Notes: generated from the letters alone by a model not told the origin. A stretch of DNA of 40,978 bases from an uncultured Desulfobacteraceae bacterium (GCA_903839535.1 CAIMCT010000552.1:1-40978); one strand, 5' to 3'; shown: positions 1 through 40,978, counted from the stretch's first letter. A program made the numbers and translations.

Positions 1-10
1 AACTGTCACA

Positions 11-97
11 ATCTGCACTTTTGGACCCCCACCCCAACCCTCCCCCGCTGGGAGAGGGAGCATAAGGAAAGTGCAGATTATGCCCGTTTGCAGTATA
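11..97. repeat. Family-A MITE-like repeat, left end degenerate/truncated
   Basis: Inner inverted repeat aatctgcactt...aagtgcagatt around a ccaaccctcccccgctgggagaggg core; right end attatgcccgtttgcagtata matches the termini of copies at 6677-6742, 8577-8598 and 18555-18575. Confidence 0.7.
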
Positions 98-117
98 AGC
101 ATAAAAAGAGCATAAAA

Positions 118-165
118 TCTTTCGATTGGAAAACGCATCATCAGAAATCTGATCGATTACAACCA
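118..165 (+). pseudogene. Short fragment resembling the N-terminus of an ADP-forming acyl-CoA synthetase
   Basis: ctttcgattggaaaacgcatcatcagaaatctgatcgatt is nearly identical to ctttcgattggaaaccgcatcatcaaaaacctgatcgatt at about 10810-10849 in the synthetase gene. Confidence 0.5.
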
Positions 166-187
166 CAGAATTGAATGCAACCCAACC

Positions 188-3100
188 ATGTCGATTAATA
201 ACTCGCCACTTGACCAGCTCCGGGATTTTCTCAACAAACTCTTTCAGTTTGAAACTCAGGACCTCGATTTCGGAGTCTATAAGATTCTACGTTACAAGCG
301 GGAAGAGATTAAGCAATTCATCGACGATCTGCTGGTGAATACCGTCAAAATCCAACTGCAAACATTGACGGGCAAACAGGTCCTCGAGGCCAGGAATCTT
401 ATGGAAAAGCTGGCCACGGAAGATATTATCAAGGGATGGCTACGCGCAGACCCGGCGGAAAAGAAAATACTGGAGAAAATTGGGTGGGAAAAAATTCAAG
501 AATACCAGTTATTTCAAGACATGGTGAATACTGTCCAGGTATCTGAGGATACCGAAAACCAGATATACAACCATCTTGCAATTTTCTTCTCACGGTATTA
601 CGACAAGGGCGATTTCATAAGCAAACGACGGTTCGGCAAGAACGAAAAATACATCGTACCGTACAATGGCGAAGAGACACATTTTTACTGGGCCAACCAT
701 GATCAATATTATATTAAATCATCGGAAACATTTAAAAAATTTTCTTTTAAAGCCGGACCTAATAAAAACAGCCAGACCGTCCATTTCAAACTAACCGGAG
801 CCTTGACCGGGCAGGGCAATGTAAAGGCGGATGAAAACAAATACTTCGTGCTTTCCCCTCATGAACCGGTCCAGACCTCTGAAGAATTAAATATTTTCTT
901 CGAATACCGAAGTCTTACGGACAACGAAAAAAAAGATATCGGAACGCGGAACGTGCAAGACCGGCTCAATGAACAAGCCGCCGAAACCCTGGAAGCGAAT
1001 CTCAAGAAACACCCGGCGACCGCCCAGCTTTGGGATATGGAAAACGACGCAACCGTCTTGCTGAAAAAACTCCACCAATACACCCGGAAAAACCAGTATG
1101 ACTTTTTTATTCATAAAAATCTGAAAGGCTTTCTGCAGCGGGAGCTTGATTTTTACATCAAAAGCGAACTGCTTCATGTCGATGACCTTTACATCAGCGA
1201 AACCGAGCTGTTTATGAGCTCAATTAAACAAAGCTTCAAGAAAGTCAAGGTTTTCAAGCAGATCGCCGATATCATCATTGATTTTCTATCTCAGATTGAA
1301 GATTTTCAAAAAAGGCTTTGGGAAAAGAAAAAATTTGTGCTGAACACCGAATGGGTCATCACCATCGACCGTTTAGTGGCATACACGGGCGAGGACGCAG
1401 CCAAACCCATCATCGCGGAAGTGCTGCAAAACAAGGCTCAGACAGCGGAGTGGACCGTATTATTTGGCAAAAAAATAATTCCAACTGGTAAATTGACCAT
1501 AGAGAGTCTGCGGTCCGATTTATTCGCCTGGCCGAAATTGCCCATCGACACAGTTCATTTCTCAAAAGCATTCAAGGAAAATTTGCTCAATACACTTTCC
1601 GCAAAAATCGACCTGGAGGCGATGGCGGACGGCTTGGTGATTCATTCGGATAATTATCATGGGTTAGCCGAAATTCAGGAAAAGTTCAAAGGCCGCATCA
1701 GCCCTGTCTATATTGATCCGCCATACAACACGGACGCTTCCGCAATAATTTATAAAAATGACTACAAATCATCATCCTTCCTTTCTTTAATATCCGAGAG
1801 AGTCAAACTTGCCAGACCGCTTTTAAAAAAGGATTCGATGATATGTGTTGCAATTGATGACGTGGAAGTGATGGGTCTGCGTCATATTTTAAAAGAGCAT
1901 TTTTTAAAGGAAGTTGGGATAGTTGCTGTCAGGTCAAACCCTGCTGGAAGAAAAACCAGGGGAAAATTTTCACCAGCTCATGAATATGCCCTCTTTTTTG
2001 GCCAATCTGAAAATGCAATCCCATGCTCTTTGGATATCACAGAAAAAAGATTAGACCGGTATCCCCAAAAAGATGATAATGGAAAATTTTCATGGGCCAA
2101 TTTCATTAGATCGGGGACAGGTGATAAAAGAGAAGATAGGCCAAGTATGTATTATCCCATTTATGTAAGCCAAAATGATGAGATAAGAATACCTGAGATG
2201 GAATATGATGATATAAATCAGAAGTATATAATTTTAGAAGAACCAAGAGCCAATGAAGAATCAGTATATCCCATAGTTTATGATGGAGATAAAAAAACAG
2301 AAAAAAGATGGCAAAGGGGACATGAGAGAGTTAGGCAGGAACTGGATGAATACAGGATTAGAAGAGATAAAAATGGAATAATCAGTATCGATTTTAAAAC
2401 CCGAATGGATGAGAATTCACTCCCGACCACATGGTGGGATAGAAAAGAGTACGCTTCAGCGAATTATGGCGCTGCGGAGTTGAAGGAATTGTTCAATATC
2501 AAACCTTTTGATTTTCCAAAAGCCAGAATGCTTGTTCAGGATTGTATTCGCGCGGCTGGAGCATTGGCGAAAAGATCAATCACTCTTGATTTTTTTCCGG
2601 GTTCGGCAACAACATTTGATGCTGTTCAACGCTTGAATAAGGATGATAACGGACAACGTAAATGTATTTTGATTGAACAAGGCCATCACGTTTATTCAAT
2701 TATCATCCCCCGAATTAAAAAAATTGCTTACACTTTTGACTGGAAAGATGGCAAGCCCAAGAGCGATACCATGAACGGTCTTGGCGTTTTCTTCAAATAC
2801 CAGCGGTTGGAACAATATGAAGAAGCCCTGGAAAATATTTCCTTTACCGTTTCAAAAGAAACCGCCCAGAAAGCTCTTGAATTCGACCAGTACATTCCCA
2901 AATATTTTCTGGAGTTCGAGACCAGGAGCAGTCAAACCCTGGTAAATACCGAAGCCATGCTGGACCCGTGGGGTTACGAACTCAATATCTGGGACGGACT
3001 CACATATAACACCCGGCAGGCGGTTGATCTGGTGGAGACATTCAATTATCTGATAGGACTGAACATGCAAAAAAGCATGACTCGGGAAATACAGCGCCGA

Positions 3101-3322
3101 AAATATCAGTTCATTTACGGAAACAACAACGCAGGCAGTCAGTTGATGGTGGTCTGGCGCAATACGAAAAACTGGGAGATATCAGACTACGAGGCCGACC
3201 GCGATATTCTGAAAGAAGAATTAAAATCCTTTGTGTATGACGTGCTGTACATCAACGGCCAGGCGATTCTTGACGGATATCAGCCCATCGAGGAAATCTT
3301 CAAAAATAAAATGATTCCATAA
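188..3322 (+). CDS. Type III-like site-specific DNA (adenine) methyltransferase, Mod
   Basis: 1044-aa ORF; catalytic DPPYNT (near 1715) precedes the SAM-binding DFFPGSATT motif (near 2590), beta-class order; directly followed by a Res-like helicase. Confidence 0.88.
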   Translation: MSINNSPLDQLRDFLNKLFQFETQDLDFGVYKILRYKREEIKQFIDDLLVNTVKIQLQTLTGKQVLEARNLMEKLATEDIIKGWLRADPAEKKILEKIGWEKIQEYQLFQDMVNTVQVSEDTENQIYNHLAIFFSRYYDKGDFISKRRFGKNEKYIVPYNGEETHFYWANHDQYYIKSSETFKKFSFKAGPNKNSQTVHFKLTGALTGQGNVKADENKYFVLSPHEPVQTSEELNIFFEYRSLTDNEKKDIGTRNVQDRLNEQAAETLEANLKKHPATAQLWDMENDATVLLKKLHQYTRKNQYDFFIHKNLKGFLQRELDFYIKSELLHVDDLYISETELFMSSIKQSFKKVKVFKQIADIIIDFLSQIEDFQKRLWEKKKFVLNTEWVITIDRLVAYTGEDAAKPIIAEVLQNKAQTAEWTVLFGKKIIPTGKLTIESLRSDLFAWPKLPIDTVHFSKAFKENLLNTLSAKIDLEAMADGLVIHSDNYHGLAEIQEKFKGRISPVYIDPPYNTDASAIIYKNDYKSSSFLSLISERVKLARPLLKKDSMICVAIDDVEVMGLRHILKEHFLKEVGIVAVRSNPAGRKTRGKFSPAHEYALFFGQSENAIPCSLDITEKRLDRYPQKDDNGKFSWANFIRSGTGDKREDRPSMYYPIYVSQNDEIRIPEMEYDDINQKYIILEEPRANEESVYPIVYDGDKKTEKRWQRGHERVRQELDEYRIRRDKNGIISIDFKTRMDENSLPTTWWDRKEYASANYGAAELKELFNIKPFDFPKARMLVQDCIRAAGALAKRSITLDFFPGSATTFDAVQRLNKDDNGQRKCILIEQGHHVYSIIIPRIKKIAYTFDWKDGKPKSDTMNGLGVFFKYQRLEQYEEALENISFTVSKETAQKALEFDQYIPKYFLEFETRSSQTLVNTEAMLDPWGYELNIWDGLTYNTRQAVDLVETFNYLIGLNMQKSMTREIQRRKYQFIYGNNNAGSQLMVVWRNTKNWEISDYEADRDILKEELKSFVYDVLYINGQAILDGYQPIEEIFKNKMIP

Positions 3323-3324
3323 CC

Positions 3325-6300
3325 ATGCAACTCAGCAAAAAACTCATTCTGTTCCAATTCATCCTCAAACAGTTTGGATACGACGATTTTGTGTCCCTGA
3401 GAGCGGAATTTAATATCAGGGAAACCGGGTCCAACGCCTCCGGACGCTCGTATTTTGCGGGAATTCTGGTCAATCGGTCTAAAATAATCATAGAGAAACA
3501 CACTTTGTTTGCTTATGATGAGGCCATTCAAGGTTATGAAAAAAAGCTGCGGGAGCACCGGGCTGAACCTCTTTTTACCTTGAAATATTACCAATGGCTG
3601 GCCCTGCTGTTCACCGAGTATTATCTGGATCGTTACGCAACCAATAAAATCGCCTTTATCCGTGACCTTAATGCGTTCATACAGCATCACTCCGATTTCA
3701 AGGGCATGGATGGTTACACCGAAAACGACTTAAAAAAACTGGCTTTCTGGATGGCCACCGGCAGCGGCAAAACCCTGCTGATGCACTGTAATTATTGGCA
3801 GATATTAAAATACCTGAAAGACTGGGAAAATATTATCCTCATCACGCCCAATGAAGGCTTGAGCCGTCAGCATTACGAGGAATTCATCCAAAGCGGCATC
3901 GGAGCTGCGATATATTCCGGCAGCGAGGAAAGCCTGAAAACCCTGGATGGCGAAGTCCTGATTATCGAAATCACGAAACTGACCACGAACAAGAGCGGCG
4001 AAGGTGTCAGCGTGGATGTGGATTATTTTTCCGAGTCCAAAAATTTGGTGTTTATTGATGAGGGACACAAGGGTCAGCGGTCAGAGGAAAAAGCCTGGAA
4101 AAAGCTGCGGGAACATATCACCCGGGGTGAAGGTTCGTTCACCTTTGAATATTCCGCGACATTTGGACAAATCATCGGCAGCGGAGACAGCGATCTGCTC
4201 CGGGAATACGGGCGATCCATTATTTTTGACTATTCCTATCGCCATTTTTATACCGACGGTTACGGCAAGGATTTCGCTGTTTTCAATATCGACGCACAAA
4301 ACGATTACAGCGAGATACAGAACCGGCTGCTGCTTACCGCCGGGTTGTTGGGCTTTTATGAGCAACTGGCCCTGTTTGAAGAATATCGGGAAGAACTTAG
4401 GATATACAATATTGAAAAACCGCTCTGGATATTTGTGGGTAGCAAAGTCATCGGCAGCGGTTCCAAAACCCTCTCTCTGGCGGACAGACAAAATATTTCG
4501 GATGTGTCGCACATTGTGAAATTCTTTACATTCGTATTGTCCCAGCCTGCCGAATTCCAGAAGGACATTGATAAAATACTGTCTGGACGGTCAGGACTGA
4601 ATGCAGCCAGCGGCGAAGATATTTTTAAAAACCGCTTTCAATCCCTGCATATCCAAAAACCGTCCGCAGAACAAATCATTCAAACGGTTTTTAACGGGAC
4701 CGGCGGCATTGAGGCCTTTCAAATCAAACAGGCGGACGGCGAAATTGCTTTAAAAACCAGAACCAGCCACAGCGACCACTATTTTGCTGTGATCAACATC
4801 GGCGATGTACCCAAATACGCCAAAAAACTGGAAGAAGATACAGGAGGCGAGCTGGTCGTTCAAGACAATCTATTTACAACGTCCCTGTTTCACGGGATTT
4901 CGTCACCCGCATCCAAAATTAACATCCTCATCGGGTCCAAAAAATTCATCGAAGGATGGAACTCGTGGCGGGTGTCCAGCATGGGGCTGATGAACATGGG
5001 AAAAAGCGAGGGGCCGCAAATTATCCAACTGTTCGGTCGGGGCGTTCGCCTGAAGGGAAAAGGCCATTCGCTGAAACGCGAAGACGCTGATGCGCCATAC
5101 CATGTGAAAGCACTGCAAACCATATCGATTTTCGGGTTGAACGCCTCCTACATGAACCGGTTCTTATCGGAAATTGAAAAAGAAGTCTGTGAATATACGA
5201 ATTTTACCGTTGATATAAGGTTCAATCGCAAGGAGCAGTGGAGCGGCAATATTGTGACATTCGAACGACAGGGAGATTTCAAGGAACACAGCGTCGCGCT
5301 TGCCTGCCTCCCCCAAGTTTGCAGACGGGTAAGTCTTGATTTGAGAAACAAAGTGAGTGTGGCGGCCGGCGGTTTCAACAGTCAGGTTGCGGAAGACGCA
5401 GGGGCGTTCAACGTCAATTTTCTTCTGAATTTCATTGATTTTATCGATTTTAACGCGCTGACCCTGGAAGCCTGCAGATACCGCCTGCTCAAAGGCTATA
5501 CCAACCTGATTGTCATGAAATCCGCCATCGAGGCGATGGTTCGCGGCGACGATTATTCCTTGCTCGCTCATCCGGGACAATTCGGCCTGGCTGAGGCGAT
5601 CAGCGGCAAAATTCAGAATATCGCCGCTATTCTCATCAAGGACTACATCAACAAATTTTATGCGGACAAGGAAAAAGCCTTTTTAACTCGGCATCTGACA
5701 TATAAAATGCTGAACCCGAACATGCATGGGACACTATTTCCGGAAGCAAATCGCATCATCGTGAAAGCGCCCAGACAGCATCTATCCGTGATAGAAGAAC
5801 TGAAAGCTGGCATCGAAGAGCTGTATAAAAATGACAGTGAAATTTTGCCGACGATTCATTTTGGAAACCACTTATATTCCCCCATCGCTTCATGGGAAAA
5901 AGGGGAGCGGTTCAATGAAGTTAAAACTGTTCCTACACGGTTGAACCAGGGGGAGCGAGATTTTCTTGTACATTTGAGAGGCTTTCTGATCGAAGCCGCC
6001 GATCGATTCAAGGACAAGAATGTTTTTGTGCTAAGGAATCTTTCACAAAAAGGTATCTGCTTTTTTATCGAAAGTTCATCCTTTTTCCCGGATTTTATCC
6101 TATGGGTGGTGGCGGGAAACGTGCAGCACATTTATTTTCTTGATCCGAAAGGCATCCGGGAAACCAGAAATTTCAACAATCCAAAAGTGATTTTCTGCCG
6201 GGAACAAACAGCGGATATTGAACGGAAAATCAACGAGGATTTAAAAAATGATGATTTGGACCTGTCCGTCACTGTTTCCGCATACATTCTTTCCGTAACA

Positions 6301-6456
6301 CCATTCAAGGAAATCTCGCTGGTCTGGGGAGAAGGTAACGTTACTTTGGAAAAATTCACGGAAAATCATGTGCTTTTCATCAACGAAAGCAAGGCGTATC
6401 TGAGTCACATTTTTAAGAATTCAGATCATCCTTTGCCAGCATCTACACTCGGTTGA
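3325..6456 (+). CDS. Type III-like restriction enzyme Res subunit, DEAD/DEAH helicase
   Basis: 1043-aa ORF starting 2 bp after mod; MATGSGKTLLM (Walker A), VFIDEGHKGQ (motif II), EYSATF (motif III), C-terminal FPDFILWV...IYFLDPKG resembling a PD-(D/E)xK core. Confidence 0.85.
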   Translation: MQLSKKLILFQFILKQFGYDDFVSLRAEFNIRETGSNASGRSYFAGILVNRSKIIIEKHTLFAYDEAIQGYEKKLREHRAEPLFTLKYYQWLALLFTEYYLDRYATNKIAFIRDLNAFIQHHSDFKGMDGYTENDLKKLAFWMATGSGKTLLMHCNYWQILKYLKDWENIILITPNEGLSRQHYEEFIQSGIGAAIYSGSEESLKTLDGEVLIIEITKLTTNKSGEGVSVDVDYFSESKNLVFIDEGHKGQRSEEKAWKKLREHITRGEGSFTFEYSATFGQIIGSGDSDLLREYGRSIIFDYSYRHFYTDGYGKDFAVFNIDAQNDYSEIQNRLLLTAGLLGFYEQLALFEEYREELRIYNIEKPLWIFVGSKVIGSGSKTLSLADRQNISDVSHIVKFFTFVLSQPAEFQKDIDKILSGRSGLNAASGEDIFKNRFQSLHIQKPSAEQIIQTVFNGTGGIEAFQIKQADGEIALKTRTSHSDHYFAVINIGDVPKYAKKLEEDTGGELVVQDNLFTTSLFHGISSPASKINILIGSKKFIEGWNSWRVSSMGLMNMGKSEGPQIIQLFGRGVRLKGKGHSLKREDADAPYHVKALQTISIFGLNASYMNRFLSEIEKEVCEYTNFTVDIRFNRKEQWSGNIVTFERQGDFKEHSVALACLPQVCRRVSLDLRNKVSVAAGGFNSQVAEDAGAFNVNFLLNFIDFIDFNALTLEACRYRLLKGYTNLIVMKSAIEAMVRGDDYSLLAHPGQFGLAEAISGKIQNIAAILIKDYINKFYADKEKAFLTRHLTYKMLNPNMHGTLFPEANRIIVKAPRQHLSVIEELKAGIEELYKNDSEILPTIHFGNHLYSPIASWEKGERFNEVKTVPTRLNQGERDFLVHLRGFLIEAADRFKDKNVFVLRNLSQKGICFFIESSSFFPDFILWVVAGNVQHIYFLDPKGIRETRNFNNPKVIFCREQTADIERKINEDLKNDDLDLSVTVSAYILSVTPFKEISLVWGEGNVTLEKFTENHVLFINESKAYLSHIFKNSDHPLPASTLG

Positions 6457-6676
6457 CAGGCTCCTTCAATTTTCTTCAATGCTATCTTTGCCGACGATTC
6501 ATTTTGGAAACCACTCGAACGTATCGTAATATTATTTATCATTTCCTTTTCTAATCCTTATGTACAATATTTTTTTTCTTGACTTATGGTCATATCCTGC
6601 CTATTTACCTTACAATAGTTACAATGTAATTAAAATGTGATTCGTGTTCATTGTTATGATAAGCAATTCTGACCCC

Positions 6677-6742
6677 CCCCCAACCCTCCCCCGCTGGGAG
6701 AGGGAGCATAAGGAAAGTGCAGATTATGCCCGTTCGCAGTAT
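6677..6742. repeat. Family-A MITE-like repeat, right part
   Basis: ccccaaccctcccccgctgggagagggagcataaggaaagtgcagattatgcccgttcgcagtata; one mismatch to positions 32-97, same orientation. Confidence 0.8.
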
Positions 6743-6813
6743 ATATTATCTTTTACACTTTTGTTAATTCATGGTCTCCGGTGAACATCTTACGACATAA
6801 AGGAGTCAATCGT

Positions 6814-7257
6814 ATGAAATTAAAACAAATATCCATTTCCATAGAAAACTCTCCGGGCAGGCTTTATGAAATCACCCGAGCCCTGGGAGAGGCTGGGATT
6901 AATTTAAGGGCATTGAATCTTGTGGATAGCGGCGATTTCGGTATGCTCCGGCTTCTCGTGTCCGACTTGGCCAAGACCAGGCGAATCATGATGGAAAATC
7001 ACATGCCGGCCCGGGTGGACGATGTAGTGGCCGTTGAGATTGCAGACAAGCCAGGAAGACTGTCCGAGGTGCTGAAGTCGCTCATGGATGCCAGAATCAA
7101 CGTCACATATATGTATGCGTTTATCGGCATGTCCTCAAACAATGCCGTCATGATTTTCCGTTTCAGCGACAATGATAAGGCAATCGAAATACTTCTGGCC
7201 AGCGGAGCCAAGTTGCTGGATGCCAAAGCCTTCGATATCCTGGAAACCGAAAGCTGA
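6814..7257 (+). CDS. Tandem ACT-domain protein
   Basis: MKLKQISISIENSPGRLYEITRALGEAGINLRAL and a second repeat VEIADKPGRLSEVLKSLMDARINVTYMYAF; start taken at the internal ATG after aaaggagtc. Confidence 0.85.
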   Translation: MKLKQISISIENSPGRLYEITRALGEAGINLRALNLVDSGDFGMLRLLVSDLAKTRRIMMENHMPARVDDVVAVEIADKPGRLSEVLKSLMDARINVTYMYAFIGMSSNNAVMIFRFSDNDKAIEILLASGAKLLDAKAFDILETES

Positions 7258-7286
7258 CGTTTTGATGTCAAAAGGGAGGATTATAT

Positions 7287-8234
7287 ATGGTTGAGAAACC
7301 GGCGTTTTGTCCGCGATCCTTTGCGGTCATCGGGGCAGGTCCTGTAGGATGTATAGTGGCGGCTTTTCTTGGCAGGGGCGGATATGATGTGACCCTGTGC
7401 GATGTCATTCCCGCATTGATTGAACCCGCAATCAGCCCTGGAATTCTGATTGAGGGTGCGGAAAATCTTCAGCAGTCCGTTACCAGGGTCTGCACTCAAA
7501 TTGATGAGCTGGCGGATCATTCGCCGGATGTGATCATAGTCACGGTCAAGGCCAATGTGCTTCCCCTCATATCTTCCGCCATTGAGGGGTTTTACCGGGA
7601 AGGTATGTACATAGTCAGTTGGCAGAACGGGATTGATACGGAACTCGAAATCGCCAAGGTTCTGGGCCGCAAACCTGTCATGCGGGCAGTTGTCAATTAC
7701 GGGTGCGGATTGATAAAGCCAGGTCATGTGAGAATGCCCTTTCACCATCCGCCGCATTATCTGCAGGAGATGGATCCGGACTCCAAACCGGCGGCCATTG
7801 CCATTGCCGAAGCACTGAGTACAACCGGGCTGTTGACCCGTCATACCGATAGCATTATCTCGATGGTCTGGCGAAAAGGAATACTGAATGCCTGTATGAA
7901 TCCGGTTTGTGCAGTGACCGGACTGACCATGGCCCAGGCCATGGGAGATCCCATCGTGTTTCAGATCGTGGATGCCTTGGTCAAGGAGTGCGTCAAGGTG
8001 GCAAGGGCCAATGAAATCAACCTGGGGTGGGATTTTTATCCAGGCGCCATCGAATATATGCGAAAGGCAGGCGATCACAAGCCTTCGATGCTTATGGACA
8101 TTGAAAACAAGCGCCGTACCGAGATTGATTACATGAACGGTAAATTCATCGCCTATGGCGCCCAGGCAGGCATTGAAACGCCCTATAACATTATGATTCG
8201 CTCTCTGGTTAAGGCCATCGAATCCAAAAAATAA
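7287..8234 (+). CDS. Ketopantoate reductase (ApbA/PanE)-like 2-oxoacid reductase
   Basis: N-terminal Rossmann AVIGAGPVGCIVAAFLGRGGYDVTLCD; central SWQNGIDTE; C-terminal conserved Lys/Asn region; RBS aaaggagg upstream. Confidence 0.85.
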   Translation: MVEKPAFCPRSFAVIGAGPVGCIVAAFLGRGGYDVTLCDVIPALIEPAISPGILIEGAENLQQSVTRVCTQIDELADHSPDVIIVTVKANVLPLISSAIEGFYREGMYIVSWQNGIDTELEIAKVLGRKPVMRAVVNYGCGLIKPGHVRMPFHHPPHYLQEMDPDSKPAAIAIAEALSTTGLLTRHTDSIISMVWRKGILNACMNPVCAVTGLTMAQAMGDPIVFQIVDALVKECVKVARANEINLGWDFYPGAIEYMRKAGDHKPSMLMDIENKRRTEIDYMNGKFIAYGAQAGIETPYNIMIRSLVKAIESKK

Positions 8235-8248
8235 CGAGCTTCATGACT

Positions 8249-8598
8249 TTACTGCGAACGGACATAATCTTTTGACGTGGAGCCGGCATCCTGCCGGCTG
8301 CAGCAGCCGGCAAGATGCCAGCTCTACCTGGGCTGATGAAAATGAGCGGCTAATCGCCTCTGGGATCGCCGCACCCCAGTGCGGCAATTATGACGACGCT
8401 CTTGTGGCGGCTAAAAGCGAAGTGGGCCGCACTGGGGTGCGGAGATCTCAGGAGGATAGGCGAAACAAAAATGGGATCAGCTTTTAACTAAAATATATGG
8501 CGATTTTCATCAGCCGAGGCTCTACCTGTAACTCTTCCACCAGCGGGGGAGTGTTGGGGTGGCGTTCAACAATGCAAATTATGCCAGTTTGCAGTATA
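8249..8598. mobile_element. Composite family-A MITE-like element with internal palindromes
   Basis: Left end ttactgcgaacggacataat and right end attatgccagtttgcagtata are imperfect inverted repeats. Interior holds the 51-bp palindrome at 8277-8327 and an inverted repeat 8364-8385 / 8426-8447. Confidence 0.65.
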
Positions 8599-8621
8599 CA
8601 TAAACAGATGGATTCAATCTC

Positions 8622-9416
8622 ATGAAAGATTTTCAACCTGTATTCGCCGGCATTGACGTTGGCGCATCACGAACCAAGGCCGTCATTCTCGATTGCGCGC
8701 AGCAAATTATCGGAAGAGCCGTGGTCAAATCCGGTACGGATTTTGAGGCGGCTTCCCACCAATGCCTGACGTTGGCTCTGCTTATGGCAGGCTGTACGGC
8801 CGAGCAGATTGCAAAAGCAATGACCACGGGCTATGGCAGAAAAAATGTCGCCATTTCCCAGGAATCCAAAACCGAGATCAGTTGCCATGCCAGGGGATGC
8901 TATTATTATTTTCCTCAAACCATAACGATCATAGATATCGGAGGCCAGGACAATAAAATCATCAAACTGGATGAATCCGGAAAACGTCTCAGCTTCAAGA
9001 TGAATCGAAAATGCGCTGCCGGAACCGGGGCATTCCTGGAGGAGATGTCCACGCGTCTGGATATCCCCCTGGAAAACCTGGATGGTCTTGCTCGGCAGTC
9101 CATGTCAATGGTTGAACTGGGGAGTTTCTGTACAGTGTTTTCGGCAACCGAGGTGCTTGAAAAGATTCGTCAGGGGAAAAAGGTTCCGGACATAGTAAAA
9201 GGCCTGTTTTTTTCGGTCATCAAACGGGTCATGGAAATGGACTCATTGTCCGAGCATGTAGTGATGACAGGAGGGGTCGTGGCGCACAATTCCTATCTGG
9301 TTAAGATGACGGAGGAAATGATCGGCAGGCGCATCCTGGTTCCGGATTTTCCTCAGCTTACCGGGGCTATAGGAGCTGCCTTGTACGCACAAACAATTAT
9401 GAATTATGAATTATGA
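8622..9416 (+). CDS. 2-hydroxyacyl-CoA dehydratase activase (BadF/BadG/BcrA/BcrD ATPase family)
   Basis: AGIDVGASRTKAVI, TTGYGRKNV, IDIGGQDNKII, NRKCAAGTGAFLE (cluster-ligand Cys region), TGGVVAHN. Confidence 0.9.
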   Translation: MKDFQPVFAGIDVGASRTKAVILDCAQQIIGRAVVKSGTDFEAASHQCLTLALLMAGCTAEQIAKAMTTGYGRKNVAISQESKTEISCHARGCYYYFPQTITIIDIGGQDNKIIKLDESGKRLSFKMNRKCAAGTGAFLEEMSTRLDIPLENLDGLARQSMSMVELGSFCTVFSATEVLEKIRQGKKVPDIVKGLFFSVIKRVMEMDSLSEHVVMTGGVVAHNSYLVKMTEEMIGRRILVPDFPQLTGAIGAALYAQTIMNYEL

Positions 9417-9502
9417 ATGCGAAATGATGATCAAAGCTCAAAGATTTTTCTTTTAGCTTTCATCATCATCATCATTCATCATTTACAAAAAGGTGATATA
9501 CA

Positions 9503-10747
9503 ATGGCTGAAGAAAAAAAAGTGGTTCGAAAGAAAATTGAAGCGGCGGTTCAGATGAATCGCTATATGTCGGATTATTTTTATGAGCTGAATGAAGCTGA
9601 TAAAACACGCAGCCGGAAAATCGCCTGGTGTACCAGCGTCGGGCCTGCTGAAATCCTGAGAGCCATGGGGTTTTTGGTGCATTTTCCTGAAAATCACGGC
9701 GCCATGCTGGGCGCTACCCGAATGGCCACCGATATGATACCAATCGCCAACGCCAGCGGATATTCACCGGAGATATGCTCCTATCTGACGGCCGATGTCG
9801 GCGCCTACATGAAAGGCGTTACCCCGCTTTCAAGGGCCTATCCCGGAATTGACAGGGTTCCCAGACCTGACGTGCTGGTTTATAATACCAATCAATGCCG
9901 GGATGTTCAGGACTGGTTCGCCTGGTACGCCGCCGAATTCAAGGTTCCGCTGCTGGGAATTCACACACATCGGGGCGTGAAGGATGTCGGCGATGCCCAT
10001 GTTGCCTCCATTGCCAGCCAGATGAAGGCCCTGATTCCCCAACTGGAAGCCATTTCGGGTAATAAATTTGACATTGACGAGCTACGCCATGTTCTTACGC
10101 TTTCCAAAGAATGTTCCAGTCTATGGAAAAAAGTTCTGGATACAGCTTCGGCCATGCCATCGCCCATCACTTTTTTTGATGGTACCATTCACATGGGGCC
10201 GGCTGTCGTGCTTCGGGGTACCCAGACGGCTGTGGACTATTACAATCTGCTGCTGGCGGAGCTGAATGTCCGGATAAATAACAAGGTGGCGGCGGTTGAA
10301 GGCGAACGATTCCGGCTGTACTGGGATGGCATGCCGGTATGGGGAAGGCTCCGAGACCATTCCGATCTGTTTGCTGGAGCCGGCGTGAATGTTCTGGCTT
10401 CAACCTACTGCAACAGTTGGATATTTTCTGCTTTTGACCCAGAAGATACCTTTAACAGCATGGCCAGAGCCTACACTGAGCTTTTCATCGTGCGCGCCGA
10501 TGATGCCAAGGAAGCCTATATCCGGCGCATGATCGAATTTTTCAAGGTCGACGGCATCATCTATCACGATGCCAAAACCTGTCCCAACAACTCCAACTGC
10601 CGGTATGGCATGCCTCAGCGCCTGGAAGCTCTAACCGGCGTTCCCAGCCTGACCATCAACGGAGACTTGAACGATCTTAGGCTGGTTTCCGATGAACAGA
10701 CCAAAACCAATGTCGAGGCATTTATCGAACAACTTGAGGAGAAATGA
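9503..10747 (+). CDS. 2-hydroxyacyl-CoA dehydratase subunit (HgdB/BcrC/BadD-like family)
   Basis: 414 aa directly after the activase; family-type N-terminal WCTSVGPAEILRAMGF and C-terminal VDGIIYHDAKTCPNNSN cysteine region. Confidence 0.85.
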   Translation: MAEEKKVVRKKIEAAVQMNRYMSDYFYELNEADKTRSRKIAWCTSVGPAEILRAMGFLVHFPENHGAMLGATRMATDMIPIANASGYSPEICSYLTADVGAYMKGVTPLSRAYPGIDRVPRPDVLVYNTNQCRDVQDWFAWYAAEFKVPLLGIHTHRGVKDVGDAHVASIASQMKALIPQLEAISGNKFDIDELRHVLTLSKECSSLWKKVLDTASAMPSPITFFDGTIHMGPAVVLRGTQTAVDYYNLLLAELNVRINNKVAAVEGERFRLYWDGMPVWGRLRDHSDLFAGAGVNVLASTYCNSWIFSAFDPEDTFNSMARAYTELFIVRADDAKEAYIRRMIEFFKVDGIIYHDAKTCPNNSNCRYGMPQRLEALTGVPSLTINGDLNDLRLVSDEQTKTNVEAFIEQLEEK

Positions 10748-10748
10748 T

Positions 10749-12833
10749 ATGCTTGAAGCCTTATTCAGACCCAAATCGGTCGCCGTGATTGGTGCTTCCG
10801 CCAAAGAACTTTCGATTGGAAACCGCATCATCAAAAACCTGATCGATTTCGGATACACCGGAGCGATTTATCCCATCAATCCCAAATCTGATGAAATCCG
10901 GGGTGTCAAGGCATATCCATCCATATTTGACGTTCCGGGCGAGATTGATCTGGCCCACATAGTGATCGCGGGTAAATTTGTACCCAATGCGGTGGAGGAC
11001 TGCGGGAAAAAAGGGATTAAGGCCATTATTATAAATTCCGCCGGATTTACGGAAATCGGTCCGGAAGGAGCGGCTCTTCAGAAAGATTTTCTGGAGCGGG
11101 CCAATAAATACGGCATTCGAATCCTTGGACCCAATTGCCAGGGCATTATAAATACGGACCCGACGCTGAGGGCCTATTGCAATTTTACATTTACCAAACC
11201 CGAGCCAGGATTCATTTCAATTGTGGCCCAAAGCGGCGGTGTCGGCGAACTGATCCATCAGGGATTTTCACAGATGGGCATCGGGACACGAATTTATGCT
11301 TCAAATGGCAACGCCAGCGATATATCCATTACAGAAATTCTGGAATATCTCGGTGATGACGAAGGAACCAAGGTGATTGCGCTGTATGTGGAGAGCCTGT
11401 CCGATCCCAAAGCCTTCATGGATGTGGCGAAAAAAGTTACGTCCAAGAAAATTATTCTGGCCATGAAAGCAGGCAGAACCGCCGAAGGCGCCAAGGCATC
11501 CTCGTCTCATACTGGCGGGCTGGCTAAAACAGATATCGCGATTGAGCTGATTTTCGAAAAACTGGGCATCCTGACGTTTCGGGATGAAGGAGAGCTTTGC
11601 CAGGCTGCGGCTGCTTTTGCCGCGCAGCCCATTCCCGCTGGGAACCGGGTGGGGATCATTACCAATACGGGCGGTCCGGCGGTGATTGCAACCGATGTTC
11701 TTGTGGATGCAGGGATGCAGATCCCCACGTTGTCGGAAAAAGCAATGCTGGAGCTGAAAGAAAAACTCTTTGCAGAGGCTGCGTTCAGCAATCCTGTTGA
11801 CGTATTGGCGACTGCCGATGCCGGCCATTTCCGGGCTGCAATGGATGTGATGATGGCGGAAGATCAGATCGACAGCATCTATATAAATTTTGTCACCCCA
11901 TTTTTTGTGGACACGGAAAAAATCGCCCATCAGATCGCCGAAGTAAACAGTCAGCGGAAAAAGCCTATCGTCTGCAATCTCATGACAGATCCACGGCAGT
12001 GGATGGGGACACTGGATATTCTAAAATCCGGCGGAGTTCCATGCTATGGCTTTCCAGGTACGGCAGCTCGGGCATTGGCGGCTTTAAGCCGGTACGGCGC
12101 GTTGCAATCTCGAAATATCGGTGAAGTAAAGCGGTTCTCCGATGTGGATACCTCCCGTGTGGAGGGGATTCTGAAGAAAGCTGCCGATGCGGGGCGCGAT
12201 ATGTTGTCGGCTGGTGAGGTTTATCCAATACTGGATGCGTACCGAATTCCCTGCGCGGCATGGAAAATGGCTGATACTGTTGCGGATGCCGAGGCAGCGG
12301 CGGACGCCATCGGATATCCGGTAGTGATCAAGGCTGATGCAGCATCGGTTATTCACAAAAGCGATGTCGGGGGCGTTGCCGTCAATCTGCAGAACCGGGA
12401 GGCGGTACGGGAGGCTGCTTCGAACATGTCGGCTAAAATCGGCGCAACCGATCTGAAGTTTTTGGTTCAGAAATATCAACTGGGCGGCAGGGAAGTGATT
12501 ATCGGGGCCAAAGCTGAAAAAGGACTTGGGCATCTAATCATGTTCGGGCTGGGCGGTATATATGTCGAAATTCTAAAAGATGTCACATTTAAAATTTCGC
12601 CTATTACAGAGTTCGAGGCTGCCGAGATGATTTCATCGCTTAAAACCGCAGCGCTGCTTAAAGGTGTCAGGGGAGAGGCGGGCATTGATCAGTTGGGTGT
12701 TATTGATGTGATTCTGCGCCTGTCTCAATTAGTCACCGATTTCCCCCGGATTCAGGAAATGGATATGAACCCGGTCATGGCCTTTTCGGATCGGGTCATT
12801 GCGGTTGATGCCAGAATTGCCTTGATTAGGTGA
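10749..12833 (+). CDS. Acyl-CoA synthetase (ADP-forming), acetate-CoA ligase family
   Basis: LFRPKSVAVIGASAKELSIGNRI (CoA-binding), SSHTGGLAKTD (catalytic His region), ATP-grasp GYPVVIKADAASVIHKSDVGGV; ATG taken 1 nt after the upstream stop. Confidence 0.9.
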   Translation: MLEALFRPKSVAVIGASAKELSIGNRIIKNLIDFGYTGAIYPINPKSDEIRGVKAYPSIFDVPGEIDLAHIVIAGKFVPNAVEDCGKKGIKAIIINSAGFTEIGPEGAALQKDFLERANKYGIRILGPNCQGIINTDPTLRAYCNFTFTKPEPGFISIVAQSGGVGELIHQGFSQMGIGTRIYASNGNASDISITEILEYLGDDEGTKVIALYVESLSDPKAFMDVAKKVTSKKIILAMKAGRTAEGAKASSSHTGGLAKTDIAIELIFEKLGILTFRDEGELCQAAAAFAAQPIPAGNRVGIITNTGGPAVIATDVLVDAGMQIPTLSEKAMLELKEKLFAEAAFSNPVDVLATADAGHFRAAMDVMMAEDQIDSIYINFVTPFFVDTEKIAHQIAEVNSQRKKPIVCNLMTDPRQWMGTLDILKSGGVPCYGFPGTAARALAALSRYGALQSRNIGEVKRFSDVDTSRVEGILKKAADAGRDMLSAGEVYPILDAYRIPCAAWKMADTVADAEAAADAIGYPVVIKADAASVIHKSDVGGVAVNLQNREAVREAASNMSAKIGATDLKFLVQKYQLGGREVIIGAKAEKGLGHLIMFGLGGIYVEILKDVTFKISPITEFEAAEMISSLKTAALLKGVRGEAGIDQLGVIDVILRLSQLVTDFPRIQEMDMNPVMAFSDRVIAVDARIALIR

Positions 12834-12868
12834 TTTCCAACAAAGAATACCCCGAGATCGAAGGTTGT

Positions 12869-12891
12869 AGCCAGACCGGAGTGGTCTGGCT
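12869..12891. terminator. Stem-loop between convergent genes, possible bidirectional terminator
   Basis: agccagacc-ggagt-ggtctggct: perfect 9-bp stem, 5-nt loop; no clear U-run. Confidence 0.4.
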
Positions 12892-12911
12892 GCTAACTGA
12901 TTCTTCGGATT

Positions 12912-13313
12912 TCAAGATGTTTCCCATTTACAGGCCTCACAGACGATTTGGATCAGATCGCCAAGATCGCATGGCTTGGTGAGATAATCAAAAGCTCCGA
13001 ATTTGATGCCTTCCCGTGCAGCAGTCTCTGATCCATGGCCGGTCAACATGATGACCGGCATCGTGGGGTCCATTTTTTTAAATATTTTCAAAACCTCAAT
13101 GCCATCCATATCTTCCATTTTAAGATCCAGAACGGCGCAGTCGAAGCGAATGATGCGAAGAGTCTGAATGGCCTCGTTTCCATTCGAGGCGGTGACCGCA
13201 ACGATATTTCTTTTGGCCATTCGCTTGGCGAGTACGCTTAAATAGCCGGGCTCGTCATCCACAAGAAGCAGTTTGATCGGATTTTTATGAACCATTTCTG
13301 TGCCAGGCATCAT
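12912..13313 (-). CDS. Response regulator receiver-domain protein
   Basis: LLLVDDEPGYL, FDCAVLDLKMEDMDGIEVL, IMLTGHGS, YLTKPCD. Confidence 0.9.
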   Translation of the reverse strand: MMPGTEMVHKNPIKLLLVDDEPGYLSVLAKRMAKRNIVAVTASNGNEAIQTLRIIRFDCAVLDLKMEDMDGIEVLKIFKKMDPTMPVIMLTGHGSETAAREGIKFGAFDYLTKPCDLGDLIQIVCEACKWETS

Positions 13314-13388
13314 CTGTCCCTTTATAAGGGTCGAGCGACGAGGGGCAAGTTTTTTCCCTGTTCTTCGTCTCTCGATCCAGCTTTAAAA

Positions 13389-13508
13389 TCATACCACATG
13401 CCGCAGTGCAATCTCCTGAATCCGCGCCTGAGCAATCTTTTCATTATGCTTGTCTTTCTTGGCCTTGGCTTCCTGTACCTTCTGCAACAGCATATCGATC
13501 GGAACCCA
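13389..13508 (-). pseudogene. C-terminal remnant of a response regulator
   Basis: Reverse-strand reading WVPIDMLLQKVQEAKAKKDKHNEKIAQARIQEIALRHVV* with no start codon or receiver domain upstream; resembles tails of stand-alone receiver proteins. Confidence 0.5.
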
Positions 13509-13525
13509 CCTGTTATTGGAAAAAA

Positions 13526-15289
13526 TTATTGATGATTATGGTGTTCGCTTTTTGGCACCGGCAGATGAACATGAAAAGTGGTGCCCACGCCCACCCTGCT
13601 GTCAAGGGTGATGTCACCGCCCATTTTTTTGATGATTCCGTAACAGATCGACAACCCCAAACCCGTTCCCTTCCCGACAGGTTTGGTGGTAAAGAAGGGA
13701 TCGAAAATACGATTCACCATCGCGTCTGGAATCCCCTGCCCGGTATCGGCCACATCAATTGTCACAAACGCACCATCACGTCTGCTGGTGATTTCGATGT
13801 TTCCACCTCCGGATCCAATGGCATCAATGGCGTTGTTGATAAGATTCAGCAACACCTGCTGCATTTCCGAAGGAGATGCCCCCACCTTCGGCAGTTCCGG
13901 ATCCAACTGCATGACGATTTTAACCTTGCTGTATTTGGCTCGCTGCTTCGAGATGCTGACGATTTCCGCGATAATCTCGTTGATCAGCACTTCACGCACA
14001 CTGAAATCGGATTTTCTGGCAAAACTGAGCAGTTTGTGGGTGATTTCCTTGCATCTGCCGCCCTGGGTTTTAATCTGATTCAGGGCCCGGCGGAATTCTT
14101 CCAGGTTCTGGCACTGTACCAGGTCTTCTTCATCCAGCAGATCTCCGATCCAGCCGGCTTCTTCAACCATGATGGCGATCGGATTGTTGATTTCATGCGC
14201 AATGCCAGAGGCAAGCTCTCCTACGGATGCCAGCTTTCCGGCTTCGATCACCTGCTCGTTCATCATCTCCTTGCCCTTATCGGCTTTTTTAATATACGCG
14301 ACCATTTTCCTGGAAAGCAGAAACGCCATGACGATGATACCGATGCCCCCGATAACCAGTATGATGATGGACAGATTCCGCGTTTGATTCAGATCGGAAA
14401 AAGCATCCGCGTCCTCCTGCTGATAAACCAGAATCCATTCCTTGTCTTTCAGCGGCGTTGTCAGATAAAGGATATCCCTGCCCGCATAATTGACCTTGCC
14501 AACGGATATTTCCCTGTCTCCGATGGATTTTCCTTTGATGGGCGTAATGAAGATGTTATCTGACTCAACGGATTTGTTCTTCTCTGAAGCATCAAGGAAA
14601 TGGTGACTGCTGATAAATTTCTGTAGAAATTCCTGACTCAGATTGGATCCCAGACGGGGCTTGGTCTGAAATTCCGCATCCTTGTTGATGATGAAGGCGG
14701 AACCAGTCTGCCCGATATGTACATTTTCCACCAGCGCGTTGAATACCTCGAAATCAATCGTGGCTCGAAAAATCCAGTCTTTACCCTCATGTTTCTGCCT
14801 TACAGTGATGATAAAATGGGGTTGCCTGCGAAGGCCAAGAAACACATCGCTGATATAATAATTCCGATTGATGGCTTTTTTGAACCATTCCGTTTGACCG
14901 TAATCTGCTTTTTCAAGTTTGAAGGCCCCGGCGTAGGCCACCTGGACACCCTGATCATCCACCACCCCCAGATCTACAAAAACGCCCATGTATGATTTTT
15001 GCAGAATGGTCAGTTTTTGATTCAGATACGTTTCGTCTTTTATCTGGTTATATGAGACCGAACTGGCCAGGTTCACCACATAAGCCAGTTTATCGTTCAA
15101 GAACATCGTAATGCCCTGCTGGTGTTTTTGGACCACCTCCATCAGGTGCGCGTTCACTTTTTCGCGATATGAATTTTCAAAGCGGTATTCATTGAGGGCG
15201 CTGATCAAAAGAAGGGGAGCGAGCGACACCAGAATGACGATCAGCATCATGTTTCGCATCAGTGCCCGGTAATAAGTTTGAATTTCCAT
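13526..15289 (-). CDS. Sensor histidine kinase, membrane-anchored with Cache-like periplasmic domain
   Basis: N-terminal TM, periplasmic region, second TM, then [18 protein letters not shown] (H-box), [10 protein letters not shown] (N-box), [21 protein letters not shown]. Confidence 0.92.
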
Positions 15290-15526
15290 AAGCTCCCCCC
15301 TTTATGTGATTTCAGCGGATAACCGTCAATTCGGCAGCCGAGATGTTCGAGCCCGTTTTCCGCAGGGATTGTGGATATCCCTCCGATGCCGGCCTTCAGA
15401 AAAGCGATATCCACTGCATAGATGTATGTCAGTTTGCTGGTGTGCTGTTTATGCCAGAGCAGCCGCCTCCATCGCTGACGATTATGCAGTCGCCAGTGTG
15501 GTTGGAGTTACACCCCGCGCATTCAA

Positions 15527-17254
15527 TTAAAAGGCGATGAGCAGATAAATCATGCTCATGGTTACGGTGATGATCATAGGCCACCAGCACATCTTCATAT
15601 ATTCCAGAAAGGAAATTTTAAAGCCTGCTCTTTCCGCCATGCCCACGGTGACCACATTGGCGCTGGCTCCTATCATGGTGCCATTACCGCCCAGGCATGC
15701 CCCCAGAGACAGGGACCACCAGAGCACGTTGTCTCTGGGCAGACCGAAGCTTTCGCTCAGGAACAGCACCACAGGCAGCATGGTGGCAGTAAAGGGAATG
15801 TTGTCGATAAACGCGGAGGCAATGGCCGAGACCCAGAGGATCATGATGACGGCGATGGTTAAATTGCCCTGGGAAGCTTCGAGCACGACATTGGCGATTT
15901 GCTGGATCATACCAGTGGATTCCGCGCCGGCAATGACCACGAACAGGCCGATGAAAAACATCAGGGAAGCCCATTCCACCTCTTTTTCCAGCATCTCGAC
16001 TATGTCCACCTTGGAAATAGCCAAAAGGAGCAGGGACCCGATCAAGGCCGCCACGGATACCTGCATGTGCATGAGGCCATGCAGGGCAAACAGCAGGATG
16101 GTAAAGCCCAGGAGAATAAGGCCCTGGATCATCAGCTTCCGATCGGTGATCTGGTATTCTTCCCGCAAATGGGCGATGGTTTTCTCAACATCTTTAACAT
16201 CTGCTTTCAGGTATTCATCTTTATGCCACCACAAAAAGTAAACACAGGAAACGACCAGACAAAGAAAGCAGATTAAGGTAAGGTTGGTGACAAACTGACC
16301 GAAGGTGAGGCCGGCGTAAGAGCCGATGAGGATATTGGGCGGATCGCCAATAAGGGTGGCGGTGCCGCCGATGTTGGAAGCAAATGCTTCGGGGATGAGA
16401 AGGGTCAGTGGATGAACTTTCAGGGTCATGGCGATCTCGATGGTTACCGGGATAACCAGAAGCATGGTGGTGACGTTGTCCAGAAAGGCTGAAATCACTG
16501 CGGTAAGGAACTGAAGGACAAAGGCAAGGACAAAAATATTCCCCTTGGCCCAAGCATAGGACTTATAAGCCAGAAACTGGAACAAGCCGGTCTTTTTCAT
16601 CACTCCAACAAAGATCATCATTCCCATCAGCAGGAAAATGACGTTCAGGTCGATGGCCCCCATGGCATCTTCGAAGGAGAGAATGTAAAAGGATTTATCA
16701 AAGCTTCCAAGGGTATAGGTGATAAACAGGATGAGGGCTGCAGCCAGAAGGGCGGCCAGGGTGCGGTGCATCCATTCGAAGCTGATGATCATATACACCC
16801 CCAGAAGAATCAAGGTGGCGATCCAGAAGGCCGGGGTGACAGCCCGTGTCATGGTAAATGTGCGGGCGGACTCGAAAAGGCGGTTCCCCTGTTCGTCATT
16901 TCCTGCTGGCACAATTTTTAGCGCGGCAGGAGAAAATGGCTCCCAGGAAGGCTTAAATGCCTTGACCTCCACTTTGGCTGCGGGAAGCGTCCCCGAAGGC
17001 AACTGGAACTGTGCCGAAAAAGCGCCTCTGCTGCCGGAGCTGATCTCCGCATCCTTGCCTACGGGCCTGACAACCTGGCCGTTTACCAGGACTTCGATTT
17101 CCACTTCCTTTACCGGTTTGTTCTGGGGGTTAACAAAAGCCCCGGACACGGTGAGTCGGTCCGCTGGAGCCGACAGAGCAAGGGAAGAAAGGGAGAAAAA
17201 CACGGTCACTAGTGCTGTCAGAAAGAGCAGCGAAAATCGTTTGATCTGATGCAT
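15527..17254 (-). CDS. SLC13/ArsB/NhaD-type ion-transporter permease with N-terminal periplasmic domain
   Basis: Signal-peptide-like N-terminus, carboxypeptidase-regulatory-like domain, then many TM segments with FLDNVTTMLL, SNIGGTATLIGDPPNILIGS and the repeat FIDNIPFTATM...LGGNGTMIGASANVV. Confidence 0.88.
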   Translation of the reverse strand: MHQIKRFSLLFLTALVTVFFSLSSLALSAPADRLTVSGAFVNPQNKPVKEVEIEVLVNGQVVRPVGKDAEISSGSRGAFSAQFQLPSGTLPAAKVEVKAFKPSWEPFSPAALKIVPAGNDEQGNRLFESARTFTMTRAVTPAFWIATLILLGVYMIISFEWMHRTLAALLAAALILFITYTLGSFDKSFYILSFEDAMGAIDLNVIFLLMGMMIFVGVMKKTGLFQFLAYKSYAWAKGNIFVLAFVLQFLTAVISAFLDNVTTMLLVIPVTIEIAMTLKVHPLTLLIPEAFASNIGGTATLIGDPPNILIGSYAGLTFGQFVTNLTLICFLCLVVSCVYFLWWHKDEYLKADVKDVEKTIAHLREEYQITDRKLMIQGLILLGFTILLFALHGLMHMQVSVAALIGSLLLLAISKVDIVEMLEKEVEWASLMFFIGLFVVIAGAESTGMIQQIANVVLEASQGNLTIAVIMILWVSAIASAFIDNIPFTATMLPVVLFLSESFGLPRDNVLWWSLSLGACLGGNGTMIGASANVVTVGMAERAGFKISFLEYMKMCWWPMIITVTMSMIYLLIAF

Positions 17255-17290
17255 ATTGGCGATACTCTCAATTTCAGGTTGATGAATTAA

Positions 17291-18445
17291 TTATTGATGA
17301 CTTGGGTTTTCGCTCTTCAGCGCCGGCAAATGAACATGAAAAGTGGTGCCCATTCCAACGCTGCTGTTTACGGTGATGTCTCCGCCCATTTTGTTGATGA
17401 TTCCGTAACAGATCGACAACCCCAACCCCGTTCCTTTCCCGACTGGTTTGGTGGTAAAGAAAGGGTCGAAAATGCGGTTCATCAACTCTTCCGGAATCCC
17501 CTGCCCTGTATCATCCACATCAATTGTCACATATTCACCCTCGAGTCTGCTGGTGATTGTTATCCTTCCCCCTCCGGATTCAATGGCGTCGATGGCGTTG
17601 TTGATGAGATTCAGAAGCACATGCAGCATTTCTGAAGGCGACCCAGCCACCTTCGGCAGTTCCGGATTCAACTGCATGACTATGTGTATGTTGCTGTCTC
17701 TTGCCCGCTGTTCCGATGCGATTACGATTTCTCCGATAATATCGTTCATCTGAACATCCCGCACCCTGGAATCGGTTTTTTTTGCAAAAAAAAGCAGTTT
17801 GTGCGTGATTTCCTTGCACCTTCCGCCCTGGGTTTTTATCTGTTGCAGCGCCCGGCGGAATTCTTCCAGATTCTGGGGATTTGCAAGGTCTTCATCATTC
17901 AGCAAGTCGCTGAGCCATCCGGCTTCTTCAACCATGATGGCAATGGGATTGTTGATCTCATGGGCAATGCCCGAAGCAAGATATCCCACGGAAGTCAGTT
18001 TTCCGGCTTCGATCTCCTGCTCTTTCATCTTTTCCTCAGTCTGCTTTTCTACCAGAATCATTTTCTTTGCCTGAGCGTTTTTTATTTTCTCAGCCAGTGT
18101 TTTCAAATCCGCTGGCTTTTCCATCAAATCCATTGCTCCGAGCTTCATAGCCTCAACGCTTTTTTCAACTGTTGCATGGCCGGTCAGAAGAATCACCTGA
18201 AGTTCAGGTCGGTTGGCCTTCAGCGCTTTCAGTGCTTCCAGTCCGTCCATTCCCGGCATCTGTAAATCGAGGATAATGGCATCGAATGATTCTGCCTCTG
18301 CCATTTTGATTGCTTCTTTAGCTGAACTTGCGGTGGATACATCCATTCCCCGGTTCTTCATCCGTTCGGACATAATGCTTAGAAAATCAGCTTCATCGTC
18401 AACCAGTAATATTTTCTCCGTCATAAGCACCTCCAAAGGTGGCAT
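17291..18445 (-). CDS. Receiver-histidine kinase hybrid protein
   Basis: N-terminal receiver (LLVDDEADFL, DAIILDLQMPGMDG, LLTGHAT, MEKPAD) fused to an HK core very similar to that of the 13526-15289 product. Confidence 0.92.
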   Translation of the reverse strand: MPPLEVLMTEKILLVDDEADFLSIMSERMKNRGMDVSTASSAKEAIKMAEAESFDAIILDLQMPGMDGLEALKALKANRPELQVILLTGHATVEKSVEAMKLGAMDLMEKPADLKTLAEKIKNAQAKKMILVEKQTEEKMKEQEIEAGKLTSVGYLASGIAHEINNPIAIMVEEAGWLSDLLNDEDLANPQNLEEFRRALQQIKTQGGRCKEITHKLLFFAKKTDSRVRDVQMNDIIGEIVIASEQRARDSNIHIVMQLNPELPKVAGSPSEMLHVLLNLINNAIDAIESGGGRITITSRLEGEYVTIDVDDTGQGIPEELMNRIFDPFFTTKPVGKGTGLGLSICYGIINKMGGDITVNSSVGMGTTFHVHLPALKSENPSHQ

Positions 18446-18468
18446 CTAATTCCAATGCGCAAGCAAGA

Positions 18469-18575
18469 TATACTGCGAACTGGCATAATCTGCGCTTTTC
18501 ATAAACTCCCTCTCCCAGCGGGGGAGGGTTGGGGTGGGGGATCAAAAACGTAAAATTATGCCAGTTCGCAGTATA
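18469..18575. mobile_element. Family-A MITE-like element, complete copy
   Basis: Perfect 21-bp terminal inverted repeats tatactgcgaactggcataat (18469-18489) and attatgccagttcgcagtata (18555-18575) around a ccctctcccagcgggggagggttggggtggggg core. Confidence 0.8.
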
Positions 18576-18689
18576 GCATCATTCATTGTACATGGATTCT
18601 GTAGGAACGGTCAACAGAATCTCCTGGCCGCCCCTGCCATGGTGCCAACATGGACGCATCATAGAATAACATAAATCATTCAATTAAAG

Positions 18690-18891
18690 GTATCATTCTT
18701 AAATTTCATCGAACGCTCTTGTGCCCGCTAATCTAAAATACTAAAATCTAAAGGATTCCCCCCCCCCTTTGAAAAAGGGGGGCCGTGGGGATTTAGGAGG
18801 CTATCCACCTGCAAAATCCCCCTCGATCCCCCTTTTCCAAAGAGGGACGTATCATTTTCATATATGGGGTGATCGAATTTAAGAAAGATAC
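18690..18891. mobile_element. Family-B MITE-like element, copy 1
   Basis: Ends gtatcattcttaaatttcatcgaac and gatcgaatttaagaaagatac are inverted repeats; interior closely matches copy 2 at 20236-20425. Confidence 0.75.
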
Positions 18892-19003
18892 AAAAATCGT
18901 TCCTTCCGCTGCACCGGTGGTTTGGACAGCTCGGCCATCGAAGTGTCTTTAAATCCTTTTTTGGCGAAAAACTGCATTGCCACTCGAAGAATAATCTCTT
19001 TTT
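18892..19003 (-). pseudogene. Truncated, frameshifted TetR-family regulator N-terminus
   Basis: Reverse-strand EIILRVAMQFFAKKGFKDTSMAELSK then, after a 1-nt shift, TTGAAEGTIF, a TetR HTH; homology stops at the family-B repeat end. Confidence 0.65.
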
Positions 19004-19032
19004 TTTCATCAAAAGGTCCCTATAAAATTTAT

Positions 19033-19046
19033 ACTGAGTACTCAGT
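19033..19046. promoter_or_regulatory. Palindromic operator-like site
   Basis: Perfect palindrome actgagtactcagt just upstream of the TetR remnant start. Confidence 0.5.
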
Positions 19047-19162
19047 CAGTTTTTAAATATCGCAATGAAACAGCGGTGTCAACCTAATTTTCATTTTTCT
19101 CCACAACGTGCTTCTTCCCCACCCCAGGCTCTCAGTGGCCTTGCTTCAAGATCCCCTGGCCT

Positions 19163-19360
19163 TCAACTCTTCCGTGCTTGTTTTCTAACCGCACCAGTGA
19201 ACGCTCCTTTTTGATGGCCGAAAAGCTCGGATTGAAGCAAGGTTTCGGGCAGTGCGCCACAATTCACCTTGATGAATTGATCCTTTCCCCGCTGTGATCC
19301 ATGATGGATGGCCTCTGCCACAAAATCTTTTCCCGCGCCTGTTTCGCCGGTAATCAGCAC
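19163..19360 (-). pseudogene. Fragment of a sigma-54-dependent activator AAA+ domain
   Basis: [61 protein letters not shown]: Walker A and GAFTGA loop present, rest of domain absent. Confidence 0.8.
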
Positions 19361-19412
19361 GGAAGACCACGCGAATTACCATCCTAATGTTGTTTGGATT
19401 GCCGCCCCATGG

Positions 19413-19473
19413 AGTGGCCTACTTCGCTTTTGTTGTCATAATTGCCGCACTGGGGTGCGGCGATCCCAGAGGC
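19413..19473. repeat. Partial copy of the interior of the 8249-8598 element
   Basis: Reverse complement gcctctgggatcgccgcaccccagtgcggcaattatgac is identical to 8356-8394; the following aaaagcgaagt also matches after a deletion. Confidence 0.7.
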
Positions 19474-19524
19474 TGGTGTGATGAAAGATCATCAAAGAAC
19501 TGGTTTTAAATTTTTATTTAGATT

Positions 19525-19549
19525 GTTCGATGAAATTTAAGAATGATAC
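19525..19549. repeat. Solo terminal repeat of family B
   Basis: gttcgatgaaatttaagaatgatac is the exact reverse complement of the left end of copy 2 (20236-20260). Confidence 0.75.
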
Positions 19550-20013
19550 GTCAGGCGCTCATAAATTCCTGGAGAAGATCCTTCGATGATTATGGCATCC
19601 ACAGCCTTGACGTAAAATTCGGCAGGACCGACACCGCCAATAATGCCGTAAGCATACCCGCCGTCCTTCATAGTATGAAGACATGAAAGCAGAAGCATTG
19701 TTCCCACACCTTTTCCCCTGGCGTAATCGGCCACACCGGTCGGGCCAAAAAAATTCAGGCGGGTACAGTCGTAACAGGCAAAACCGATCAGCACATCGTA
19801 TTTCACAGCGATGAAGCAGGACGGGGGTCTTACAGCAAAGGCAGTTTCACATTCCAGCGCCCATGAGAGACTGAAATACTCTTTGACCCAGTCCATAAGC
19901 AGCGGCCTTTCCCAGACATTTGGACGACGCACCCGAACTCCGATCTGTTCCATTTTTTTAGTATAACCGCACAAATCGGGAAGTTCGTACAACCGAACAA
20001 GCATGTCAGTCAT
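19537..20013 (-). CDS. GNAT-family N-acetyltransferase
   Basis: 158 aa with a GNAT-like core ARGKGVGTMLLLSCLHTMKDGGYAYGIIGG; stop codon lies in the family-B terminal repeat. Confidence 0.7.
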   Translation of the reverse strand: MTDMLVRLYELPDLCGYTKKMEQIGVRVRRPNVWERPLLMDWVKEYFSLSWALECETAFAVRPPSCFIAVKYDVLIGFACYDCTRLNFFGPTGVADYARGKGVGTMLLLSCLHTMKDGGYAYGIIGGVGPAEFYVKAVDAIIIEGSSPGIYERLTYHS

Positions 20014-20162
20014 TTTTGCATTTCCTTCACTCGTCTATAGGTTTGCCACTGTTTCAGCCGCCGCCATGCTGTAATCAACGAGCACTCGAGCAGTCTTACT
20101 AATTGCTCTATAGTGATAACACGCTGTTGTCTGAAAATTTCAAGAGCATAGTTGTCATCCAT
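20010..20162 (-). pseudogene. Short N-terminal HTH-like fragment
   Basis: Reverse strand MDDNYALEIFRQQRVITIEQLVRLLECSLITAWRRLKQWQTYRRVKEMQK*, overlapping the GNAT start by 4 nt. Confidence 0.5.
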
Positions 20163-20235
20163 ATCCCATCTGATAAAGTATGCACATTAAGGTTGTTTTT
20201 GAGCGTACTTTAGCAGATTTTATACACAGTTCAAC

Positions 20236-20425
20236 GTATCATTCTTAAATTTCATCGAACAATCTAAAATACTAAAATCGAAAGGATTCCCCCCCCCTTT
20301 TTTGAAAAAGGGGAGCCAGGGGGTATTTAGGAGGCTATCCACCTGAAAAATCCCCCTCGATCCCCCTTTTCCAAAGGGGGAAGTATCATTTTCATATGTG
20401 GAGTGATCGAATTTAAGAATGATAC
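20236..20425. mobile_element. Family-B MITE-like element, copy 2
   Basis: gtatcattcttaaatttcatcgaac ... gatcgaatttaagaatgatac inverted ends; interior nearly identical to 18690-18891. Confidence 0.78.
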
Positions 20426-20605
20426 TATTAATCCTTGATTTTGTAAAGATTAACTGTTTTCAGTGCAATTATACTTTTCAACTATTAAATACAGATTATT
20501 TTAGCATAACAATTTGTTTTAATTATTTAAAATTTCATCATTACCTGTTTATGATTACCTGAATTTTGACAACAACCTTCTGCATCGCGATGTTTCCTCT
20601 GTGGG

Positions 20606-21889
20606 TTATAGGGTTACACTAAGTTTCAGACCGATTACCGTGGCATCGCCAAAATCCTGGGAACCGTTGGGATGGATGATATATTGGAGGGTGGGCATCA
20701 CCTGAACGCCATAGTCCAAAACTATGTTGTAGTCCAGCTCGAAGACGGTTTCATCTCCCCGTGTCTTGTTAGAGACAAAGTCGTGCGTGTAGGTATTGTA
20801 TTTGGAGTGATCGGCCAGAGTGACCATCAGGCCCAGTTTATCGTGGTCCCGCGTCGGCAGTAGTCCTTCATATACCAACCCCAGATTGGTGGATAACGGC
20901 AGGGCGGCTGTCTCGTCATTCGTATTCCAGACCACCGCGCCCAAAAATGCCAACCCCTGGGTCGGGTCGCCGGATTCCCGAATCAGCATCCAATCGGTCA
21001 ACAGGTACAGCGATGTCTGCCCCCCGGTCTGCCCTCCGGTTTTGAAGTTGTCGAAATCACCGGTGTTTTGGTTGACGCCGAATTTCACCACCCGCTGCGC
21101 ACCGCCGCCTTCGGCGCGATCTGCGTAAACCTGCGCCTCCCCGGCAGCGGCGACCCCGTTTCGACCTATCGTCCAATCCCAGCCGTTCGGGTACTGTTTG
21201 GTCCAGCCGCCATCAAATATGCCACATTTTAGATCCAGAATCGAATTTGCCCGGTAACGGACATGAACACCTGCCGTTGCATCCGGATAGGCGTTGAGTG
21301 CATAGGGGGTGAAAACGCCTTTGGGGCTGCCGCAGATCGCATTGTTTATGAAGTTGCAATAGAGATCGGAGCGCAGAAACAGATCGTTCATCACCAGCCG
21401 GCCGTAATCGAATCGCCATTGGGTGGTGGGCTGTGTTGTGAACTGAAAATTGACCAGCTTGGTGGTCTGCCCGCCATAGGCTTCCTGGCTCTTGTTGTAA
21501 TACTCGCCATAGAAGTAGCGACCGTCTGCCGTGGCGGATGGAACGATATACTTTTCCGAGAGATTGTCGCCGCTGCGGCTGGAGTACTTAACCAGAAACG
21601 TAGTGTTTTTCAGGCCGAACAGTTTGTCGATGTCCATGTTGAGTTCGGCATTGATATTGTGGAGATAGGTATTGTTCTGCTGATAGCCGCCAGCGATTGA
21701 AGCCGCCGGTTCGGTCGTGTAATTCAGCCCGATATCAATACCTTTCTCGTGCAGACGTGTTCTGTATCCCGCCCAGTCTCCCGTCAGGTATTCGCTGAAC
21801 GTGTAGCGATCCCCGCCAATGGCCGGTGACATGGTTACAGTCAGCAGAATGAATGTGGTGCATAGAATCAAACCTGGCAATCTGTTCAT
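20606..21889 (-). CDS. Carbohydrate-selective porin, OprB-like
   Basis: Signal peptide, LTGDWAGYRTRLHEKGIDIGLNYTTEPAASIAGG, aromatic beta-strand pattern, C-terminal GLKLSVTL. Confidence 0.85.
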   Translation of the reverse strand: MNRLPGLILCTTFILLTVTMSPAIGGDRYTFSEYLTGDWAGYRTRLHEKGIDIGLNYTTEPAASIAGGYQQNNTYLHNINAELNMDIDKLFGLKNTTFLVKYSSRSGDNLSEKYIVPSATADGRYFYGEYYNKSQEAYGGQTTKLVNFQFTTQPTTQWRFDYGRLVMNDLFLRSDLYCNFINNAICGSPKGVFTPYALNAYPDATAGVHVRYRANSILDLKCGIFDGGWTKQYPNGWDWTIGRNGVAAAGEAQVYADRAEGGGAQRVVKFGVNQNTGDFDNFKTGGQTGGQTSLYLLTDWMLIRESGDPTQGLAFLGAVVWNTNDETAALPLSTNLGLVYEGLLPTRDHDKLGLMVTLADHSKYNTYTHDFVSNKTRGDETVFELDYNIVLDYGVQVMPTLQYIIHPNGSQDFGDATVIGLKLSVTL

Positions 21890-21934
21890 GTGGCTCCTCC
21901 CGTAATTTAGGTAAACTTGCGATTAATAAAATTT

Positions 21935-24046
21935 TTACGAATTGCCCCTCCAATCCTCCGTCAGCGCCTTGAAGGCCGCTTGAGCCGGGTCACTGTAAAA
22001 CTCGATCTGCACTTTGTCAATCACTTCATCGGGCAGGGTGGCGAAGTCTTTTCGATTTGCAGTTGGAATCATTACCCGTCTTGCCCCGGAATCCATGGCA
22101 ACGCGCAGCTTATCACCAAGACCTTCCATACGACTGAGAACACCGTGAAGACTCATTTCTCCCAAAACGACCAGTCCCGCCGCCACGGTTCTGGACAGAA
22201 TGGCAGAGACCAAACCCACGAAGAAAGCCACCCCCAGATCGTGGGCATCTTTGCCCTGCATCAAGCTGATTAACTGAATATTCACGTCACAACTGGAAAG
22301 CTCCCGATCTATCCCTATCTTTTTCGCATTAGCCTTTAGAAAATCATAAGCCATTTTAGCCGATTCACGGATATTCCTGGAAGAGGTTCCCACCAGGTTA
22401 AACTTCCCTGAACCCACACTGATATTGATCTGGATTCGATAAAGGGAATATCTTGTTTCCGCCTGATCATAACCGATGGTGAAGATATCGCCAGGCGGGA
22501 GGGGAGTATCGGGGATCAACTGGATGCTTCCCAGTTCCGGGCAACCGATGAAGTGTTCTTCCCCTGTCTTTTTGTCGATATAAGAAAAGTTGACCTTCGC
22601 GTACTCAATGCCGCCCATACGTTTAAGCTGCTCTTTGACACGTCGCCTCATTTCCAGTGCAAAGCTCACATATTCTTCAACCTCTTGGTGTGAGGGATCA
22701 TTCGCCGGATGAAGCAGCTTGACCAAGCCGGAAACTGTCTTCACGACTGCCGTCCTGTCCCGCGCTTCCAGGTGGTTGCCGAAGGTAAAATAGCGCTCAT
22801 GAATATCGGCGAAATTGAGGTTCCGCATCCCTTCGTGGAATATCTCTGCGATGTAGTCAGAGATGAAACCCAAATGATCCGTGAAATAGGCCGTCTGCAT
22901 CTTGGGAATTTCCCAGCCCGGCAGATAGCCGTGCCAGCGGTCGTGGAAAGCCATATCGTTTCGAATGGAGTCCGGCAGGGCCGAAAAGAGATGAGAGACC
23001 CGGGCAATGGATTCAACATCGCCATCAATGTTGCCGTTGAAGACGATTCCCGCATCCGCCTGGATCGTTCCTTTGTCATCACCCCGTGAAAAGGACCGTT
23101 GTTCCATGTAGCCCTTGTACATCTGCTTGTCGTTTTCTTTCTTGAAATGTGATCCCGAAACCTCATCAAAGGCGACCAGATCGTAGCGAATGACAAGACC
23201 CGGCTTGTCCTTCCGGTTCTTCCAGCCAAAGAGATCAGCCACGGAACCCTGTCCCCCGCTGAGCAGAATCACATAAGGTGATATTTCCCTGTAAACATAA
23301 GACTTCCCTGTTCCCCTCGGCCCCAGCTCAATAAGGTTGTAATTCTTCTCTACCATGGGGACCATCCTGGATAGAAAAAGCAGTTTTCTACGGGGTGTAA
23401 AATCACCGTTCGTAGGTTCGTAGCCCATTGTCCGGAGGAGAATGGCGATCCATTCATCTCTTGTGAACATTGCCCGCCCTTCGATGAATTCCTGCAAATT
23501 AGCGCTGGCAATCTGAATCGGCTGAAGACGGTTCAGAACAAAAGGTCTTGTCATCCCTTTATGTACCCGCGTTTCGTCGTAGGCAATCTCCAGATTGGCC
23601 CAGATGCCTCCGGTCAACAGGCGCTCATGCTCATAAACAAGCGCTTCCGAGATATGGACATGATCCATGCCCGCTGTGGCCAGGCTGGCCCAGTATTTAC
23701 CCCCTTCATCTTTTTCATCGAAAGAGACCATAACCAGGTCAATCAGCTTATGGCTACCCTTTTTCTTCAGATTGGATTTGATCAGTTCCCCCCGGTCGGC
23801 CCTGACGATCCGTTCGGAAATAACATCTTTGACCCGCTTGATTCCTTCTGCAATTTCAATTTCATTGGTGGTTGAACAGTACTTGCCAAGCAGATATTCA
23901 AGGACGTAAACGGGAATGTTGTCACCGACCTTGAAACGCTTGACAAGGTCCTTCCGTACTACCCGACCGGGAAAGACTTTGAAGAGTTTCTGATCCAGGG
24001 CATCAACCCAGTTTGTCTGATTTATCTGTTCTTCCTTCATAGCCAT
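21935..24046 (-). CDS. brxL: BREX protein BrxL (Lon-like)
   Basis: N-terminal FPGRVVRKDLVKRFKVGDNIPVYVLEYLLGKYC, ATPase LGPRGTGKSYVYREISPY, C-terminal Lon-like GAKDAHDLGVAFFVGLVSAIL...GEMSLHG; start may be 24040 with ATGA overlap to pglZ. Confidence 0.92.
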   Translation of the reverse strand: MAMKEEQINQTNWVDALDQKLFKVFPGRVVRKDLVKRFKVGDNIPVYVLEYLLGKYCSTTNEIEIAEGIKRVKDVISERIVRADRGELIKSNLKKKGSHKLIDLVMVSFDEKDEGGKYWASLATAGMDHVHISEALVYEHERLLTGGIWANLEIAYDETRVHKGMTRPFVLNRLQPIQIASANLQEFIEGRAMFTRDEWIAILLRTMGYEPTNGDFTPRRKLLFLSRMVPMVEKNYNLIELGPRGTGKSYVYREISPYVILLSGGQGSVADLFGWKNRKDKPGLVIRYDLVAFDEVSGSHFKKENDKQMYKGYMEQRSFSRGDDKGTIQADAGIVFNGNIDGDVESIARVSHLFSALPDSIRNDMAFHDRWHGYLPGWEIPKMQTAYFTDHLGFISDYIAEIFHEGMRNLNFADIHERYFTFGNHLEARDRTAVVKTVSGLVKLLHPANDPSHQEVEEYVSFALEMRRRVKEQLKRMGGIEYAKVNFSYIDKKTGEEHFIGCPELGSIQLIPDTPLPPGDIFTIGYDQAETRYSLYRIQINISVGSGKFNLVGTSSRNIRESAKMAYDFLKANAKKIGIDRELSSCDVNIQLISLMQGKDAHDLGVAFFVGLVSAILSRTVAAGLVVLGEMSLHGVLSRMEGLGDKLRVAMDSGARRVMIPTANRKDFATLPDEVIDKVQIEFYSDPAQAAFKALTEDWRGNS

Positions 24047-26514
24047 TCATCCATATCAATTTTCAATGTTACATCAGCCGATGCTAATATCTCCTCGTTA
24101 TCGGCATCGAGAATAAACAATGTCAATTTTTGCCCATAGCGGCCTTCCGCTCCAGAAACCTTTACCAGCTTTACCTGTCGGATGTCATCTTTCGGACTGA
24201 CCGCGATATCTCCTGATTTGAAAAGGATATTTCCGGATGCTGTGTCCCGAATCTTGACGACAATCTGTCTGCCAAGATAGCTGCCGTCAATCTCACCTAA
24301 GATGTCTTTCTTTCCTCTCGTCTCCGGTTCTATTTCGACAACCGGTTCCAACGTTGTAATCTCAGCAACAGGCTTCAGGACAATACCCGTCTTTTTCGCC
24401 TTTTTCGTCCACTGAATACAAACCAGGGGGATTAGCCATTCCTGCAAAGTCGCACCTCGATGGAAAAAGCCGATGCCGCCATAGGTCCTGAAGGCGTTGA
24501 CGCTTCGGGGGGTCAGGCATTCCAGGTCGCTGCCGGCAACTCTTGTCCGAATGGCCGTCTTGTGTTTAAGATTTTTTCCTACGATGGCCCGTCTCGCCTT
24601 CCAGAGGATATCCCCATCGGGTTTTTCCATGATTTCATCGTCTCCGGTGACATAATGGAAATAACCGTGATCCGTGGTCAGAAAAATACGCATATAACCG
24701 GCATCCCTGAGCTTCCGGATGACTTGCGCATAACGTTCGAGGTAATCTCCGGTGCCGGAAAGGGCAAGCTCACCTACATGCCCCTGAGCGTCGAATTCAT
24801 CACCAAAGAGAAAAATGAGCTTCCCCACGGGCAGTTTAATGCCGTTATTGATCACATCTGTCACTGCCATGATATGGGATGGCTTCACGCCATATATGGC
24901 GTTCAACCAGCTCCGCCGAGAGACCGCAAGGGATAGATTCTGACTAAACCCTTCAGCATGAACGGCCCAGCCCTTTTCCTGATCTACGGTGACCCGCAGG
25001 CTTTTCGCGAGGATAGGCAGGGCATAGGCCATACCCAGTTCCGTCGTAGTAGGTACTGGAGCCATACATGGGCGTACAGAAGCAGCAGGTGATGTCTGGC
25101 CTTCATTAATCATCTCGGCCAGGCGTTTCCCCAGTTCGAAACGGAAAGCGTCAATCACAATGACTGCTGCTGGTTCTTTATTTTCCTCGATGCTTGCCTT
25201 CAAAGCTTCCCCGGCATAGGGCAGGTGAGTTTGCTCCGGCCAACCGGAATCATGGGCCGCGAATTCGGAGAAAGCTGTATTGGTCCGATCAAGGATGATC
25301 CAGAACGCTTTTCTGAGTATCTTCTGTACCTCACAAAGGTCTGCTTCTTCAATGGACCATTCCTGCATAAGACTATCTCCTTCAGTATCCACCTGCCATC
25401 CATGACCGACATACCAGTCAATGGCATCCTTCAGAGTGTGCCAGTTTTTCTCTACGCCTTCATTTTCCCGGAGTACCTGCGCTGCTTTTCCCAAACCCGC
25501 CAGGATATCCCAGGGCACTCTTTTTTTTGTCCATTGGCCCCAGAAGCTTTGAGCATGATGCAGATAGTTTTCTCTTTTTCGGGTAAGATAAGTAGCCAGC
25601 TCCAGGAAATCCTCAAATTTGTTGATCTGCTTTATTTCGTTTTCAAATGAGGTCTTTTCCGCCCTGTAGGAGGCGAAGGGCTCTGACAGGGTGAAGGAGC
25701 GCTCCATCATCATGGACTGAAGGTTCAGAAGGGCGTCTGCTTTTTTTGCCAGAGTCTCTAATTTCGATTGAAGCTGAATATCCCGTTGCCACTGGTCCAA
25801 AAGTTCCATCGCCCGTTTTCTGCTGTTTCCCGACGGGATGATCCAGTCCGATGTGGAGAAGCCACCCTCTCCAAGTTTGAGCGCTGCATCTGTGGCCATG
25901 AGTCGAGCCACTGCACGGATACGCCATTTATCCAGTTCGTCCAAATCCGGTGTCGGAAAGCCGAAATCAACGGTGACGCGGCGTTTGAACAGGTTTCTTT
26001 TCTCTTCGCTTATTTGATTTGCGATGGGCTTGCCCACATCCGCAAGTACGAGGAGAATCGTCCCCGCCGAAATCAGTTCATCGGGAGTAATTTTTTTCCA
26101 TCTGACGAGCGGTTCATCCAATTTTGCCAAGGCATAAGCCAGGAGGTCCTCCTTGACTTCGTCTTCCTGTGACCGTGTAATTTCCACACCGTATTCGCGC
26201 AATGCTTCCAGTAGGGAAATTTCCCTAAACGATGCCTCGCCGGCAAAAACCTGCAAATAACTGAGATACTTCTTCTTTCTCGGAAGCCAGATCACGCGGG
26301 GCCTGCGCTCTTCAACGGCTAAACGATGCCGGAGCAACAATTCGTGGCCTTCTTCCGCCCATAATTCATAAGTATCCCCACAGGTCTTCTGGAGAAGTTC
26401 TTTCCACTCTCTTGCAGGGTCGCACCAGATGATAAACGGCGCGGGTTCAACCGGTTTGGATAAAACTGATTGGATCTGTTCAAGCAGGTAATTTTTAAAA
26501 GAGCGATCTCTCAT
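24037..26514 (-). CDS. pglZ: BREX alkaline-phosphatase-superfamily protein PglZ
   Basis: 825 aa; VIVIDAFRFELGKRLAE (metal-binding region), LTTDHGYFHYV, located directly upstream of brxL. Confidence 0.92.
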   Translation of the reverse strand: MRDRSFKNYLLEQIQSVLSKPVEPAPFIIWCDPAREWKELLQKTCGDTYELWAEEGHELLLRHRLAVEERRPRVIWLPRKKKYLSYLQVFAGEASFREISLLEALREYGVEITRSQEDEVKEDLLAYALAKLDEPLVRWKKITPDELISAGTILLVLADVGKPIANQISEEKRNLFKRRVTVDFGFPTPDLDELDKWRIRAVARLMATDAALKLGEGGFSTSDWIIPSGNSRKRAMELLDQWQRDIQLQSKLETLAKKADALLNLQSMMMERSFTLSEPFASYRAEKTSFENEIKQINKFEDFLELATYLTRKRENYLHHAQSFWGQWTKKRVPWDILAGLGKAAQVLRENEGVEKNWHTLKDAIDWYVGHGWQVDTEGDSLMQEWSIEEADLCEVQKILRKAFWIILDRTNTAFSEFAAHDSGWPEQTHLPYAGEALKASIEENKEPAAVIVIDAFRFELGKRLAEMINEGQTSPAASVRPCMAPVPTTTELGMAYALPILAKSLRVTVDQEKGWAVHAEGFSQNLSLAVSRRSWLNAIYGVKPSHIMAVTDVINNGIKLPVGKLIFLFGDEFDAQGHVGELALSGTGDYLERYAQVIRKLRDAGYMRIFLTTDHGYFHYVTGDDEIMEKPDGDILWKARRAIVGKNLKHKTAIRTRVAGSDLECLTPRSVNAFRTYGGIGFFHRGATLQEWLIPLVCIQWTKKAKKTGIVLKPVAEITTLEPVVEIEPETRGKKDILGEIDGSYLGRQIVVKIRDTASGNILFKSGDIAVSPKDDIRQVKLVKVSGAEGRYGQKLTLFILDADNEEILASADVTLKIDMDEWL

Positions 26515-26666
26515 TTATTGATCAAATTCCTTTCCATTTTGTCAATGAATGCAAAGATATCCGGATTTCCAGAAAAACCTTCGACATGATCTGCGCCGAT
26601 GTGAACAGGACATTCAATCAGTCGGGCTTCGATCTCGTTTAAATGGCTACGAACTATTTCATTCAT
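26511..26666 (-). CDS. Small ORF, 51 aa, unknown function
   Basis: Not in supplied track. MNEIVRSHLNEIEARLIECPVHIGADHVEGFSGNPDIFAFIDKMERNLINK*; 2 bp after the preceding ORF, 4-nt overlap with pglZ start. Confidence 0.65.
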   Translation of the reverse strand: MNEIVRSHLNEIEARLIECPVHIGADHVEGFSGNPDIFAFIDKMERNLINK

Positions 26667-26668
26667 GC

Positions 26669-26866
26669 CTATGCCTCCTGATTGAGCAGCGATAAACGCT
26701 TTTCGATGCCAGCAAGCATGTCAACGGTCGCCGACCATTCCACATAATCCATATCGTCGCCCATTGCCCCCTTCTCGTAACATGTGTAGAATTCTTCCGA
26801 GTTCAGCCCGTATTTTTCTTCCAACTCGGTTTTCTGCATTAATAAATGCTGTTTTAGTTCATCCAT
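26669..26866 (-). CDS. Small acidic ORF, 65 aa, antitoxin-like
   Basis: MDELKQHLLMQKTELEEKYGLNSEEFYTCYEKGAMGDDMDYVEWSATVDMLAGIEKRLSLLNQEA; start overlaps the 3' end of pglX-C; resembles small antitoxin partners by recall only. Confidence 0.65.
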   Translation of the reverse strand: MDELKQHLLMQKTELEEKYGLNSEEFYTCYEKGAMGDDMDYVEWSATVDMLAGIEKRLSLLNQEA

Positions 26867-29606
26867 CCGAGAGGCCTCGCGTTTCAATATACTCCCACCA
26901 GCCCGGTTTGGGCAGTTTTCCTTCACGACACCAGCGCCGCTCGTCGTCGCGCCAGGCGGCTCGGTCGGCAATGGACTTCACCACATCCTTGCCTGCCAGT
27001 ACGTCCGCTGCCAATAATCCAGCCTTCTGCAATGGTGCGATATTCACCCGCACGCCGTCGTTGATATCAGGCTGGTAAAGGCTTTCCTGCCGGATGAATT
27101 CCGCGACCGTCTGCGGCGGCGGACGCTTTCCATTCAGGCTGGACAGTTGATCATACATCGACTGTTCCGCAAGCCATGATTCATAGGCAAGCGCTTCCGG
27201 CCAAGACCAGGATTCAATAGCGTACCGCACAGCTTTCCCCCGACCAGACTTTAAAGTCAATTCTTTTTGCCAGGCATTGATATCGGATTTCATGGAATTG
27301 ATTTTTCGATTCATGTCCGCCTGCTCATTGAAGTCGCCTTCTGGATGGCTGAATTGCTCTTTCAGCAATTGATGCTCTTTCTTTGCATCCCTGATTTTTT
27401 CGGAAATCGGTTTTAGTAACATGGCATCAAAAGTCTTCCACCAGACAGCACAGGCACATCTCAGGGCTTCTGTAATCATGGCATCCGATTCGGCGTAGAT
27501 CATTTCCGCCAAGTCTTGTGCTGTGGGATCGTCGTTCAGGGTTTTTTCAGGCGGCGGCTTAGGGCCAACGGCGGCGCAATGGCAATCTATATGGGTTATG
27601 GCGTTCGTGATCCAGGTAGAAAATTCCTCATGGAGGCCCGTCTTATCGGCCTGATCTCGCCAGTTCAACAAAGGACCTGCCTGAATCGCACCGCTCAGTT
27701 TTTTTAGCCACCTGGCTTTGAGGCAGAGCATGGCATCGTTGATGGCATACTGGCGAAGCTGAGGCCGGAGAGCTTCCGGCCCAAAACCCGATGCACTGAC
27801 TTCAGTCAAGACAACTTCGAAAGCCTTAAGTTCCTGGATTCGATATCGTAGAGAATCTTTCTTTTCTTTCTGTTCGTCATTAAGGTCTCCGGTTGCGTTC
27901 TCCAGGCTGCGTTGTTCCATCTCCAGACGTTTCAACAGCAAGATAACATATTGGTTTTTGAGCTTGGGCAAGATGTCGCCATCTGTTTTTTGGTAATAGA
28001 TCAGGCATTCAAAGGCAGCATCCTGTCGGGGACGGCTGGCCCATTTGCTGCTGGAAATATGCCAGGCGATGGGGCGCTTTTTGAACTGGGAGGTGTGGTG
28101 GCGAAAGAAGTCCTTCCGGACCCATTCTGCCAGAGGTTTACCCATGATGTCTTCAAAAGTGTTTTCTTCCGATGATACCCGTTCATCTCCATAGTCGGCA
28201 GCCAGACGTCCCCTGATGCGGGCATTCAATGTGGCTTCATCCGTTCCTTCCATCAGGGGAATGATTCCATCATCATCCGCCCAGGCTGGAACCTCACCTG
28301 CTTCGATCTGCCTCGGCCAACGGTGGCCCAGAAGTCTGAGAATTAAGACCGTGAAGCGGTCCTTCGTCAAACGCTGTTCCTCTGGCAGGCAGCGCCAACC
28401 ATCGTTTTCTATTCCTTCCTTGAGCATCCAGTAAACGGAAATGGGATGGACCTTCATTTTCTGGGAGAGTTCTTCGATGAATGTTTCGGCAGGAATAGGG
28501 ATGTGTGCACCGGCGATTACTTGCTCTTCATCTTCGTCTGAAGCTGCTGTATTATCTACATTTTCTGTTTCTGCATTGACACCGGGGCCTGCTTTATAAA
28601 GCAGTCTCAGTTGGTACTTCAGGTTGGCTAAATTGTCAGGACTATCATATAGTCGCTGATGTAATCTCAAGAATTCTGATAGTCCGGTAGGTAATCCAGA
28701 TATTAAAACGTTCAACGTGACATCCGGGAAGGTATCGTAATCACGCACTAACGGGAACCAAGCAGCCGGTGTGCCAGTTTCATGAAGTATAGCGAGTCTA
28801 TCACCTTCATTGAGTTCGTAAGCATCAAATAACACGCTTTCAGAAAATCCTTCAATTGTGTGCAAGGCGGCAGCAATTGGATAGTAGCAAGCTACCTCAG
28901 AATCCAGCAGAACAAAGTTTGTCGGATTACAAGCTCTCTCAAGTGGATTCTGAGCAGTAAGAGAATACTTGAGATCAATACAGATACTCTCGATATCTCC
29001 AAACAGTGACTGCGGTAAATCAACAACAGGAAGGCTTGCAAGACTGCCCAAACTGAACATAAAGGACCGTGCAACAACGCGCAATAAATATGAATTAAAT
29101 CTGGAATTCAGCATAGCAAGATAGCCATGAACTTCTTCCTTCGGGAAAATCCCCGGACCAGACTTACAGAAGGTCTCTCCCGCCCGTATTCTTCGAGCTC
29201 CTAATGCTCCTCTTGCTGCTTCCGTGTAAGTAATTCCTATCCCAAACATAAGTTGTTCGTTCCTGACATAGGAGGCACTACAACTTTTGATTCGAATCCC
29301 ATCAAGTTCCCATTCAAGAACAAATCTTTTGAATCCCTCCCATTTGCTGTAACCACCCCCTCTCGAAGCCCAATACCAACGTGTGCCTGTTGGTACCTCC
29401 CAGTTACCTCTCATAAAACGTTCGTTATTCCCTGTAGTGGATGGTTCGGCAAGGTGAGCAACATCTTGGAGGGTCTTTCCAGCCAAAACCTTAAATAACC
29501 GCTCTCGTAGCCAGTAACACAAAGGCGCTTGTGGTATGTCAAGAAAGCGCATCTGGCGCGAACGGAATACAACATTCTGCGAGCAATCGGTAACTGAAGC
29601 CTTCAT
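26859..29606 (-). CDS. pglX: C-terminal half of BREX methyltransferase PglX (target-recognition region and helical tail)
   Basis: 915 aa; begins FLDIPQAPLCYWLRERL, the segment that follows the methyltransferase fold in intact PglX; no methyltransferase motifs. Confidence 0.8.
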   Translation of the reverse strand: MKASVTDCSQNVVFRSRQMRFLDIPQAPLCYWLRERLFKVLAGKTLQDVAHLAEPSTTGNNERFMRGNWEVPTGTRWYWASRGGGYSKWEGFKRFVLEWELDGIRIKSCSASYVRNEQLMFGIGITYTEAARGALGARRIRAGETFCKSGPGIFPKEEVHGYLAMLNSRFNSYLLRVVARSFMFSLGSLASLPVVDLPQSLFGDIESICIDLKYSLTAQNPLERACNPTNFVLLDSEVACYYPIAAALHTIEGFSESVLFDAYELNEGDRLAILHETGTPAAWFPLVRDYDTFPDVTLNVLISGLPTGLSEFLRLHQRLYDSPDNLANLKYQLRLLYKAGPGVNAETENVDNTAASDEDEEQVIAGAHIPIPAETFIEELSQKMKVHPISVYWMLKEGIENDGWRCLPEEQRLTKDRFTVLILRLLGHRWPRQIEAGEVPAWADDDGIIPLMEGTDEATLNARIRGRLAADYGDERVSSEENTFEDIMGKPLAEWVRKDFFRHHTSQFKKRPIAWHISSSKWASRPRQDAAFECLIYYQKTDGDILPKLKNQYVILLLKRLEMEQRSLENATGDLNDEQKEKKDSLRYRIQELKAFEVVLTEVSASGFGPEALRPQLRQYAINDAMLCLKARWLKKLSGAIQAGPLLNWRDQADKTGLHEEFSTWITNAITHIDCHCAAVGPKPPPEKTLNDDPTAQDLAEMIYAESDAMITEALRCACAVWWKTFDAMLLKPISEKIRDAKKEHQLLKEQFSHPEGDFNEQADMNRKINSMKSDINAWQKELTLKSGRGKAVRYAIESWSWPEALAYESWLAEQSMYDQLSSLNGKRPPPQTVAEFIRQESLYQPDINDGVRVNIAPLQKAGLLAADVLAGKDVVKSIADRAAWRDDERRWCREGKLPKPGWWEYIETRGLSDG

Positions 29607-31072
29607 CTACGTTTCACGCCTCCCTTACGTCGCAGACCCAGTCCAAACAGGTAAATATCCGGAACGTCTATACGATCGTTGGTCCGCTCGCGGAAGATGC
29701 CCAACTCCACCAGATAGTCTATGAGCTCTCTTCCTGTTTGGGCGGGCGGGTTTATGTGCCTGTTACCTTGTCCCCAGGATTGTTTCCAATTCTGCTCCAG
29801 CAGTTCCTGTAACTCGCGCCGATTCCATGGGGCCAGCCTGTCAACTATCCGCTCCCTGACCCCATGCAGCCAGGGCCATTCATTGTGGATGGCCTGAATG
29901 ACATGATCTGCCGAGACATCTTCGAGAGCCTGGCGAAGTGATGTGGGATGAAGGAGTTTGGGTGGAGTGGCGCGAGGGTTTCCACGTTCCTTCAGAGCTG
30001 CTTGCTCGAAGAGCCTTACCAATGCTCTTGGCGTGGCGCATTTGTGGCCGTCACGAAGATGATCAAGCACCCAGTTGAAGCTTTGCCCCTTGTTTGTGTT
30101 GGTGCCCATGTATTGTCCTACGGTACGTTCTATAAATGGGCGGGCATCCTCTGCTTTTTTCAGGTTCGGAATATGGCCGAATGTTTTGTGTGGTTCCTTG
30201 CTGAAGGGAATCCGAGCGCCCTTACAGTAATCGAACAACTGTTCATCAGTGTTTGCAATACGCTTAATGAGCATCGAGAAAAGATTCTGATCGCTCCAGC
30301 CAAGCTCAACCCGATTGGCGGCCAGTTTGGCCAGGTCCGCCCCCCCAATTCCCGCGTGGCGCCGGAACAGATCCTTTCGCAGGAATATCTTGGCCCGGAG
30401 TCTCTGCCATCGCCTTGCATAACTGGACCAGAATGCAACGAGCCCCTGAATGGCCTTGGCCATTGCTTCCCAATCGAAACCACCCAAAGTATCCAATTCG
30501 TCATAGCCGACAAACAGCCACTGATCCGCATCCTGGAGTTTCTGATCCAACAGGTCCAGAGCAAGTAATGGCTCATTTCCCGAATTTGCGAATGCATCGA
30601 GTACTTGATCCGGTGCGCCTCCGGGCAAATCAAGAAATTTCAGCTTTCCGGGATCGCTTATCTCGTCTTTAAGAACCCGTATGAGGTATGCGAACCAAAG
30701 ATCCACAGCCTGATCCGGTGTCTTCAGAGCGTTCGTCAGGCCTCGAGAATCAGCAAACTGCGCACCTATAGGGTATCCTGGTATCAACTTGATGAGATCA
30801 GCGTTTTTATAGGGTAATCGCAACTCGGGAGCAAAAGGTGCCAACGCAGACAACAGTCTGTTTTTGAAAACCGCATTGAAAAGAGCAGATTTGCCTGTTC
30901 CTCTCTCTCCCACCACAAGCATCACATCGGGATCGAAGGCACGAAGGTGCTGTCTGATAGGATAATACCGACATGCGAAAGACTCCCCAGGTTCCGATTC
31001 TGCCTGGCCGTAACCAAGGTTCGAAAGAAAATCCAGGAGAGTCTTCTGCGTGTCTTTTCTGAATTTACTCAT
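29603..31072 (-). CDS. P-loop ATPase inserted between pglX halves
   Basis: VVGERGTGKSALFNAVF (Walker A), WLFVGYDELDTL (Walker B); 4-nt overlaps with both neighbours. Confidence 0.8.
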   Translation of the reverse strand: MSKFRKDTQKTLLDFLSNLGYGQAESEPGESFACRYYPIRQHLRAFDPDVMLVVGERGTGKSALFNAVFKNRLLSALAPFAPELRLPYKNADLIKLIPGYPIGAQFADSRGLTNALKTPDQAVDLWFAYLIRVLKDEISDPGKLKFLDLPGGAPDQVLDAFANSGNEPLLALDLLDQKLQDADQWLFVGYDELDTLGGFDWEAMAKAIQGLVAFWSSYARRWQRLRAKIFLRKDLFRRHAGIGGADLAKLAANRVELGWSDQNLFSMLIKRIANTDEQLFDYCKGARIPFSKEPHKTFGHIPNLKKAEDARPFIERTVGQYMGTNTNKGQSFNWVLDHLRDGHKCATPRALVRLFEQAALKERGNPRATPPKLLHPTSLRQALEDVSADHVIQAIHNEWPWLHGVRERIVDRLAPWNRRELQELLEQNWKQSWGQGNRHINPPAQTGRELIDYLVELGIFRERTNDRIDVPDIYLFGLGLRRKGGVKRR

Positions 31073-32391
31073 TGCTTGTCACCTCTGAACCGGTTGAGAA
31101 TACGGTTGGCAAGACTCTGGTAGTCCGGCGATTCCACAATCGTTCCTGCCACTTCATCGATATTGCGAAAATCAGACAAAACTTCGTCGTAGCGAATTGG
31201 GACCGGAACATGCGGTGCATCACTGCTTTCAATATCTTCAATACTCCAGAAATTATCCAGGCCGGACTCTGCATAGTAAAGCTCCGTGAATTCATCACGG
31301 GCTCTGTCTGCAAATCTTTGAGTTGCTTGCTTATTCAGTTCGGGTGCTCTTGCAACCATCGCCTGAACCATAATGCAGTCGCCTTGCTGCTTGTCTGCCC
31401 GGACCCGCTGAGCACCCAGACGCTCGATAATCAGCCTCAAGCCACGCCAACTCTGCTCGGAAGAGGTACCAAACAGCACATGCAAATGGGCGAAACCACC
31501 CAAAACCATGCCGGCAGTCTCGGCGAGTCCAGCGCGGAGATCCACTAAAAGCCAATGAGGGCGAAGTTGCGTGCGCACATCCTGGAGGAGCATGAAAAAA
31601 GGATGCTTTTGTTTGTCTTCAGGCCTCGGCGGTTCGAAATCCAGGCGAGCCAGCTTACCAAGGTATTCGCTGTCGACGCGTCCTGATGGAATCACCATAA
31701 TTTCCCCTTTTCCCGTCACCTTTTCACGGCGGCAGGCATGGTAGTAATCCCGAAAATCTACCGGCCCAATAGGTTGTTCGAGCAAATAATCCGCTACACC
31801 CCATCTCGCCGTTGTTCCTTCCTCGTCGGCGGCCAGCAAAGTGCCTATACCGGGGGCATCGAGGTCCGAATCAATGACAGCCACTCTTTCGCCCTTTCGC
31901 GCCCGATGAATCGCAAAGGCAGCCAATGCGGTGGATCGGCCGACACCACCCTTGAAGGAATAAAAAACCACAATAGGAGGCTGCTTGGTACTCGGACGAA
32001 CCGGCTTTTCCCAGGGAGGCTGATCCATTGGAGAAAACCATGCACCGCGTGACCGGTAGCGATCCAGAATGCGCAATCGGGATTCATCCGGATGTGGTTT
32101 GCTTTCCTTCCATGTGTTGTCATATACAAACTTGTCAGTATCCGACACTTCCTTACTCACAGTCCAGATGTCATCTGTCCAGATACCCTGGACCTCTTCA
32201 CCCAGTTGCTTCCGGATGTCGTCGATCAAGTCTTGATGAGCGCCTCCAGGCCATACCACAAGGCGAAGTTTGCCATAGATATCTTCTATCAGTACCATTT
32301 TGCAATCAGGAGGAGCATTTCTCAAAGCAGTAATCAAAAGCATTACCGCCGAATGGCGTGCTTCATCCAAATGCTTGAAATTTATTGTCAT
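31069..32391 (-). CDS. ParA/MinD-like ATPase with KGGVGR deviant P-loop
   Basis: VVFYSFKGGVGRSTALAAFAIHRARKGERVAVIDSDLDAPGIGTLL; start assigned to the ATGA overlapping the HEPN-like stop. Confidence 0.85.
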   Translation of the reverse strand: MTINFKHLDEARHSAVMLLITALRNAPPDCKMVLIEDIYGKLRLVVWPGGAHQDLIDDIRKQLGEEVQGIWTDDIWTVSKEVSDTDKFVYDNTWKESKPHPDESRLRILDRYRSRGAWFSPMDQPPWEKPVRPSTKQPPIVVFYSFKGGVGRSTALAAFAIHRARKGERVAVIDSDLDAPGIGTLLAADEEGTTARWGVADYLLEQPIGPVDFRDYYHACRREKVTGKGEIMVIPSGRVDSEYLGKLARLDFEPPRPEDKQKHPFFMLLQDVRTQLRPHWLLVDLRAGLAETAGMVLGGFAHLHVLFGTSSEQSWRGLRLIIERLGAQRVRADKQQGDCIMVQAMVARAPELNKQATQRFADRARDEFTELYYAESGLDNFWSIEDIESSDAPHVPVPIRYDEVLSDFRNIDEVAGTIVESPDYQSLANRILNRFRGDKQ

Positions 32392-32837
32392 AGCGTTACC
32401 TCGCCATCTTTGATAAGGCCCCAAAGCACGTGCTCATACAGACGTTTGGCTTCCGCCACCCAGTCCGAAGCAGTTGTTTTCGGAATGGTTCCTTCACAAT
32501 GGTACCGAAGGGTTTCTTTCCATCCCGCAGGGGGATTGCCGTATGGAAGCCTTGTGACTGAAGAACCCAAAGGAAAATACCGTGCCGTTCTGGAAGACGG
32601 CATAGTTGCCAGCCTTTGCGCATCCACACTTAATTTATTGATGTCGTGAATCATGGGCACTCTGGAAGGCTGGTTAACCTGAATAATGGTTTTGAGAATA
32701 CATTCCACTGCATATCCCGCCAGATAAGCTGCGCCATCATAGCGGCGCCTGTTCATGAGGGCTCGTGCATCCGTGTAGTGTTTTCTTGCTGCATCGGGAT
32801 AGTCCTCGCCTGATAATTGCCGCATGTTCGACATCAA
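32388..32837 (-). CDS. HEPN-domain-like protein
   Basis: 149 aa; KHYTDARALMNRRRYDGAAYLAGYAVECILKTII...IHDINKL, typical of small HEPN proteins; TGATG overlap with pglX-N stop. Confidence 0.7.
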   Translation of the reverse strand: MMSNMRQLSGEDYPDAARKHYTDARALMNRRRYDGAAYLAGYAVECILKTIIQVNQPSRVPMIHDINKLSVDAQRLATMPSSRTARYFPLGSSVTRLPYGNPPAGWKETLRYHCEGTIPKTTASDWVAEAKRLYEHVLWGLIKDGEVTL

Positions 32838-34888
32838 TTGCCGCTCCTTGAGCCATTTTCGTTATAGATGGAATTGAGCGCCTGACGCAATAGTCTATCT
32901 TTCTCCTCCGGGCTCTTCGGTCCGATAAGGCGAAAGGCGGTCAGGCGGTGATCATTAGTCGGGACTTCCTTGGATAGAGTGAAGAGAACGATATTGACTA
33001 CCTCACCGGAGATTTCCCCGAAAGCGCCCGGGCCAAGATGAGCCAGAGTCTCGATTGTTGTCTCCCTGAGGACACCCTTGAAGTCTGTAGTTTTTTTTAG
33101 CTTCTCCTTATCGAGAGAGCGGAGATCGGCGAAGGAACGGAGGAACATCCAGGATTGCTGTGTGACCATCGCTACCCGTCCTATCTCTGGTCGAGCCAGC
33201 TCCAGGCAGCGAAGGATGAAAGCTGCGTAGAGATCGCGCTTCCCGGAGGTGAAGTGTTTTTCTACATATTGCTTCACCACGGGTCCCATGTTCTTAGAGC
33301 CCATATAGGGCGGGTTCGTAGCTACCACGTCATAGCGTCGGGACAGAAAATCGAAAAGGGACAAGCCTTTTCCTGCCGTTTCGCCGAAAAAACGTGAGGA
33401 GAAATCCGCGGAAGCAAATTCTTCCTTGAAATGGTCACCCAGTCGGGTCAATAGTCCGGATTTCCATTCTTTATATGACATAATGCCCAAAGGCAGTGAT
33501 GTCTGCTCCGGTTTTTCCTGTTTTGCAAAGAGTGACTTCTGTTTGGGCGGTCCGGACTTTTCCTCATCAACGAGGGCCTTCAGGGATCGGAATTCCTTTT
33601 CTACAGGCTCTTCGATTTGGAGGAGTGCGCCCAGTTCGTCGGCGTGTCTTAAACTCGCAAAGATCATCTGGAGGGTGGACTTGAAAGGTTTGTCTTCCGG
33701 ATGTTTGTCAAGGAAAGCCGAGAGATGATCCATGTTAGCGCCGGCATGGATATTAGTTGCCGCCAGATTGATGCGCGTCGGTCTGAATGCCCCATCCTTT
33801 TCCTTTGCCTTCATGTACAGGGCGCAGGCGGCAATTTGAATGGCTCGTTCATCAATATCGATCCCAAAAAGATTTTGGCTCAGGATCGCCTCGCATATAT
33901 CTCCGGGCATCTTCAGCTTCCCTTCTTCCAGATACATTGCGTAGAGAAGATCAAAAGCCATGAGGAGAAAATGACCGGAACCGACGCAAGGGTCAAGAAA
34001 AGAAATCGATTTTAGCGATTTTTTCTTCATCTGCGCCCGGTCGGCATCACGGACGTAGTATTCCCAGGATTCGCAGAGACGGGATTCTGGATACATAGCC
34101 ATCCAGAGGGCACCCAAGGAATTCTGAACGAGAAATTTGACCATGTAGGGCTCAGTGTACAACTGGGTGGCGGGAATGATATCGGCCTTCTCGATCTTTG
34201 CGCCCTTGACGGTGCGGATATTTGCAAACACCCGGTCCTTTTCTTCGGTGTTCCAGTATTGATAGGCCCAACCAAGGGTATCCGGTGCGGTGAATATTTC
34301 ATCAGCAGCGGACAGCAACTGAATGCATTTTTTCAGGGCCGCCACGCCAGGTTTCAGGGCGATTACTGGTTCATCTAGGCTGAAAAGTAGGGGGAGTTCC
34401 TCCGCCCGCTCTACAAACTCAGCAGTAAGCGCGGCATAGAGGCCATCGTCTTCTCCGGCGCAGATCTCAGGGTTTTGCCTGGTCAGACGATGATGCTTCA
34501 GGGAGCGGCCACCATAATTGTCCTTCTGGATGATGATCTCGTCGATCAGTGTCCGAGCTTCCATACACCGCAGGGCGATGAGCCGGTTGACCCAGGTATA
34601 GGCTGACTCCTGAAGAAACTCTCCTATTGCATCTTCCCGTGTGCGTCCCGATTGCAGGGAAGATTGGATAAAAGCGTCCACAATCAGCCTGGTGCGTCGA
34701 TCGTCTTCGCATAGATGGGCAAGCTGTTCGAGTGGCAGGGCTTCACGATTCTTACGAACACCCAGGGCAGCCAGACGCTCCTCCAAATCTCCAGGTTGCC
34801 AGATGCCTGTAATGTCATAGCGGCCTTCCAGGATATGACGGAGGGTGAGGACAATGGATTTGAGTTGGGACTTGTATTGAGTTTCCAT
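32834..34888 (-). CDS. pglX: N-terminal half of BREX adenine methyltransferase PglX
   Basis: 684 aa; DPCVGSGHFLLMAFDLLY (motif I), VVATNPPYMGSKN (motif IV), GKRDLYAAFILRCLELARP; ends before the target-recognition segment. Confidence 0.9.
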   Translation of the reverse strand: METQYKSQLKSIVLTLRHILEGRYDITGIWQPGDLEERLAALGVRKNREALPLEQLAHLCEDDRRTRLIVDAFIQSSLQSGRTREDAIGEFLQESAYTWVNRLIALRCMEARTLIDEIIIQKDNYGGRSLKHHRLTRQNPEICAGEDDGLYAALTAEFVERAEELPLLFSLDEPVIALKPGVAALKKCIQLLSAADEIFTAPDTLGWAYQYWNTEEKDRVFANIRTVKGAKIEKADIIPATQLYTEPYMVKFLVQNSLGALWMAMYPESRLCESWEYYVRDADRAQMKKKSLKSISFLDPCVGSGHFLLMAFDLLYAMYLEEGKLKMPGDICEAILSQNLFGIDIDERAIQIAACALYMKAKEKDGAFRPTRINLAATNIHAGANMDHLSAFLDKHPEDKPFKSTLQMIFASLRHADELGALLQIEEPVEKEFRSLKALVDEEKSGPPKQKSLFAKQEKPEQTSLPLGIMSYKEWKSGLLTRLGDHFKEEFASADFSSRFFGETAGKGLSLFDFLSRRYDVVATNPPYMGSKNMGPVVKQYVEKHFTSGKRDLYAAFILRCLELARPEIGRVAMVTQQSWMFLRSFADLRSLDKEKLKKTTDFKGVLRETTIETLAHLGPGAFGEISGEVVNIVLFTLSKEVPTNDHRLTAFRLIGPKSPEEKDRLLRQALNSIYNENGSRSGN

Positions 34889-34891
34889 CTC

Positions 34892-35260
34892 TCATCGCCT
34901 GAAAGGAAGAATGCGCGCCCGCGAACGATAGGGATCAATCGTGATGAGGGCACCCTGTAGAAGTTCCTCTTCGAATTGCCTGATCGCGTTCAAGACCAAA
35001 GATCCAATCTCTTCCGGAACAATATTTTGAGTGCGAACCTGAATGACGCTTGGCCCGGCAGCATCGGTGGACGCAAGCAATGCGCCGAAATCCAGAGCAT
35101 GGGTGAAGACGATGAAACCATGTTCCTGAGCGTAGGCCATTATATCGCTGTCTTTGGCGGTGGGTGCGCCAACGTCGGACCAATGGATACATTCAACACT
35201 TTCAGCAGTCAAGAATTGCACCCATCTGGGTGGTAAATTCATGTCGAGCAACAGTTTCAT
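34892..35260 (-). CDS. DUF5615-like PIN-fold protein, putative toxin
   Basis: MKLLLDMNLPPRWVQFLTAESVECIHWSDVG...DSDIMAYAQEHGFIVFTHALDFG, typical N-terminal Asp and mid-protein HALDFG pattern. Confidence 0.85.
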   Translation of the reverse strand: MKLLLDMNLPPRWVQFLTAESVECIHWSDVGAPTAKDSDIMAYAQEHGFIVFTHALDFGALLASTDAAGPSVIQVRTQNIVPEEIGSLVLNAIRQFEEELLQGALITIDPYRSRARILPFRR

Positions 35261-35487
35261 CCGGTCGCTACCTCAAGTTCTCTCTCTTCTGATCGCCATG
35301 CTGAGTATGAAAGGGCTTCCATGATATCATTTCGCTCCAGATAAGGATATTCCGCAAGAACATCCTCTATTGTCTTACCACAGGCAATCAGGCCGACAAT
35401 GGTTCCTACGGTTACCCGTATGCCCCTGATGCAGGGTTTTCCTCCCATTACCATGGGATCTATCGTAATCCTTTTCAATGGTTCCAT
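35257..35487 (-). CDS. DUF433-family putative antitoxin
   Basis: RITIDPMVMGGKPCIRGIRVTVGTIVGLIACGKTIEDVLAEYPYLERNDIMEAL; 4-nt overlap with the PIN-like gene. Confidence 0.9.
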   Translation of the reverse strand: MEPLKRITIDPMVMGGKPCIRGIRVTVGTIVGLIACGKTIEDVLAEYPYLERNDIMEALSYSAWRSEERELEVATG

Positions 35488-35553
35488 CCCATCCTCCTAT
35501 CTTCATGACTGTTGATGTGTAAATCCATTCAGGTCTTTACATTACAACTTCCG

Positions 35554-38500
35554 TCAAAATAGTTCCACCTCATCACCCTGATCCAGGGCAGCGTTTATTT
35601 GTGCATCCAGATCTTTTTTCAAATCATTCCATTCAGTTATGTTTTTTATTCTTCTGGGGGAGACAATCAACTTGATCTTCCTGACTTGTTTTTTAGCGAC
35701 ACCACCACACCCTCCCGTATCCTTGCTTTTAATAAGCCGCTCCAGGCGCGCACTCAAATCGTTGACTCGGCCTGAAATTTTGTCCGGGAGCAGAGCGATC
35801 TTGATCAGATCGGATTCTTCTTCAATTTCTGTGGTCAAATTCTGACATGCTTTTTCAAATGGGGCGATTTCTTCCGTAGTCAGCAGTTTCGTTGTATTAT
35901 CTTGAACAATGCGGTTTTTAAGGGGAAGGACAGATTCAGTCGCTGTTTGCCGCCATATTCGTTTCAACGCTTCCACCTCAGTCAGGACATGAGCCCTGTT
36001 GTCCTGGAGCTTCCGCCATGTATCTTTTTTATGAATTAATGCATCATTACAAGCCGTTACATAATTATTGAGAAAATGAAGAATAATATTCTCTTCGGGT
36101 ATTTTGTACTTGATGCTATGTAGAGTGCTATAAAGCTCTCTGATTCCCTTGAAAAGTTCAGCGTTCTTGCCGTAAAATGCGTGGACCGCAAGGACTTCAT
36201 TTAGTTCATCTTTTATGGCTGGCGATTTCGCCTCCCACTCCTTGACGTGATGTACAGGGTTGGTGAGACTCAGGAGAGTTTCTATGGTTTCCATGCCTGC
36301 CGTGAAGAATTCCGGCAGCGGAAAGTTTGCGGCTTTTGCCCAGATATGTGCATCATCGCCTTTCTTTTTTATATCTGTCAGATATTTTACTGAAGCAGCG
36401 GCAATGTCCGACGGAGTTTCGTCTATCTTGCGATTCCCCGTCAGCTCGATCAAAAGAGTCCGGACAGTGATTAAAACGGTCGTATCCACATCCGTCTCTT
36501 CCAGAATTACTTCCGCCTTACTGAAAGCTTTGCTGTTACGCATTGTGGCAATCAGCTCTGTATCGGCGGAATTGGTATATATCTTTTTGCTTACGGAAAT
36601 CTTGATCATACCCGCTCTGACTGCCGCCGCGATACCGATGCGAACGGCATTGGGGTCCCAACCATAGGGCGGAGTTTCGAAATGATTGAGTATTTCCTGC
36701 CCGAGAGTTCGCTGCTTTTTATTCAGACGGTTTATCAGATAGATGCGAATTTCATCGATCAGCGGAATGTGAGCGTCCAACTGGCCGGTCTTGTCGTAAA
36801 GCTTCAGGGACTTCACATCCGAAGACAGATTCTTGGCCCCGGCCAGTACATCGGAGATATCCTGTTGTTCCGACTTTATCCGGATGGTCATTTTGTCGTA
36901 TTTTGGATAAAGTGTTCCGAAGTAATGGCTTATTTCACTACGGATTGCATCACCCGGCTTTTGCGATTTGCTAACAATAGCGTGGCTACCGCCCCGGAAG
37001 ATCAAGTGTCCCTGCTTCAATCCCAGACGGATAGATACTTCAACGGCATCCTTCAATTTTGGCAAATCGACAGTGGCCTTGCTGTTGGCCAGTTCACGTT
37101 CTGTGACTGATTTATGCGAGTCACCCTGCCACTTGTCTAACACTTCTTTCATGGCGACATACCGGTCCAGTTGCTCGCTGAATTGTGCAACCCGGTCGCA
37201 GAAGACAAAGATCGTCTGGTTATTCTCCGGTTTGAGGCTTTCATTTTCGTAATCGCCGATGGTTTTTCCTGAATAATGACCAAAAGAAGAAATGATCCGG
37301 ATATCCACATGACCATTTTTTACCAACATCTTGTTGTCAAAAAACAGGCGTGTCTGAAAATCATGTCCCTTGAATGGAATGGTTTCAAATCCCAGAATAT
37401 GGGTGCTGATAAGCTTGTTCAATCCTTCTTCGCGATCTTGAAATTTCAATTGAGCGGTGACGGTGCCCACCGCTTCTTCAAAAGTGCGCCTTTCTCCCGT
37501 CAGAAACTCCCATTCATCGCCGATTCTTGCAACAATCTTGGCCTTTTTTAATTTTTCGAGTTCAGCTTCAATCATTGGTTGCAAGGAAGCCAGGTCCTGC
37601 GAGGTGTCGGAGACCAGAAGTCTGGCGAGATTAGCCGCTGTCTTGGGGATGTAGGCCAAATCACCGATCAAAAAAAGAACTTCCACGAGCTTGGGGGTAA
37701 GATCGGTAGCGGCAGGCACAACGCTTGGGATTTTCGATATTTCACGGCGGATGTCAGCCGAAATTTCCCCTTCCTGAAGCAGATTATAGTAGATTTCATC
37801 GAAGGATACTGTTTCCCCCACGGCCGCCTGAAGGTAATTTCTGCGACCGGCGCGGATAACATCCTGGGTGATGGCCAACAAAGTGCGTGTGGATCCAGAC
37901 AGCGAATCGGATCGTCCCCCCTTGGAGCGAAGGGCTTTCACAATTTCAGGGATCAGGTGAATCTGATAGGGAAAAAAAGGATAAAATTTTACGAAGTTCT
38001 CGCTGCTACATCGTGGAAGGTTCTGAGAAACATTGGCCAGCTCCCCCATACCACAGATAACGCCGGCGTTGTCCTGGTAAATCGCTTCCACATTCTTCTT
38101 CCCAGTCAGCGTTTTCTTGAAAATCCGGTCTTCCAGAACCAATTCGATGTTTTCCGTGGTCAACCCGAATTTAAAGCGAAAACGAGTTTCTATTTTCTTG
38201 AAGTCGCTGTCAAGTGCATGAGCGTTCTTATAGACAGACCCCATATCCTCATGGGTGGTAACCAGTATCCATATCTTTCCCTGTCCGACAATGGCCGCCT
38301 CTTCAACCAATGCCTGCAACTGGGCCAGCCGTCCATGCTGATCCTCTATCCATTGCCCGGATTCGTCCAGTACAAAAAAAATCCGGACGGGCTTTCCGGT
38401 TTCTTTCTCCTGCGTTTTAACGTCGGTAAGAATTGTTTTAATCAGGAATTCAATGTTGAATATCTCCCCCTTTTCGGCGTTGAGCAGAGCTTCAGCAACC

Positions 38501-39177
38501 TCCTCCGGCATTGAAAATAGCTCCGGGGCAATGTCACATACAGCCCCATAGATGTGCTTCCTGTAGAAATTCGGATTGGCCTGTATATTTACCCATGATT
38601 TCCCCGACCTTTTTTCCACCCCCTGGTGAAAGGCAGGCAGTTTATGGAGTTTATCCAGCTCCGCCTCAATGACTTTGGCAAAGATATAATTGCTGCTGTA
38701 TCCCTTGGACAGATAATACTGAGAAAGGAGAAGCGAGGGCAGGAGAGTGCTGCGGCTGTCTGTCAGGGTATTGAGATTGAAGGCCAGAATGGTCGTCGCG
38801 CAGTTGTTCAGAAGGCTTAAGGAACGATCGATGGATTTCTTTCTTTCCGCTGACTCGGGGACTCGGGCGTTAAATCGCTTGGTCGCCGGAATACCGTCCA
38901 AGGTGCGATTTGCCGTAACCTGAGCCAGCATCTTAGCCAGGTGAGACTTGCCGGAGCCGAAATATCCGGATATCCAAACGCCGATTTCCGTGGTCTGCTT
39001 GCGGATCGTGTCGGTATAGTGATCGAAAAAAGAATCCGCATACTCTTCAATATGGGGAGTGACAACAAAACTTCCTATTTCCGAGGCGAGTTTCTTTTCG
39101 TCCTGAACTTCCCCCACCTTGATGACAGGTTCGATTTTCTCTGTAATCCGAGTCTCAAAAATTTCACCGATTTGCAT
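35554..39177 (-). CDS. brxC: BREX P-loop ATPase BrxC
   Basis: ISGYFGSGKSHLAKMLAQV (Walker A), IFFVLDESGQWIEDQHGRLAQLQALVEEA; start set to Met7 of the track ORF because of upstream ggagag. Confidence 0.93.
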   Translation of the reverse strand: MQIGEIFETRITEKIEPVIKVGEVQDEKKLASEIGSFVVTPHIEEYADSFFDHYTDTIRKQTTEIGVWISGYFGSGKSHLAKMLAQVTANRTLDGIPATKRFNARVPESAERKKSIDRSLSLLNNCATTILAFNLNTLTDSRSTLLPSLLLSQYYLSKGYSSNYIFAKVIEAELDKLHKLPAFHQGVEKRSGKSWVNIQANPNFYRKHIYGAVCDIAPELFSMPEEVAEALLNAEKGEIFNIEFLIKTILTDVKTQEKETGKPVRIFFVLDESGQWIEDQHGRLAQLQALVEEAAIVGQGKIWILVTTHEDMGSVYKNAHALDSDFKKIETRFRFKFGLTTENIELVLEDRIFKKTLTGKKNVEAIYQDNAGVICGMGELANVSQNLPRCSSENFVKFYPFFPYQIHLIPEIVKALRSKGGRSDSLSGSTRTLLAITQDVIRAGRRNYLQAAVGETVSFDEIYYNLLQEGEISADIRREISKIPSVVPAATDLTPKLVEVLFLIGDLAYIPKTAANLARLLVSDTSQDLASLQPMIEAELEKLKKAKIVARIGDEWEFLTGERRTFEEAVGTVTAQLKFQDREEGLNKLISTHILGFETIPFKGHDFQTRLFFDNKMLVKNGHVDIRIISSFGHYSGKTIGDYENESLKPENNQTIFVFCDRVAQFSEQLDRYVAMKEVLDKWQGDSHKSVTERELANSKATVDLPKLKDAVEVSIRLGLKQGHLIFRGGSHAIVSKSQKPGDAIRSEISHYFGTLYPKYDKMTIRIKSEQQDISDVLAGAKNLSSDVKSLKLYDKTGQLDAHIPLIDEIRIYLINRLNKKQRTLGQEILNHFETPPYGWDPNAVRIGIAAAVRAGMIKISVSKKIYTNSADTELIATMRNSKAFSKAEVILEETDVDTTVLITVRTLLIELTGNRKIDETPSDIAAASVKYLTDIKKKGDDAHIWAKAANFPLPEFFTAGMETIETLLSLTNPVHHVKEWEAKSPAIKDELNEVLAVHAFYGKNAELFKGIRELYSTLHSIKYKIPEENIILHFLNNYVTACNDALIHKKDTWRKLQDNRAHVLTEVEALKRIWRQTATESVLPLKNRIVQDNTTKLLTTEEIAPFEKACQNLTTEIEEESDLIKIALLPDKISGRVNDLSARLERLIKSKDTGGCGGVAKKQVRKIKLIVSPRRIKNITEWNDLKKDLDAQINAALDQGDEVELF

Positions 39178-39201
39178 AATTAAATCTCTCCACATGATGC
39201 G

Positions 39202-39768
39202 TTAAAGAATGTCGCCACGATACATGAACTCCTCTTTCGTGTTCAGAAAAAGATAAACCCGCTGTTCCAAAAGACATCCGGGAATAAAAACGACTACCGG
39301 GCAATGGATGATCTGACTATGCAGATCCCACAATTGCTGAAGTAAAAATCTCGGTCCTGCCACGGGATACAAGGCAGCCGTTTTCTCTATCACCAGAACG
39401 GGGGGTTTGCTCCGGTGCTCAGCAAGCTTTGTCTGGATCGCGGCAATGATTTCGGAAATCCAGAGATTGGCCAGTTCAGTTTCAGGATTCGCCCCCGGCA
39501 TGGGGTCCTCCAGGGCGGCGATGATGTTCTCAACGCCTAATTGATCGTCGCATCGGGTTGTAATATCCAGAATATCCATGTAGATCAGGTCGTACTGATC
39601 GGTGAAGATGCCGGCCTGGGCGCGCCATTCCTTCATGGTCCACAGTTCCGTCTCATGGGGAAAGACGATGGCCAGAAACGGCGCTCCTGTCTGATGTCCA
39701 ATGAAATCATATCGGTCCTTGATGCGGGACACCGCTTCCTTGATTTTCCAGGAGATGTCTTCGTTCAC
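39202..39768 (-). CDS. brxB: BREX protein BrxB (DUF1788)
   Basis: 188 aa between brxA and brxC; PFLAIVFPHETELWTMKEWRAQAG...YMDILDI, C-terminal VVFIPGCLLEQRVYLFLNTKEEFMYRGDIL. Confidence 0.88.
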   Translation of the reverse strand: MNEDISWKIKEAVSRIKDRYDFIGHQTGAPFLAIVFPHETELWTMKEWRAQAGIFTDQYDLIYMDILDITTRCDDQLGVENIIAALEDPMPGANPETELANLWISEIIAAIQTKLAEHRSKPPVLVIEKTAALYPVAGPRFLLQQLWDLHSQIIHCPVVVFIPGCLLEQRVYLFLNTKEEFMYRGDIL

Positions 39769-39780
39769 GATTTGTCCTTC

Positions 39781-40557
39781 TCAAACAGTCTTTTCGCTGT
39801 ATTCATCGCAAATTTCAAGATTAACAATATTTCCCGATTTTTCGTATCTTATCCATTTCTCCTGAGAAAGTTTTGTCAGCATTCGGGCAACATCCTGCTG
39901 ATCCCAGAGAAAAATTCGCCAGTCTTTGGCCTCAATAATTTCCTTGCCGGAAAAGCCTTCATTGTTGAGCAACTGGACAAGATGGAAGGCTGTTCGCGGA
40001 ACAACTGGCGGACGACTGATCGTGCGATGTTTTGTTCCTGTCACGAGACCGAAGTCCTGAAGTGTGGAAACCGTGTTGCGGATCAGTTTTCCTTTTGATT
40101 CGGCCGTGATTTGGGGGAGCGAATCGTTTTTTTGTGATAGTTTCATGAAGAACCGGCTGCTATCTTCGCTGCCAATGGTCAGATCATGGGCCAACCATTT
40201 TGTCCAAATGGCTTCAACAACAAATTCGAATGCCAGTTTATCCCTTAAAATGAAATAGAGATAGAGCAGAGAAATAAATTCTGGCGATTCCGGGCCATAC
40301 TGACTTGCCAAAATCAGTTCGGAACGGACCCATGGGCATGAAATATTGAAGTAACGTGTTCGGAATATTTTCCACAGCGCCATGCGAGTACTATAGGCAT
40401 ATTTACCAAGAAGGACTCCGTCCGCCAAGTCTCTCCTTACCTTTTCACCGTTAACATCTTTAGATAGTTCATTTAAAAAAAGCCAGCATTCATGAATACA
40501 TCCGGCCCTGATAGTGTTTCTGAAACTGTATCGGTCATGTTCTCGGATAATAAGCAT
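39781..40557 (-). CDS. brxA: BREX protein BrxA (DUF1819)
   Basis: 258 aa, first conserved BREX gene; RMALWKIFRTRYFN...LYLYFILRDKLAFEFVVEAIWTKW...GLVTGTKHRTISRPPVVP. Confidence 0.85.
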   Translation of the reverse strand: MLIIREHDRYSFRNTIRAGCIHECWLFLNELSKDVNGEKVRRDLADGVLLGKYAYSTRMALWKIFRTRYFNISCPWVRSELILASQYGPESPEFISLLYLYFILRDKLAFEFVVEAIWTKWLAHDLTIGSEDSSRFFMKLSQKNDSLPQITAESKGKLIRNTVSTLQDFGLVTGTKHRTISRPPVVPRTAFHLVQLLNNEGFSGKEIIEAKDWRIFLWDQQDVARMLTKLSQEKWIRYEKSGNIVNLEICDEYSEKTV

Positions 40558-40578
40558 TCTCTTTATTAATTGCCTTAT

Positions 40579-40695
40579 TCAAATAACGTTGTCCACGGCT
40601 TCAGGGGTAAGTTCAGATGTAAAAGCCAGGGTGGTCATCAGTCCTATTAGAGATGCAACCAAAATGATCTGAGCAGTTTTATACCATCGAGCCAT
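40579..40695 (-). CDS. Small hydrophobic ORF, 38 aa, upstream of brxA
   Basis: Not in supplied track. MARWYKTAQIILVASLIGLMTTLAFTSELTPEAVDNVI*, preceded by aaggaggacttg. Confidence 0.5.
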   Translation of the reverse strand: MARWYKTAQIILVASLIGLMTTLAFTSELTPEAVDNVI

Positions 40696-40862
40696 CAAGT
40701 CCTCCTTGTTTTTATAAAATTCTCATGAGCCATTCATCCAAAAATTACCCTTACGATAAAGCCTCCATGCCTGTCAAACGAATTAACGCATTTGCTGATG
40801 GGTGACCGCCGGAATAATTTGCTTGAACTTTCCTTTTTCTCCTGCTATTTTCAACGATTAAT

Positions 40863-40978
40863 TATACTGTACACTGGCATAATCTTTCGCCGTAGAGCCG
40901 GCATCTTGCCGGCTGCTGCAGCCGGCAGGATGCCGGCTCTACTTGCACTCCCTCTCCAGTAGGGGAGAGTTGGGGGGT
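40863..40978. mobile_element. Family-A MITE-like element running off the window end
   Basis: tatactgtacactggcataatctttcg resembles the family-A left end, followed by the 51-bp palindrome at 40892-40942 and the ccctctcc...ggggagagttgggg core. Confidence 0.65.

Follow-up and report, generated by a model that had tools for sequence, protein, structure and literature searches.

A BREX type 1 operon of an uncultured Desulfobacteraceae bacterium has its methyltransferase gene, pglX, divided in two next to the hinge of the encoded protein, and the gap holds a three-gene candidate defence module. We found no PglX divided at the hinge around a defence module in the papers searched. BREX itself is known, the module is known as a candidate only, and a role as back-up effectors has been proposed for HEPN genes that lie within BREX loci (Rakesh & Krishnan 2026, PMC12839542). 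The reading that we prefer, with a probability of about 0.45, is that of a captured guard or back-up defence module within a BREX system whose methyltransferase works as two subunits; we place it above the readings in which one inserted ATPase is a subunit of the enzyme or the whole trio is a passenger. The organisation suggests that two layers of immunity are wired into one operon.

The window (the whole stretch of 40,978 nucleotides that was analysed) carries on its minus strand, in this order, brxA, brxB, brxC, pglX-N, the genes for a HEPN protein, a KGGVGR ATPase and a Sll1717 ATPase, pglX-C, pglZ and brxL. The canonical order of the type 1 core, brxA-brxB-brxC-pglX-pglZ-brxL, is kept, with pglX in two pieces, and all six core genes are open reading frames. 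The first gene, brxA (39781..40557), is 89% identical to its homologue in a sister locus (L043), in which brxB (39202..39768; PADLOC BrxB, E = 8e-6) is also conserved. The product of brxC (35554..39195; PADLOC BrxC, E = 9e-134) has the Walker A motif GYFGSGKS at residue 77. The N-terminal helical bundle and the N6-adenine methyltransferase are encoded by pglX-N (32834..34888), which ends just before the hinge, matches PADLOC PglX (5e-109) and positions 16-641 of NF033452, the BREX-1 PglX model, and carries GSGH at 303 and NPPY at 525. The hinge, the target-recognition domain (TRD), a spacer and the C-terminal region belong to pglX-C (26859..29606), which matches PADLOC PglX (7.5e-46) from profile position 620 and NF033452 from position 649. 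The operon ends with pglZ (24037..26514; PADLOC PglZ, 3e-31) and brxL (21935..24046; PADLOC BrxL, 5e-259). The SAM and NPPY motifs of a BREX-1 PglX are present in pglX-N and the TRD in pglX-C; methyltransferase and TRD are usually found in one polypeptide, a feature that is not formally defining for BREX-1 and from which this locus departs. Between brxC and pglX-N lies a DUF433/DUF5615 pair of the toxin-antitoxin type (34892..35487, minus strand; Pfam PF04255 and PF18480), a passenger that has no counterpart in the sister loci L005 and L043. L043 has instead a PIN-like pair at 14600-15284, between pglX-C and pglZ, and the same BREX operon carries differing small toxin-antitoxin-like passengers in the window and in L043.

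The gap between the pglX halves measures 3.2 kb and is filled by the three other genes, all on the minus strand: the HEPN gene (32388..32834, ATG at 32834), the gene for a ParA/MinD-like ATPase with the KGGVGR motif (31069..32391, ATG at 32391) and that for a P-loop ATPase of the Sll1717 family (29603..31072). The pglX-N/HEPN junction is TGATG, an overlap of 1 nt, and the HEPN/KGGVGR, KGGVGR/Sll1717 and Sll1717/pglX-C junctions are ATGA overlaps of 4 nt each. Ribosome-binding-like stretches (AAGGAG, GAGG, AGAGG and GGGAGG) can be read off the sequence upstream of the starts at the four junctions. All the gene positions, the order and the tight overlaps given in the earlier note were found where it had placed them. 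It had also taken the coupling of every junction as a sign of an evolved architecture. The overlaps stand; however, the inner two (HEPN/KGGVGR and KGGVGR/Sll1717) are frequent in standalone trios as well and belong to the module, and therefore only the two outer junctions are informative on accommodation in pglX.

The three adjacent genes match the three PADLOC profiles of the candidate system PDC-M28. The HEPN protein (PDC-M28A, 4e-15) was correctly recognised as HEPN-like from the sequence, both by family (PF05168, 4.7e-6, above the cut-off) and by the HEPN helical-bundle fold of its AlphaFold2 model (pLDDT 79), which matches the PF05168-type HEPN proteins ST0689, AF0298 and TM0613 with a probability of 1.0 and E values of 0.01-0.2. 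The accompanying proposal that it could be an RNase finds no support in its motifs: the canonical HEPN RNase motif Rx4-6H of the last helix is absent in all aligned homologues, and an assignment as a canonical HEPN RNase was rejected. Residues H19, E44, K48, R110 and Y111 are invariant across these homologues, and with such polar residues kept the protein may have a non-canonical activity; some PF05168 HEPNs have D replacing H, plus another conserved H that possibly contributes to activity (Anantharaman et al., PMC3710099). The second protein (PDC-M28B, 6.5e-59) is a 'KGGVGR-motif variant AAA ATPase' in NCBIfam (NF047398, 1.6e-49), and the third (PDC-M28C, 1.6e-63), with the Walker A motif GERGTGKS at 55, is a 'P-loop ATPase, Sll1717 family' (NF047389, 1.9e-27). 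A PDB sequence search with the Sll1717 ATPase gave no matches. Its AlphaFold2 model, built from an alignment of 14 sequences (pLDDT 78, pTM 0.80), had BrxC chains, ORC2 and Cdc6 as top matches among solved structures, with TM-scores of 0.29-0.39 that are low and therefore point to the AAA+/ORC-Cdc6/STAND class and to nothing finer. The model indicates, at class level only, an AAA+/STAND-type NTPase of the fold class of BrxC and BrxD.

The position of the split was mapped on the Salmonella/E. coli PglX/BrxX (8c45), with which pglX-N aligns over residues 71-641 and pglX-C from about residue 639. In the Salmonella PglX structure the hinge comprises residues 654-659 and the TRD starts at 662 (PMC11341690); the break at residue ~640 falls just N-terminal to this hinge. 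By these alignments, the insertion parts the methyltransferase from the recognition domain, and the halves resemble the separate M and S subunits of type I systems. In BREX, by contrast, the TRD is reported to be built into the enzyme itself (PMC12707154). Seven other PglX proteins of the phylum (in G597, G449, G556, G036, G425 and, as two copies, G497) are unsplit at this point, some of them being otherwise truncated or frameshifted and several lying at contig ends. Moreover, the target-recognition segment of pglX-C (28558..29457, minus strand) is a differing allele in the sister genome: identity is about 53% over 29457-28558, in comparison to 83-99% in the preceding genes and 76-91% afterwards. 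By this pattern the block is a recognition-allele swap between two congeneric species, with well-conserved DNA on either side, and such a swap is expected only if pglX-C is in use.

The same split was found in two further genomes, which rejects the assembly artefact that the earlier note had named as a possible refutation, along with a failure of the trio to recur with pglX elsewhere. In a MAG of the window's genus (uncultured Desulfobacteraceae, CAJBLH010000167.1; L005), the gene order is identical, with both trio and split, and DNA identity to the window is ~83-99% outside the recognition domain of pglX-C; this is apparently the same contig as L043 (genome G511). In a genome of another family of the same order (G457, locus L044), pglX is split at the same place and the Sll1717 ATPase gene lies alone inside it, 74% identical to that of the window and with ATGA at both ends. 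Split pglX with inserted genes is accordingly known from three genomes (window, L005/L043 and L044), the only ones with a close relative of the window's Sll1717 ATPase inside pglX in a search that took in 243 genomes of the order and 390 of the class; the whole-genome search covered one phylum. One scan of the genome contigs returned a single relative, and a single-sequence search of viral contigs gave no relative of the window's pglX-N or Sll1717 ATPase. The split genes are near neighbours in the pglX-N tree, which is compatible with a single origin, and the unsplit gene of G597 is not firmly outside them. At the tail of the G457 pglX-N, around 9090-9187 of L044, we noticed the sequence NFRDLPLPGGAQCW, which recalls the hinge motif F-x-x-IPGSPxxYW that also opens pglX-C and is a possible remnant of the unsplit gene.

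Both pglX halves and the inserted genes are, as judged from substitution rates, under purifying selection. Between the window and L043, dN/dS was 0.12 for HEPN, 0.06 for the KGGVGR ATPase and 0.08 for the Sll1717 ATPase, and 0.19, 0.31 and 0.15 for pglX-N, pglX-C and brxC; between the window and L044 it was 0.07 for the Sll1717 ATPase and 0.09 for pglX-N, with dS near saturation. That the insertion inactivated pglX and the BREX locus is being lost is highly improbable on these data, although the trio does stand beside BREX remnants in two places (L088 on contig C230 of G511, and L023 in G047). In three genomes both halves are open and purifying selection acts on them, the TRD has diversified and the six core genes are open; the dN/dS values and the turnover of the TRD in particular disfavour decay. 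The view of the earlier note that this is an evolved architecture and not a random insertion is borne out by the recurrence in three genomes, by dN/dS far below 1 and by trios that lie within or next to BREX and restriction operons. The synonymous distances between the window and L043 are uneven (dS 0.05 for HEPN, 0.17 for the KGGVGR ATPase, 0.29 for pglX-N and 0.42 for the Sll1717 ATPase). Those of HEPN and the KGGVGR ATPase are far below the other two, which suggests that this part was exchanged separately.

This unevenness is one of the observations that a different reading would explain, namely that the split methyltransferase has a dedicated third subunit in the Sll1717 ATPase, for ATP-driven assembly or gating of its M-like and S-like halves, and that HEPN and the KGGVGR ATPase joined later as a separately exchanged add-on. 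The ATPase is found between the halves in all three split PglX, in one of them as the sole inserted gene of the three; across a deep divergence it shows strong purifying selection, and by its model it may share the AAA+ class with BrxC. However, ATPases of this family also work in trios that stand alone, and the nearest other one, in G597, belongs to a complete trio adjoining the start of a DUF1156-type gene; the complete trio may thus be the ancestral state, with L044 derived from it by loss. To our knowledge, no such ATPase is required by the BREX-1 PglX enzymes that have been characterised. We consider a dedicated subunit possible, if on the whole unlikely. The suggestion of the earlier note that the trio could regulate assembly of the two halves nevertheless gains weight from L044, because that locus keeps the Sll1717 ATPase alone between them. 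In a somewhat less likely version, the split and the ATPase would have co-evolved, the Sll1717 ATPase bridging or gating the halves and the BREX enzyme existing only as a three-part ATP-dependent complex. Its disruption by phage anti-BREX proteins would be the tripwire that releases the KGGVGR/HEPN arm, and two defence layers would be joined via one protein. The retention of the ATPase in L044 without HEPN and the KGGVGR ATPase in cis is not predicted by a pure guard model, but G457 has two more trios or B-C pairs elsewhere in its genome (B and C being the KGGVGR and Sll1717 ATPases), and partners for the L044 ATPase could therefore act in trans. ATPase-only L044 also offers a means to separate the role of the module in the split enzyme from its role in defence.

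The neighbourhood survey that had been proposed for the trio inside or beside pglX found it in BREX-1, BREX-2 and other restriction operons. Standalone trios are carried by plasmids of Tistrella, Skermanella, Agrobacterium, Paraburkholderia, Enterobacter and Burkholderia, and Calothrix and Nostoc plasmids have the trio near restriction genes. In BREX-2 operons it lies between pglX and pglY (Thiodictyon and Sphaerotilus) or between pglW and pglX (Streptomyces NBC_01334). Three of the six plasmids with a BREX-2 pglZ carry the trio, in comparison to 18-28 of 72,556 plasmids overall (hypergeometric P about 1e-9, an order of magnitude only, as plasmid records are non-independent). Elsewhere in the phylum, the trio of G328 has a DUF1156 methyltransferase on one side and a PLD helicase on the other; in G457 one trio follows type III mod-res (C37) and another precedes the genes of an HKD/Snf2 helicase and of a type IIG enzyme (C11). 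B and C alone lie between brxC and pglX in G425. Alignment searches of IMG/VR gave about a dozen contigs with a standalone trio in the order H-B-C and others with B and C fused. A collection of phage records contained no match to the Sll1717 ATPase, and a near search of E. coli genomes no match to the Enterobacter trio. On the tree of the Sll1717 ATPase the restriction context needs six changes, at least four of them forced by supported branches (G425, on a very long branch, was left unused), which argues for repeated recruitment and not one event. Judged by its distribution, the trio is a mobile defence module that has been recruited repeatedly by restriction operons of the BREX-1, BREX-2, DUF1156-helicase and type III kinds. 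The proposal of a second defence layer fits with these occurrences, the trio being a PADLOC candidate that also stands alone on plasmids and prophage-type contigs.

The same mobility could mean that an autonomous module merely sits at a permissive domain boundary between self-assembling halves and shares only transcription with them. Standalone trios, the further passengers of the operon (the DUF433/DUF5615 pair and the PIN pair of L043) and the 4-nt overlaps, of a kind usual for bacterial operons and in part brought along by the module, agree with a passenger, but recruitment by restriction operons far above chance, with at least four label changes on the tree, and the ATPase-only retention in L044 speak against it, and we hold it to be unlikely. 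An addiction pair of a HEPN toxin and a KGGVGR ATPase antitoxin that stabilises the BREX operon is very unlikely: the mobile distribution would suit it, and HEPN-ParA/Soj dyads have been predicted as toxin-antitoxin systems for another HEPN family (Anantharaman 2013, PMC3710099), but the module mostly comprises three genes and its HEPN, of a differing family, is without the canonical catalytic motif.

Several minor variants were seen among these loci. In the brxC-pglX gap of the G425 BREX-1 (L092, C1, 4985-9788), the KGGVGR and Sll1717-like ATPases are accompanied by a ParA-like protein (HKGGVSKTT) and a small ORF. Fused KGGVGR and Sll1717 ATPases of ~900-980 aa occur at L027, L029, L128, L139, L140, L149, L153 and L157, several with a HEPN-like gene upstream. 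The window's own genome has further, partly broken KGGVGR-family genes (L048, G000:C436; L049, G000:C501). In the Thiodictyon BREX-2 (L055, 359-4515) pglX is also annotated in two pieces, upstream of the trio, and in that of Polaromonas (L167, 6521-8140) another ATP-binding protein and a small gene lie between pglX and pglY, an accessory slot that is used by the trio elsewhere.

The guard or back-up reading rests on the split at the methyltransferase/TRD boundary, the recurrence, the selection, the exchange of the TRD as a block, the recruitment by restriction operons and the BrxC chains that head the PDB fold matches for the Sll1717 model. It is weakened by this match being weak (TM 0.3-0.4) and at class level, by a HEPN without Rx4-6H, which leaves an RNase effector without motif support, and by the many standalone trios, which leave crosstalk with BREX at this locus hypothetical. 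According to this guard reading, PglX would consist of two proteins, with the methyltransferase in pglX-N and the hinge and recognition domain in pglX-C, and these two subunits would have to pair again as HsdM and HsdS do. The mobile PDC-M28 module would have been captured between the halves and be co-produced with the split enzyme as its guard or back-up. The Sll1717 ATPase would touch the split PglX/BREX complex and, together with the KGGVGR ATPase, keep the HEPN protein in an inactive state as long as BREX is neither inhibited nor overwhelmed; once released, the HEPN protein would stop the infection. That ATPases restrain a HEPN effector and respond to BREX inhibition is conceived by analogy with PrrC/EcoPrrI and PARIS/BREX.

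Both are precedents for an accessory module in a restriction or BREX locus (PMC3710099, PMC12707154, PMC12839542). PrrC in the EcoPrrI type Ic locus likewise places a HEPN domain with NTPase control inside a methylation-based restriction operon; however, PrrC is a single ABC-ATPase-HEPN protein and an active nuclease, whereas the window has three separate proteins, with non-ABC ATPases (KGGVGR and Sll1717 P-loop) and a HEPN without Rx4-6H, and is not a PrrC system. PARIS (AriA/AriB) is likewise a defence module that BREX loci have taken up as an accessory (PMC12839542), but it consists of OLD-ABC and TOPRIM proteins and is not reported within pglX; its parts, and those of MNT-HEPN toxin-antitoxin systems, do not correspond to the KGGVGR ATPase, Sll1717 ATPase and HEPN found here, and both assignments were rejected. 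Type I restriction-modification systems also keep methyltransferase and target recognition in separate proteins (HsdM and HsdS) and exchange the TRD as a block. In contrast to them, both halves are homologous to PglX throughout and the operon has no HsdR translocase-endonuclease, which excludes type I membership; the M/S-like pairing is proposed by analogy. BREX type 1 systems share the six core genes, their order and the BREX-1-type PglX, and differ in that PglX here is two polypeptides; the three proteins match the three PDC-M28 profiles, the difference being that the module sits here inside a BREX methyltransferase gene, with one half on either side. No publication was found under the name PDC-M28, literature searches on KGGVGR, pglX insertions and split PglX gave nothing specific, and neither a split PglX nor KGGVGR/Sll1717 partners were found in the main text of PMC12839542.

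Published BREX methyltransferases bear their own recognition domain, and a natural split into M and S-like parts would permit a cheap exchange of specificity. The isolated C-terminal domain of the Salmonella PglX could not be expressed (PMC11341690), and pglX-C is its natural counterpart. The link of PDC-M28 with several types of restriction operon provides a concrete and testable example of layered immunity that resembles PrrC and PARIS but is built of unrelated parts. At the other end of the window (188-6456), neighbouring N6_N4 methylase and ResIII helicase genes form a second, type III-like restriction system.
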